Source: Sporodiniella umbellata (Eukaryota; Mucoromycota; Mucoromycetes; Mucorales; Rhizopodaceae). Taken from it: a DNA stretch of 64,000 bases. The DNA lies in contig JAIXMR010000036.1 of assembly GCA_025677835.1 (NCBI GenBank), positions 1-64,000 of the forward strand. The letters are read 5' to 3'. A program made the position numbers and the translations under genes. This document shows positions 1 to 64,000 of the stretch, one piece after another (the stretch's first letter is position 1; each line of letters opens with the position of its first letter). The notes beneath the pieces were generated by a model. The model was not told where the DNA came from and searched no databases. It worked only from the letters and a program-made list of their open reading frames with translations.

Positions 1-2202
1 ATATCTACTACCTTGTGCTCCCCACAAAAAGAAATCTGCAATCTTTCAAACACGTGCAAATTGTAAATCATTACTTTAATTTTATTTTGTATAGTAACAC
101 GATTTGAAAAAAGGGCGAGAAGTTGCAACACGTCTAGCAAAACAAAGATTTGAATTTAGCGCTACATATTACATAGAAATAAAGCAAAAGCATATGCAAG
201 CTTGGAACTGACTTTTTAAACAGATGTAATTCTAAAGCGTATTGTGTGGGCATTAATTGATACTAAAAAGTATGTTTGTAATTTTGCTGAATGTCAAAGT
301 TTGATATTCGGAGATAGCGCCTCTCCCTATTGTTCAATACCAAAAGTAATAGATAGCCGGGCGTCATCTTAAAGTGGCTTTTCGAATATGCTAAATTACA
401 CTAAAGACAACTTTGAAACGCTTGCTAACTAATATGGTATAAAGAAGTTGAGATGCATAGCAGCCTTTCAATAAGGCTCCCTACAGTTTCTTTCCTTTCT
501 TCTTTGTATTTAGATTTAACCTTGGCCAGGCACGTAGCTTTAAACAAGGCAACTAAGCCCCTTGTAATTGTATATGCTGCTTAATCATTTGCATATTTTG
601 AATGAGTACATATATAGAAAAAATCAAAAAGCACAGATAATGGTCAATTTATCTCCTTAAAATCAAGAAGAGCGAGAATACACACTTTTGTTTTCACGCG
701 CTACACTTTGGTTTCCAAATATCATCATATAGGGTAAAGAGTTTAAAAAAAGTAGTATAAAAAAACGTAAGCGCTCTTTATTGAACTGATCAACAGTTCT
801 GAAGTTTTTGAAGCACGTTTTCTCATATTGCACTCTTCTTCCCCTTCTTTTGCTCTAAAAAATCTGACGTTGTTACTGCTTATGTTAGCCATGAGTAGCG
901 AATTAAACTCGATTTTCTTTATAGTATATGCTTCACATTTTCCTGAATAATTTTTGTTCCTACATAACCTATGACAAGCTTTTTTTAGGGGGAGTTTTTG
1001 AACATTGATCTTGCTTTGGCTGTCTGAATTTCTTGGGAACCTTTTTTTTTTAGAAACCTCCTGTCTCCTTTTGTTCTCGGCATGAGGTTCATTTTGTAGC
1101 GCTTTTTCTGACAGTCACCTGAATAGGGTGCTAGGACTTACTAGTTTGAAGTACAGCTTCCGCAGTGTGGAGGAGCTACCAAAGCAATAGCCACGAGCTT
1201 TGTACACTTTCACTATGCTTTACAGCCAACCTTTTTATGGCTTTGTTCTTAGTTTGTTTAAATCGTTGACAGAACCCATCCTTTATTAACACAATGGAGC
1301 TATAAAAACTGTGTCTTTGATCCGTATTGTACCTATCATAGGTGTCGACATGTTACACAAAAGGTATATTGTTTGTGTGCATATCCATTACATTAGGTGA
1401 TGAGAAAATGTGGAATAACTCGTCCTATACACAATGTCTTTTTTTTTTTTTTTCATTATTATTTTATACTTATAAAAGCCACAATTTCATCCTAAAAAGA
1501 AGAATAAGCGACGCTCATTTCATGTGGTTACCGTTACACTAACCACATAAATGTTGTATAACGTAGCACATATCAAAACGTACTTTCATCCGTACGCTCT
1601 GATAACCTACTAAATTTGTAAAACTGGGGTTTAATTATGGCTTTTAAATCTTGAAAACCTAAGTCGTTTAGAAGATAAAAGACTTCAAAGAAAAAAAGTG
1701 GTAAAAGCAGTCTCCAAAAGACTGTTCAAGAACTTCCAATCATCTTAAAATCAACTGTTACAAACCTTTATAAACATTGGATTCAGGAGCTTAAACCAGT
1801 CTCTAAACTGTCGGTGACAATTCAATTTTTCTCATTTTACAAACAAATATTTGTAAAAAAACAAACAAAAAACCCAAAATGCTAAATTGACTTTTTTGGT
1901 ACTCTTGAATCACTTTATGCAACGACGCGTGCTTCAGCCAAATGAGTGCACTATTTATACCTTGTATACCCAAAGGTAAGGCTCCTTTCTCACATAACGA
2001 AAAACTTGGTAACAGCAAAGGTTTTCATAAACCATAAAACCTTCATTTTATACTTTTTACAGAAACGCTTGCTTCAAGTTAATATCACGTTAGTATTATA
2101 CTTATAGGAAGGCTTTATTCAGACACGTTGTACATTTCCAAAATTGTAGTAAACTTTATTATGACTGTTGCTATGCGAGCAATTTAAAACCATTATACGC
2201 AC

Positions 2203-2237
<35 letters not shown>

Positions 2238-4407
2238 CAAAAAAAAACATGCAAAAAATATCAATTACAAAAAAATCGGTTTTTGAGGCAGGCTGTTAAT
2301 GAAAAGGAAACCATTCAACCTCGAAAAAAACAATAGATCTTTGAAAAAAATCAAAATCGTTGACCCCAAAAATTAGCCAGTTTGGGCTATCAGTGATTCA
2401 AATACATCTATTCAGTGCATTTTTACAAATCGAGTATATAGATACGAAACAGCTTAACATGTCGTCTAAAATATGCGTTAGTTGAAATCCCGACTTGACA
2501 TATGCTCTTTTGCATAAAAGTTTTAAAGTTAAACTTCTGTCAGCGCTATTTCTCTAAGCAGTTTATGGTTGGTTTGAGATATGTGAGTGATCTGTTTACT
2601 AAAAACAGGTGTATTCAAGCACAATAAAAGAGCCACAAAGAAGCAAATATTTACTAGGATGGAAAGGCTAAATATACATTATACTAAAAGGTTTCAAAGA
2701 AAGTAAATTATTGTGATTAACCAACCTTCGTTACGAACAATTTCAGCCAAAACATCCCAAAACCCATTGTGAGCGCTGTGTAATGACGTTTTTAGAGACT
2801 TATTAATATCCTTTAAATAGTTGTAACAAAATAATCTCCTGCTACAATGTTAACTTGCATGTATAAAAACTAGCTGCTTTAACTTAAAAACCACTAACAG
2901 AGAAAGGAGTTTCACTTTTTGGTTCTCAAAAACGAAGTATGTATCATCATGGTATTACAAAATAGCAGGTTAATAGCTTGGTTACGTTTTTTTAATTGTG
3001 AAGTTCAAATCTGACTAAAGCACGCTTTTAAATTCAAAAGAAAAAAAAATATATACGAAAAGATACGCATTTTAAATCTATATATGAAACAAGGACCAAT
3101 AAATTTGATAAGCAGTTGCAAATTTGAAAGAGCAATATACATATATCTTTTTTTTTTGCTTGTATTTTGTACGTGAGTGACGGTTATATTGAATGAATGC
3201 ACTAAAAATAGCAGCGTCTACAGTAAACCTGTGTGGGTGTATTTGTGTTTTTTTTTTAAAAAAGTATGTAATGTTTTTGCTCTTTATTATTACTACCCTC
3301 TTTAAAACCTAGTATAAACAATAAGCAAAAGCAAATTTTCAGTCTTTTTTTTTGAAGCTGAAAATTTGAATTTCTGAAAGCCCAAAGCTGCTAAATTTAC
3401 TGTTGAAAGTACTTGGGATGCACAGATACAGAGGTCGTTTATGAGCGCTTATGAGCTTTTTTCTTGTACTACCATGAAAAACAGGTTTATGTTGTAGCAA
3501 CTACCATAAAAAATAGGCAAAAAAAGACCCAAATAATTGAGTCCAAGAGGAACTATGTGAAACACAATATATATATATATATTATGATAGTGTTTTTATG
3601 TTGTTTTGGATCAGGAGTTTTGGAGCGTTTTTGAAATTATTTTCGAATAAAAATCAAATACAGAGCTCGTGCAAATTGGGATGTTTGTAGAAAAATCCGA
3701 TACAAAATACACTACATAACATGCAAATGCACACTAAGTGGATAGATATCAAGTAATTGGTCTGGTCACTTTCTCTAGTTTTTAAGCGCACCAAGAGCGC
3801 TTTTGTTGATTTGCAAGGGTTGCACGTTTATTTTTAAAACTTAAGTACGGCCCAGCCTTAGTTTAACCAGTCATCTTCTAATGGTTACAAAGGGCACAAT
3901 CAATGACAAATATCGGTTGCACACAAGAAGAATACACATCACAATCTGTCTTTTTTTCTTTTGTGAATCCCTTATTTATTTATCACTCGTTTCATGTCCG
4001 TGTTTAAGCCTAAGCTTAAAGTTGTATCCAAAAATGTTTTAAAGATTCTGGTGACCAGCTTACAATGTTTGTTTTTTAAATCATCCAGAAGCGCATAAAA
4101 CTGAATATAAAACAGACACATAAATACTATGGAGCAATCAAGCTTCAATGAAGTGTATTTCCATATGTAAGTCGAGTAATACTATCAATTACTAAGAGGT
4201 TTTATACAGTAAGCTGACAACATAAGTGTCTTCTTGGCAAGCAAGCGCACACTAAAAAAAAGCCGATTTAGTCTCTTGTAAAATCCTGAGAATTGTAAAT
4301 ATTCAATCTATAATACTGCTTTTGGTTTATAGAACAAGAGACTACTTTATTTAGTTTCAGTAGATCATAGCGCAACTCCGTTCTCTCTTTTTTTTTTTTT
4401 TTTTGGC
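1..4407. other. gene-poor AT-rich region
   Basis: No reading frame longer than about 70 codons and no recognisable protein fragment was seen on either strand. The stretch holds short A/T homopolymers and two TA-dinucleotide tracts (about 2215-2236 and 3569-3581). A pyrimidine run (4388-4405) lies directly before the ATG of the ankyrin gene. Promoter sequence of that gene must lie at the right end; the rest may be decayed repeat or a gene lost from view, and I see nothing that decides between these. Confidence 0.6.
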
Positions 4408-5505
4408 ATGTTCAATGAGTCTAAAAGACAATCAACTTCATCAGAATCTTCTCCTAGTGCACGCCTTAAAATATCAAGTATATGGGATGAAGTTACACTT
4501 AGTCATTTGAACATCAAGGCACTTTATCAATTCATTAAAACTCGAGGAAATGTTACAGAGCATAACGATGAAGGTTATAGCTTACTTTACCTTGCTGCAC
4601 ACAACAACAGTCTTGAGGCTTTACGCATGCTCTTGTTACAACCTGGTATAGAGACCAACGCTACTAATGGACCTCATTTTGAACTTGCATTACATGCTGC
4701 CTGCTCCCAAGGTCATTCTGAGGCAGTTGAAATCCTGATCGAAAACGGTTCTCCTCTAGATAATGTTGATGAACTAGGCCATACTCCTCTAATGAATGCA
4801 ATATTTTCAAAGTCGGAAGAGTGTGTTAAAATGATTTTGGAGCATGGCGTTAACACATCCAAAGTAGATAACGGAGGCAATTCGCTTCTTCATCTAGTGG
4901 CAAGTAACAATGTACCTCAGGTGGTGCCATTGCTTGTGGAAAACAATGTACCAATAGATGGACATAATGCTCGCGGGCTCTCGCCACTAGCAGTTGCCAT
5001 TAGTTACGGTCACAAAGAAACAGCCTTGGCTTTAATCAATGCAGGTGCTGATATAAATGGCAAAACGCGGTTAGGAACCGTACTCCACTATGCTGTTACC
5101 TGGAATAGATTAGAGATCATTCAAAAACTGATTGAATGCAGCTGTAACGTACAAGTTTTGAATGCGATGGAGGAAACGCCTCTTTATGTGGCTGTTCAGC
5201 AGCGCAAGATTGATCTCGTGAAATGTTTAGTGGAGCAAGCGAAAGCCGATCCGTGTTTTCCGAATGGTGCCAATATTTCATTACTTTATGCGGCAAGTCA
5301 TGGTTACACAGAAATATGTGAAATCGTTCTATCTCCAAACACAACACCATATTTTATCCAAACGGCTGCTAAAATGAGCGCTTCTGGAGGCTATGTTTTA
5401 ACAGAAAAGTTTTTGCAAAGAAAGTATGAAGAGTTTGTAAAGTCAAAAGCTGTTGACGAGGTGACATTTGACTCGCTGATAAAAACGTTTAGTGATGAAG
5501 AATAA
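4408..5505 (+). CDS. ankyrin-repeat protein, 365 aa
   Basis: Single-exon gene. The N-terminus is short, Ser-rich and probably disordered (about residues 1-22). After a helical lead-in, the protein is a row of ankyrin repeats from about residue 50 to 300. The repeats show the usual G-x-T/S-x-L-h-x-A core, for example GYSLLYLAAHNN, ELALHAACSQGH, GHTPLMNAI, GNSLLHLVASNN, RGLSPLAVAISYGH and GTVLHYAV. The C-terminal 60 residues carry no repeat. Ankyrin stacks bind other proteins; no catalytic or membrane domain is attached, so the partner and process cannot be named. The ATG follows a long T tract, a common arrangement in this window. The next gene, RPL35, is in the same direction. Confidence 0.9.
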   Translation: MFNESKRQSTSSESSPSARLKISSIWDEVTLSHLNIKALYQFIKTRGNVTEHNDEGYSLLYLAAHNNSLEALRMLLLQPGIETNATNGPHFELALHAACSQGHSEAVEILIENGSPLDNVDELGHTPLMNAIFSKSEECVKMILEHGVNTSKVDNGGNSLLHLVASNNVPQVVPLLVENNVPIDGHNARGLSPLAVAISYGHKETALALINAGADINGKTRLGTVLHYAVTWNRLEIIQKLIECSCNVQVLNAMEETPLYVAVQQRKIDLVKCLVEQAKADPCFPNGANISLLYAASHGYTEICEIVLSPNTTPYFIQTAAKMSASGGYVLTEKFLQRKYEEFVKSKAVDEVTFDSLIKTFSDEE

Positions 5506-6235
5506 CCACTGGTTTAGTGTATGATCTTTATATAAAAGAATGGTATTATGGGGATAAAAATGTATAGTTTTGTATTTTAAGAAGCATGTAAAGCATGAAG
5601 AGATTGATAGAGTTTTTACAGAGGTACGATTTCTTTAGTGTGCTTTGTGGTATCTGCTTTATGTCTATCAGAAGCTTGAATTAAGATACTTTAACAGCGA
5701 TGGAGTTAGTAGTGAGACCAAGTAGTGAGACCAAGTAGTTTCAAAATACTAAGCTTTTCTGAAACAAAAGACAAATACAGTTTGCTAAAGCGAGCTAGTC
5801 ACAATGTATAAAGACCAAAAAGAAAGTTGAAAATAGTTTCAAGGTAAACAACATAATATAGGATCTCATGTTAAACAGTAATCTTTTATATTTGTTTGCT
5901 TTATTGAAGTAGCTTGCAAATCAGAAGACCGAAAAATACCAACCAAACAAAGACAAGAATTTTTTTTAAAGATAGTTTGAAATCTCTCACTCTTATTAGA
6001 TACTTAGTCTAGTTTGTGGGAAAGCATTTGCGTCTATCGATTTAATTTAGTGTTTTTTTTTTGTTTGCTCAACAGGTGTAATTTTATTTGATGTACAGCT
6101 CCAGCAAGTGGCGGTCTTTTTTCTCAAATAATTTTTGGTCCGGCCCGAAAAATGCGCTCTGAAAGATGAAAGGCTCCCAAAACAAGTAAACAATGCCCTA
6201 ACTAGAAATCCCCCTCTTACTCTTGAAGCATTATA
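5506..6235. other. intergenic, RPL35 promoter side
   Basis: No coding potential seen. A 13-bp direct duplication (GTAGTGAGACCAA, twice in a row) lies near 5708-5735. The right part must contain the promoter and 5' leader of RPL35. Confidence 0.5.
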
Positions 6236-6881
6236 ATGGTAAAGATTCATCCATCCTCGATGTATCTCTAGAGAAAGGGCTTTATGTATCCAGGTCTTTT
6301 TGCAGTATATAATCGCAATGCTTATATGAGATTGAAGCACAAAAACAGAAGGACGTCAGTGCAGCAATTGGCATCAAAGCAGAAACGACAGCTCAGAGAC
6401 ATTTGGATCTACTAAAGCCTTTTCTCCATGTCTTTTTTATTTATAGATATTGATTCATACAATAGGTTGCCATCAAAGCTCACGAACTCCGTAACAAGAA
6501 CAAGGCTGAGCTCCTTAAGGTTCTCGAAGAACAAAAGCAAGCTCTTGCTAATGTCCGCATCCAAAAGGTTGCCGGTGGTAAAACTCAAGAAATGTAAGAA
6601 GGATATAAGTAAATCTCAACCTAGCTAACTTTTTTTTTCTGGATTTTAGTAACGAAGCTCGCAAGAACGTTGCTCGTGCCTTGACTGTCATCAACCAAAC
6701 TCAACGTGAACAATTGGCCATCTTCTACCAAAAGAAGAAGTACATTCCTTTGGATCTCCGTGTCAAGAAGACTCGTGCCATGCGTAGAGCTTTGACTCCT
6801 TTCGAAAAGTCTAAGAAGACTGTTCGTGAACAAAAGAAGTTGGCTCACTTCCCTCTTCGCAAATACGCTGTCAAGGCTTAA
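6236..6881 (+). CDS. RPL35: 60S ribosomal protein L35 (uL29)
   Basis: Cytosolic large-subunit protein uL29, placed near the peptide exit tunnel. Proposed exons are 6236-6238, 6466-6593 and 6650-6881, giving 120 aa; the yeast protein is also 120 aa. The body is unmistakable: [20 protein letters not shown], then [24 protein letters not shown], and the family C-terminus PLRKYAVKA. The intron at 6594-6649 has a clear gtaaga donor and ttttag acceptor. The start is less certain. Exon 2 opens in phase 0 at 6466, and the best upstream ATG directly followed by a donor (ATG|gtaaag) is at 6236, so the first exon would be the ATG alone with a 227-nt intron. An AATAAA-like signal follows the stop near 6896. 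Confidence 0.9.
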
Positions 6882-7770
6882 ACTTTTTGTTGGTAAATAA
6901 AGTATCACAATTAAAAGATAGAATGAAAGCTTTCTCCTATTTGTTAAGTCTTCGCACTGTAAAGGATTTGATGTTGCACCTTAGACCTTAGCTTTATTTT
7001 TGAGACTGTAAATGATTCCACAATTTAAAATGTGCTTTTATAAGCAGTACATATATTTATACACTTTCAGACTTCTGTCTTAATGCAACATATTAAAATA
7101 ATAGGTTTTTTAAGGGCTTGATGATTGGAGGCAGTCTCGTATTGTCCAAGGAAAAGAGAAACATGATAAACGTTTGAAAACTGGAGGCACTCGTCAAAAG
7201 TCTTAAAAAAAGCCCTGTTGAGCAGACTATTTACTCAAACACCTTGGCTAACCTGTTCTAAATATTTATCGCTAGTATTTCCTCCAACTTTCCAGTATCT
7301 AGAAAGTGCAAAACAATATGTTTTGTGTGATTGCATATTTGTCGGTGAAGAAGCTCTGTAGCATAATATAACCGCTATATTACTTAGGCCCCAAAAGAAA
7401 GATGCTGTCAAAATTCTTGTCACTCTGTTGTATTAAAGATTCATTTTATGACAATGCGCTTTCTATTTTCAGTCTCTGTTGTACATATCCTTTTTGTTTT
7501 TCTATCAATTGATACAAAGAATCTTGGTACAGATGCTTACTTTACACCAAGAGCAAAACAAATTGGTTGTTATACTACAGAAACAAATCTAAGCGTATGA
7601 AACGTTTTTTTTCTTTGAGGGAATGATTGGTGTTGACTTTTCTTTGCTAAATAAAAATTCTTATTTAGAAGCATCTAGCGACTCTATCGTTTTATTTTGA
7701 ATGTGGTATGAAGTAAAAAAAATAACAGATGTGGGTTATATACAAAACATGGGCTGTGATATAAAGGGTT
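6882..7770. other. intergenic between convergent genes
   Basis: 3' flanks of RPL35 (plus) and of the first VTC gene (minus). No protein-like reading frame, RNA gene or repeat family recognised. Confidence 0.5.
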
Positions 7771-9747
7771 TTAACGGAACCGAAGATAAAAATTCACAAC
7801 TAGTGCACCAACTACAAGTACACAGAGAACAGCTGGACCCCATAGGTCATCGTAACGCCCTACAATTTGTCGATTAATCATATAGGCGCGCTTTTCAAAT
7901 TGATACAAAGCGTAAATAGCAACTGCAGCCGCAATGCTAATGAATAAGGCACCTGCAATGCGAGAAACCTTATCGCCAAAATTTAGCAAGTTGAGAGCGA
8001 CCGTTAAAAGCAGAGCACAGAACTGAAGCCACGAAATGAATGTCCGTTCGTTTGAAAAAAAAACTTTGGGCTCTACTTTTACTTTTTTGACAGGAATCAC
8101 TGCATTAGGGTTGTTGGGGTCTTTAACATACATATTTGCGCTTTCGAAAGGTCTTCCAACATTCAAGCGAATATCACCTCTGGTGAAAATAATGTCCTCA
8201 CCTAGCGTATCTCCTTCTTTCTTTTCAGTTCGTTTGAGTGGGCCATAGTTCAGAGGGTCCTCCCCTTTAGAAACTAGGGTGGACTTCATTCGATGTGGCC
8301 GATTTTCCCAGTCGTTCACTGACTTGTTTCTATCGAGCGTAACCCTGTCCAGCTTTTCTGGACCTTTATTAGTCAAATCTATGCGCTGCTGCTCTGTTTC
8401 AACTGCACGGGAGTATTGGCCATCTAATAAAGGTTTGAAAGATTTGCTACGACTCAGACCAAACTTTGTAGGGGGTTTCCGAATATCAATCTCCATTTCT
8501 GACAACCACCAAGGAAGTAAAGGTAATTGGTCACGGAAAAGATAAGAGACACCATGTAGGTATTTAGAAAATCGAGGAACCTCATGAACTAAATGAGATT
8601 TTAGCAGATTCTTTAACCACTCTGGAGAGCCTTCTAAATGGGCCTCTAAGATAGCATAAGGGAAACGCAGTATCTCTGTTTCTGGAAGATCAAAAGGGTA
8701 TTCTGCAGGACGTTGCCATTCGCCAGAAGCTCTGCGTCTAGACCGTAAAAAGTTATCTTCGCGGATAAATGTTAGCTCGCTGTCCAAAGTTACTTGATTG
8801 TCTCCAAATGTTGTTCGATGATAAAAAACGCGGCATACTGGCTCGACTCCTTGAAATTCCTTTTGAAGTTCACTGGCTCCTTTCGGAGTATATGCTCCTA
8901 CCAAAAAAGGATATACATCCTTGTGGTCCAGTTGGATTTTTAATGACCCTTTTTCGGCCGATAACGTGGTTTCCGTACCGTGGGTTACTAGCCGAATAGC
9001 CTCTGCGCCATCGTCTCTTTGCAGGAGGCTGGTATATTTTCCAAATTGGGAGCTATCTAAATAAACAATAGAAATAGAAGGCTGTTCAAATCCAGGGGTG
9101 TCCATAAGCACAGGAAGGTGAAGCATAAGAATAGACCTGACTTCAGTTATATTGTCAGGGTGCACCCAATATCGTGTTGTTTCTTCTTTTTCTTCACGGT
9201 CGTCAAATGGGCCAAGATCCTTATTGGGTTGGCCACGACGCTTACAGAGATCATGCAATGCCGAAATAAAAGCCAATGCAAGGTCCAAACGCTGATTATC
9301 CAAAGGTTTGGCACGAAGAGAGACAATAAAGGATTGCTGAAGATCCAAATGTGTATATTTATCGTGCTTTTTTAAAATTTTTTGAAATCCAGTATAGTTA
9401 AGCCGAGTGAATTGGGCAAGGTCATTGACATCAAACAGCGTTTCAGTCAGTGCGTCCTCCATCAATTTCCAGTTTTCGTCTGTAGACCAATTGGTTCCTT
9501 TAAAGGTTTGAATTGTTCTTTCGCAATAGTTGATGCGAGATTCGATTTCAGAGAGTTTGGCGGTAACAAAATCATATACTTTCGAAAGTTCGTTTTCCAG
9601 TATTCTTCTGAACGATTGCTCGTCTTGCTGATTCCATACATGATCCAATTGTCTAGATTTTAGGTCCTTTTTAAGCGTTTCGTAAGATATGTATGATAGT
9701 TTCCATGGCGGAAATATTTCTTTTTGTAAATGCTCCCCAAACTTCAT
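7771..9747 (-). CDS. SPX-VTC protein (VTC2/3-like), 658 aa
   Basis: Subunit of the vacuolar transporter chaperone complex, which makes polyphosphate and moves it into the vacuole. I start at the ATG giving MKFGEHLQKE; a farther upstream ATG adds only 15 non-family residues. Order: SPX domain (1 to about 145) with the inositol-pyrophosphate-binding residues Y22, K26 and the cluster K123, K126, K127, K130; VTC tunnel domain (about 193-470) with WVHPDN, TFGDNQVTLDSELTFIRED and RFSKYLHG; an S/T/K-rich linker; and a C-terminal DUF202-type part with three membrane segments. In the catalytic subunit Vtc4 the RxRWYG motif carries two catalytic arginines; here the aligned stretch reads IRLVTHG (about 251-257), so the second arginine and the WY are gone. 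I infer an accessory, non-catalytic subunit. A shorter paralogue lies upstream on the same strand. Confidence 0.9.
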   Translation of the reverse strand: MKFGEHLQKEIFPPWKLSYISYETLKKDLKSRQLDHVWNQQDEQSFRRILENELSKVYDFVTAKLSEIESRINYCERTIQTFKGTNWSTDENWKLMEDALTETLFDVNDLAQFTRLNYTGFQKILKKHDKYTHLDLQQSFIVSLRAKPLDNQRLDLALAFISALHDLCKRRGQPNKDLGPFDDREEKEETTRYWVHPDNITEVRSILMLHLPVLMDTPGFEQPSISIVYLDSSQFGKYTSLLQRDDGAEAIRLVTHGTETTLSAEKGSLKIQLDHKDVYPFLVGAYTPKGASELQKEFQGVEPVCRVFYHRTTFGDNQVTLDSELTFIREDNFLRSRRRASGEWQRPAEYPFDLPETEILRFPYAILEAHLEGSPEWLKNLLKSHLVHEVPRFSKYLHGVSYLFRDQLPLLPWWLSEMEIDIRKPPTKFGLSRSKSFKPLLDGQYSRAVETEQQRIDLTNKGPEKLDRVTLDRNKSVNDWENRPHRMKSTLVSKGEDPLNYGPLKRTEKKEGDTLGEDIIFTRGDIRLNVGRPFESANMYVKDPNNPNAVIPVKKVKVEPKVFFSNERTFISWLQFCALLLTVALNLLNFGDKVSRIAGALFISIAAAVAIYALYQFEKRAYMINRQIVGRYDDLWGPAVLCVLVVGALVVNFYLRFR

Positions 9748-11273
9748 TTGAATAGAAGAAAAAAGGAAGGGAAAAAAATTGATAATTACCAACTGATCAA
9801 CGATTATAAATAGTCAGGGAAAATAAGTCTTTGGAAGCCAGCAAAACTCGATTACCCAATAGAGTATTTCAACTTGAGAAGGAAAACGGGGTTCTTTCCT
9901 TCCTTTAAATGTTACACCAAGGTTAAACCAATTATAACTCACCAAATTCATCAGGGGTTAATTCATCTTTAGTAGCTACTTAATTCGCAGCATCTTAAAA
10001 TACTACTAGATGACTTTTTCCTACTTTTTAAATGGCTAAAATTGAATGCCATGGATTATCGCTTCACATTCATCTTCAAAATTGACTACTTGTACATATA
10101 AATGTTCAGATTGAGGTTGATTTCTTAACGTTCGAATTCTGGTATTCACTTTTTTTTATTTGAAAGCCTAAAGCTTATTAAAATACCTTCACTTTATTAA
10201 ACGGTTAGTGGAACAATACTATAATTCTGTCTGCCGAGGTTCAGAGCAAAAAAGACTCTTGAAAAGTCAATGGCCTCTACATGGTATCAAAACTATTAAC
10301 AGGAGATTTAAAAGACAATAATTTGGAACCTACAATTTTCTCAAAAGTCTCCAGTCTGCTGTAGCTAAAATAGTTTTGCCAGACTTTAATGAATTTAGAG
10401 CTAAAAAAAAAAGCAACCAGTTACAGATTGGCATACAAACTGAGTAAGAGATATTTATTCTTGCCTAATTAAAGGTACATGGTATGCCGTTTTTGTCGTA
10501 GTGTGGCGAAACTTTCAATGTACGGTTCTCCAATTCTTTTGTACCATCCTTCTATAGTAAAGAATTTGGACGTTCGCACATCCTTTAGTATTCCTTTTAT
10601 CGCGTTTGAGGCATTTAGGTTGTATACTAAATCAAAACTCGGCGGCAGCACAAACAGTACAACTACAGTATACTTCAGCTTCAATTCAATAGCAAATAAC
10701 AAAAAAAAAAAAGCTTCAATCAACTTAAGCTAACCACGGTTCTAAATAGTTTGCTTGAACATGCACTCATAAAAAAAAAGAAGTGGGTCATTGCTATAAG
10801 GTGCTGAAACTTGCCCAGTCTGTGTAAAACTATATTTCTTTGTACCAAAGGTATCAATCGAACGAAGTATGAAACATGTACCATTATATAATTCTATTTT
10901 TAATACAAATGTACACAAAGCATTAAAACTAGCTATACACAGCAAAATTTCTTTGAATTTTTAGAGTTGAACTTCTTGGAAATAAAAGACTAGCTCAGTG
11001 GGACTTTTAATACATTTGTTTGTCTCAGATCAACATGATTCTTTAAAACTATATCCCGTTAAATTGCCCCTGTCTCACGTATATTTTTGAAAAAAAAATT
11101 TGCGCGATTATGCAATATATATTATTAGATAAACCCGGTTACCGATATTTAGACATGGCTTTGAGTTTTATGAATCGTCATTTGTACCGTTGATCCCTAA
11201 ATAATTGTTTCCGTGTATCGGTGCATTGAATCGTAGTACGAAATTAAGCTATCAAGAATAAGCAATTATGTTA
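9748..11273. other. intergenic between the two VTC paralogues
   Basis: Promoter side of the 658-aa VTC gene and 3' flank of the 451-aa paralogue. Short open frames near 10.47-10.95 kb on both strands are low-complexity or mirror images of each other and show no family resemblance. Nothing else recognised. Confidence 0.5.
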
Positions 11274-12629
11274 CTATATATAGAGTTGATTTACCATTAA
11301 TGAACCCGTTAACAAGACACATAAAAACACAGGGCCAAAGGCGTCATCAAACCTCAAGTGAGGCTTATTTAGTATTCTATGGGCTCTCCATCGAAAAAAT
11401 CCAAAAGAATATATTGCAAATATGAAAGCAATGGCAAAGAAAACAATTCCTACTGTACGATTTACATTATCTCCGAAGTTTAACAAAGTCACTGCTACAT
11501 TTAACAAAGTTGAAGCAAAATGAAGCCAATGAATAAAAGTCCGCTCGTTGGCCAAAAAAACTTTTGGCTCGATAGTGCTCGTTTTTTTCTTCTTTTCCTG
11601 CTGCTGTTCATCAGAAGTGGGTTCTTCAACTTTTGTTCCTATTGAAGCTTCTTCTAGATTTATGGTTTCTGTAAGGTTAAATGGAGTAACAACAGGAAAA
11701 CAAGGCTCGTAAGGCTGCAATGGACTACTCCATTTAGTATGTCTCAAAGCTTTGTGTTGAAGCTGATATTCAAGATAGCCTATATTGTCTGTTTTGTGTT
11801 CGAACATCGGATGATTTATCCACCATGGCATAAGTGGACACTTCCAAAAATAGCAAACGCCTTGAAGGTATTTTGAAAACCGCGGCACTTCTTCTATCCA
11901 CCTTGATTCTACGAGCTTTATTAACCACTGTGGAGGATCTTGAAGACTAAGAACCGCATATGGAAAGTGCCATTTTTCCGAAGTGGTTGGTCTAGAAAAC
12001 TCTATTTGCATATCTAGTGTGACATATGAGCCAAAAATAACGCGAGAGTAGTTTACTTGAAGAGCGGGTATTAGTCCTTTTCCTGGACGTTTGATTGGCC
12101 TTATATTAGGATCATATTGAAGACGAGACTTATAGAATTCAAAAGTGGGTGTATCATAATAGGTATCGTTCATTTCTTCGGGATATGAAGGGGATAAATG
12201 AAACAGCAGGTTGGCCCTAAGTTCTGTAAGATGATCAGGATGTATCCAAAAAGTAGCTTTGTTGATGGGAGGAGGTTCTAGCAGCCGACTAATTTTTATC
12301 AGAGAAGAATTGAATCTTTGTGTGTCTAGAGCCTGAATATTTATAATAAAAGGCTCAAAGGCCAAATAGTTCAAGCGAGTATACCACGACAGTTCATTGA
12401 GGTCTAAGAGAATGTTGGATACCTCGGATTTTTCTTGGTTTCCTCTTTGACTGTAAGAGATCCTTGAATCTAGCTCACGTTGTTTTTTTGCAATAAATCT
12501 AGTGACTCTTTCTAACTCTAAAACGACATCTGTTTCTGATCGATCTAAAGAATCGAGCTTATTTAAACAAACATACTCGTTTCTCCATGGCTGATAGATA
12601 TTTTGTTCAAAAGCTTTCTTGAAACTCAT
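11274..12629 (-). CDS. degenerate SPX-VTC paralogue, 451 aa
   Basis: Single-exon paralogue of the VTC gene downstream, much shorter (451 against 658 aa). I start at MSFKKAFEQN, which aligns with MKFGEHLQKE of the neighbour; the upstream ATG adds a Phe/Lys-rich stretch unlike the family. The fold markers remain: FxxxIYxPWR at the start, WIHPDHLTELRANLL, VTLDMQIEF, FPYAVL, VPRFSKYLQG, and a C-terminal DUF202-like part with three membrane segments (about 365-451). Ligand sites are lost. SPX positions Y22 and K26 are L22 and D26, and the four-lysine cluster is replaced by FEPFIINIQA. The strands with the RxRWYG and ERKTH motifs are deleted. The metal-binding Glu after FPYAVL is Ser. It is intact as a reading frame, so I read it as a pseudoenzyme that may still assemble with other VTC subunits rather than a pseudogene. 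Confidence 0.85.
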   Translation of the reverse strand: MSFKKAFEQNIYQPWRNEYVCLNKLDSLDRSETDVVLELERVTRFIAKKQRELDSRISYSQRGNQEKSEVSNILLDLNELSWYTRLNYLAFEPFIINIQALDTQRFNSSLIKISRLLEPPPINKATFWIHPDHLTELRANLLFHLSPSYPEEMNDTYYDTPTFEFYKSRLQYDPNIRPIKRPGKGLIPALQVNYSRVIFGSYVTLDMQIEFSRPTTSEKWHFPYAVLSLQDPPQWLIKLVESRWIEEVPRFSKYLQGVCYFWKCPLMPWWINHPMFEHKTDNIGYLEYQLQHKALRHTKWSSPLQPYEPCFPVVTPFNLTETINLEEASIGTKVEEPTSDEQQQEKKKKTSTIEPKVFLANERTFIHWLHFASTLLNVAVTLLNFGDNVNRTVGIVFFAIAFIFAIYSFGFFRWRAHRILNKPHLRFDDAFGPVFLCVLLTGSLMVNQLYI

Positions 12630-13481
12630 TGTTTTTTGTTTTTTTTTAAGAAAAAAAAGAAAAAGAAAAAACAAAGGTACGATTAAGCACTTGTCTGCAT
12701 CTATTATAAGGGACTAACTCCGGCCTTACCCCTCTTGCCCTATCTCATCAATGCCATTGCTCAGATTGCCTGTGTAAAGCATCCATTTGTAAACAAAGCA
12801 TTGAACAGTTTCTTAATAGTTTAGCTATTGTCTATCAAAATATCACTCAACAGTTATTTGTACAAGTATTTACTTTAGGCCTCTCGGACAGATTTTATGT
12901 TGCTGAAGTAATCGTCAGTTTAGATTAGAATAACTTTTTATCCTTTTTTTATAGCTTAAAGGTAATATAAAACTTTGATTCAATTTGTATGCACAGAGTT
13001 TGAAACTGCTCAACGAACGGCTATATACTTTTAACAAAAATAAAAACAAAAAGAAACCAAAATAACTGGCTTGGTGGAGTTTTGGTTTTTGACAAGTATA
13101 GCGATTTAGTCTTACTGGCATACTGTAGCACAGAGCATGCTCTTGTTGTGTGTAGCTACCAGAGCTAATATTTCAATCAATAACCTTTGTTTGTCGTTGA
13201 TGTTTATGCCAAATAGTCTATTCTTCTCCAATTGGAAGATCTTCGCTAAGAATTTTAGCCCCCTGAGAAAACTAGGACCCACTGATATTCTAAAGTAGTA
13301 GTAAAACAGAAGTATAGTCGCTCATTAGAAAAGAAAAAAGCAAAAAGAACTATTATTTTACAGTAATTTTTCGCTGATTGTACACTTGTTTCAGACGATA
13401 TACAGCTCTTCAAACAAATTGTACTTGAAGAAGTTTACAGTGGTTTTCGTATTTCCTCAGATATTTTTATAGATTTATTAA
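12630..13481. other. intergenic between VTC paralogue and cyclase gene
   Basis: Upstream flank of the 451-aa VTC gene and 3' flank of the cyclase gene, all on the minus strand. No protein-like frame or repeat recognised. Confidence 0.5.
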
Positions 13482-16400
13482 TTATAGTTGTATATTCAAA
13501 TCATCAGGGAAAACTCGATAGTGTAAACGTTCTGGATCTGGATTACAATATGTATCGGCTGGAATTCCTAGCAGATCTAGGTCAGCGGAAGCTCTTTTTG
13601 TCCAGTTTATTCTATCTTCAGCAGTGAAGGCGAACTTTCCTAAGTTCGCCCAATAGAAAGCTTTAAGAAACTTGATTTCATGAATAAAGTGCATTTCAAA
13701 GATCCCGTGACGTAAAACCTTCATATATGTTACTGTATTAAATCTCTTCGTATTTTGTAGCTTTTTACCATGTATCCTTCAACTATACGTCTTGTAGCTA
13801 TATATGGAAGAGCTCTTGCTAGATATAGGCAAGGCTGCGTAAACTCCCAAAACTTGACAAGTTGAAAAGCCCGATTGAGCCTAGACAATCCCAAAATAAA
13901 CTTTTCATAATTTTTGATATCGCCATCTGCAACCAGATCGATTTTTCCATCTTCCACCATAGAGTATAAACCCATGGTCGCAAATATAAGTCCAAATATT
14001 GGAAAGATATTTGCTAAAATACGTTTTAAAATTTAGAGTGCGCATTTTTTTTTTAAAGAAAAAAGAAAGAAAAACTTACACGTAACAGTTAGAGAGGGAA
14101 GAACGCTTACTAGCTTTTGAATATGTCGTGTTGCTAAATCGTAAACATGATTTCTGGCATAGTAACAAACCAGAGTACCATGTATAGCTATTCTATTATA
14201 GCTAGCTGCCTCAGAAGTATATGCTTCCAGTAAGGCCACGTATGGTCCACAGTCTGCCATACGGTCCATTACAAGAGCGTTGGCGATGTTGTAAACACCT
14301 AACCAAACTTCAGCTTCGTAATCGCTGTTAGAATGTGCTGTATCAGCCATTTGCTTTAACAGCTCTATATCAATAGAAGAGCTGCTAAACGTGCCCTCAA
14401 AAATCCGCATGGTTACAATTAGCCCTACCGACATATAAAAGGATTGGCAGTCTGTCACTATGCCAAGAGTCTTTGCTTCGTCCGTGACCTGATACAATAA
14501 ATTTCTAGCACTACTAAATTTTCCGGCAGCAAAGCACAGTGAAGCGCACATTGACAGAGTGTCTGTATTAGTCTTCATATTGTTCATAAGCTTGAGGGCT
14601 TTTGAAATGTAATAGATACTGTAACTTTTACGATCGTTCAACCAAAATAACAGAGCATTTCTCGCCAAAAATAGACTATAATTTGGACCTGCGTCATCCA
14701 ACTGCTCACAGGCATTTAGACCGATTAAACATGCATATGTACAGCCTTTTCCGTTTCCTGTATAATAATATATGTTGAACAGGTTTTCCATAATTTCTAT
14801 AACACGTCGAATACGGTCTTTCTGAGAGGCAGAACTGGGCTCTCTATCATAGTATTTGAAATGTCTATGGCAATATTGGGTAAACCTGTTTGCCCAAAGC
14901 TTATAAATGAATCTAGGTTGTGTTTTTGGCCATGGGTCCCCAAGAATCTCTAGAGCTTTGTGCAAAAACAACTCTCCTTCTGGAAGTTTTGTTCTCATAG
15001 TGAAGCATATACCTAAACGTCGATATATATCGCTCAAGTGCATATCCCCAAACTGCTCTTCGAGATTTTTTTGCTCTAGTATTTTGACAATCATTTGAAG
15101 ATTTGCTGTAGCTTCTGGTAATGAGTAGTTTAACATGTTTTGATCTGCCAGAGCTTCTAAATAATAAAGTTGTTTTCCAATAGCATCAGTTTGTAAGTAG
15201 TGCCTGGCAATCTTGGGTACAATCTGGGGGTGATTTCCCCGGCTTAGTTGGGATTCATAGTATTTTGCTAATAAGCGATGAAGAGAGATACGAGTTTCGT
15301 AAGACACCATATCGTATATGCTTTGAGGAATGGTTATATGAGTGAAGCAGTATAGATCCGCAGAATTCTCTAGAGAGCCTCCAGCAATGTGTTTGTCCAA
15401 GAAATTATAGACATCAAAGCTGATTAGCTTCTTTTGAATTTCGTCTTGATCTTTATCTTGAAAAATGGCATTATTTGGCTTTGCTACTGATCCAACCTCA
15501 TATACTGTAAAAAACTGATCAAGACAGGCTGCAATCTTTTACATGTTGGTATATGTAAAATTTTGAGTAAAAAGCTTTTTTCTGGAAGCTTAAACTTTCT
15601 TACGGTTAAGAATTCTTGGTAGCTAGGATCTAATCTGTCAAACTGCATTTTAATAATTCTTTTGTAGTCAAAATTTCCCAAAAGGTCCTCGAGGTCGAAA
15701 GAGCTTCCGCTTGGAACTAGCTTCCCTTGAACGACTGTGACATGGTTAAAATCTTTTAAAATGATAGACATATTTCTAGAAATAAAAATCAATATAACGC
15801 TTTAACTTCCATGACTTACTTAACATATAGTGGATTCCCTCCAGTGCGTTTCTATATACACCTGAGTACTCTGTTTTGTGTGTATTCATATGCGTTTTTT
15901 ATACTTACTTGTACAACTTTAACAATTTCGTTACTGATTTCCACCACACTGCCATCAAAATTTTGCAAGATTATTTCTCCAATCTCGCTTTCTGAAAGCC
16001 CGCTTAAAACTATTTCTTCGTAAGATCCCACGTTTTTGTAGAGCTCAAGAAAAGTCAAGTCGTAATCTCTAACAGGGCGAGTGGCCATGAGTAGCATTAT
16101 TCTCTGGCAGTGCTCGTGAATGTGTTGTAGGATGTTTAGAGAGGCAGAATCAGCCCCTGATAAAAATTAGTAAGCTGTTTTGGATCGTTATACTCACATT
16201 GAACGTCGTCACACATGAAAACCACACCAACATGCTTTGAAGCGTAGTGCGCCATTCGAGTAATTACTCCTGTTAGTAGTATATCTCTAGCTCTACCATC
16301 TAACAGTCTTGTGTATCTGTTTTCTTCAATATCGTTCAATTTTGTAAAAACAGCTTTAAACAGAGGTATATATCCCTCTTCTTCTCCACATTTGCAAAGA

Positions 16401-19397
16401 CATCGCTTAATCAGATTAAACATCTCATTATTGGAATCAGATTGTCCTAAATTAACATTGATCAAGGAGCCTGGAATAGATGTATGAGACTCTAGTCGCC
16501 TAAACCAGTCTTTGCTCCTAATGAAGTTTGAAGACACAGAAGCAGACGAAGGCGTGGAGTTAGTGGAGTTTCCTGTATCTTCTAAAGGATAGCTCTGGCT
16601 TGGACTAGCTAAGCTTTGATTGCTGCTGCTAAAAGTGCTGTTTGAATAGTGCTTTGCTTTTAGAGTTGATTTGCATGGGATGCTTTCGGAATCAATAAGC
16701 TCTAGTAGGTTCATCATGATATTTTTTAACAAATAGTATTTGCTCCCTTTTTCAACTGAAAAGATGTTTAGTTTTTAATTTGGGTTTACTATTTTTTGCT
16801 TTTCTTACCTTCTGTAGAAGAAGACCAGCTTTTTTTAGTGTTATAATTATAATATCAATAAAGGAAATATTTCAAAATCTAAATCAATAAAAGCTATCTC
16901 AGATTACTGAGTTACTTACCAGCTCATAACATCATGTGAAGCAATTGTCCTATGAAGCTTGCCACAGAAAAAACTTTTCCCAGTGCCAGAGGGGCCAGAT
17001 ACTACTAAAACATGATGATTTGGGGTTTCAAACCAGTTATCTATGAATTCGGTTGCTTTTTCCATTTCAAGTCTATAGCCAATAAATCCACTAGATTTTT
17101 CAACGTTTAATAGGGATATTCGCTTATCTCTTTCTGGCGAAATAAATTCTTGTATACTGTATATTTGTACGGGCTTAACTTTTCCTTTGACTAGATTTTC
17201 TCCTAAATCTTCAAAAGAACAAAGTCCACCAATTTGCTTTTTTGTTTCCTGATCGCACACAACATTCTTTTTGGAAAAGTGAAACTTAAGCATACGAACA
17301 GCAATCACAATTGTATCTCCTGCTATGCTTGCGTCTCTCCTGTAAGGACTATCGTATGGCAATATAGCAGTGAATATAGTTCCAGTCGACAGTGATATGG
17401 CAAAATCGTCATAACCGCGATCACATAGAGTATCCCTGATATTCAGTGCAGCTTTTGCTGCAAATACAGCCTCTCTCTCATGCGACAAAGGAGGTAATCC
17501 GAAAACTGATAGAGTAGTTGCACCTTAAAAAACTAATTTTTTAGAAAAACTTCAATATAAAAGTATTTTTGAACCCAAACCTTTATCATCGATTGCAAAC
17601 TGTTGCAGCATACCTTCGTACTCATACAAAGCGCTAATAATAATTGCGATTATTTCTTGTACTTTTTTTAAGCCTTCTGCATTGGTAACGTCAGTTTTTC
17701 CTAGACTAACAAACATTATTGTAACATCTCGAAACTGGGCAGGAACATTTCCATTGATACTATTTCGCATTCTATAAAGTGCACTTCTACTTAGGTATTT
17801 GCAATAAAATTCGTTACGGTCAGCTGGGATATTCATATAGGAGGTATTTCTAACACGTGGAACAAGAGGATCAATAGATAGTTTTGTAGCTTCTTTTCTT
17901 AGTCCAGGAAGACTTTTTATGTATTCAATATTAGTTTTGCTATTCAGGGGTGTTGTCTTTTTGTGTGATGGTGCTGAGGCATGCTTGAAGGATGGCCCGC
18001 TTGAAAAACCTATGTTTTTTTGTGAAGGAGCGGAATCAACAATGTTTTTTATGACAAAAAACTGTCTTCTTTTTTCAAATGAGAGACTCATCCCTTGATG
18101 CTGAACTACTTCAAAAGCCTCTGGTGTTATGCTGAGTTCCCCTGCCTTCGCCGCCGACAAAGCCTCGTCTAAAGATTCAACTGTGTTCCCTCCAACAGCA
18201 TATTCTAATCTTCCGCGATATTGAATTTTTTCACTCGAATCTCGACTGCCCTCTGCACGCTTTGGAAAAGTAGTATTCAAAAAATTTGGGCCATTCCATT
18301 CTTCTTGATCAATATCGCCCACTATAATGTTCACAACTTCACCACAAGATAAAGCCATATGAAGTTCAAGATCAATTGAGTTACTGTTATCAAAGTTTGA
18401 TGAAGACCCTTCGGTTGCTGCACTTGTTCTTCTACTGTTATTTTTATGTTTTTGGCTTTTTTTTTTCGTGATAAATTTTGAAGCCCAGCTTTTGTTAAAT
18501 ATTGACTTTCTCTTTCTGTTTTGTCTTTCTTCGTTACTGGAAACAAAAGTTTCTGGAATTGATTCTGTTTGGTTTCCATCTTCAAACGGATTCATAGCAT
18601 CATAAATATTAGGACTCATAACTTGGTTTTTTTTTTCGCCAAGGGCCCTGTATTTAGATCTCTCTTCGGCAGTCAAGTAAACTCTGTAATGAGACAGGCG
18701 TGCCAATAGTTGTAGACTGCACTCTATTGCTCTCTTCATCAATATGCTTTTTTGCTTTTCAGATGCTTCGCAGTCTTCAAAGTTGTCTATTAGATTTTTT
18801 CCTTCCGAACTTTGAAAAACCTGAAAGCACACTAAAACAGCATCCCCCAGAAACTTTCGAAAAACTTTAGTTTTTTTTTCTAAAATAAAAAAATCCACTT
18901 ACTTTTACGACATCGCCTCCATAAAATTCTATGATTTGAATACACTATTTGTTTTACAAAAAAAAACAAAAAAAAAATTAGGGAATTTATTGCTTAGCAC
19001 GGCATCAGTACTTCTCCCATATAAGCTCCGATCTCCATAGCAATTGCTTCTGCTCCAGAATCGCCTTTTTCTTGAGCTTTTGTAGTTAACTGTTTGAAGT
19101 TAAAAACATAAAAATGAAGAAGAAAATACTCTTACTGAACTAAAGCCTAATATACTAGTTAGTTTTGTTCCCGAATTCAGAGATTTTAAAAGCTAATCTC
19201 GCTTACCGACAATGTCAACCATTAGTACAACACCAAACTTTGTATGACTGTACGGAACTTTTATGTCTTTGTCGTCTGCATGTAAAACTCTGACATACTA
19301 TTAAAAAAAAAAGTAAATCGTTGATATTTTGCGAGAAGCTTTTATTATTCGCGATTTATTGTGTTACTTTAGAAATGAATGGCGCGATGTTGAACAT
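13482..19397 (-). CDS. ADCY10-like soluble adenylyl cyclase, ~1708 aa, 15 exons
   Basis: Class III nucleotide cyclase of the soluble adenylyl cyclase (sAC/ADCY10) type, which makes cAMP in the cytosol. Exons in coding order: 19368-19397, 19207-19297, 19136-19146, 19012-19089, 18903-18944, 17581-18853, 16920-17523, 16809-16828, 16198-16755, 15909-16156, 15820-15851, 15543-15775, 14080-15504, 13769-14013, 13482-13718. All junctions are GT-AG and keep frame to one stop. Order: cyclase C1 (about 25-330: VDIVGFSS with D38, GGDVVKFLGD with K84 and D88, then a basic Ser-rich insert and RLEYAVGG); C2 (about 430-640: VTIMFVSL, DDKG, DASIAGDTIVIAVRM); a STAND-like ATPase with P-loop GPSGTGKS (about 685), Walker B DDVQWAD (about 900) and KRTGGNPLYV; and a long helical TPR-like tail to 1708. 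Human ADCY10 has the same order and about 1610 aa. The last intron (13719-13768) is the least certain join. Confidence 0.88.
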
Positions 19398-20195
19398 TAG
19401 AGTGCTTTTTTCACTTTTTTTTTTTTCTTTTGTGCTAACTTAGTTTAAAAATACGAAAGAGAGCGATACATTACTTGCAAAAACCGAATACAAAAGTGAC
19501 ATATTATACTAGGCTAGATGGCAATTGTAAAAATCGGTGATTTAATATTTGCATAATACTCTGCCTAAAACTAAACGTTTGTGAAACACGGTTACCAATT
19601 GTAGGTTTGGGACTTGCAAACTGTCAAAATCCATCTGATTGTCAAAAGCCAAATGTATGTAGACCTTTATAATCTTTCTTCAAAGCTATAACATAGTTGA
19701 AGATTTTCTCTTTAGACTTTATATGAGTTATAAGAACCTTTAAATATACCCAAAGGATAAAATGCCTACAGATAAACAGACATGGTTTTGGGATTTTTCT
19801 TGTAAAAAAGTCCCAGGTCTAAACGCTTCGTTTCAAAGCATTGAGACTTTCAGTTTTATTCAAATGGAACTCCCGTATTTCAAGAGTGCTTCAAACATAC
19901 TCAGTAAGGTTTAAGTTTGTTTCGTTACAAGGTACAAGAGGCTCGTTCCGTGTAAGTATCGGGGACTACTTTCTAGTTATTGAACTATCGTAGTAAGTAT
20001 TTTTTGAAATTTTTTAGATAAAGAGCCTTCAGCGTTTTCTATTTTGGCTAAAGCACTGTGTATATTAGCACTTGAACTAAACTTACTAGGTCCCTACCAA
20101 TGGCGCTTGTTTGGTAGAAATAGAAAAAACTCAAAGTTTTATTCAAGTAAATTCATCACTGCACCATATAATAAATTTCTAAATTACAAAAAAGC

Positions 20196-20230
<35 letters not shown>

Positions 20231-20676
20231 TTATTATCTAATCGTTATTTTTTTTATTGGGCTCAATAGTAACTGACAAAAATAACAGTTGACCAAAAAG
20301 TCACAGAGGAAAATTCATGTTACGAGTATTATTTACAAGGGACAAGCTTGTTTATAGATAAGCTGGTCCTGCTCATTATAAACTTTAGCATGCTGGGCAA
20401 AATTTCAAATATCAGTTAAAAAAGATAGGCCGGCTATTTTAATGGGTATGTTTAACGTTTAGCCAAAAAAGAAACCGATACTTTCAGAAAGACAAAAGGC
20501 ACCATAAATCGATTCTAAACCCAATAAGATTAACATTTATTTGAACCGTTTCTTTTTAAAGACCCTGGTTCAGCTTGAATGTCAAGACTGTTACTCTAAT
20601 ATTTGGTTTTATTGTAAGCGTAGTACTATCGCTTACTATTGACATGTTTCTCCTTTTTCGCTTTTGTTTTAAAGAA
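19398..20676. other. intergenic upstream of cyclase gene
   Basis: Upstream region of the cyclase gene and 3' flank of the Ca2+/H+ exchanger gene (both minus strand). A long pure poly(A) run lies at about 20188-20227. No coding frame beyond a short one ending in that run. Confidence 0.5.
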
Positions 20677-22443
20677 CTAAAAAGAATGAGACAGAGTCGT
20701 AATATTTGAAGAAGGATTTTCTAATCCTCCTGCTGCAGCATCTGGATAAAAAAAGAAGCTAAGTGCAATAATGATATAAACCGAGCACAGCATGAAACCG
20801 CTAAACCAGTTACTTCTTCCTCCCTAAAAGCGTACTTAGTGTTTTTGGTATTTTGAGTTGACGTACTATAATGATATAATTCACCATAACTACCGATGCA
20901 AACAGAACTGCTGTCTCGTACATGTTGAAAAGCAAGCTCATGTCTACATCCATTCCCCAGCCTACGATTACCATAATGGGTGTTACCAGCAAAGCAATTT
21001 GCATACTAGACCCTACGGAGACTCCCAAAGCTAGATCCATCTTTTTTATGCATATTTTTAGATACAAACATACACACGTATGTTAATTAAGTGTGAATAC
21101 CTTATTCTTCCAGGCTACATTCACTGCTGTGACGTGCTCAGAAGCATTGGCGACTATAGGTAGTAAAATTAGACCAACAAATGTTTCACTGATCCCCCAG
21201 GTTTTGACAACACTTTCGATTGCTGAGACCAAAAACTCTCCGCATATTGCGATAACAACAGTAATAAACAAAAGTCTATAACCAGAAATTAGATACAAGA
21301 GTGTGCATTTAAATATATATATTGTTATTTGGATTACACTAAAATAGTCATCCAGCAAGGCATAAGTGGCGATTCTTTATCTAGTACGAGTTGGGTTCTT
21401 TCTTCGGCATCGTCTTGGTCTTGATCCTCATTTAAAATTTCGTTTGAACTAGTTACCCTTCCAACCTTGATAGTTTCGATAGGGGTTGGTAAAAACTTTG
21501 GTGGATATATTTAAAGTATAGAATGTGTAAGTTGTATGTAGTGAAAAGGGCAGGAGTTTTCTACCAAATTTTTATGTGTTTTCAACTGATTCAAAAAAAA
21601 AAAAAAAGGTGGATTATCTTTAATAAAGGTTTTCAATTTAAATTTATACCTGAAAGAATAAGAACGCAAAGTAGATTATAAGCAATATAACGGCAGTACC
21701 TCTGGATATGTCTAAAATATCCGTTCTTTCGGTATCATATGTTTGTGTACTCATTGTAGATCCATAAAATGCCGCTGGCAAAAGCAAAGACATGACTGAA
21801 GTAAATAGTAAAGATGCAGATGTTTGTGCTGCTATGGTGTTAAATCGTTGTTCTTTGTGCTTATACCCTCCGAAAATGAAGCACATGCCCAGTACTAACA
21901 GAGAATTAGATAGGATAGAGCCCAACATAGATGCCTGCACTACTACCACCAAGTTTTTTGTAAGAGATATGATACTGAGGATGAGCTCAACGGCGTTTCC
22001 GAATGTAGCATTCAGTAATCCGCCCAGAACCTAACGTGAGTGTTAGCTGGCGTACTCGGTTCGAAAAAAAAAGAGTCACCTCTCCAGTTCTTAAAGCCAT
22101 GTCTTCTGTGACAAATCCAAGAAGTTTTGCTAAAGGTACAATGGCTACAAAGTTTAAAGTAAAAGTCACTGTAGGAGACCAACAAAAATGAGACACCCAG
22201 CCAAACGGTATACAGATCAGCAACACATTCAGCCACGAGGATTTTATAATAGCTACTACCCCTCGTGTAACACTTGGAGCTCGAACGAAGGCTTCTTTTT
22301 CTTCGACGACGCGATCAACTGCAGATCTACAAGGCTGCTCGTGATCTTTTTTTTTTTTAAAAAAAAAAAAAATGTTACATCAATCTCAGGTAAAAATAAA
22401 CAGGTCAGGTGCTTTTCTTACTACAGATCTCAATGTCGTTCAT
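20677..22443 (-). CDS. CAX/VCX1-type Ca2+/H+ exchanger, 447 aa
   Basis: Vacuolar cation/proton antiporter that uses the proton gradient to load Ca2+. Exons in coding order: 22422-22443, 22080-22345, 21650-22030, 21565-21585, 21338-21495, 21101-21275, 20867-21040, 20677-20823; frame arithmetic closes exactly (1344 nt). The N-terminus is hydrophilic (MNDIEICNHEQ). Both CAX signature repeats are present: GNAVELI in the first half, and [10 protein letters not shown] in the second, where the usual first residue is Gly. Membrane segments include [17 protein letters not shown] and [15 protein letters not shown]; an acidic loop ([11 protein letters not shown], around residue 250) separates the halves as in the family. 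The protein ends a few residues after [12 protein letters not shown] 21-nt exon (THKNL region) and the 22-nt first exon are unusually small. Yeast VCX1 is the nearest named relative I recognise; a fungal CAX paralogue is equally possible. Confidence 0.93.
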
Positions 22444-22663
22444 TCAAAAAGTATGTTTTGAACAGTATAATATAAAGCAAAGCAAAAAAGAGTTTGAAAA
22501 GAAAAAAAAAATGAAATAAAAGGAAAACAGCTATAAGGCCTTGGTTTTATTTTAAATGGGATAACCTCATTACTGCCGTATTTTTTATATCTTTATGAGA
22601 AGGCTTGAACTTATTTTTTTAAAATGTCAGTGGGAAAAATAAGCAGAGAAGCCTGTTTTTTCT

Positions 22664-22999
22664 TTAATATGTACCTTCTTGGTCTTCAATGATATCTTTA
22701 ATATATCTATTGTATTCTAATGTACTTAGACTACCAAGTTCTTCTGTAGGGAAAGAAACGATCAAGGCGTCAATTATACTGATTTCTTGTAGAATTATTC
22801 CACCAGAATTGACAATGTCTTGTTTGACTTGTTCAATATCTCTTAGAGTTGCTGATGGTTCCAGTGTTACAATATACTTTGTAAAATCTTAATAGAGGTT
22901 AGTCTTGGAAGTTTCTTGAAAAAGGTTGTTTAGCCTACTTTCAGCTAAGACGTATGTAAGAGCAAACACCAGAAACAAGAAGAAAAAAAAAGTACGCAT
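22664..22999 (-). CDS. secreted peptidase-inhibitor I9 domain protein, 94 aa
   Basis: Two exons, 22939-22999 and 22664-22887. Residues 1-19 form a signal peptide (MRTFFFFLFLVFALTYVLA). The rest matches a stand-alone inhibitor I9 / subtilisin-propeptide fold: KYIVTLEPSATLRDIEQVKQ, then SGGIILQEIS, ALIVSFP and YIKDIIEDQEG. I9 domains fold and inhibit subtilases; yeast PBI2 is a free-standing example acting on vacuolar proteinase B. The signal peptide here suggests entry to the secretory route or vacuole, which differs from PBI2 and is inference. The gene lies 220 bp upstream of the exchanger gene on the same strand. Confidence 0.8.
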
Positions 23000-23635
23000 T
23001 TTTATAGTTAAAAGTAAGAAAAAAAGAAAAAGAAAAAAAGAGACACTGTTTAAAATAAAATTTTTGGGTGAGATGGACACATAAATGAGTTTCAAAGCGT
23101 TGTTACACGCCTATTGTTTTTAGTATAAGTTGCATATGTTTATATATATATATATATATATATTTATTTTCTTTTAAGGACATGTTTTACTGTAAACTAT
23201 CATCCTTTTCTCTGATTGTGTTTTTGATTGTAAGCTTAATTGCAAGTATTTTGACATTGAATGTATAGCAACTAGACTATTTTGTGTAAAGACAGGGAAC
23301 GCGGCAGCAGAAAACAATTGTAGTATAAAACAATAAGAAAATACAGTATGTTTTACACTGATGTCAAAACAAATAGATTTGTAAGCATACAAAAAAAAAT
23401 GAAATTGCCAAAAGCGAAAAAAAATGTAACAGTTCAGAAACTGAAAAAACAAAAGCAACAATGTTTGAATTATATTATGTGGCCATATGCCAAACGCAAA
23501 TTAGAGAAGCATATACACATAGACATACAAATGTATACGATAATGTTTTTTTTTAAAAAAAAAAATGGAAAAAGGAATCTGTAGTGTTATTCTTGGTATC
23601 AATATTGCTGTTTTAGTCTAAGGCAATGTTAAAGA
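23000..23635. other. intergenic, TA microsatellite
   Basis: Contains a TA-dinucleotide tract (about 23142-23163) and AT-rich sequence. Short open frames here are Lys- or Phe-rich by composition only. Confidence 0.5.
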
Positions 23636-24628
23636 TCAGTCGCTTCCTACAATACCGCCCTTGTTTATGCCGACAGCTTTTTCAACCACCTCTCTCATAA
23701 GATCAATCAGAGTACAACAGACGACAACAATATGAGCCTCAAAAGTGTTTGGGTGCTCCACCAAATTGAGAGCGTTTTTGTCAATGATAAGCTTGCCAAG
23801 CTGAATGAGGTAGCCCATCCGATGACTGTCAAACTCTGCAATTACCCGCCATTTCTCGCTTTGGTGTTTTACTTCACAGACAAGGTCATGAGAAAGTAGA
23901 CTGATTCGTTTCCAGCGGATACGATAGTCTTCAAATTCGGTTTCATATGTAAACATGAGATGAGATTTGGTGATGTTCAACATGGGTGAGGCTGCGCCTG
24001 TTTGAATGGCTTCTTCGTTTTCTGTAAAGTCCTTCCACTGTACCGTAATGTCTTTTTTGAAAGCCCTTCTCCGGGTTTCAGCCACCTTGACCTCCTCACC
24101 TTCAAACACACGATAGAGGGTGTTTTGAAAGCCCCAGGAATAAGAGTGGGGCTGAGCTTTTTTGTAGGCCTTTACCTTTGTGCCATCAAAGTAAATATCG
24201 TGCTGTTGAGGCCGTGTCAGAGAAAGTTTACGGATATCATATCGAATCATGTCTTCCATAGGCTTTTTTTTTAATACTTCTAATAAAGCCAATCGACTGC
24301 TATAAGTTGCGTTGCTTCCACCACTGGTGATGCTACTTGCACTTGACATACTCGGTGTAGGTACAGGGAACCCTGTGGTGGATACACTGGTGGTGGGAGG
24401 TGACACGTGAGTGAGAATGCTTGAAGTGGCTGAAGGCTCATCGCTTGTTCTTATGTCAGGTCTTTTGCCATCTACGAAATCTGAACGAACAATCAAATCT
24501 TCCAACACTTCTGCTGGTAAAGAAGTTTGAGGCTCGGTTTCTTCGTCATAAGCATTGGGTTTGTCGTACATTCCTTCATCTATGGTATCTGGTTTTTGAG
24601 TGGGTATGTCATCCAAATCAGGTTTCAT
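23636..24628 (-). CDS. hypothetical protein, 330 aa
   Basis: Single open frame from an ATG, clean to its stop. The first 70 residues are acidic and Pro/Asp-rich; residues about 70-110 are a Ser/Thr/Pro linker. The last 210 residues look like a folded domain rich in beta strands and aromatics (YDIRKLSLTRPQQHDIYFDG, SYSWGFQNTLYRVFEGEEV, ITVQWKDF, RIRWKRISLLSHDLVCEV, WRVIAEFDSHRMGYLIQLGK). The strand-rich pattern with WRVIAEFDSHRMGYLIQLGK near the end reminds me of tubby/LURP-type folds, but I cannot confirm this by eye. No signal peptide or membrane segment. Function not recognised. Confidence 0.7.
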   Translation of the reverse strand: MKPDLDDIPTQKPDTIDEGMYDKPNAYDEETEPQTSLPAEVLEDLIVRSDFVDGKRPDIRTSDEPSATSSILTHVSPPTTSVSTTGFPVPTPSMSSASSITSGGSNATYSSRLALLEVLKKKPMEDMIRYDIRKLSLTRPQQHDIYFDGTKVKAYKKAQPHSYSWGFQNTLYRVFEGEEVKVAETRRRAFKKDITVQWKDFTENEEAIQTGAASPMLNITKSHLMFTYETEFEDYRIRWKRISLLSHDLVCEVKHQSEKWRVIAEFDSHRMGYLIQLGKLIIDKNALNLVEHPNTFEAHIVVVCCTLIDLMREVVEKAVGINKGGIVGSD

Positions 24629-25294
24629 TTGAAGCTCCCTTTTTTTTTTTGGTATATGTATAAAAGGAGAAGAAAAAAGTTGTATTTATAGATATCTGAA
24701 AGACTGAGTCATTTCAAGTAGTGTCTAAGGACTTTGTTTTTATGAGTTTCAAACAAAAAAAGAAATAGAGCGGTAAATTCTATCTCATTTAGGCCATCTT
24801 GCCAAAACGAGAGAAATACTGCAAGTCAAATCAAATAGACCCAAAGATCCTTTTTTTTTTTTTGGCTCAAGACGATTAGAACAAAACGTTATGAAAGCTT
24901 GATTAAAGGTTGTCAACTAAAGTTGTACAGGTACGCCCAAAGAGATTTGATAGTTGTTTAACGAAAGAACAGAATTTAGTACTGACAAAAATTCAAAAAT
25001 TCAAAAAAAAAAACCTTAAAAACAAATATATCTTTCGGGGTACATTCTTTCAGCAGTATAAGCCAAGTATTGATTTTCTCGTGCAGTAAGCTATACTTTT
25101 AAGAATTTTGACAGGTATTTACTTTTGTTGTCACTACAAGAGTTATACCAAAACGTTTCAGTAGCCTGTTACAGGTTTCAATCGTCCGTTAAGACCTTAT
25201 TAGCATAGGAAAATATCCTTTTTTTTTTTTGGCCTACAGCAGCAAACAAAAGCAATCAGGGATTTTTTTCGGGTAAAATTGTTTTGGCAAGAGC
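24629..25294. other. intergenic
   Basis: Poly(T) runs near 24851 and 25219. Upstream region of the 330-aa hypothetical gene; no coding frame recognised. Confidence 0.45.
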
Positions 25295-25656
25295 TTACTT
25301 TATTGGAGACAACAGCATAACGAAGGTATCATCTGGTTTAGACTTGCCCAAAAGCGCTTTAGGTTCATTAGCAGTTTCCGCTAACATCTTGATTGATAAA
25401 GAAGAAAACACACATAGAGAATGGCCATTTTCAAACTTCAACAGGTAGTGCCGTTGCTTTCGTATAGATAACCGGGTTCTACCCAGGCCTACTTGTATTG
25501 TTTTTGTCTTTAATGTGCAACAGAAAGTACAAAAAGGCTTCCTTTTTATTTTTTTATTTTTCAAGTTTGGTTTTTATAGTAGTAACACATCACCAAAGAA
25601 ATACCGGGACCAGAATGTATGTGTAAAAGCACATATTTTCGACTTTTTATTTCCAT
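25295..25656 (-). CDS. possible small hypothetical protein, 91 aa
   Basis: Two exons are proposed: 25594-25656 (MEIKSRKYVLLHIHSGPGIS) and 25295-25507, joined in phase 0 at a gtgatg donor and an acceptor reading attaaag. The second exon is 70 codons of mixed, non-repetitive composition (TIQVGLGRTRLSIRKQRHYL, then LLKFENGHSLCVFSS), unlike random AT-rich DNA. No family recognised. It would be divergent from RTC4 with only 63 bp between the two ATGs, an (ATT)n tract between them. It could also be a 3' exon of a gene whose first exon I have misplaced. Confidence 0.35.
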
Positions 25657-25665
25657 CCTGTTTTC

Positions 25666-25671
<6 letters not shown>

Positions 25672-25696
<25 letters not shown>

Positions 25697-25697
25697 G
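25672..25697. repeat. (ATT)n microsatellite
   Basis: A pure ATT/TTA trinucleotide run directly before the RTC4 start. Confidence 0.85.
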
Positions 25698-25719
25698 TTT
25701 ATTACTTTTTGAGAAAAAG

Positions 25720-26904
25720 ATGCATAAGAGAAACAACAGCATAGTCAATAAGAGAAGCAACAGTATAATCAATCTGTCTCATCGCAAAAGCAAGTTTTCA
25801 GCCAAGCCAGTAACTATTGATGTACCGAAAGATACCAGCTCAGATTGGGTGAATCAACATTACATGGGCTCAGGTCAAGTCCAGAGACGGTATAAACGAA
25901 AGCTGGATCCTTTTCAGGTGCTAGACGACCATGACGATGACTTTCAAAAGAGCAAGAATGCTAAAAGAGAACCAGCGATATCTAGTTTTATTTTACCCAA
26001 CAAAAGAAAGCCAAAGATGATGGAAAAGGACGATAAGAAACAAGTGAATTGTCTACTTCAGTCTGTGGAAGAAATCAAAAGAGAAGTAGGAAAGAAATCG
26101 CAAGCTGAGCAATGTCCTTTTTGCGGTGAGACATTAGAACCTTTGACAGAGATTCTTCGACGCCAATTAGATCGGCTAAAAAGAAAAGATCAGGAGCATC
26201 GCGAACAACAAAAAGAGAAACAGAAACATGAGGATGCTCTTTCGTCCTTTAGCCGGCCTTTGGATCTGATTGTCCACAAGAGGCAGGTATCGGATGTGGA
26301 CCAACACACGTTTTGCAAGCTGCATTGTCGAGAGCTGGTATTGAAACCGCTAGGTCAGCGACGTGGGTACCCAGAATCGATTGATTTTGACAGTATTGAG
26401 AGACGGATGGAGAGTTTGGAAGAGCAGGTAGAGGATGTTATATATGGCAGGATCCAGAGCCAATTCAAAAAGACTGTGATGGCCACGTACGAGGAAGTGG
26501 GTATAGGCAAGGCAAGAAACGCGCTTTATGCTATGCATCGCGTGGATCAATCTATTCCAGGGTATTATGGGCCGCGTGGGGCAGCCGTGATATCACAAGT
26601 ACTTTCCAAAAAGTATCTCTATACCCACCTGTTGACACAAGAAATCACACAACCTCTTTTACCGATAGAATACATACAACAGGTGCTGGTGCCTGAGATA
26701 GGTATCCGTTTAATTCGCCAAGACCTTTTGACCAAACATACAAAAGAAAAACAAAGAGGTGTACTTGATTTCACCCGTCGTATCCCTCCAAACATCACTC
26801 AACTGGCTGAAGAAACGATGGCAGAAAGCAAAGACTATGGAGCTGCTATGTTTCCAATGCTGCAAGAAGAAACCATCACCTTACTCTCAGACAACGAAGA
26901 ATAA
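25720..26904 (+). CDS. RTC4: RTC4-like protein, 394 aa
   Basis: Restriction-of-telomere-capping protein 4 family. The N-terminal 110 residues are basic and low-complexity. A CPFCGE motif (about 140) may form half of a zinc site; a coiled, charged helix (about 152-185) follows. The C-terminal RTC4 domain (about 205-370) has FCKLHCRELVLKPLGQRRGY, PESIDFDSIE, the glycine-rich PGYYGPRGAAVI and VLVPEIGIRLIRQD. In yeast, loss of RTC4 affects cells with uncapped telomeres; the molecular role is not settled. Single exon here. The ATG sits just after the (ATT)n tract and a TTTTTGAGAAAA stretch. Confidence 0.88.
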   Translation: MHKRNNSIVNKRSNSIINLSHRKSKFSAKPVTIDVPKDTSSDWVNQHYMGSGQVQRRYKRKLDPFQVLDDHDDDFQKSKNAKREPAISSFILPNKRKPKMMEKDDKKQVNCLLQSVEEIKREVGKKSQAEQCPFCGETLEPLTEILRRQLDRLKRKDQEHREQQKEKQKHEDALSSFSRPLDLIVHKRQVSDVDQHTFCKLHCRELVLKPLGQRRGYPESIDFDSIERRMESLEEQVEDVIYGRIQSQFKKTVMATYEEVGIGKARNALYAMHRVDQSIPGYYGPRGAAVISQVLSKKYLYTHLLTQEITQPLLPIEYIQQVLVPEIGIRLIRQDLLTKHTKEKQRGVLDFTRRIPPNITQLAEETMAESKDYGAAMFPMLQEETITLLSDNEE

Positions 26905-27149
26905 AACCATAATAGCAAACCCACACACACACATGCAAATAAATAAATAAAAACATACATAATCGTATTGTATCAAACGATAAATGACAACCAAAAAAAA
27001 AAAAAAAAAAAAAAAAAGGAATCTTTTCTTTTAAAAGTTTTCAACAAAAATTCGACTTTATTTTTTGTTTGTAGTGTTGTTTACATTTGTTGTATCCTGT
27101 TCATCTAATCCAACTCTGTATCGTCTTTGTTTTGTTTTTGTTTATACAT

Positions 27150-27592
27150 TTAATGGTGTTCGACGTTCTTGTGGTGCTCTGTAAAGGGAAAAAGATTAGT
27201 TATGACAATGACGCGCCAAAAAAAACAAAAAAAAAATAGAGATAATTACTCAAGTGGAAGTGATAATCGATAGTGTAACCAATAGCGAAAACACCAAAGA
27301 TGAGGTGAAGCAAAGGAGTAACAGAAGCATTGTCACCGTCAATGTAACGAGCCTTGTATTTACCGAAAGGACCAGAGGGCTTAGGAGCTTGGACAGCACC
27401 CTTGGGCAAAGTCTAGGCGAGAGAAACAAGTTAATTTCCAAAAGCATTTGTGAAGAAATGATTTACCTTGTAGAAGTTGACCAAGCTGTTGATGGAAGCA
27501 TCGTTAGAAGCACCAGAAACCTTGGTAGCAGCAGCTACGTTAGGAGGAATAAGGGTCTTGGTAGAATAGGCACGACGGAAAAATGCGTTCAT
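27150..27592 (-). CDS. ATP17: mitochondrial ATP synthase subunit f
   Basis: Membrane (Fo) subunit of the mitochondrial ATP synthase. Exons 27467-27592, 27250-27412 and 27150-27178 encode 105 aa, close to yeast Atp17 (101 aa in the precursor as I recall it). The start MNAFFRRAYSTKTLIPPNV is a short presequence leading into the family motif TLIPP. LVNFYK, then KYKARYIDGDNAS and the single membrane helix LHLIFGVFAIGYTIDY follow, with a short basic/His tail KHHKNVEHH from the last exon. All splice sites are GT-AG and frame closes at 318 nt. It is head to head with the alternative NADH dehydrogenase gene. Confidence 0.95.
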
Positions 27593-28135
27593 TTTGTTTA
27601 ATACTGAGAAAAAAAAAAGAGGAAAAAAAAAAAAAAATCAGTGCTGGATTAAGCCTATCCAGTGTAAAAATTTCTTTTTGGGGAGCAACCAGGGGGGTAA
27701 TCGGTTATTTAAATAAATCACGTCACCCTTTCACTCTTGACACTTTTCGTATTTTCGGAAACCGACACATGGAAGTGCATTTAACCAAAACCGAGCTTGA
27801 TGCTCACTCCAAAGGGCGTGTTTTTTTTTTCTTTTTTTTTTTTTTAGAAACTACCTCAGCATGATGGAAGGGTTCACAAAAAAAAAAAGTCTGAGTACAA
27901 CGTCAGAAAAGGAATGGATATTTGTCGGCCATAGACTCAAAGAGAGCAGCGATAAGATTACTGCCGTTTACTATTCCCCCCCCTTTTTTTTTTGTTTTCC
28001 AGCAAAAAAAAAAATCTCTCAATTTACAAAGCATGCGTGAGAGAAAGAGATAAAGATTTTCTTTTTTTTCTTTTTTTCCTTTCATTCCCTTTTTCTTTTC
28101 TGTTTTTTTTTAAAAAAAAACAAAAAAAAAACAAA
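27593..28135. promoter_or_regulatory. bidirectional promoter region ATP17 / NADH dehydrogenase
   Basis: 543 bp separate the two ATGs. It holds A- and T-homopolymer blocks near both starts, and a more complex core (about 27660-27800) with inverted CCAAT-like words (ATTGG/CCAAT types are not perfect) that I cannot assign to a factor. Both genes feed the mitochondrial respiratory system, so co-regulation is plausible but inferred. Confidence 0.45.
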
Positions 28136-29942
28136 ATGCAGTGTGGCAGTAGACTGTGGAGAGGTAAGCAAGATTTGTAGTAAAGCGTTATTGAGATAGT
28201 GTGTATAGCGGGTATCAGACAAAGAGGGCTAGTGAATCATCTGAGGGGACGTCAATGGATAAGCACCACTCCTGTTGAAAAGAAATCCTCTCGATGGAAG
28301 ACGTTCAAAAATGTGAGTGTTCTAGGCACGGTGGGATTTGTAGGCTATACGTTTTACAGTAAGTAAAGGGATTCAAGCCAGTGAAAAAGCCTAACGCTTG
28401 AAAGCAATGTATGAACATCTACACCCTACGATGTCGCCCATGCCTATGGATCCCAGCAAGAAGACGATTGTTGTTCTGGGCAGTGGATGGGGTGCTACTT
28501 CTTTTCTGAAAGCAATTGATACCACCCTTTACAACGTCATGGTTGTTTCGCCCAGAAACTATTTTTTGTTTACCCCTCTCTTACCCAGCTGTACTGTAGG
28601 TACCTTGGATTTTCGTTCACTGGTTGAACCTATTCGCTTCATTACGCGCCATAAGGCAGCTGAAGTAAAAGTGTACGAGGCTGAATGTACAGAGATTGAT
28701 GCAACTAAGAAGCAAATCACGATTGTAGGTAAAGTCAAAGTGTTTTGTGAAAAAAAAAAAAAAAAAAAAAACATGTGAAATCACACCTTTATAAGATAGC
28801 TCCGAAGTAAAAGGCGAAAGTGCCAGCCGTACGATGCCCTATGATTATCTAGTGGTTGGTGTCGGCGCCCAAAGCCAGACGTTTGGTATTGAAGGTGTAG
28901 CCGAGTACGGCTGTTTTCTGAAAGAGGTCTGGGATGCACAGAAGATCCGATCAAAGCTGATGGACTGCATTGAGACTGCTGCTTTCCCTGGTCAGTCCGA
29001 GAAAGAGATTGAACGTCTGTTGCATATGGTGGTGGTAGGGGGAGGTCCAACGGGTATTGAATATGCAGCTGAGTTGCATGATTTCCTAGTGGATGATTTG
29101 AGTGCTTGGTATCCAGGTAAACAGAATCGCTGTTTTTTTTTTTTTTTTTTTTTTAGCGTGGATTGACCCATGTTTCTTTAGAGCTTGCGGATAAGATCAA
29201 AATCACGCTTGTCGAAGCTATGCCAAACGTGCTTCCTGCTTTTTCCAAGCAGTTGATTGATTACACCGAATCCACCTTCAAAGAACAACGTATTGAGATC
29301 CACACCAAGACCATGGTCAAGCAGGTAAAGGAAAAGGAAATCGTAGTGCAAAAGCCAGACGGGAGCCAAGAGGCCATGCCTTACGGCCTTTTGGTATGGG
29401 CCACAGGCAATACCACACGCCCGCTAGTGAAGGACCTGATTTCCCAATTCCCTCAAGTACAGACCGTCCGTCGTGGCTTGGTCGTAGACGATTGGCTCCG
29501 TATGACGGGTACCGACGATATCTACGCTATTGGTGATTGTACCGCCACCCAATATGCCCCTACGGCCCAAGTAGCTGCACAACAGGGTAAATACCTTGCT
29601 CGTGTCTTTGCCCAGCTCCATGCGACTGAACATCACCAGACCCAGCTTGAGGACACCACCCGGGAAGAGGAAAAACAAAAGATTGAGCGTAAATTGAAAA
29701 AAGCCCAGGACATCAAACCATTCCATTACTCTCACCAGGGCTCGCTGTGTTATATTGGAGCTGATAAGGCCATTGCTGACCTCCCTTTGGGGCCTGGCAA
29801 TCTTTCTTCTGGTGGCGTGGCTACCTATGCTTTCTGGCGTTCGGCTTATGTTTCCAACCTCTTTTCTGCTCGTAATAGATGGCTGGTTATCACCGACTGG
29901 ACCAAAAAGACCTTCTGGGGTCGCGATATTTCTAGAGAATAA
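28136..29942 (+). CDS. alternative (type II) NADH dehydrogenase, 527 aa
   Basis: Rotenone-insensitive NADH:ubiquinone oxidoreductase of the mitochondrial inner membrane (NDE/NDI family). Exons 28136-28163, 28209-28358, 28405-28728, 28796-29116 and 29182-29942 give a frame of 527 aa. The first 60 residues are Arg/Ser-rich with a hydrophobic stretch (SVLGTVGFVGYTFY), a mitochondrial presequence plus possible membrane anchor. FAD fold: VVLGSGWGATSFLK; second dinucleotide fold: VVVGGGPTGIEYAAEL; conserved VVSPRNYFLFTPLLPS, IYAIGDCTA and the family C-terminus FDW-like VITDWTKKTFWGRDISR. No EF-hand insert is present. The N-terminal anchor favours an external (NDE) enzyme but does not prove it. A transposon remnant begins 26 bp after the stop. 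Confidence 0.95.
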
Positions 29943-29967
29943 TGTTTCTGTTCAAAAAAAGAAAGTA

Positions 29968-30811
29968 CAGTCGTTCCAACGCGATTTTTTTTTTAAAAAT
30001 AAATGGGCGGGCAATAGATTTTTCCCAAAGTACGAACTTTTACTTCTCAAAGGGTGGACTATTGAAGTTCAAAGGGTGGTTTGAATACATTTCTGTTAAA
30101 AATATTTCTAACACCACAACGCACTAAACATGAATACGCTTTTTTTTTATGGAAACTAAAGTTTTGGATCGTTTAGCTTGGGTTATGAAGTGGGCTACAA
30201 CAGATATGAATTTTCTCATTTTTATTAATGAATCTGCATTCCGGATCAATATTGATATTGATAGCCGAAAAAGAAAGGCAGCGGATAGCCCTAAAGGCCC
30301 ATGAGGAAAGATACTGTCGCTAGCCATTATATAAACTTCCTTGAAAAAACTATGGATGAAATGAATTGTTTTCCAGAGTTGAAAGGTCAATATATAGTGA
30401 CGGACAATGCTCCCATTCACACTACTAAAGAAATGGACCTTAAAAAGAGGATTTAAATGTATTTGTCTTCCTCTTTATTTTTTTTAGCTTAACCCTATTG
30501 AAAAGTTCTGGGTAATAGCTAAAAATAAAGTAAAACGTAGTCGATTTAAGGATTTTGAGAATTTGTCAAGTAGAATATCTGATGCTTGCAACTCAGTTCC
30601 TCCTAAGCACCTTCAAGCATTCGTTCAGTATACAGTTTATGTCTTTCAAAGTTCTCGAATAGTAAAGCCATTTAAGCTGCTTAATAAAAAGAAATAAATA
30701 ACCTTATAAACTACTATATTATTTAAACATATACTTTAGAAACAACCGCCCTTTGAGAAGTAAAATCTCGTACTTTATTTAAAAATCCGCCCTTTTGCGT
30801 TGAAACGACTT
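29968..30811 (+). mobile_element. Tc1/mariner-type element remnant, 844 bp
   Basis: Bounded by imperfect terminal inverted repeats and a TA target duplication. The left end (29968-30057) starts CAGTCGTTCCAACGC and includes TACTTCTCAAAGGGTGG; the right end (30746-30811) read in reverse starts AAGTCGTTTCAACGC and includes TACTTCTCAAAGGGCGG. Flanking bases are TA at 29966-29967 and 30812-30813. Between them lies a broken DDE transposase. The left repeat carries an insertion of about 24 bp relative to the right one. Insertion lies within the probable 3' UTR of the NADH dehydrogenase gene. Confidence 0.85.
30149..30696 (+). pseudogene. DDE transposase fragment, broken
   Basis: Three pieces of a Tc1/mariner-like (DDE superfamily) transposase remain, with stops and deletions between them. 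Piece 1 from 30149 includes MNFLIFINESAFRIN, where the Glu-Ser-Ala-Phe-x-Ile-Asn block is typical of fungal copies. Piece 2 (about 30334-30450) has YIVTDNAPIHT, the second catalytic Asp region. Piece 3 (about 30490-30696) has LNPIEKFWVIAKNKVKR, the region of the third acidic residue, followed by the family tail SSRISDACNSVPPKHLQAF. The first catalytic Asp block and the PPYSPE block are missing. Too short and interrupted to be active. Confidence 0.85.
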
Positions 30812-30916
30812 TAAATGTTTTCTTTTCCAAAAATGGAATTTTTTTTTTTTTTACAAATGTCAAGAGCAGCTACAGCGAAATTCATTTGTTTTTATTTTAT
30901 TTTACTTGCTTTCTAA

Positions 30917-31557
30917 ATGCCAGTCCATAAACGGCCTTTGCCTCCTACTCCCAACCAGCCACGCTTCAAAGAATCCAGACCCGAATACGAAAACGAAATA
31001 GAAAGACTAAAAAGAGAACTGAAGGATTGGAAGGATCAGGCGGAAGAGAGTGAAAGACGATATAAAGAATCCAAGCAAAAATACATAGAAAAAGAACGTC
31101 GGATGATACAACGCCACCAGACTGAGCTGGACGCAATCACACGAGCCCAGGTGAAGCAAACAAATGAGTATTTGGATCTTATCTCCCAGCTCAGAAACGA
31201 AAATACAACACCTCGTCTGGGTGCCACAGGTCTGTTGTGTGCTACGACTGAGGTAATCCGGCCCTTACTCTTTTTGTTTGCTTACATGTTGTTTTCTAGA
31301 TGGCTTATAAGACGGCTACCACGCTGGATACAGAAAGCCAAAGCTATTCGGATCGCTTGATAGATAAAATGAACGTAAGAAACTTAGTCTAGCCTCTCGC
31401 TCTCTCTTATTAATACAACCTTTATCACTAGGAAATGATGCACCAAATGGAGGGCACCCTTTCTGATTTCCACCAACAAATCTATGCGGAAGAAATGTCA
31501 CCTAGGTCTCCACCGCCCCTTTCTATTGACATTGGCTCTTCTGAAGAAGAAAAATAA
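30917..31557 (+). CDS. coiled-coil protein, 178 aa
   Basis: Exons 30917-31252, 31300-31374 and 31432-31557, all phase 0 with GT-AG borders. A Pro-rich N-terminus (MPVHKRPLPPTPNQPRF) leads into a long charged heptad stretch (about 22-95: YENEIERLKRELKDWKDQAE and following). Then come a Thr-rich piece, EMMHQMEGTLSDFHQQ, and a Pro/Ser/acidic tail ending SSEEEK. Composition says parallel coiled coil; I recognise no named family. If intron 1 were retained the frame would read a false hydrophobic tail, which is why splicing matters here. Confidence 0.7.
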
Positions 31558-33862
31558 GGCCTTTTTTAGTTTACCATCCAAGGCTCACTTGCGTCATTTG
31601 TTTTTCTCTTATACATATATAGATTTGATAACATTTCTTCATTCATATGATTGCTTTATTATATATGTGGTTTTGTTTCATAGCTCTTATAAAAGACAAA
31701 AAAGCCTCCAACTGTACATTGATGTCCTGTTTCTTGAGGAATAAAAAATCTAGTAAAAGTTTGTACTTGCTTTAGTCAGCTTGGTTTTTATCGTTGGTAC
31801 TATCGGCACATAAAAGTCAAAAAAATTTCAAGAATTTCAGTTTTAACAAAAGCAATACCAAAGCAAGTGCTCTTTAGAGCGACTCTAAAACAGCGCTTAG
31901 GAGTTTTTAAGAGGTCGTATATTGCAGTAATAAAGTATAATCAGAATAAAAGCATAAAAGCTTTTTTTTTTTTTTTTTTTTACTATCTAAAGCGCTTGAA
32001 AGACAGGCTAGTTACACATGCTATAGTATGGCCAAACACATTATGCCAATGTATACCTTACGCCAATAATATACAATTGAGTACAGTAATGCGAAATAGG
32101 TACTACTAACTGACTGAAACGATTGCAGTTCTTATAGATTTTACATATGTTACCAGCCAGCTGAGCTAGTAAGGGCTTCTGTATAGACTTTGTTCATAGT
32201 CGGGCTCTTATTGTCTTTGGATGGGTCAAGTTACACAATTGACATTCTGTTTTAATAGATAGACGGTGTTGAGCTATCAGGGGTACATTTTATTGTGCAA
32301 CTTGCAAACGAAAGAGTTTTTTTATTTTTATTTTTTTGGGAATTCAGGTTGTGATTGTTTTATCTAGCACCATCTCTCTTCATGTTGATTGATGCACTCA
32401 CTATTTCTTGAACAACACATCCTCACTGCGTTCTTGTAGAACCGCAACAGACGCCGGGCCTTTATCTTGAACTATTATTTTTGCCATTGACAAAAGTACA
32501 ACAAACTGTGCTCTAGGCGTTTTTTTTTTCTTTTTTGCAACATCAATACTTTGAGTACCTATGGTCGTTAAGTAAACAAGACATTTATAACTACTGAATT
32601 GTAGTTGATCCGCTACTGAAAATCTCTCTCCTCAAATGCTCACCTCCTCCTTTTTTTCTGATTATCCTCTTGTTATACAAACTGTTGTACATTTCAAGTC
32701 CCCTGTTTGCTTATCTTTATTTGTTTAGTCATCTTCTTGTAAAACACCTCTGTTGATAGTCTCACTACATATACGCATACAAAACAACTCACAAAAAAGC
32801 CTTTTTTTTTTTTTTTGAGGTAAAAGGAGTTAAGCAGCACCAAAGTGAACGAGATAGTCCAAGCAGCTAACGTGTTTTTTTTTTTTTTTACAAGAAAGAT
32901 TACAAAGGGCTCTATTCTGCTTTAAATAGCTTAACATGCTTTGATTGAAAATTATAGAAAAAGACAAGAATGAACAGTACTTTCTAATTTTAAACTATGA
33001 GCCTAGACGGGTCTTGAACCTCCTGCGCTCATGTATCCTTACTTTAACTCTACGCCGAGTATAATAAACTCTTTAGCGGAGATGATCCTTTCTATTGATA
33101 CTGTGGTTCTGATAGTAATAACTCGGGAACTTTTTTTTAAGAAAAAAAACAAGTTTTCCTAATATCAAAAGCAGACCATACAAGAGACCATAGCCAATTT
33201 CTCTTGATACATTGAAAGTCCCCCCCCCTGTTTTTTCTTTAAAAATTAACGTGATGTGACATTGTTTTCAAAACACAGGCATTATAAGTATGATTTTTTC
33301 AAGTAGATAATGATTGACCAGTGGTGCTGATGTCTATTGACTGGAACAAATGTTTCTGAGAAGCATAAAAGATGGCCAGTGAAAGCTCTTGATTGTTGCG
33401 TCATTCAAAACGTGTGTTTTTTACTGTCTATCATTTATAGAAAAAAATATATAGTGTTTCATCTTTGAAAATCCATATTTATAAAAAATAAGGGGGAAAT
33501 AAAAATAGAAAGAAAGGCCTCTAAACATTTAAAAAAAAAAAAAAAAAAAAAAAAGGTCAGTAGAATATCATCAGGAAGCATACCATTTCTTAGTAAACAT
33601 AGTCTAGCCAGCAGATATTTGTAGTACTGAATTGTATGCACTTTTTTGAAGTGGCTGATACATAAAAAGAAAGTGAAGGAAGGCTATGTAACATTTAACA
33701 GCAATTCTTACGTATGCCTTTATTATTGATTAGAAATCTTTGTGTGCTCTCTAACAGCCGGATATCTTATTATTGCAGTTAAATTGTAGAGTATTTTCCA
33801 AAATTTAAAGCGTTTTGGTTGATGTAAAGATCTCCGAGCTATTGCAACGCATTGAAAATCAT

Positions 33863-33905
<43 letters not shown>

Positions 33906-35424
33906 CAATTGATGTATGAAACATAGATCGATTATCTGTTGATACTACAGGTTTTATAACTCGTATATATTTGGCTGTTATCGTTTTTACTTTAATAAAT
34001 ACACCGCGTTACTTTGGTATCTCCCTTTCTTTCTATCTTTTTCATTTCTGCTCTTTTGAAAAAATGCTCTGACGAGCCTTTCATTTTTTGCATTCACCTA
34101 TTTTCTAAATGTACCATCAAAGCGTTCTTTCTTCTTTCCTTGTTCAACAAGCAGGTATAGCTAAAACGATACGTCATGTTAGCGTAATCATTGGACCTGG
34201 TTGCCCTCTTTCCAGGTGATGTGTCCATACCGCATAGCTTTGCCTTGTTTGGATTTTGATCTGACTTTTTTACAAGTCCGTGTTCTCAGGGTCCACACCC
34301 TAATTCACTGTATTTAATAAAAGTCTCTGGTTTTATCATGCAAGCTGTTCTTTTCTTTAAAAAAAGTAATCCATGGGCCTTTGGGAGGGTAAGAGTGTGT
34401 CGAGTACTGAATTGATCCATAAGTCTGTATGAAAACTATCCTTTTGGCTGAAGGTTACGCGCGACGGCTTACATTTATCTTTCCACTGTGTTTTTAAAAA
34501 TAGAAAAATTACCGAGAATAAGAAATAAGGATAATAATAACTATGATGCTGATGATGGGAGTGATGTGCTGGATATGTAAAAGGCTAAATGAGATCTCAA
34601 GAAGATGAGTGACGTACTGTCTCTCTCCAACAACGCCTGTTTTCAAAGTAAAGGGATTCTCTAGGACTGAACAACCAAAAGAGAAGGTCTGTTCAATGTA
34701 CTGTTTATAAATCTATCCCTTTTCCTCTTAGACTCACAAAGACCTATACTTTTGTCTCCCGATCCACGTGGTAATTTGATAGGCTCACCGAAGAGAGCAG
34801 CTTAGCCAAAAAGAGATAACATAACTGACTGGGTGGCACCCTCAGATGTTCTCATTCTTGCAATTGTTTTACGAGATAAGATCCAAATGGGATCGCGTCT
34901 AAAAGCCGGTTCGGTAGCATAATATACCATTCCGGTTCTCTTATATCATTTTTTATATTCCCTAAACTGTGGCTGATTAAAGAAGTACTCGGAAAAAAAA
35001 AAATACAAGTAGTAGTGAATATCAAGGGAATATAACTTTCTTTTGAAAACAAAAACGCGCGATAAGATATGGTTTAAAAGCAGAAACCGTGTAGGGAAAG
35101 AAAATGTTTTCACGATAAAAGAACTCTATTAGTATTTTTTGGAAAGTAAAAGCAAATAATAGCCAATAAGAAAGTAAAGTTAAGACGGAGTATAAACCGT
35201 ACTGAAGACTGGCAAAGGAAACGTTAAGGAAAAGTGTCACTAAAAATAACTTTTATAGAAAAAATAACAGGTACAAAAAATAAAAAAAAAAAAAAAAAAT
35301 AAAAAAAATAAAAAAAGGGAAAAAAAAAAAGGTAGAAAAAAGCAAGGAAGTACAGATTATGAGAGAGAAAGGGTATATATCATACAAAATCGGAGAGAAT
35401 ATTTTTTTTCTTTTTTTTTTTTTT
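31558..35424. other. long gene-poor region
   Basis: 3.9 kb without a convincing gene on either strand. It contains a T41 run (33865-33905), an A-run (33531-33554), a C9 run near 33221 and T-rich blocks at 31961-31980 and 32802-32818. On the minus strand near 33000-33075 a tRNA-like but poorly paired sequence was noticed (see rejected items). The right part is the 3' side of the secreted-protein gene. Confidence 0.5.
33865..33905. repeat. poly(T) run, 41 bp
   Basis: Uninterrupted T run, the longest homopolymer I counted in the window. Confidence 0.9.
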
Positions 35425-36297
35425 TTAAGCCTTTGAGAGACAAACATATTGAGAAAAGAAATTTTTAGGGTGATTATCGTTGTCCAAAGTTAAGGAGGGC
35501 AAGATGGCAAGTTTGAGCGATTCTTTTTGATGAGTCCAGGGCAATACGTTTAGGGAGAGATGTTTACTCTCTTCCAAAAAGAAGATACGGTTAAAGTAAT
35601 CCAGGATGTGGATGAGGTCATTACGAGTCTTGGTTAATAGTTTAGGAAGAATATCATCATCTAGGGTGGTATAGATCTCTTCAAGGCTGGCGCGTATATA
35701 ATCTTCCATATCGGTGGCGAGCAGCTCAGCCTTATCGCGCAAACAGGTGGAGCTGACGAGATCGCCAGTCAGGGTACAGTGCTCTAATGATTTACTCCTG
35801 ATGTAACCCTCCAGGGCCTGTTTACTCAGTTTGTCCGCCAGTTCATCCCAGGCCAGTGGCAGACTACCCTCGGTGTGTGCCTGGATCGCACCAAAGATCT
35901 GCGCATGCAGGATTTCTAGGTCCATCGTGTCGTCCATATAATCGCGTTTATCCGAAGTAATCTGGATATGCTGCTGAAAACTCTCCGCAATCATTCGGTA
36001 CGTGTTGGCCATCATGCTATCCAGGTGGTCAAATTGCCAGTGCGTAGCTACCAACTGTGAAAAGTGTTCAACCACAATGCCATATTCGCTTTCGGGACAT
36101 TCATTCTCTGTCGGGCGATGATTTTGAATGACATTGTTCTTATTACTATTGTTGTTTCTGTTGTTATTTTCGCTGTTGTCGTTAAGAGTAATGTCTATAG
36201 TCATATCCTCTGTTGTTGTCGTCCTACTTGAGAATATGACAGGTAATGCATGTATCAAGGGTAGTAGTAATACGACAAACAAGTAGATAATCTTCAT
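35425..36297 (-). CDS. secreted Asn-rich hypothetical protein, 290 aa
   Basis: I start at MKIIYLFVVLLLPLIHALP, a clear signal peptide with a likely cut after IHA; an ATG eight codons upstream gives a poorer leader. After a Thr/Asn-rich low-complexity part (about 24-60, including NNNRNNNSNKNN) comes an alpha-helical acidic domain of about 220 residues. It has four cysteines (ECPESEY, EHCTLTGDLVSSTC, QYVCLSKA), enough for two disulfides. No catalytic motif or membrane anchor seen. Probably exported or cell-wall associated; family not recognised. Confidence 0.75.
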   Translation of the reverse strand: MKIIYLFVVLLLPLIHALPVIFSSRTTTTEDMTIDITLNDNSENNNRNNNSNKNNVIQNHRPTENECPESEYGIVVEHFSQLVATHWQFDHLDSMMANTYRMIAESFQQHIQITSDKRDYMDDTMDLEILHAQIFGAIQAHTEGSLPLAWDELADKLSKQALEGYIRSKSLEHCTLTGDLVSSTCLRDKAELLATDMEDYIRASLEEIYTTLDDDILPKLLTKTRNDLIHILDYFNRIFFLEESKHLSLNVLPWTHQKESLKLAILPSLTLDNDNHPKNFFSQYVCLSKA

Positions 36298-38176
36298 ATC
36301 TCTATAAGAAAAAAAAAACAACTGTACAAAAAAAAGAGAAAAGAAAGAAGGAAATGAACAAAAAAAAAATACGAGTTAAATAGCCAATTTTTTTTTTTTT
36401 TTTTTTTCCTTGATTTTATTTTTAGCTTTGGTTTTGTTTTAGGATAGGCTTTTATGGAATCCAAATATGGAAGAGTGTCTAGTTTTGGGTCTATCTTTTG
36501 AATACAAACAACCATATAGAAAAATCCTTTATTTTTTACTGGTGATTATTTTTGGCTGAAAATAGCCACACAACACACATACGAGTGGTCATCCAAACAC
36601 ACCTTTCACTTTTTATTTTTAATTTAAGCCTGCTGAGTTTGATAGAGGTGATCATTCAGACAAGATCTTACTTGGCCAAAGGATCTTCTTTGTCTCTTAT
36701 ATAACAAAAGGCTCGCTCCTCCCCCCCCTCCCTCTTTAAATTTCCTTTGTATCTTCTCCTTGCATATTTATTTTACTTTCATAAACAAACAAGCGCTTTA
36801 TTGTACTTTAAAAGCTTCTGGACTTTTTTTTTTTTTTTTTTCCACTAGCTAAATAAGCCCTTTTTTTCTAGTCTTTCCTCTTTTTCTATTCTTTTCTATC
36901 TCTAGGCGCACCCTAATTGAATAGTGTAGATCTCTTGGTGCCCTGTTGAAAATTTTTCTTCTTTTTTGTTCGTGACCTTAATCTTGAATAGAGTATAGGT
37001 CTGTTATGATATTCCGTAAACAAAGCGCCCCTTGCCTTTGGTTTTTATATATACCAGAAAAGACATCTTTATCTTGTAAATGCAGTGTAACAGACTCTTT
37101 TTTTCGGTTATCGCGTTCACCCAAAGGTTCTGAAAGGAGAGGCACAGATAAACTTATTTTCTCAACTCTTATTCTCTCTTGTTTACTTTGTCACAACAAA
37201 GAGAGACGCTTTTGGTTATTGATGCATCTTTATTTGTATTATTTTATTCATTATTCTGTTACAAACGACGCGAAAATCATTGTTGTTATTCAAGGGGATA
37301 TACATAATCAAATAAACATTCGTACAGAGCATTTCAAAAAGAAAGAAAAATCGTCTATATTTCTCAACGACGTCAAAATTGCGAAATGTTTGACAGCTCT
37401 AAAGAGTTCATCTACCCAGCCTATTCATTTAGATTCCCGATGTTTTGACACACAAAAAGATCGACGTGGATAAAGCTGGCCTTGGTTTGGTACCCCCATC
37501 TGTATCTATAACGATTAGCGCACCAAAGTTCATGTTCAGCACATGGGAGGTTTTCTCTCTCAACCAAGAAAACACATACTTCCCTTGGTTTGTTTCCTTT
37601 TGATGTCATTTTCGTCCTTTTGGGACTCCAACGATTCACAAAGACTTTGACAAAAGGAAAAAAAGAAAGTTATGCATTTCATTACTTAAACTTGCAGATT
37701 TTATATCTCCATCCCTCTTGGCTTCGACTGTGTCTTTTGTATGACGCTAATACACAGCCTTTTTAGATACAAGCCAAAAAAAAAAAAAAAAAAAAAAAAA
37801 CCGTTTACAGGCTTAGATTTAATCATAAAAAGACTTTCTTTTTATATAAATAAACATCAGCTGTTTACGTAGTAGACTTAGCCATCCCCATGAGACATTT
37901 ACAATAACAAAGGTAGCACAATCCTGGGTGTTTTGCCTATGATCTCATACAATCCTTATTCAGCCTCATCGCATTCTGAGGCTTACAATTCTTACTCCAC
38001 CATTGTTCCGGTCAAGTCCGGTATTATGCACTCCGACATACCCAGACGACTCTCAAGTCAATGATGAGCCCCCATAGTCCTATACGCAGGAAAAGTGTCC
38101 TGAACGGATACGGAAGTTTGTTCCATTGAACTTCCATCCATCCTTTCTCTTTCTCTTCCAGTTTATATATTTAACC
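36298..38176. other. divergent intergenic region, secreted protein / RPL14
   Basis: 1.9 kb between two divergent genes. T- and A-runs (36391-36408, 36825-36841, 37776-37800), an ACCCTAATT telo-box-like word at 36910, and a 72-codon minus-strand open frame at 37421-37639 with no family resemblance. Promoter elements of RPL14 must lie near the right end. Confidence 0.45.
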
Positions 38177-39025
38177 ATGGTTGTATGTCATCTATTATAA
38201 TATAAAAGAATCCATTCTTTACGGCAGATACGCAAAACGAGAATGAGGGATACTATAAAGAGAACACTATTTTTTTTTAAAAAAAAAAAAAAAAAAAAAA
38301 GACGGCCTAATTATTACCATGTCAAATTCAGCTTTCTTGTAAAACAGTATACACCTACACACTCACTCACTCACTCATGCATACAATGATCGATCGCCAC
38401 GACAAAAACAAGAAAACATTGATCTTTTTTTCTCTTTATTTGATTCCTCATTCTCATTTTTAATTTCTTGTTTAAAAGATGGATTGATTATAGTTGAAAC
38501 TTGTGTATTGTTTAAGCTCATGCCTTTTTTTTTTTTTTTGTATATCTGATTAGCAAGGTGCTTTCAAACGTCAAGTTGAAGTTGGACGTGTTGTCCTCGT
38601 TAACCACGGTGCTGATGCTGGCAAATTAGCTGTTATTATTGACATTGTCGACCATAACCGTGCTCTTATCGAAGGTCCCACCACTGGTGTCTCTCGTCAA
38701 GCTTTCTCTTTCACCCGTTTGGTCTTGACTCCTATTGTGATCAAGAACTTGCCTCGTGGTGTTGGTCAATCTGCTCTCAAGAAGGCTATTGAAAAGAACG
38801 AAGTCGCTGCTGCTTGGGAAAAGACTACCTGGGCCAAGAAGATCCAACAACGTACCGTACGTGCCTCTTTGTCTGACTTTGATCGTTTCAAGGTCAACAA
38901 GTTGAAGAACCAAGTAAAGATCTCTTTTAAACATATACCTGTTCTATCCACTTACCTTTTTTCTTTCATAGCGTCGTTTTGCTCTTGCCTCTTCTGTTGC
39001 TGCTGCCAAGAAGCAAACTGCTTAA
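38177..39025 (+). CDS. RPL14: 60S ribosomal protein L14 (eL14)
   Basis: Cytosolic large-subunit protein eL14. Exons 38177-38182, 38554-38913 and 38972-39025 give 139 aa. The first exon is only ATG GTT, in a strong AACCATGG context and followed by a gtatgt donor; joined to exon 2 it reads [20 protein letters not shown], matching the eL14 start (yeast has [12 protein letters not shown] at this point). The KOW-like part [20 protein letters not shown] and the conserved [20 protein letters not shown] follow, with a short Ala/Lys tail. The 371-nt first intron contains an A-run and a CACT repeat. Tail to tail with HRD1, 145 bp apart. Confidence 0.95.
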
Positions 39026-39170
39026 AATCAACCATCAAAAAAACCAAAAAATATTTATAAAATACAGAAATCGTTTTTTCTAACCAAACCCACCCCTCGC
39101 TTTATTAGTGTTGGAGAATAGAAGAGAGAGTTTGTTTTCTTTGAAATCAATCTTTTTTTTTTTTTTTTTT

Positions 39171-41254
39171 TTATTGTTCTGCTGCAGTATCCTCTGTTGG
39201 TTGAGAAATATCAGTCATTTTTTCCTTTTGTTTACTACTACTACTACTACTACTACTATTTTCAGTAGATACAGGTTGATTGCTAGGATTGCTTTCATTG
39301 GATACAGATTGTTGACTACTACTATTTGGCTGGGAAGGAATATCTTGTAAACGAGGAGTGATACTTAATACTTGTGTAAGAATTTGCATGGAATGAAAGA
39401 TCTGACTCTGGACTTGCCCCAGCAATTGTAATTTTTCTTGTAAGGATTGACGTGTGATCTCGGACAGTTGTTGTATCTGAGCTTCGGATAATGTGTCGGG
39501 TAAAGCCTCAGGTGAAAAAGGTGCTGTAGCGGTGGCGACCAAAGGCGTTAAGGGAATCATGCCTGGGAACGCAGAAGTATTGAACTCATGAGGACTTGGT
39601 GCGGTTGGAGGAAGAGGTGAGCTTAGATTAGGACGCTCTGGTTCGGTCGGGTGGGCAGGGGCGGCCCTAGGCGGAGTAGGCTCGGGTACAGGGTCATTAT
39701 TGTTTTCTGTCGGCGCAGTAGGGGCGTTGTCTAAAATAGAGGTCAATAATCTGATTTGTGATTAAAAAAAAAAAAACAATTACTTTCTGTAAGAACGGAT
39801 CGGCGACTAAGTTGAACATACATTAAAAGAGATGAGAAAAAACACTACAATTGTTTTCTTTTTCTTACCATGTGGGGCATGTTTGTTGTCGCTCTAGCCA
39901 ACTCCTTAAACAATGAAAATGAAAGACGTGACCGCAAGGCAGCTTCTTAGGCTTATCCAACTCTTGTTGTTGTCGGTCAACATGGGCTTCTACCGATTCA
40001 TCTTGAAGATCTGTAGTTGCTGTTGCAGGGCGCATTTCTTCTCTACATATAATACAAGTACTGTCATTCGATCGATGAAAGTCTTCGCTGGTGGCGTCTG
40101 GATAGAGCTCGTTCATGTTACGGGTGGCGCGACGGTATCGGTAAAGATCAGTGCATTTTTGAACAAAAGATCGAAAGGTGATGTAGATATCTCGCACAAT
40201 ATGCAAAGGAATCTGAAAGTTGATACAAATATACACGAAAAATATCATATAAATAACAAGCTTCACAAAGTCTAGTGTATGTCAGTCAATATGCATATCC
40301 ATAGAGGTATATTCGCGTACCGGTTACAAGATCCAAATAAAACACAAACATTGACTTTCCTTCCCAGGTTTGTTCGCTTCTCATGTCAATCAAATTGATA
40401 ATATATTTGCCAATAGTAGAGACCAGAGTACAGGTCAAAACAATATACTATACAGTTTATCAGTTTTTCTCTCCCACATCTCTTTTTTTTTTTTCTTTTT
40501 TTTACCTCAAAAGCAAACATAACCATCATACTTGGTTTCTTTAGCATAGAGACACGAATTGCATGATTGGCTAATACAGTATCAATTGTTAATAGCAGAC
40601 TCATCAGACTCACAATACGAGCATGAAATGTGGTACGAAGCACAGGCGATTGTTCCATCTATTGAAATGTTATTAGCCTTGAATTGATACAAGTTTTTTT
40701 TTTCTTCAAAAAATAGGGAGAAGGCTTTTACGAATTCAATTCGGTCTTGACACAACCAATGAAATATCTTCAAGAACGATAGTGTTCCCAGGTAAATAAT
40801 GAATCTCAAGTCGAATTCTTCTCGAAAAATATTCATAGCAAGACAGGTTTCTGTAATGGCATACCACGACCTTTCGTATAAATGCTTTTTTTTTAAAAAA
40901 AAAAAAAATAAACAAATGAACTCATTTCGTTTGTATGCATTTATATAGGCACACAAAAAGAAAACCTACTTCTATTTCAATGGCACGTAAAGGACCCAAG
41001 AAGATGGCCTGTAGTCCTTTCGCAAAGAGCCAGGTTAAAATCAATCCCATATTAATAATTATCTACACAGCAGAGAGAAAAAAATAAGTCCTAATGGATG
41101 TGCACTAAAGGGAAAAGAAACAAACCATCATGCAGGTACTTGATTTCGAAAGGTATATACATGCTGAATAGAAGTTGGAATGCTGATAAGCTGCAGAAAG
41201 TATGACTCCCACAGTTAAAGCTACTGATAAAAAACCATAAATGGCCAATCTCAT
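39171..41254 (-). CDS. HRD1: ER-membrane RING E3 ubiquitin ligase Hrd1
   Basis: Core ligase of ER-associated degradation. Eight exons in coding order: 41126-41254, 40970-41062, 40732-40884, 40506-40658, 40321-40447, 39869-40271, 39784-39806, 39171-39730; total 546 aa, near yeast Hrd1 (551). The N-terminal membrane domain (1 to about 250) begins MRLAIYGFLSVALTVGVIL, then NFYSACIYLSKSS, GPLRAIEIE|HLYERSWYAITETCLAM, and FLKIFHWLCQDRIEF, all close to synoviolin. The RING-H2 is CIICREEM, LPCGHVFHFHCLRSW and CPTCR; the last Cys is built across an intron onto a 23-nt exon. The loop between the second and third zinc ligands is 36 residues. The tail is Pro-rich then Ser/Gln-rich, with a (CTA)n tract coding for eight serines. 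Confidence 0.96.
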
Positions 41255-43246
41255 CTTTCTACTTTAGTTCCTCAAAAAAAAAAAAACAGCTTTAATATGA
41301 AAACAAAAATAAAAGGGTGTTGCGTAGTTTAAAGTGAGTGATGAAATATTGAATTGATAAAGAACCCAAATTCATGCATGTAAATATTTACGATAAAGCA
41401 TTGTATCCATGCGACTACTTTAAACTTGGGTCAATTGAATGTAGGCGTGTATTAGCTAAAGTTTTCTTGGAGACAATGTGAGTCGGGAAGCAGCTTTTAA
41501 GGACCAAAGCGGAGTGCCATTGAATATAAAAGTCCAGTACAACTCCCATACAGAGTATTCCTAAGCCATGGCAGTTCATCTTTACGGTTCCCACTGTTTT
41601 GGAATCTCCAGCTTAATACTCAAAGTTTTTAATGTATGGGCACTTTTCTAAACAGTGGCGAAAGACTAGGCGTTTCTTTTGAACGGTCATTATCATCAGA
41701 AACTTTTCATCGCTTTCAGTTTGACTACAGGGAGCGCGTCTGTCGGCCATGACCAAGTTCTTAGCCTTTGCCTCATTGCTGATTTGCTATGTAGAAATTT
41801 TCAAAGTATACTTTGCGCTGCACTGGGTATGGGATACTTCAGAAGCATTCCCGGTTTCTTTTTTTTTGTGAACAGAAGGTACCGGTTTTGTTGTCCAAGC
41901 CATTGGGCTTTGTTTTCTATTAACAAGGCACTATCAAGCACTTCTAAGCCTATCACTATATTGCATTTTGACGTTGGTTTACAGAAAGCTCCCATGTAGC
42001 CACTTGGTTATTAACTTTTTGGAAAATCATAAACCCCCTTTCCAGGCCTTAAATGGGTCAAATGCTTGTCACTTTTCTTAGATCTAGTTAACACACGAGA
42101 GTCTTGGAGTAAGATATTCATCAAAAATTTTGAAGATTTGCACATTTTTTGTGTGGTAGAGTTGTTATGTAAGAACTATTAAACTATAAGGAGAATTACT
42201 TAACTGGGCATATACAGCGTCTATGTTGTATAGACACATCTTAATATGAATAGTTGACCAAGTAAGATAAGCAGTGTCTAGCTGCGACCAGTTAGAGACA
42301 GTTTTGGTTATTGATGCCTGCTTTAGTATTTCCTGTTTTCTTATGTACAACTCACTACTCTTCAGTTAGATCACTCAAAACCTATTTACGAGTAAGTCAG
42401 AATGCAGCATCAGTGCTAGGTCTGGTGTTGGGCCCCAAAACGTTCCCAGTTATCTGTTCTGTCTTGAGATAAATACATCTGCCTTTAGCAGCCTTTATTT
42501 GTTTGTTAGTCTGTTGAATGTTTGTTTTGATATTGTTGCTTTGTATGGTAGGCCCCTCATTATTTTTCGACTCAAATAATCCGCTCACTTATTTTATATG
42601 GCCGTTAAGTAATAGTATTCTGCCGTCAGTTTCTATTTGCTACATACATCCCATGTCTACTTCTTAAAGTCTTGGCGATGATATCTCATCGCGTTTCGCT
42701 ATATAGTTTAAAATGGTAGCTTTGTTAGTGAACACCTTTAGTGTATTTCTCTGTATGTAATTGTACGGCGAATAGGATTGATGAAAGCTTTCTTACGCTT
42801 ATAGAATACTGCGCATCTTTGCTCTTTTTGGAATCTTTTCGAAAACTCTGTGCAGACTATATCCAAAACCCTTTGGGTGTTGAGCTCATTTTGATCTCCC
42901 TCATGGTTTTTTCCGCAATGCACGGCTGTTGACTCCTGAAACGGGGTTGAGAAAGATTGATGTAAGAAAAAACAACAATCGATGGAGTGCCTTCGTTCCC
43001 TTTTTGGCTATGTTTCTTCAAGTAGTAAAACGTAGTTCGCTTATTTCTAGACTTTCTCTTTCTTTTTATTTTCATTTTTTAGCAAACCAAAAAAAAAAAA
43101 AAGAAAAGAGAGACTAAAGATTACATTTACAATAAAAAAAAAAAGATGGGCGTTTTTCTTTATAGTTCAGAATACAGATTATTTACATAGTGTATGTGTG
43201 GTGTGTGTGTGTGTGTATATGTATGTATGTGTGCAAATATGCTTGA
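41255..43246. other. intergenic between HRD1 and BRF1
   Basis: 2 kb of upstream region of HRD1 and 3' flank of BRF1. Weak open frames on both strands (for example 41679-41999) show no domain pattern. A GT microsatellite lies at about 43199-43218, just past the BRF1 stop. Confidence 0.5.
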
Positions 43247-45536
43247 TTAATAAAAGTCATCATTATCGTCGTCCCCATAATCGTCGTAATCAACAAAGTT
43301 GTTTTGGTTATAATCCAATCCTGGATATGTGGATGTGTTTTCTTCTTCCTCTTCTTCGTCATCGTCATCGTCATCATCGTCTTCCTCTTTGCCTTCTTCA
43401 TCCCCTTTTGAGACTTTTTGTACCTTAGATTGAGGCATATCGCCTGATTCTTCTACTACTTCATAACCGTCAACTGGCACTTCATTTGCACCCCGTTTAA
43501 AAGCACCTTGCTTGATCTCTTCGATAGACTCTGGTGTTTCAAACATGTCATTAAAGACGTCCTTGTTGATTTTTTTCGATATTTTAGCCTTGTTCATAAG
43601 TTGAACAGCAGCCTGGGCCGGTGTGGAGGCTTTTTCTTGGACTTGTTTGTTGCGAGGTTTCTTTTTCTTGTGTTTGTCGATCCCCTTGTCTTTCTCCACC
43701 AGACGACGAACGGCCATTTCCTCAAGGTATTCTTTATTTGCGTTATACCAAATCTTGGCTTTTAGCGCAGCTTCTTCTTCAGTCAAAAACATTGCTTCGA
43801 TTTCCTCACAATCCACATCAGAGAGACTCTCCTCTACTTCTTCCGCTTCCTCCTCCTCCTCTCGTTCTTGGTTTTCTTTGAGGCCTTTATTTTCGTTTTC
43901 TATTGATGTATAAGTACCTATCGACAAAGACATAAATAGGTATACACTTTACCCACTTGTTTTGCAGCCTTTTTTGCTTCATCTGTTTGAGCCCATTCTT
44001 CGATTTCCTTAGTAATTTGTTTAGCATCTTCAGCCAAGTCAGGATTGAGCAAGGCATCCATTTCCAGAGCCACCTTTGCTTTTGCAGCAGCAACAACTTT
44101 CATTTTTTCCTCTTCTGAGAGGGCAGCATATTTGGGGTTGTTTGTGATATGAGTATAGCCCATGGCGTTCTCGTCACCCAGCTCCTCTACCAGGGTGGAT
44201 ATATGACTCTCTTCGTCCAAGACGGAGATTTGAGAAGCGATTTGAGTTTGTGAAGCATCCTCAGAGTCTTCAACGACAGGCTCCTTTCCTTCTTTCTCTT
44301 GTGGCACCTGCATATCTTTGACAGATTGATCTTCAAACTCTTCATGAACAATACCGCTTTCGGCATCTTTTTTTCTGTTCTTTGTAAACGAAGGTGGATT
44401 GGCACGTTTCTCTAGCCAAACGGTTCTAAAGTCTGTGACTGACAGCTGAGCCGATTCTGTTTTATTGAATTCGTCTAATCTGTATACATCTAAGTCAACA
44501 CTGTAAAATTTTGTACTACCTACCTTTTCATGATGGTGGTTTCTGCGACTTTGACAACATAGACCATTTCACGTAGGGTTCTTCGAAAGCCGTTCATACG
44601 AGCAGCCATCAATAGACAGGCACCACAGATACCGGCCGGACGACGACCAGTCACGATCCAATCACGGTCCATACGTTGGGCGATTCTGACCGCATCCTGA
44701 GCCACACGTTGGGTGAAATCCCCAAAATCAAGAGCGACAGCAAACCGAGAGATGTAAAAAGAAGGGTCGACGTGAGGCAAGACGAGGTTGAGTACACGAC
44801 AGAGTTTGAGAAAGGTAGAGCCTAAAGTGAACACATTGATCTAATCTTCCCTGTTTAGTCGTTTATAAATAGTGGCAATATCTAACCTGAAGAATCTCGG
44901 AAAAATCAATCAACATGTGTGCACTCTTTTCACTTCTACAAACTGCATAAAGGCACACAGCAGCCACATGGTCACTTCGGCGACCTCTTGTAAACCGATT
45001 GACCACAGCAAGGTTATAATATCGCTGTCCAGCTTCTCTATAACGTTCGGGTAACCGAAGACCGTGTGCTAGACTGACCAACTTCTGTCTACCTAAAACG
45101 AAGCTTTGTTACAAAAAAGCAGGAATTGTTTTGTTTTGTTTGTTTTACCGTTTTCAATGGCCTGTTCTTGACCTTCTCTTCCTCTTTGTCTACCAAACAA
45201 TCCACCACCAGAAACTCTGCCTGATTCAATAAATTAGAGCCGTCTTTTTTTTTTTTTTTCGCACAAACATATATGTATATACTAATTACCAGAGTCACCA
45301 GCAAATGAACCTTGAATTACAGCCCTACCTCCTGAGGTCTCACCAAACGAGACTTCGGCTACAATGGTATTTTCTTCGAGTACCTTTTATACAGCAGCTC
45401 ATTAACAAAACAAGTTTTTTTTTTTTTTTGGCAGATTAAGAAACAGAACACTTACTGTACCACAGTCTACACAATAAACAGTTCCAGAAGCAGAATCAGC
45501 TTCGGATTTGTTAGATCCACAATTGTTACAACGCAT
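43247..45536 (-). CDS. BRF1: TFIIIB subunit Brf1
   Basis: RNA polymerase III initiation factor that bridges TBP, TFIIIC and Pol III. Exons in coding order: 45456-45536, 45290-45383, 45149-45220, 44887-45092, 44524-44840, 43953-44479, 43247-43917; 655 aa. An N-terminal zinc ribbon reads MRCNNCGSNKSEADSASG then YCVDCGT. Two TFIIB-type cyclin folds follow: the first with YYNLAVVNRFTRGRRSDHVA, the second with HVDPSFYISRF, TGRRPAGICGACLLMAARM and VVKVAETTI. The Brf1 homology block that binds TBP is LSDVDCEEIEAMFLTEEEAA with KIWYNANKEYLEEM. The C-terminus is acidic (long Asp/Glu runs). Head to head with the septin gene. Confidence 0.96.
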
Positions 45537-46392
45537 AAATATTGAATCAACCAAAAAAAAAAAAAAAAAAGTGTATATAGAAAAAGGCTGTGCTTTTTTT
45601 TTTTTTTTTTTTTTTTTTTTTCTGGCTGGACAGGGAGTGCTCTGGGTTTGAATTTTGAAAAGTGTGTCTATAGGGGTATATGATACCATTCGGTGCAACC
45701 GAAATCAACAGATCTGAAATGCCCAGTTTCAAGACAACTTTTGTTTTAAAAAGAATAGAGAAAAAAACATGAACGAGCAGAAAGAAAACGAAACGACAAT
45801 GGACAATTTGTTTTTATACATCTTTTTCTGATCTTTTTTACAATAACAATAATAAAAAAGCAGGGGTTGGGGAAAAAAGAGTATTTAGATTTCCAGGGCA
45901 GATGCCCATTTCGAATCCTACAAGAAGCCTCTTTAAACGCACACACCTAGAAGCAGAGAGGTTTGGGTTGCAGTTAAACATGTGTTTTTTTTTTTTTTTT
46001 AGCACACGTTCTCTTTTTTCTTTTTTGTTTACTTTACTTGCTTTGGCTCCAATAGTGTCAAAGCCTTTGTACTGATTAGATCATATATATATAAAGAGTG
46101 AGAAACTTTATCTCATTCTTTCTCTTTCTTTTTCTTTTTTTTTTAAACTCCTCGTATATTAGGTGAACATCATTGATTTCTTGTTTTTTTCTTTTTTTTT
46201 TTTTTTTTCTTACCCCTTTTCTTCTCTTTTTACAAAAAGCGAAAGAAACACCCCTTCTCCTCCTTTTTATACTAAAACTCCTCTCTATAACACACATATA
46301 CATACGCACACGCCCCTTTATTTTTATTTCTCACATAAAGTAGTTCTTTTTCAACAGCTTTTTTCTTCTTTTTCTTCTTCTTTTCCCAAAAC
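45537..46392. promoter_or_regulatory. bidirectional region BRF1 / septin
   Basis: 856 bp between two divergent starts. Pure A and T runs lie at 45551-45569 and about 45595-45620, close to BRF1. A pyrimidine-rich leader with C/T blocks (46140-46392) precedes the septin ATG, typical of strongly expressed fungal genes. No specific factor site assigned. Confidence 0.4.
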
Positions 46393-48162
46393 ATGTCTGG
46401 TAAAGTTTTGTATATTACTTTTGTGTATCTAGAAATCGAGTATTAACAAAAAAAGAAACCAAACGACTGTCTTTGTTTTGAAAAATAGATCAAAATAACA
46501 CTCCTTCTGGCGTAAGACAACCACAGAAAAAAGAAAGGCTATAGAATAACTTTTTTATTGTATTTTAGATTACTGTTTTACGTAAAAAACTGCAAGGCTA
46601 TGTTGGTTTTGCCAATTTGCCCAACCAAGTCCATCGCAAGTCTGTAAAGAAAGGTTTCGAATTTACTTGCATGGTAGTAGGTAAAAATAAAAAGTGAAAA
46701 GTGTGTTCAAAGCTGACTCTTTTTTTTTTAATCAAAGGTGAATCTGGCTTAGGCAAATCTACTTTGGTCAATACCTTGTTTAATACCCAACTCTATCCAC
46801 CTAAAGAAACTGTGGAATTAACACATGAGACTACACAAACAGTCGAAATCAAATCAATTACTTCAGATATTGAAGAAAATGGTGTGAAATTGAAATTGAC
46901 TGTAGTTGATTCTCCTGGCTTTGGTGATTTTGTTAACAATGAAGAAAGGTACCAAAAAGATTCTACCTCTCCCTTCTTTCTCCTTTTTTTTTTTCTCCTT
47001 TTTTTATTTTTTCCTTACTGAACACACACTTTTATTAGTTGGAAACCCATTTTAGATAATATTGAAGCTCGTTTTGACGCTTATCTTGAACAAGAAAATC
47101 GCGTGAACCGCCGTCGTATGGCTGATAATCGTATCCATGCCTGTATTTATTTTATTGCCCCCACAGGCCATGCGTAAAGATAGGAGAGAGGGGAAGGGTT
47201 GGAGTGTATTCTGTATGCTAAAAAAAAAAAAAAATCTTGTAGATTGAAACCCCTCGATATTGAATTTATGCGTCGTCTTCATACACGGGTCAATTTAATT
47301 CCAGTGATTGCCAAAGCTGATACATTGACGGAAGAAGAAGTGGTTGCTTTCAAAGAACGTATCTTGGCTGACATTGCCTACCATAACATCCAGATCTATC
47401 AAGCACCAGTCTATGAATACGATGACCAAGAAACAATGGCTGAAAATAAAGAAATCATGTCCAAGATTCCTTTTGCTGTTGTAGGCTCAGATAAGGAGTT
47501 TGACATCGAGGGAGGTCACCGTGTAAGAGGTCGTAAATACCCTTGGGGCGTAATTGAGGTAGATAACGAAGAACACTGTGATTTTGTCAAGCTTCGTCAA
47601 ATGTTGATTCGGTAACCCTAAGACTTCATCCTGCACTATCATCTAACGTTTTTCTATCTAGCACACATATGGAAGAACTTAAAGAGTTCACAAACGATGT
47701 TCTATATGAAAACTATCGTACCGAAAAGCTACAAGCCATGGGCATTCAACAGGATCCTTCTGTCTTTAAGGAAGTCAAGTAAGTCTCTCTCTCTCTCTCT
47801 CTCTCTTTCCTTCTTCTAACCCCATTGAATAGCCCTGTTCAAAAGATGGAAGAAGAGCGTTTGGCTCACGAGCAAAAGTTAGCCAAGATGGAAAACGAAA
47901 TGAGATCGGTGTTCCAAGCCAAGGTTCAAGAAAAAGAAGCCAAATTGAAGCAATCAGAAGAAGAGGTAAGCAATCGTATAGATAGAGAGACAGCTAACAT
48001 AACTCCTTGTCATCCTAGTTGTATGCTCGTCATAAGGAAATGAAAGAAGCACTTGAAAAACAGCGTGCAGATCTAGAAGAAAAGAAACGTCGTTTGGAAT
48101 CTGGAAGACCCATGACACCAGAAAAGGCTGCTAAAAAAAAGGGCTTTTCTTTTAACAAATAA
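46393..48162 (+). CDS. CDC3: septin, CDC3/AspB/SEPT7 group
   Basis: GTP-binding filament protein of the cell cortex and septum. Nine exons: 46393-46399, 46489-46511, 46569-46680, 46738-46948, 47039-47173, 47243-47611, 47662-47778, 47833-47965, 48019-48162; 416 aa. The N-terminal part is short, then [20 protein letters not shown], which is the mark of the Cdc3/SEPT7 group. GTPase motifs: GESGLGKS (G1), DSPGFGD (G3), AKAD (G4). The septin unique element [19 protein letters not shown] is intact, and the tail is a coiled coil ([18 protein letters not shown] onward) ending KKKGFSFNK. Exon 1 is 7 nt. The intron before exon 8 has a (TC)n tract. A 19-bp direct repeat spans the stop codon and the start of the 3' UTR. 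Confidence 0.95.
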
Positions 48163-48188
48163 CAATCCTTTTAACAAATAACAATCCT
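48151..48188 (+). repeat. 19-bp direct duplication at septin stop
   Basis: TTTAACAAATAACAATCCT occurs twice head to tail (48151 and 48170). The first copy contains the septin stop codon, so the duplication keeps a second in-register stop in the 3' UTR. Confidence 0.85.
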
Positions 48189-48288
48189 AACAAAACAATA
48201 ATAATAATCAATTAACACACACAAAGATACATATTAACACGCACACACATACACATACACATACACACACATATACACGGTGGTTTTA

Positions 48289-48321
<33 letters not shown>

Positions 48322-48345
48322 TGTGTGTCTACAAACGATGAAATT

Positions 48346-49172
48346 CTATCGATGCAAATAAACACGTCGAGAAGGTAAACCTTGACCTGGGACATCCACA
48401 TAGAAAGTTTTGTATTCCCATTTGTCATTCTTATCCTATACGATGTATGAGAAAAAAACATTGCTTTCCAGGGCTTGTTTTGTTTTCGTTACCTTGACCA
48501 TCTCTAACATAGCCGTTCCTTGACTGAGAGAACCCTCAAGATAGAATCGCATAAACAGATGAGGATGATTGTCGCTATCGTTCACGACTTGAGAAGTCAC
48601 GCGACGATTGCGGCGCCTGCTATTTCGACTAGGTTCACCATGCGCCTGCATGGGTTCACCAATCATTTCCATCAGTGTCTCATGAGCACGCACATGATCC
48701 ACTGCATCAGAAAAGATGCCTGTTGTACTTTGAGAACCAAATAACTCTTTACCAAGATAGTATACAATAGCCGAAGTTAACCCCAAGCCTGCTAAAATGA
48801 TGCCTACATTCAAGCCAAATGCAGAAGCAGCCACCACTATAAACATACTATAAGCGATCTCGTATCCATCTATTCATCTATGTCTAAGCCTACCTTTCTG
48901 AGGTGCGGTTAGATCATTCCATGGCTTGTTGGGTGCTAAACTAGATTTTTGGGTCTTTCTATATTGAACAGGCGCTGAAAACTGTCTAGTGGGTGGATGA
49001 CACTTGGGAACACAGTTCAAAGTACGTTTACTTTTTTTTTATATACGAAAAAAAAAAAGGAGGGTTTATATGACGCGTTTCTTTCAACTTTCCTTTTTTT
49101 TTTTTTTTTTTTTTTCAAAAAAAAAAAAAAAGTACTTTCTTAGTACTAGAGTCACCTTAAATTTCGAAACAT
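48346..49172 (-). CDS. TIM21: mitochondrial translocase subunit Tim21
   Basis: Inner-membrane protein linking the TIM23 translocase with TOM and respiratory complexes. Exons 49156-49172, 48894-48985, 48493-48836 and 48346-48435; 180 aa. The first exon is 17 nt (MFRNL plus two bases), joined over a 170-nt intron to RQFSAPVQYRKTQ, giving an Arg-rich presequence. Then come the family start of the mature part (PWNDLTAPQKVVAA), one membrane helix (LNVGIILAGLGLTSAIVYYL), and the intermembrane-space domain with LFGSQSTTGIFSDAVDHVRA, GEPSRNSRRRNRRV, MRFYLEGSLSQGTAMLEMVK and the end FYVDVPGQGLPSRRVYLHR. Shorter than the yeast protein, mainly at the N-terminus. Tail to tail with the septin. Confidence 0.92.
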
Positions 49173-50080
49173 TGTTCAGTAAATGCGAAGAAGCTAACAA
49201 TGTTCTTTATGCTTTCAACTGTATTTTAAAAAAAGACCCTTTCTTTTTCAAAACCCAGTCACACGATTTTTGTTTTTGGATGATAATCAACCGCCAACCT
49301 ATCGCACTCCTTTTTTTTTACGAGCCAAATAAAAAATGGCGCCTTTGGGTACTCTCCTATAAGCTTAAACAAGTTCTTGTTTGCATAAAACCCCTATATC
49401 AAAGTGCATTTATTTATTTTTTTTTTTTTTTTTACCGGGATTTAGACTGTGTATATAAAAAAAAATAAGCTTTTTATTGTTGTTATTGAATATATACTCG
49501 GGATTATTGAAAAGAAAGTTAACTTTCTCTATAGAATTGAACTATAAAGCCGGACAGACACTTTTTAGGGGTCTTTTTTTGTTTTTTCTGGCTACTAAAA
49601 AGCAATTAAAGAACTTTGTTTTCATAAAATACACACTAGTTTGGCTGATTTTTTACTTTAATCAAGAAACTTTTTTTTTTTTTCTTAATACATACCCTTA
49701 GATCGATTGTTATTACCAAGTTTGTTCTGTAAGCGGACTTATTCTACAACACTGTGTTACTTTGAGCCAAACTGTTACTACCAAAAGTTATTGTTGTAAA
49801 TTAAAGAGTTGATAACAGATAGCAAAGAAGTAGTGAGAGAGAGTAAAAGAGAGAGTGAGAGATCCATCTGTATCGACGTTTTCTTGAAAAAAAAAAACCC
49901 TTAAAAAGAAGGTTTGTTGTATTCTTTATTATTGTAAACTCTCTGACTTTCTGCAACGCCCTCATTATTTGATTTTAGCTTATACCGGGAACCATTAAAG
50001 TATTGGGCTGTGTGTTTGCTTTTCGAGGGGAAGAAGGAAAAACAACAAAAGAAAGAAATAGGTTCAACAAAAAGAAAACG

Positions 50081-50115
<35 letters not shown>

Positions 50116-51649
50116 TAAAAGCGATTTTCAACAACTTTTTTTTTCTTTTTTATAGTCGAACGAAAAGTCATCGATTCAATAAAGCCATAATTGAATAGAT
50201 CAGCTTGAAACTTCCATATTCGTCGTTTCACTGTGAAAACAGATAGTTTACTAAAAATCTTTGGTATATTTTTTTTCTTCCAAGTGATTTTAAGGGCTAG
50301 AAAGTGCTCTAAATAGAAACCCGTACTATCGTATTGGCTCTCTTTCGACTGTATTATTTACGCCCTTTTTTTTTTTTTTTAACTTTTCCCCCTCTTTTTT
50401 TTTCGGTTTTTCTCCTTTCGTTATGTCTGTTGGGTACAGAACCTATATGGTATAAATTATATAGTAGTCACCGATCGATATTAGTACAGGAGCAGTCCAA
50501 GAAGAAAAAAGAGTAGAGAATAACAACAGAATAAAAACAAAACAAAACGGATCAAAGTCAACTGCCAGGTCGTTTTCAACTTTTTTTTTTTTTTTTAATT
50601 TATTTGAATTCTTTTTTTCATTAAGTATTATTGAATGTTTTATTGATTTTTCTTTACCCTTAAGAATTCCTGAGTGGCAATGACTGGGCTCTTTAAAATC
50701 GTGCATAATAATGGCATTTTAGCTGTTAAATAAAACGTTAAATACGATTCATCCAAATTAAGAATAACAATCTTCAATGTTTTTTTTTTCAGCAGAAAGT
50801 TAGAGTTCAAGTACCAAAATCAAACCCAGGGTTCTTTTTTGCTGAATAATTGCAATAAAAAGTGAACGTGTTTCCTCTCATACTTCATTTGAATTAAAGT
50901 TTAAAAAAATTGACATCACTTCTACTTTATGAATTCACTTGAAATGAAAAAAAAAAAAAAAAAAAAAAATACACACTCATTTCTTGTTTATAAAACATCC
51001 TTTTTTTTTTTTTTTTTTTGGTCAAAGAAAATAAAGGCCTTCTTTTTCCATCTCTTTATGCCTCCCCCCCCCTTCTCTGTTTCTTTCACTTTTTTGCTCC
51101 TCTTTTGTCATTGCTCCCCTTTTGTCTTGCTCCTCTGCCTTTTTCTTTTTCACTACCCTTCCCTCTCCCCCCCCCCTTTTTTTTTTTTTTGCTCAATTAC
51201 TTGTGCCTAATAGAATGTCACTAAAATTTAAGGACACTGTTGTTCAAAAGCGGGAAAATAAACTCTGCTTATTACAGGTAGTCTTTAGAAAAAAAATTTA
51301 TTATGCAGCAGCCAAAGGTTCTTTTTTTTAAAAAAAAAAAAAAAAAAAAGAAGGAAACCCTTTACATGATTTTAGTAAAATCAATTGATACACGTAACAA
51401 GAAACTTTGACAGCAGATTGGAACCCTAATTGAAACGGCTCTAAAGGATATCATACTTTAAAGCACACTACATAAATATGCTCGTGCTTTCGTGTAAAAA
51501 TATTTTTTAATTTACCAAGAATGTAAAGCTTGAGGGATAGCCATTTTAATTAAAAAAAAAAGGCAGAAAAAAGGCAGAGAGCGAGTGAATGAGTGAGTGA
51601 GTGAGAGGGAAGGTGAGAGCGAGAGATATTCAGAGAAATAAGGAGAAAG

Positions 51650-51701
<52 letters not shown>

Positions 51702-52614
51702 ACAGTAAAGTTTAAACAAGGATGAGTACTAAAAGGCAGTTGCCTTTTATTATCAGTTTTATTATTATGATTCAGTTAATTTTTTTCATATAGAACGCCC
51801 CTTTCATTCTTGCTGCTCCTTAGGTACCCCTTTCTCTCTTTTGTTTGACCTTGTTCTTTTGACTTGCTCTTTTACATGCACTACTACTATTCTGATCTCC
51901 CCCGTGGCAAAGGAACAAAAATAGGCTGTGTGTGTGTCGATTGGCCATGAGTGTGCTGAATTCGTTTTATGTATACTAAAGCCATACAATACCTCTTTTG
52001 TTTATTCGATTGTAGTTTTATTTCTACAGATCTGCCCTTCTAAGCGAGAAGTGTTGTTTTAATCAGATGCCATGTTGTCTTTTTGATCTTGCTGTTGTAT
52101 TATCTTTTAATCTTGATCAAGCCTAGCCTACAACGCGTACGGTCGGTGATCGTATTGTACGTGTCTAATCTGTGTATGAAATATCCGTTTTAGCGTCTGC
52201 TTGTCACTTTTTTCATTAGAACCTTTTACATTGAAGATCTCCTATATCTATAAGTACAATGCATTATGAAAGGGGAGCTCAATGGACCCCTTCCGATGAA
52301 TTCTATAACCTATTCGTTGACTATAAACAATAAAGAAAGGCAGATAGTATGTATCGAGGTGTATGTGTGTGTAAAAAAAAGTGATCATTTAGCAAATAAC
52401 AATCTGGATTATTGTTTTGGTGCCCAAAAAAAAAAAAAAAAAAAAAAAAGTGTATACTTTCTTCTGTCTCCTTGCTTTGGAATTTAAACTATAACTTTCT
52501 TTTTCCCTCTTTGCCTCTATTATCTGTAATAGTCGTTCACTTTATCTCTATACTCCTCTCTTTTTTTTTTTTTTTTTTTTTTTTGGTTCCGCGATGCCTT
52601 GAGTCTTGCCCCTC

Positions 52615-52656
<42 letters not shown>

Positions 52657-52837
52657 GTTTTTTATTACTACGTACACCCTTTTATTTGGGTGCGGTGAGT
52701 TTTCATGATCTTTTTGACATATTTCTGATCTGCCAGATCAACCCCCTTTCTTCTTCTAATGTTCTCTCTTTCTATGTCCCTTTTTCCCCTAAAGTACACT
52801 TTCCTTTTTTTTTTCCCGGATCTTTTTATTCATTTCC

Positions 52838-52868
<31 letters not shown>

Positions 52869-53027
52869 TATAAACCAAGGACCTAAATAAGTTGAATTTT
52901 TATTAAATCAATTTTCTTTTTTTTTTTTTTTTCTTGAAAAAAAAAAGTCTCTTTATATACATTTTTTTGTTCATTCTTTAGCCATCTTTTGATTAATTTA
53001 ATTATATCAGCCAATACATATAAAAAA
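49173..53027. promoter_or_regulatory. long upstream region of homeobox gene
   Basis: 3.9 kb without a supported gene. It is dense in homopolymers (for example 50080-50110 A, 52570-52584 T, 52617-52655 A) and in C/T-rich blocks with C runs (about 51060-51180 and 52480-52580). A (GA)n tract lies at about 51655-51698 and an AACCCTAATT word at 51422. Long pyrimidine-rich leaders are usual before fungal regulatory genes, so I read at least the right half as promoter and 5' UTR; the rest is undetermined. Confidence 0.4.
51655..51698. repeat. (GA)n microsatellite
   Basis: About 44 bp of near-perfect GA dinucleotides following a degenerate GAGT/GAGA-rich stretch. Confidence 0.9.
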
Positions 53028-53999
53028 ATGACACCTGATTTATTGATGCAACCTTTTGAACAATCGTTCACCGCCTTGCCAACCAACGGTTACTACAACA
53101 ATAATTCGGTGATGATGGGACCCGACAACTATATGCTTGGATACAATATGCCAGTGGAGAACCTCGATTTCCGACCTACGTTTTATAATCCATTTGAGAT
53201 CAAGCACAGACGTCGTACTTCTCGCGCTCAACTTAAAATCCTCGAAGAATCCTTTTCAGACAACCCAAAGCCCAATGCAACTGTCCGTCGGATTCTGGCC
53301 CAGCAGCTGGATATGACGCCACGTGGGGTTCAGATCTGGTTTCAGAACCGTCGAGCCAAAGCAAAGTTGCTGAGACGCAAGTCTTCACTCCAGACTGAGA
53401 CCCATTTGATCCATTCACCCAGTGCATCTCCCAAGAACATGGATGCCAGATCGATTGCCACCGCGGCTGCTGCCTCGTGTATCTTTGATAGCTGTTCGCC
53501 CGAGTGCAACAAGAAAGAGCTGAGCAAAGACCGATTCCCTCAGTGCGAACGATCTGAAGAATGGTCCAAGTATCCTCTTCATCCTCTGGCTCCTGTGATT
53601 GAAGAGCAACCCCAGGGTTTCCAGAGTATGAGCCCAGAAGACTGGCGAAGACGCTCATGTCCATCGCTTCACAACAAGAACTTTACACGTTATGAACTCA
53701 TGTGGTCTCCCGAATATTACCCTCACCCTAGCCGACGTATGACAGCCGATCAAGTCTATCCCATCGAATCCTCATCCGACGTCTCTCGAAACCCCTTTGC
53801 CTACAACGATTCTCAATGGAGTGGCTCGTCTCCTTCTTCTGTAGACCTCTTTCAAACATTCAATTACTCTCCCATCTCACAACAAATGACACCCAAGCTG
53901 TCCACAGGCTCTCCTATCTCTATCGAAGGCGGCTATTACGATTCTTCCTGCTATGATCTCATGTTATCCTCTTCCTCTTCACCTGCTCCTATGTTATAA
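53028..53999 (+). CDS. homeobox transcription factor, 323 aa
   Basis: DNA-binding regulator. I start at MTPDLLMQPF, whose ATG follows a tract of A; an ATG 13 codons upstream in an AT-rich stretch adds no conserved sequence. The homeodomain spans about residues 59-118: HRRRTSRAQLKILEESF in helix 1, RRILAQQLDMTPRGVQIW into the recognition helix, and VQIWFQNRRAKAKLLRRK, with the invariant W, F, N and R. The N-terminal 50 residues are Asn/Tyr/Met-rich; the C-terminal 200 residues are Ser/Pro-rich and probably an activation region. Single exon. Fungal homeodomain proteins of this plain type act in phosphate, development or mating control; which one cannot be told. Confidence 0.92.
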   Translation: MTPDLLMQPFEQSFTALPTNGYYNNNSVMMGPDNYMLGYNMPVENLDFRPTFYNPFEIKHRRRTSRAQLKILEESFSDNPKPNATVRRILAQQLDMTPRGVQIWFQNRRAKAKLLRRKSSLQTETHLIHSPSASPKNMDARSIATAAAASCIFDSCSPECNKKELSKDRFPQCERSEEWSKYPLHPLAPVIEEQPQGFQSMSPEDWRRRSCPSLHNKNFTRYELMWSPEYYPHPSRRMTADQVYPIESSSDVSRNPFAYNDSQWSGSSPSSVDLFQTFNYSPISQQMTPKLSTGSPISIEGGYYDSSCYDLMLSSSSSPAPML

Positions 54000-54238
54000 A
54001 ACTACATCTCTCAGCATATCTATCTAAATACTTTTACATACATCTATCCCCTACAAAAGTAAAAAAAAAAAAAAAAAAAAAAAGGGGGAAAAACTGTCAT
54101 AAACCCACCCCTCTCTTTCAAAAGCAAAAACAAACAAAAAATTAATTCATTTATTCAAGCCCTTGATCATTTCCATACCCACTCTTACCACATATATATA
54201 TATATATATATATATATCTATCTATATATATTCAAAAC

Positions 54239-54274
<36 letters not shown>

Positions 54275-55523
54275 ACACTCATCCCCCCCCTTCCCCTTTT
54301 CTTCACGTATGCCTTTTCCCTGTTGCTTTCTTCATTTTTTTTTTTTTTTTTTCCTTCTTTCTGCATTTTCATTATAGCATTCTCATGTTAATTATATGTC
54401 TTTCTCTCTCTTTTTTTTTTTTTTTTTTGTGTGTATATGCTTTTATTCTCTTTTTTTTTTTTTTTAAACAAAAAAAAAAAAAAGTATTAATATTCCCTTC
54501 TCCCCCTCCTCCTCTCCCCTTTTTCTACCTTTTTTTTTTTTTTTTTTAATTGTGCTTATCCTCTTTTGTGTGCTTAAAAAGAAAAGAAATGAAAAAAAAA
54601 AAAAAAAAAAAGTTAAATAAACAATCTTAATAACAATATCAGTATTCTTTTCATATCATTGTTTTGTTGAAATGGCATTTAGGGTTTCTTTTCTGAAACT
54701 AAGCCTTATCACCTTTTCGTGCTCTCTCTTCCGTCTACTTTTTAATGCAATGTGTCAAAAGGAGAAAGGCTGTAAAAATCTACGGAAAAAGTCTCTACCC
54801 AATCTTTGAAAAAAAAAAAAAAAAAAAAAAAGGGAGATATACACACTTGTATCGACATATTTTACATATGAGTGGTCTGTTGTATTTAGAGCCTACAGGC
54901 AAACTGAAAGGAGAGAGGGCAAAGTAGTCAAGTTTTTTCTTTCTATCTATCTATCTATCTATAGAATCAGTCCATGTCTTCTGTATGGATCTAATCCATA
55001 GAAAGTTGTAGAAAATAAAACTTTCAAACATCAATTTTCGTGTTGATGTTGGCATAAAAAAAAGTTACGATTACTATTTGTTACTATTTTCTAATGGGCT
55101 ATCCAATCATAAAACTTGAGGCAATGGAAAACAAAAGAAGCTTTTTTATTATTATTTAAATATATATACATGGAAAGAAAATAGAGACGAGACCTTTTTG
55201 CTCCCTGTCTCTGTAAAGAAGCTTGTTTTGTTCTTGATTCCAGTGACAGAGAACATCTTTCTCTTTCGGCTTTCTCTCAATTAACATTTACGTAGTCTTG
55301 AACCCAGAAAAAAAAAAAAAAAAAAAAAAAAAACTGGTTTTAGCTTGTCTTTACATAGTTTGGTATCAGATTGATTAACTTTAATCTTTAGCGTTTGTCT
55401 TGTTTTGTTATTTTTTTCCATATCCATTTTTTTTTTTTTTTTTTTTTTTTTGGGGTAAGAAGATCAAACAATCAAGACGGGGACTTACACTAATCTTGGA
55501 AATTTTTATTATAGTCTGTGCTT

Positions 55524-55559
<36 letters not shown>

Positions 55560-57149
55560 GTTCTATCAATGTCTGTTTTTTTTTTAACGTTCTATCAATG
55601 TCTGTTTTTATTTTAACGTTCTATCAATGTCTGTTTTTATTTTTATTTTTCGCTCGAGACCGCTGCTGTAAAAGAAGTCCAAGTGTACTTCTGGGATTTG
55701 TGACAGGTAATAACATCTCTTGTTTTGAGACTTGTCCTGTAAAGACAAAAACGTAATCATGATCGCAGCCAGTCGTGTTCTTGTCCTACATAAAAGATAG
55801 ACAACTGTCGATAGTCGCTTAAAGTTGAATGACTTTGGCGACCCAGATTCAGAATCAGAATAGAATGCCTGTATTAGGTTGCTCAACTAAGTGTCTTTGT
55901 GTTTAAAAAAGAAAAAGAAGAATACTATCGACTTATCCTTCTCACTATCTGTTTGTTTGCTCCATTTGGAGAGAAGGAGTTTTGATGGCTATTGAGTTTT
56001 AAGCTTTTCTTGGAAGATCCATTTATCTAAAATAAGTTTGTATCTTATTTCTAGCGTGTTTTTTTTTTTTTTTTTTTTTTTTTTTTTCAGACTTGTTATA
56101 GATGTATTAAACAAGCGCACTTTTGTTTTTTTGAAAGATTGAAAATAAAAAAATGAATGTATATTTTTCATTTTATTTTAAATATACATAAAAGATAAAT
56201 GAAATAATATAGAAAAGCACAGTTCACTTCAAAAGCCCAAATACAATGATTCTCTAGGTAGCACATGTCCTTTTATATCTGTAATTTATTACTTGATCAT
56301 GACGAAAAAAAAAAAAAAAAAAGTAAAAAAAAAAAAAAAAAAAAAGGCTTTTCCAAAAAAGTAACCGGTGCGGATCAAGAGTGCAAAAGAAAAAAAAAAA
56401 AAAAAAAAAAGACGTGGTCATAGAAGGAATACCTTTAATCTATCTACTTATCGAGAGACCCTCTTGATGCTCTCTTTTGTCTATCTATCAAAACATCTCA
56501 TCAGAACAAAAGCCAGACTACTAAAAACATACGATGAATCAAAAACAGAATATGTCAAGATGTTTGTCAACCAAAGCTCAAAAGGACTTTTTTCTCAAAA
56601 CAGGTTTTTTCATTTAACAGAACGGCCAATCATTTTATCATTTAGTTTCGGAAAAACTGGGGGGGGGTTTGTTAAAAAACACTGAATCATTTGTCATAAG
56701 CAGAGCTGCAACACGGTTTTTGGGCTTTAAAAGAAAAATAGAAAAAGAAAAAATAGAAAAAGAAAAGCACAGTAAAAGAAAAAATAGAAAAAGAACGATA
56801 AAAAGCGTTGTTTTTTTTTTTTTTTTTTTTTTTTTGTAGCAAGAAGAATTGTTCGTTTTCACAACAAATGCGTTGATAGAGAACACGCTAACCTGAGCTG
56901 ATAGAATGGCATAAAAAAAAAAAAACACGCCTTTTGATTGGAACGACTGTCTATATTTCTGTCAACAAATCATTATCAGACTGCTTCTTGACATTCTTGT
57001 GTTACAGTCCCCAGGGCGTCCGCTCGTCTTACGCTCAGCAGCCAAGCGTTTGGTCTACAAGAAAGAGTCATCAACAGGCGTGTTCTTAAGTCGCAGTACC
57101 CTCTCTAGACCCACATTTTACAGAAACAGAGGCTTAGAGGACGGTTTAA

Positions 57150-57181
<32 letters not shown>

Positions 57182-57275
57182 GGAAGGGAAGCGATGACAA
57201 CATCGCAAGGCATGTTTGTATGACATAATCAGAAATGGCACTTTAAAAGCATACGGTGATTTGTAAAATAAAACC

Positions 57276-57307
<32 letters not shown>

Positions 57308-57480
57308 CGAAAAAAAAAAAAAGTGACATGTTCTTTGTAAGGAAACCAGCTTCAGAAAGCTATGGATTGTAAAGAAAAGGCGTGGTTGACTCCATTTTAA
57401 AATCAAGAGTTTAGAACCACAAGTCTAAATTGAATGTCCGTGACCTGTTACTTGAATGGTTGTGGCGTTTATGTCACCAA
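54000..57480. other. homopolymer-rich region, no supported gene
   Basis: Contains TA/CTAT microsatellites (about 54192-54230 and 54943-54961), many A and T runs of 15-30 bp, a G9 run near 56660 and a G10 run at 57174-57183. A possible spliced exon on the minus strand around 55640-55880 (AFYSDSESGSPKSFNFKRL, and DKSQNKRCYYLSQIPEVHLD after a tttacag acceptor) has protein-like composition, but I could not find a start or close a frame. Confidence 0.4.
55557..55643. repeat. 29-bp tandem repeat, three copies
   Basis: The core AAYGTTCTATCAATGTCTG begins at 55557, 55586 and 55615, each followed by a T-rich spacer, giving an exact 29-bp period. Copy 1 differs from copies 2 and 3 by one base in the core (T for C). 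Confidence 0.9.
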
Positions 57481-57899
57481 GTTCTTAGGTAGAGCGTTCC
57501 TTGGGGAATAAGACACACGACGGTTCATAGACTAGGCTTTTGTATACAGCCTCTCTGGCCTGAAAAAAAAAAAAAAATACACGAAAGCAACATGCCTTGT
57601 TCATCCAACAGACTCGGATCGTTGACAAATAAACAATGAGAGTCTCAACCCAAACGTTGGTTATTGGAAACCAAAATGATTGGAATAATCGGTGCATGGA
57701 TGAAAACAAAAGCAGTCAAAGTTACTTTATTGATAACAGGCAATTGAGCCATGAATAAACCAACATGTTGTTCAATCCAAGAAAATGCGATTCCAAAGTA
57801 CTTGTCATGAAAAAAGACTTGTAAGTGTTGTTTGAATAGAAAAAAAAAAAAAAAAAAAAGATTCACGCTGATCATCACAACGCATAGCTGAAAACTATG

Positions 57900-57945
<46 letters not shown>

Positions 57946-58734
57946 GGAGGTATTGATATCCTTACTGATTGGGTGTTCTTCACGAGGATCAAGCGTCTTT
58001 TGTTGTTGTTGGTGGTGGTGGTGGTGGATGAAGGAGGTGTTTGTTGCTCTATAGACTGAATGAATCTATTGTTTCGTTCTGTTACCGAGACTTGTCATAC
58101 CACCTATGTCGATTTACTCAATAGAACGGGAACTTCTTTTTTTAGTCAGAAGGATAACTGCAAATGTTGATCTGATTCTCCTATTCACTTTCTCTTTTGC
58201 CAAAACTCAACGTTCTCAGGGGAGGGGGGAGGGGGTTCAATCTGTTTTTATAAATAGTATTGTTCTATGTAATAGAACGACCAAGAAAAAAAAGAAGCCA
58301 CTCCTTAAAAAAAAAAAAACAGTACATGGATAAGGCGAGAGAGTCAAGGTCTAGTTTCAAAAAAGTGATTTTAGCCTGGTTTTAACTTTATTTTTTTGAA
58401 AACACATTGACCACCCAAAAGAATACTATAGAAAGTGATAAGGAGGATAAATACGAATAGGGACCAAAAGGTATTTGCTGAGATACGTTAGACAGCGATT
58501 TTGGAAATTAGCTTATACATTGAGTGGGCTGTGCTGTGTTTAGTGTAATGAATACCTTCTTGATCGCTTTCCGAATTGAGTAGATTGTGATACACCTCTC
58601 AGTGATGGCTTTGACTACCTGTTCAATGGCTAGTTCCAATGTTACACGTGTTTTGAGTCTATTTATATATATGTGTGTGTTTATACAAAAAAAAAATAAA
58701 ATAAAATAAAAAACGTTACGCGTGCCTTTCATGG
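57481..58734. other. possible coding islands, unresolved
   Basis: On the minus strand, 57645-57838 reads FFHDKYFGIAFSWIEQHVGL and FIHAPIIPIILVSNNQ, and 57965-58070 reads RFIQSIEQQTPPSS with a poly-Thr/Asn run ahead of a gtaagg donor. A third island (about 57487-57560) follows a tttttcag acceptor. Phases of the first two do not match at the sites I see, so no gene model is offered. An A36-G10 homopolymer junction lies at 57902-57947. Confidence 0.3.
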
Positions 58735-59466
58735 ATGTGTCAATCATCAAGGCTTATAAAAGAAAAAATCCTGGCTTTGGAACGCATAGCCCGGTATAAT
58801 CGTTGTCATGGTGATCTGTTAGGTAACACAAGCTACGGATAGCCTCGGCCCAGCTGAGCAATAAAATAATCATAATAATCATAATAATAATAAAAAAAAA
58901 AGAGGCTTTGTGCTCCAAACGCGTTCTTGATTGCTTAGACCCTACTTTTTATTTACAACTTTAAAAAAATAGAACTAATACTAGATGTAATTATATGCAT
59001 ATCTACAAATGTCTGTTATTGTTTTTTTTGCTTGTTATTTTTAAAATGGGTTTGTCTGGTTTAGGAATTACTATCAATTCCGCATGTAAGGTACTGTACC
59101 TAGCTTCTCTCTTACGTAGCCACCACGATTTAGAAAAGCGCTCAAGTCTAGGGTTATAAAAAGATGTAATACTCGATAAAACCTGTTGGATACGATTGCA
59201 AGTCACCTAAAATAAAAAAAAAAAAAAAAAAAAAAATAAAAGCACTCAATTGAAAATTTTATGAGTAATGCTTCAAAAAAAAAAAAAAAATAGAGTCATT
59301 GAATTAACTCATAATTACATGTACTGCGGGATTTCGAAGTGAGTGTTCTACAGGAGGAAACGACAGTAGTCGAACTGAGTTTTAAACGTCGTAATGAAAT
59401 CTTGCAAGAAGTCAAAGGTCGGAGCGGAGAGAAGGGCGTTCTATTGTTGGACATTGACACTCCGTA
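58735..59466 (+). CDS. possible small multi-exon gene, incomplete model
   Basis: Exon A (58735-58822) reads MCQSSRLIKEKILALERIAR then YNRCHGDLL and ends at a gtaaca donor. It joins in frame to 59065 (acceptor ggtttag), which reads GITINSACKVLYLASLLRSH and on to an in-frame stop at about 59157. A later island (about 59341-59466) reads VLQEETTVVELSFKRRNEIL and ends LLLDIDTP before a stop. The composition is protein-like and helical, but the join to the last island was not found, and the opposite strand also has open frames here. Family not recognised. Confidence 0.3.
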
Positions 59467-59589
59467 AGCCAAAAGACTTATAAATAGTAGCGATGTTTTT
59501 TTTTTTTTTTGGATTCAAAATCTGTTTCTACAGAATCTAAAATTTTTTTTTTTTTTTAAATTTTTTTTTTTTTTTTTTTTTTTTCTACA

Positions 59590-60354
59590 ATGAAGTTTCT
59601 CTCACTTTTTGGAAAGAAAAAGAGTAGCCGAAAGTCTAGTGTGAATACGAGTTCTTCTGTGTCTTCGTTTTCTTCTGAATCGGATGCGTCACCACAGACA
59701 CCCACCTACCCGAGCGATACCCGAGGTCTTTTCCGTACACTTGAACCCCTCTGGTACTTTCATACCACCTTGCTTCCGGGCCAACACGAACAAGAATGGA
59801 TCCGTTTTGATGAGGCGAGTCAGAGTAGGCTGGAAAGTGATTATCAAACAAAGGCAGATGCCTCCCTGAGCGAGTCAGCCCTTGGGCCCTGCACTGTGGT
59901 ATTCAAACAGACGGTATCTAAAAAAGACAGACGCAGTGTGCTGTACCCAATGAAGGATCGCCATGCATCCATGCCTATACTGCCTCGCACCCAACGTACG
60001 CTGGTGCTCAACAAAGACGTTCGACGTACAGCGTCGCCTGTGTGGTGGTACGAACAGGATTTGGCAGACGGTGCGAAAGGAATGTGTCGTTTTGATCCTA
60101 AAAACCAAGTGCGTCTCGAAGCCCTTTCAGAAGGACGTACCCGATTGACCTTGCATGATGATGCCTTTGATATTCCTTTTACTGTCGTTCTGGATGAACC
60201 CAAGGACCGTGAATTGAAAGAGGAAGTACGTGGATTCCTTTACTTTCAAGCCATGCCTTTCCCATCACCTCCACAAGACAAACTGCTTACACAAGACGCT
60301 TCTTATTTCGATGCTCCTTGGGAAACAGCGCTTGTTCGACGCTTCTCAATTTAA
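59590..60354 (+). CDS. protein with two WWE-like domains, 254 aa
   Basis: Single exon after a long T tract. The N-terminus is basic then Ser-rich (MKFLSLFGKKKSSRKSS). Two stretches have the WWE pattern of spaced Trp, Gln/Glu-Trp-x-x-Phe and Leu-Glu. The first is LEPLWYFHTTLLPGQHEQEW with IRFDEASQSRLESDY and CTVVFKQ. The second is SPVWWYEQDLADGAKGMCRF, then VRLEALSEGRTRLTLHDDAF and FTVVLD. WWE domains occur in ubiquitin ligases, PARPs and DDHD phospholipases, where many bind ADP-ribose-type ligands. Here they stand alone, without a catalytic domain. The family call is by eye. Confidence 0.6.
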   Translation: MKFLSLFGKKKSSRKSSVNTSSSVSSFSSESDASPQTPTYPSDTRGLFRTLEPLWYFHTTLLPGQHEQEWIRFDEASQSRLESDYQTKADASLSESALGPCTVVFKQTVSKKDRRSVLYPMKDRHASMPILPRTQRTLVLNKDVRRTASPVWWYEQDLADGAKGMCRFDPKNQVRLEALSEGRTRLTLHDDAFDIPFTVVLDEPKDRELKEEVRGFLYFQAMPFPSPPQDKLLTQDASYFDAPWETALVRRFSI

Positions 60355-60362
60355 GAACCCAT

Positions 60363-60410
<48 letters not shown>

Positions 60411-62297
60411 TACTCTTACAAGAAACCTTGCATTATTTATTTTCTTTTCCCTGTATATATCTTTTTTTTTTTTGGGTTTCTTCATTTCTAAATAAACTGC
60501 TTTTTTTTTTTTTTTTTTTTTTCTATATGACTCATCCTAAGCTTTTGTTTTGATTCTTTCATCAACGTGGCTGAAACTCAAGTTATTTTTAATCAATGTC
60601 ACAACCAAGCTTTCAATGGATTCATTCATCCCTGATTTTCTGTACATCCCAATAGGAGTCCCAAGCCGATAAAAGAACGAAAGCTTAAACCAAGAGGAAC
60701 CAAGTCTAATTCGACTTGATAAGGTGTCAAAGCGACTTTCTACGTCATTTTCTATCGCTGGATATCCAAAGAGACCCAACCTTCAGTATAAAGAGCCAAC
60801 GCATGCCTCCATCATGGCTAGTCAAGCCTATCCTTGCCACCACCCGACGCTGTAAAACAAACAAATGGCCCTTACATTTCATTCAAACAGTCCTTCACCT
60901 ACCAACCAAAATCCTTCAATGACTCAGCCATTCGAAGCAAAAGAAATTTCTGTACATCAGATTCACTCCCGGAAACTTTTTTTTTTTATACCAAAGCCTC
61001 CCCTCTTTTTTTTTTTTTTTTTTTTTTCTCACCTGGATTGAAAAACAAGCGTTAACAATAATAAACACACAGGGCCATCGGATCTTGGGTGATCATTGGC
61101 TCCGTTTCCAAAAGAAAAAAAAAAAAAAAACACGCATGGTAGCTAAGGTGTCATTGCATTGGGTTCGCTGGATTTTAAATTGGTTCTTTTCTTTTTTTTT
61201 TTTTCTGGAACACGCGACATATGTGTACCGCGGTGTGACACGATGAAGATTTATAAGCTTTTTGAGGGAATCCAAACGGTGTAAGAAAGTTTTACGCCAT
61301 CATGTGAGATTTATCTGCGGATACTGAAACAATCCACTACCGATTGGCTACCCTTTTCTTTGATGGAAAGAAAAATCCAGTACGATAGAATCAAGATGGG
61401 TGTTGTAGGTAAATCGGTCTAGGCATAGGTATGGGTTCGATGGATAGAACGATTGAACCATTTTATCAAGAGTGAAAAATAAAATGATAGAAAAACGCGT
61501 AAAATACAAAAATTCCCCCCCCCTTTTTTTTTTTTTTGTGATAGAAAACATGATTCCCAAAGTAGTATAGCCGATGGTTTTTAACTAACGTGGGTTGGAT
61601 GAGAGAGACTTTAACAATCAAGCAGTTGGGTTTGCGTACAAAAGTATGCATTGAAAAGAGAAGGTTTTGATAAAACAATGTTCTGGATGATTCAACATGG
61701 GTTGTAAAAAAAGAGCTTTGCTAGTATCTTCTAAAGTGTGCCGTAGCATACAAGCTCTTTGGGAGGCATAGGCACGCTTTCTTGGGAATAACTCATCACC
61801 CCCAAAAGGCAGGATGATCTCACTATGAGCACACACACACACACACATATATATATATACACATAGATACGCGTGTGCGGGTGATATAATTCAGAATCTT
61901 TATTTGGGAAAAAGCCGATAGACAAACAAATACAAAATTCATTGGCAGTCATTAGATTATACAACAACTCAAGATGACTCTACACATCTTGGGCGGTATG
62001 CATAGGGAACGGGCAACGTGTCATGAAACACATGCTTTTATTTAAAACAAATAAACTTGGATCGTTCAATCATAAAATGACCAAGTTTGAACTTTTACAA
62101 GAGCTTATTGTGCTTTACTAAAAAAAAAAAAAAAAAAAAAAAAAGAAGCTAATATCCTGAGTTCTAAACACGATTTGAGCAAAGCCATAGAAATATATCA
62201 AGAATCAGTTGGTGTTTGTTTTTCAAATGTGTGAATTTGGATTTAAAAGTTCAACCGACAAGTTTCTTTTGCTGAAATCTAGAGAATTGAAACTTTT

Positions 62298-62340
<43 letters not shown>

Positions 62341-62622
62341 TAATTTAATACAAATAAAGCTTGTCAAACAAAACTGTTCAAGAAAATTTATTCCGATTTT
62401 CAACCAAGGGACTTAAAACGTTTTCTTGCTCCTTTTTTAATAAATCCATCTTTTTTTTTTTTTTATTTTTAATTCCCCTTTTTTATTTTATATTATTTTC
62501 AATTTCTTTTTTTTTCTTTTTCTTTTTTTTTTTTTTTTTTTTTTTTGGCTGTTGAGAGAGAAAGAGAGAGAAAGAGAACGAGCGAGAGAAGAGTGTAAAT
62601 AGAATCTTTTTATTAATTTCAA
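60355..62622. other. intergenic with homopolymers
   Basis: No supported gene. T runs at 60501-60522 and 62302-62339 (38 bp), an AC/TA microsatellite near 61831-61861, and a purine-rich GAGA stretch (about 62553-62590) directly before the next start codon. Confidence 0.45.
60370..60406. repeat. (CA)n microsatellite
   Basis: Near-perfect CA dinucleotide run just after the stop of the WWE-like gene, in its probable 3' UTR. Confidence 0.9.
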
Positions 62623-64000
62623 ATGGAGAGAGAAGACAGCTTATTACTTTGGGTGAACGGCCATTGGGCTACAGAACAACTCGAGGAGTTTAGACATGTA
62701 CAGACGCTGATATTCTTTCTACAGCAAATGTTTCACTCGGATGCTTATGACGAACATATACCAAGGTTTCTGAGAGAATTGAAGCTACCGATACCATTTG
62801 ATACGATACCCTTGGATGAAGCAGCCTATGTAGAAGGCGATACATCACAAATCGTCAGTTTATTACACTTTATTCAAAAACAATACCAAGCCTACTGTAT
62901 TCAGATGCACCTCTTAAATACCAAGCTTACTTTCAGCCGACATGTAAAGAAAAAGCGATGCTCTTTCGAACTGTCTTTTGTGTGTGTGTGTGTTCTAAGC
63001 TATTCTTTTCTAGTTTTTTATACCAAACGATATGAATGATATCAAAGCCGTGCTACTGTCCTGGCTAAACGAGATGGCATCGCTTTATTCCTTTATGATT
63101 CCCCTACCTGACAAGGACAACTGGCAGAACGGAATCTATCTCCTTGTCTGTCTTCACTACCATCACCCGATCCTTCTTTCCGACCTCGATCAGTATCTGA
63201 CGTTGGACAACGGCTCGGTGCTCAACAAGGCATATCAGTTGATTTACGACGCTTACAATATATCCTGTACACCCGACGCTGACGAGACCAACATGATGTC
63301 TTATTACATCGAACGGCTGATTCCCTCACTCTTTCTACCAAACGAGCTCCAGACTGCCCAACGTGAGCAGGACATTGGCCGCTTCAAATCCACCACCAAA
63401 ACAACCACCACCACAGCCACCTACTCCTATCAACAGCTGCGGCTGACCAAGACGACGAAATATACGGCCGAGTCCGAGGCGCCGTTGCCGACTGAACTTC
63501 AGCCGGTACATCAGCGCTGTCAGTCAGTGACAGAAAAGATGGCGAGTCTGCAGCAACGTCTGGAGCTGATTGTGCCTACACGCAACAACGGCTACGCACC
63601 CCTGTCGGCGCACTCGGTTGGGTCTGAATGTATGGATCTCTTCCTGACGGATGATAACACGACGCATTCGGGCAGTACAGCACTGGATGAGGTCGTCAAG
63701 TACCTTCACCCGCTCCAGGCGGCAGAGGAAGATTACGCAGGCTATGACCGTCACTTTAAAGCGCTCCAGGCCGAATTTCAAACGCTCACCGATGGTGATT
63801 ACCATCTGCTCATGCTATCCATCGAGCAGCTGGAGCCAGGGCTGAGACAGCATCCGTTCGTTCTTGGCCGACAATCGCAAGTGACCCAACTGTTTGGCAC
63901 GTTGAACCAAGAGTTTGAAAAGTCTGACATGACTCTGAGTGGTTTCCGGCGAGGGTTTGCCTTTGCACGCATAGGCCATTCGATCCGGAAAGAACTAGAG
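62623..64000 (+). CDS. calponin-homology-like cytoskeletal protein, 3' end outside window
   Basis: Exon 1 62623-62943, exon 2 from 63014 to beyond the right edge (open to the last base); 436 codons visible. Exon 1 codes for an N-terminal helical part (MEREDSLLLWVNGHWATEQL, then HIPRFLRELKLPIP) that could be a divergent first CH domain. Exon 2 begins FFIPNDMNDIKAVLLSWLNE; IPLPDKDNWQNGIYLLVCLH and LDNGSVLNKAYQLIYDAYNI match a CH domain (WLN, D-W-x-x-G-x-x-L, D-N-x-x-x-x-x-x-A). After a Thr-rich linker comes a helical stretch resembling a spectrin-like bundle. A paired CH plus helical-repeat layout suggests an actin cross-linker of the alpha-actinin kind, but divergence is large. Confidence 0.65.

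What the first reader, a model, noticed from the sequence alone, without database searches (positions are those of the whole stretch)
13482..19397. Animal-type soluble adenylyl cyclase (ADCY10 architecture) in a fungus
Dikarya make cAMP with the LRR-containing Cyr1. Here two class III cyclase domains, a STAND-like ATPase and a TPR-like tail lie in the ADCY10 order and at ADCY10 length. The 15-exon model closes frame at 1708 aa, with family motifs rebuilt across most introns (VDIVGFSS, GGDVVKFLGD, DDVQWAD, KRTGGNPLY). It points to a bicarbonate- or Ca2+-tuned cAMP branch in early fungi, or one kept from the opisthokont ancestor.
Basis: partly seen in the sequence, partly recalled or inferred. 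Interest (0 to 1): 0.75.

Follow-up and report, generated by a model that had tools for sequence, protein, structure and literature searches.

The report
Remodelled sAC-type cyclase in early moulds
This is an intact fungal gene for a large protein built and folded like the soluble adenylyl cyclase that makes cAMP in mammalian sperm, but its active site has been rewritten in the same way across a whole branch of moulds, so it may not make cAMP at all.

Summary
The gene is real. On the minus strand at 19397..13482, 15 exons and 14 GT-AG introns give an open frame of 1698 aa (reader: 1708). The window is very likely Sporodiniella umbellata (Mucorales): the deposited protein matches my model at 1047 of 1048 residues, but lacks C1 and most of C2.

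Two parts of the interpretation fail or stay open. 'Animal-type': the closest non-fungal sequences are bacterial proteins of the same layout; descent is unresolved. 'Bicarbonate-tuned cAMP': the family keeps both metal Asp and the catalytic Arg, but the adenine-recognising Lys and Thr are Gln and Ala/Gly/Ser, the NxxxR Asn is Val/Ile in 109 of 109 rows, and the bicarbonate Arg is Asp/Glu in 103 of 108. Best reading: a nucleotide-binding STAND signalling protein with no, weak or altered cyclase activity. Activity was not tested; three Cyr1-type cyclase genes lie elsewhere in the genome.

The parts
13482..19397 (-). Whole gene, 15 exons: 19397-19368, 19297-19207, 19146-19136, 19089-19012, 18944-18903, 18853-17581, 17523-16920, 16828-16809, 16755-16198, 16156-15909, 15851-15820, 15775-15604, 15535-14080, 14013-13769, 13718-13482 (stop included); 1698 aa
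   Evidence: splice model, all introns GT-AG, frame open; 1047 of 1048 residues of deposited S. umbellata protein P0008 identical in three blocks
18071..19246 (-). Cyclase domain C1 (residues about 28-345) with a poorly conserved insert at about 101-243; metal Asp residues 38 and 88
   Evidence: human ADCY10 match, profile match, residue tables; insert identity 0.24-0.46 against 0.59-0.87 for residues 28-100
17159..17815 (-). Cyclase domain C2 (residues about 431-630)
   Evidence: human ADCY10 match 435-624; fold of orthologue P0056
18167..18169 (-). Codon of Asp313, at the place of human Arg176 (bicarbonate switch)
17600..17602 (-). Codon of Gln502, at the place of human Lys334 (adenine recognition)
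17327..17329 (-). Codon of Ser574, at the place of human Thr405 (adenine recognition)
17306..17308 (-). Codon of Val581, at the place of human Asn412 (Asn of NxxxR)
17294..17296 (-). Codon of Arg585, equal to human Arg416 (Arg of NxxxR), kept in 109 of 109 rows with a residue
15365..17056 (-). STAND/AAA_16-type ATPase module (residues about 665-1110): Walker A GPSGTGKS, Walker B VFMCDDVQWAD, KRTGGNPLY
   Evidence: Pfam AAA_16 38.5 bits over cut-off 32.6; motif conservation
13482..15364 (-). Long C-terminal tail (residues about 1111-1698); TPR-like by analogy only, no Pfam TPR hit
   Evidence: matches tails of bacterial sAC-type proteins, best 55 bits; identity 0.57-0.78 within Mucorales, only 0.21-0.28 to Mortierellales

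Best explanation
It is an intact member of a family of soluble-adenylyl-cyclase-type proteins found across Mucoromycota in the wide sense: C1-C2 cyclase pair, STAND ATPase, long tail. Shown: the gene, its domain order, the sAC-type core fold (modelled on an orthologue), the family's spread and the fixed replacement of active-site residues. Inferred: the C1-C2 pair still binds a Mg-nucleotide through its two metal Asp residues and the Arg, but no longer selects adenine in the known way and lacks the Asn of NxxxR, so it makes little or no cAMP. The cyclase pair would then act as a nucleotide-binding regulatory part of a STAND switch: the tail senses a partner or ligand, the ATPase module changes state or assembles, and the signal passes to the nucleotide-bound C1-C2 pair or to partners. 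The three Cyr1-type genes elsewhere in the same genome would supply cAMP.
Against: No activity was measured. Both metal Asp and the Arg are kept, as in active enzymes. Salmon sAC, studied as a working enzyme, has Arg in place of Asn412, and the same Table 1 gives Asn412 a role in product release, not in catalysis itself (PMC12867704, passages). Giving NeoR its NxxxR back did not restore activity (PMC12264004, passage), so the motif alone decides little. A few bacterial relatives have Gln at 334 (5 of 70), Ala at 405 (4 of 70) or His at 144 (7 of 71). Class III cyclases with odd base-recognising residues can be active (recalled: Rv0386, Rv1900c). Window residue 574 is Ser, the mildest of the Thr405 replacements. 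The role of the STAND module and tail is by analogy only, and the tail is poorly conserved to Mortierellales (0.21-0.28).
Confidence: 0.5

Rival explanations
1. An active adenylyl cyclase of sAC type that makes cAMP, set by pH, ATP or a STAND ligand and not by bicarbonate; the replaced residues are tolerated.
For: Metal Asp, Arg416 and Lys95 kept. Non-mammalian animal sACs nearly always have Lys95, Arg176 or both replaced; sea urchin and salmon sAC are pH-controlled, and salmon sAC has Arg at 412 (PMC12867704, passages). Mucor responds to CO2/bicarbonate through an adenylyl cyclase that the passages read do not identify (PMC6989107), and another cyclase-encoding gene beside cyr1 was suggested in M. 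lusitanicus (PMC9226013, passages).
Against: Lys334, Thr405 and Asn412 are replaced together in practically all rows, while bacterial relatives of the same layout keep Asn412 in 70 of 70. Three Cyr1-type cyclases already exist in the genome.
Confidence: 0.26
2. An active cyclase with relaxed or changed base choice, making cGMP or another cyclic nucleotide.
For: Metal Asp and Arg kept, base-recognising pair changed as a fixed set.
Against: Asn of NxxxR also lost; Gln with Ala/Gly/Ser is no recognised guanine pair (recalled).
Confidence: 0.13
3. On origin (independent of function): the family was taken from bacteria by an early ancestor of these fungi, and is not an ADCY10 orthologue kept from the opisthokont ancestor.
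For: Best non-fungal similarity is bacterial (234 bits versus 65-68 for mammals); beyond these fungi only bacterial-type proteins were listed; fungi with Chloroflexota not rejected, p-AU 0.42.
Against: Mammalian ADCY10 is also nearer to bacteria (228 bits) than to fungi, as long branches would give; the best tree puts fungi with mammals, support 88, not starred, with a long-branch warning. Searches are capped searches. No cnidarian, choanoflagellate, amoebozoan or chytrid sequences were in the set.
Confidence: 0.35
4. A chance join of separate genes or a pseudogene.
For: The deposited annotation of this gene is only 1048 aa.
Against: Homologues of 1500-1900 aa in many species; intact frame.
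Confidence: 0.02

Closest known systems
Human soluble adenylyl cyclase ADCY10 (PDB 4clf, 4clw and others)
   Different: Arg176, Lys334, Thr405, Asn412 and Lys144 replaced; long insert in C1; the window's ATPase and tail segments alone gave no phmmer match to the four mammalian ADCY10 rows printed, although the profile alignment runs through to ADCY10 residue 1173.
Bacterial full-length sAC-type proteins (e.g. L005, Anaerolineales; L004, Myxococcales)
   Same: C1-C2-ATPase-tail layout in about 1300-1500 aa; higher scores than mammalian ADCY10 for each segment tried.
   Different: Bacteria keep Asn412 (70 of 70), mostly Lys334 and Thr405.
Fungal Cyr1 adenylyl cyclase
   Same: Class III cyclase fold, same genome (three Cyr1-type loci).
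   Different: Cyr1-type loci have PP2C next to one Guanylate_cyc domain, LRR in one; this gene has a tandem cyclase pair, an AAA_16 module and no such Pfam hits.
Class III adenylyl cyclase-like ATP-binding protein of Pseudomonas aeruginosa (PDB 6yii; title seen only)
   Different: 473 aa in the structure; paper not read.

Membership tests
Soluble adenylyl cyclase (ADCY10 type) | Tandem C1-C2 class III pair | tested here: met
   (fold on orthologue P0056, R. arrhizus)
Soluble adenylyl cyclase (ADCY10 type) | ATPase (AAA/STAND) module and long tail after the cyclase pair | tested here: met
   AAA_16 over cut-off; profile alignment to ADCY10 residue 1173; tail matches bacterial sAC-type tails
Soluble adenylyl cyclase (ADCY10 type) | Two metal-binding Asp in C1 and Arg416 in C2 | tested here: met
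   Asp38, Asp88, Arg585; 77 of 78, 106 of 107, 109 of 109 rows
Soluble adenylyl cyclase (ADCY10 type) | Adenine-recognising Lys334 and Thr405 | tested here: not met
   Gln502 and Ser574; Gln in 105 of 106, Ala/Gly/Ser in 109 of 109
Soluble adenylyl cyclase (ADCY10 type) | Asn412 of the NxxxR motif | tested here: not met
   Val581; Val/Ile in 109 of 109; but salmon sAC also lacks it
Soluble adenylyl cyclase (ADCY10 type) | Bicarbonate site Lys95 plus Arg176 (mammals; not general in animals) | tested here: not met
   Lys84 kept, Asp313 at Arg176; acidic in 103 of 108
Soluble adenylyl cyclase (ADCY10 type) | One clade with animal ADCY10 | tested here: inconclusive
   support 88 with long-branch warning; one alternative tested and not rejected
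Soluble adenylyl cyclase (ADCY10 type) | cAMP formation | not testable with these tools
   needs biochemistry
Fungal Cyr1 | LRR, PP2C-like and single C-terminal cyclase domain | tested here: not met
   Pfam scan shows none of these in this protein, while it finds them in the genome's three Cyr1-type loci (LRR in one of three)
STAND/AAA_16 ATPases | Walker A and B with AAA_16 profile match | tested here: met
   38.5 bits over cut-off 32.6; Walker A Lys in 105 of 105 rows with a residue; Walker B seen

The most novel reading that the evidence does not exclude
Mucoromycota in the wide sense carry an ancient, duplicated family of sAC-derived pseudo-cyclases: STAND signalling proteins whose cyclase pair was turned, before Mucorales and Mortierellales parted, from a cAMP enzyme into a nucleotide-binding switch (or an enzyme for another product) and has been kept so ever since.
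Probability: 0.5. Interest if true: 0.7.

Novelty: new variant of a known kind. Interest (0 to 1): 0.5.

Why it matters
Mucor switches between yeast and hypha through CO2/bicarbonate, cAMP and PKA, and the cyclase involved is not identified in the passages I read. Three sAC-type paralogues lie in this genome, filed elsewhere as hypothetical or guanylate-cyclase-domain proteins and not recognised by Pfam's cyclase model. They are obvious candidates, yet their residues argue against mammalian-style bicarbonate sensing and against ordinary cAMP synthesis. That makes a clear question testable: enzyme, altered enzyme or switch. It also shows that the ADCY10 layout alone is no animal hallmark.

Tried and rejected
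Rejected: 'animal-type' as a shown statement of descent. Rejected: chance or pseudogene. Considered: the second, bicarbonate-side interface as a swapped active site; C2 has Ser where the first metal Asp would be (MFVSLGK) and C1 has no NxxxR, so unlikely; this is my reading of the alignment and was not modelled.

Led nowhere: the search with the Calcarisporiella ATPase and tail listed 29 proteins, 23 of the known fungal family and 6 bacterial-type rows, no other fungi. It recovered only 23 of the 110 fungal rows already known and no Mortierellales, so its silence about other fungi says little. In some searches only the 7991 and 7990 candidates sharing most words were scored; absence from chytrids, Glomeromycotina or Dikarya is weakly shown. 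The search with the ADCY10 core listed only mammals among the best 120 of 878, so other animals are missing from the trees. Leaving mammals or fungi out did not give either a clear bacterial sister. One search found none of my terms in the text held of that paper. Literature: none of the 15 papers listed held 'soluble adenylyl cyclase' together with a Mucoromycota term, and the listings showed none on this family; the library lacks most subscription journals.

Rows dropped: trees used 10 of 110 fungal proteins plus the window, 4 of 120 listed mammalian rows, and 36 of 65 bacterial frames over 1250 aa (77 frames from 78 loci) plus P0111. The scan of bacterial genomes used one peptide pattern; 225 of 360 stretches encode a relative and the best 80 were kept. 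Residue counts leave out rows with a gap; one search used 36 fungal, 8 mammalian and 71 bacterial rows. One search printed the counts given here and then stopped with an error before the Walker B columns. Odd cells: P0062 His at Asp47, P0001 Ser at Asp99, P0097 Gln at Lys95, P0002 Asp at Lys334, five rows neither Asp nor Glu at Arg176 (P0036, P0037, P0060, P0061, P0063); gene-model faults are possible but not checked. The paralogue tree used 66 of the 110 proteins.
Full report
What is there. The minus strand from 19397 to 13482 carries one gene. I rebuilt it from the frames, choosing exon borders by eye and joining them by script: 15 exons, 14 introns all GT-AG, 5097 coding bases with the stop, 1698 aa. 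Exons 3 (11 bases) and 8 (20 bases) are very short, but the residues on both sides match homologues.

Whose genome. Protein P0008 of Sporodiniella umbellata has 1047 of its 1048 residues identical to my model in three blocks, so the window is very likely that species (Mucorales, Rhizopodaceae). The deposited protein starts at my residue 586 and skips stretches, so it lacks C1 and most of C2. The same genome holds two more loci of the family (contigs C126 and C10), which fits P0030 and P0039 being from S. umbellata. Its three Guanylate_cyc loci are all Cyr1-type: PP2C beside Guanylate_cyc in each, LRR in one.

The family. The whole-protein search found 134 proteins; of the 120 listed, the first 110 are fungal by name, except P0006 and P0069, which bear none. 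They belong to Mucorales, Endogonales (Endogone, Bifiguratus), Calcarisporiella and Mortierellales; NCBI places the last two in phyla of their own, so I speak of Mucoromycota in the wide sense. By my recount 106 of 110 cover 70% or more of the window protein. After them comes a drop from 578 to 159 bits and bacterial-type cyclase-ATPase-TPR proteins. A tree of 66 of them plus the window puts the gene in a Mucorales subclade with proteins of Rhizopus, Mucor, Thamnidium, Choanephora, Mycotypha, Benjaminiella and Pilobolus, with other paralogous clades beside it. Source names are mostly 'hypothetical' or 'uncharacterized' protein, some 'Guanylate cyclase domain-containing protein'.

Is it animal-type? 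A scan of bacterial and archaeal genomes kept 78 loci of relatives: 35 Chloroflexota, 15 Pseudomonadota, 13 Myxococcota, the rest others or unassigned, with stop-to-stop frames up to 1674 aa. Against one pool, the window protein scores up to 234 bits with bacteria and 65-68 with the four mammalian ADCY10 rows printed; mammalian ADCY10 scores up to 228 with bacteria. The window's ATPase and tail segments, taken alone, hit bacteria (up to 70 and 55 bits) and none of those four rows. In the tree, fungi (100) and mammals (100) are each one group and join with support 88, with a warning that long branches meet. Without mammals the fungi sit at an unresolved base. Fungi plus Chloroflexota are not rejected, p-AU 0.42. 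Descent is open.

The active site. Human positions follow Table 1 of PMC12867704 (passages) and PMC12250328 (passages): Asp47 and Asp99 bind metals, Lys334 and Thr405 recognise the adenine, Arg416 meets the alpha-phosphate, Asn412 is listed for product release, Lys95 and Arg176 bind bicarbonate, Lys144 receives pyrophosphate. Asn412 and Arg416 are the NxxxR motif of class III cyclases (PMC12264004, passage). In the window Asp47, Asp99, Lys334, Thr405, Asn412, Arg416, Lys95, Arg176 and Lys144 are Asp, Asp, Gln, Ser, Val, Arg, Lys, Asp and His. Over the 110 fungal proteins plus the window, gaps left out: Asp47 77 of 78, Asp99 106 of 107, Lys95 102 of 103, Arg416 109 of 109; Gln at 334 in 105 of 106; at 405 Ala 74, Gly 24, Ser 11; at 412 Val 72, Ile 37; at 144 His 109 of 109; at 176 Asp 64, Glu 39, others 5. 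Bacterial relatives: Asn412 70 of 70, Arg416 70 of 70, Lys334 58 of 70 (Gln in 5), Thr405 59 of 70 (Ala in 4), His at 144 in 7 of 71, Arg176 in only 6 of 71. So Arg176 is not general in the wider family, and PMC12867704 reports Lys95, Arg176 or both replaced in nearly all non-mammalian animal sACs. The joint change of Lys334, Thr405 and Asn412 marks the fungal family, and it is found in both Mortierellales and Mucorales.

What this means. The cyclase cores are conserved (C2 identity 0.76 within the clade, 0.52 to Mortierellales; C1 start 0.87 and 0.59) while inserts fall to 0.22-0.47. The protein is therefore probably under selection and not decaying. The ATPase module and tail are conserved within Mucorales (0.51-0.63 across paralogous clades) but weakly to Mortierellales (0.21-0.34), so their task may differ there. 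Keeping the metal Asp and the Arg suggests that a Mg-nucleotide is still bound; losing the base pair and the Asn suggests that cAMP synthesis is weak, altered or lost. Two results pull the other way: salmon sAC, a pH-controlled enzyme, has Arg for Asn412, and the chytrid subunit NeoR, which lacks NxxxR and shows no activity, did not regain activity when the motif was put back, so the motif alone decides little. Hence 0.50 for the best reading.

Place in the literature. In Mucor, bicarbonate or high CO2 gives yeast growth, explained by an adenylyl cyclase, citing a sAC paper (PMC6989107, passages). PMC9226013 (passages) suggests that a further cyclase gene may take part beside cyr1. I found no paper on this family (listings only, open-licence library).

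Verdict. A real gene, well modelled and rightly recognised as sAC-type. It is a member of a broad and, as far as I found, uncharacterised fungal family, not an oddity of one fungus. Its active site speaks against the bicarbonate-tuned cAMP reading.

Noticed in passing
window 7771-9813 and 11274-12713, minus strand: Two neighbouring VTC-type genes (VTC plus DUF202; the first also SPX), i.e. relatives of the polyphosphate-polymerase complex, next to the cyclase gene.
   Followed up: partly
window 59560-60354, plus strand: Open frame with a WWE domain hit (26.7 bits, cut-off 21.1), a domain better known from animal ubiquitin and PARP proteins (the remark on animals is recalled).
   Followed up: no
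window 52938-53999, plus strand: Homeodomain protein.
   Followed up: no
window 4333-5505, 25627-26904, 29157-29942, plus strand: Ankyrin-repeat protein, RTC4-like domain protein and part of an NDH2-type NADH dehydrogenase.
   Followed up: no
window 23636-24685, minus strand: Open frame of 349 aa with no Pfam match at E 0.001.
   Followed up: no
L001, L002, L003 (own genome): Three Cyr1-type adenylyl cyclase loci in one Mucorales genome.
   Followed up: partly
L051 and L058: Two bacterial sAC-type loci come from MAG records labelled Klebsiella pneumoniae; L051 groups with a Pseudomonadales MAG, so the labels may be wrong.
   Followed up: no
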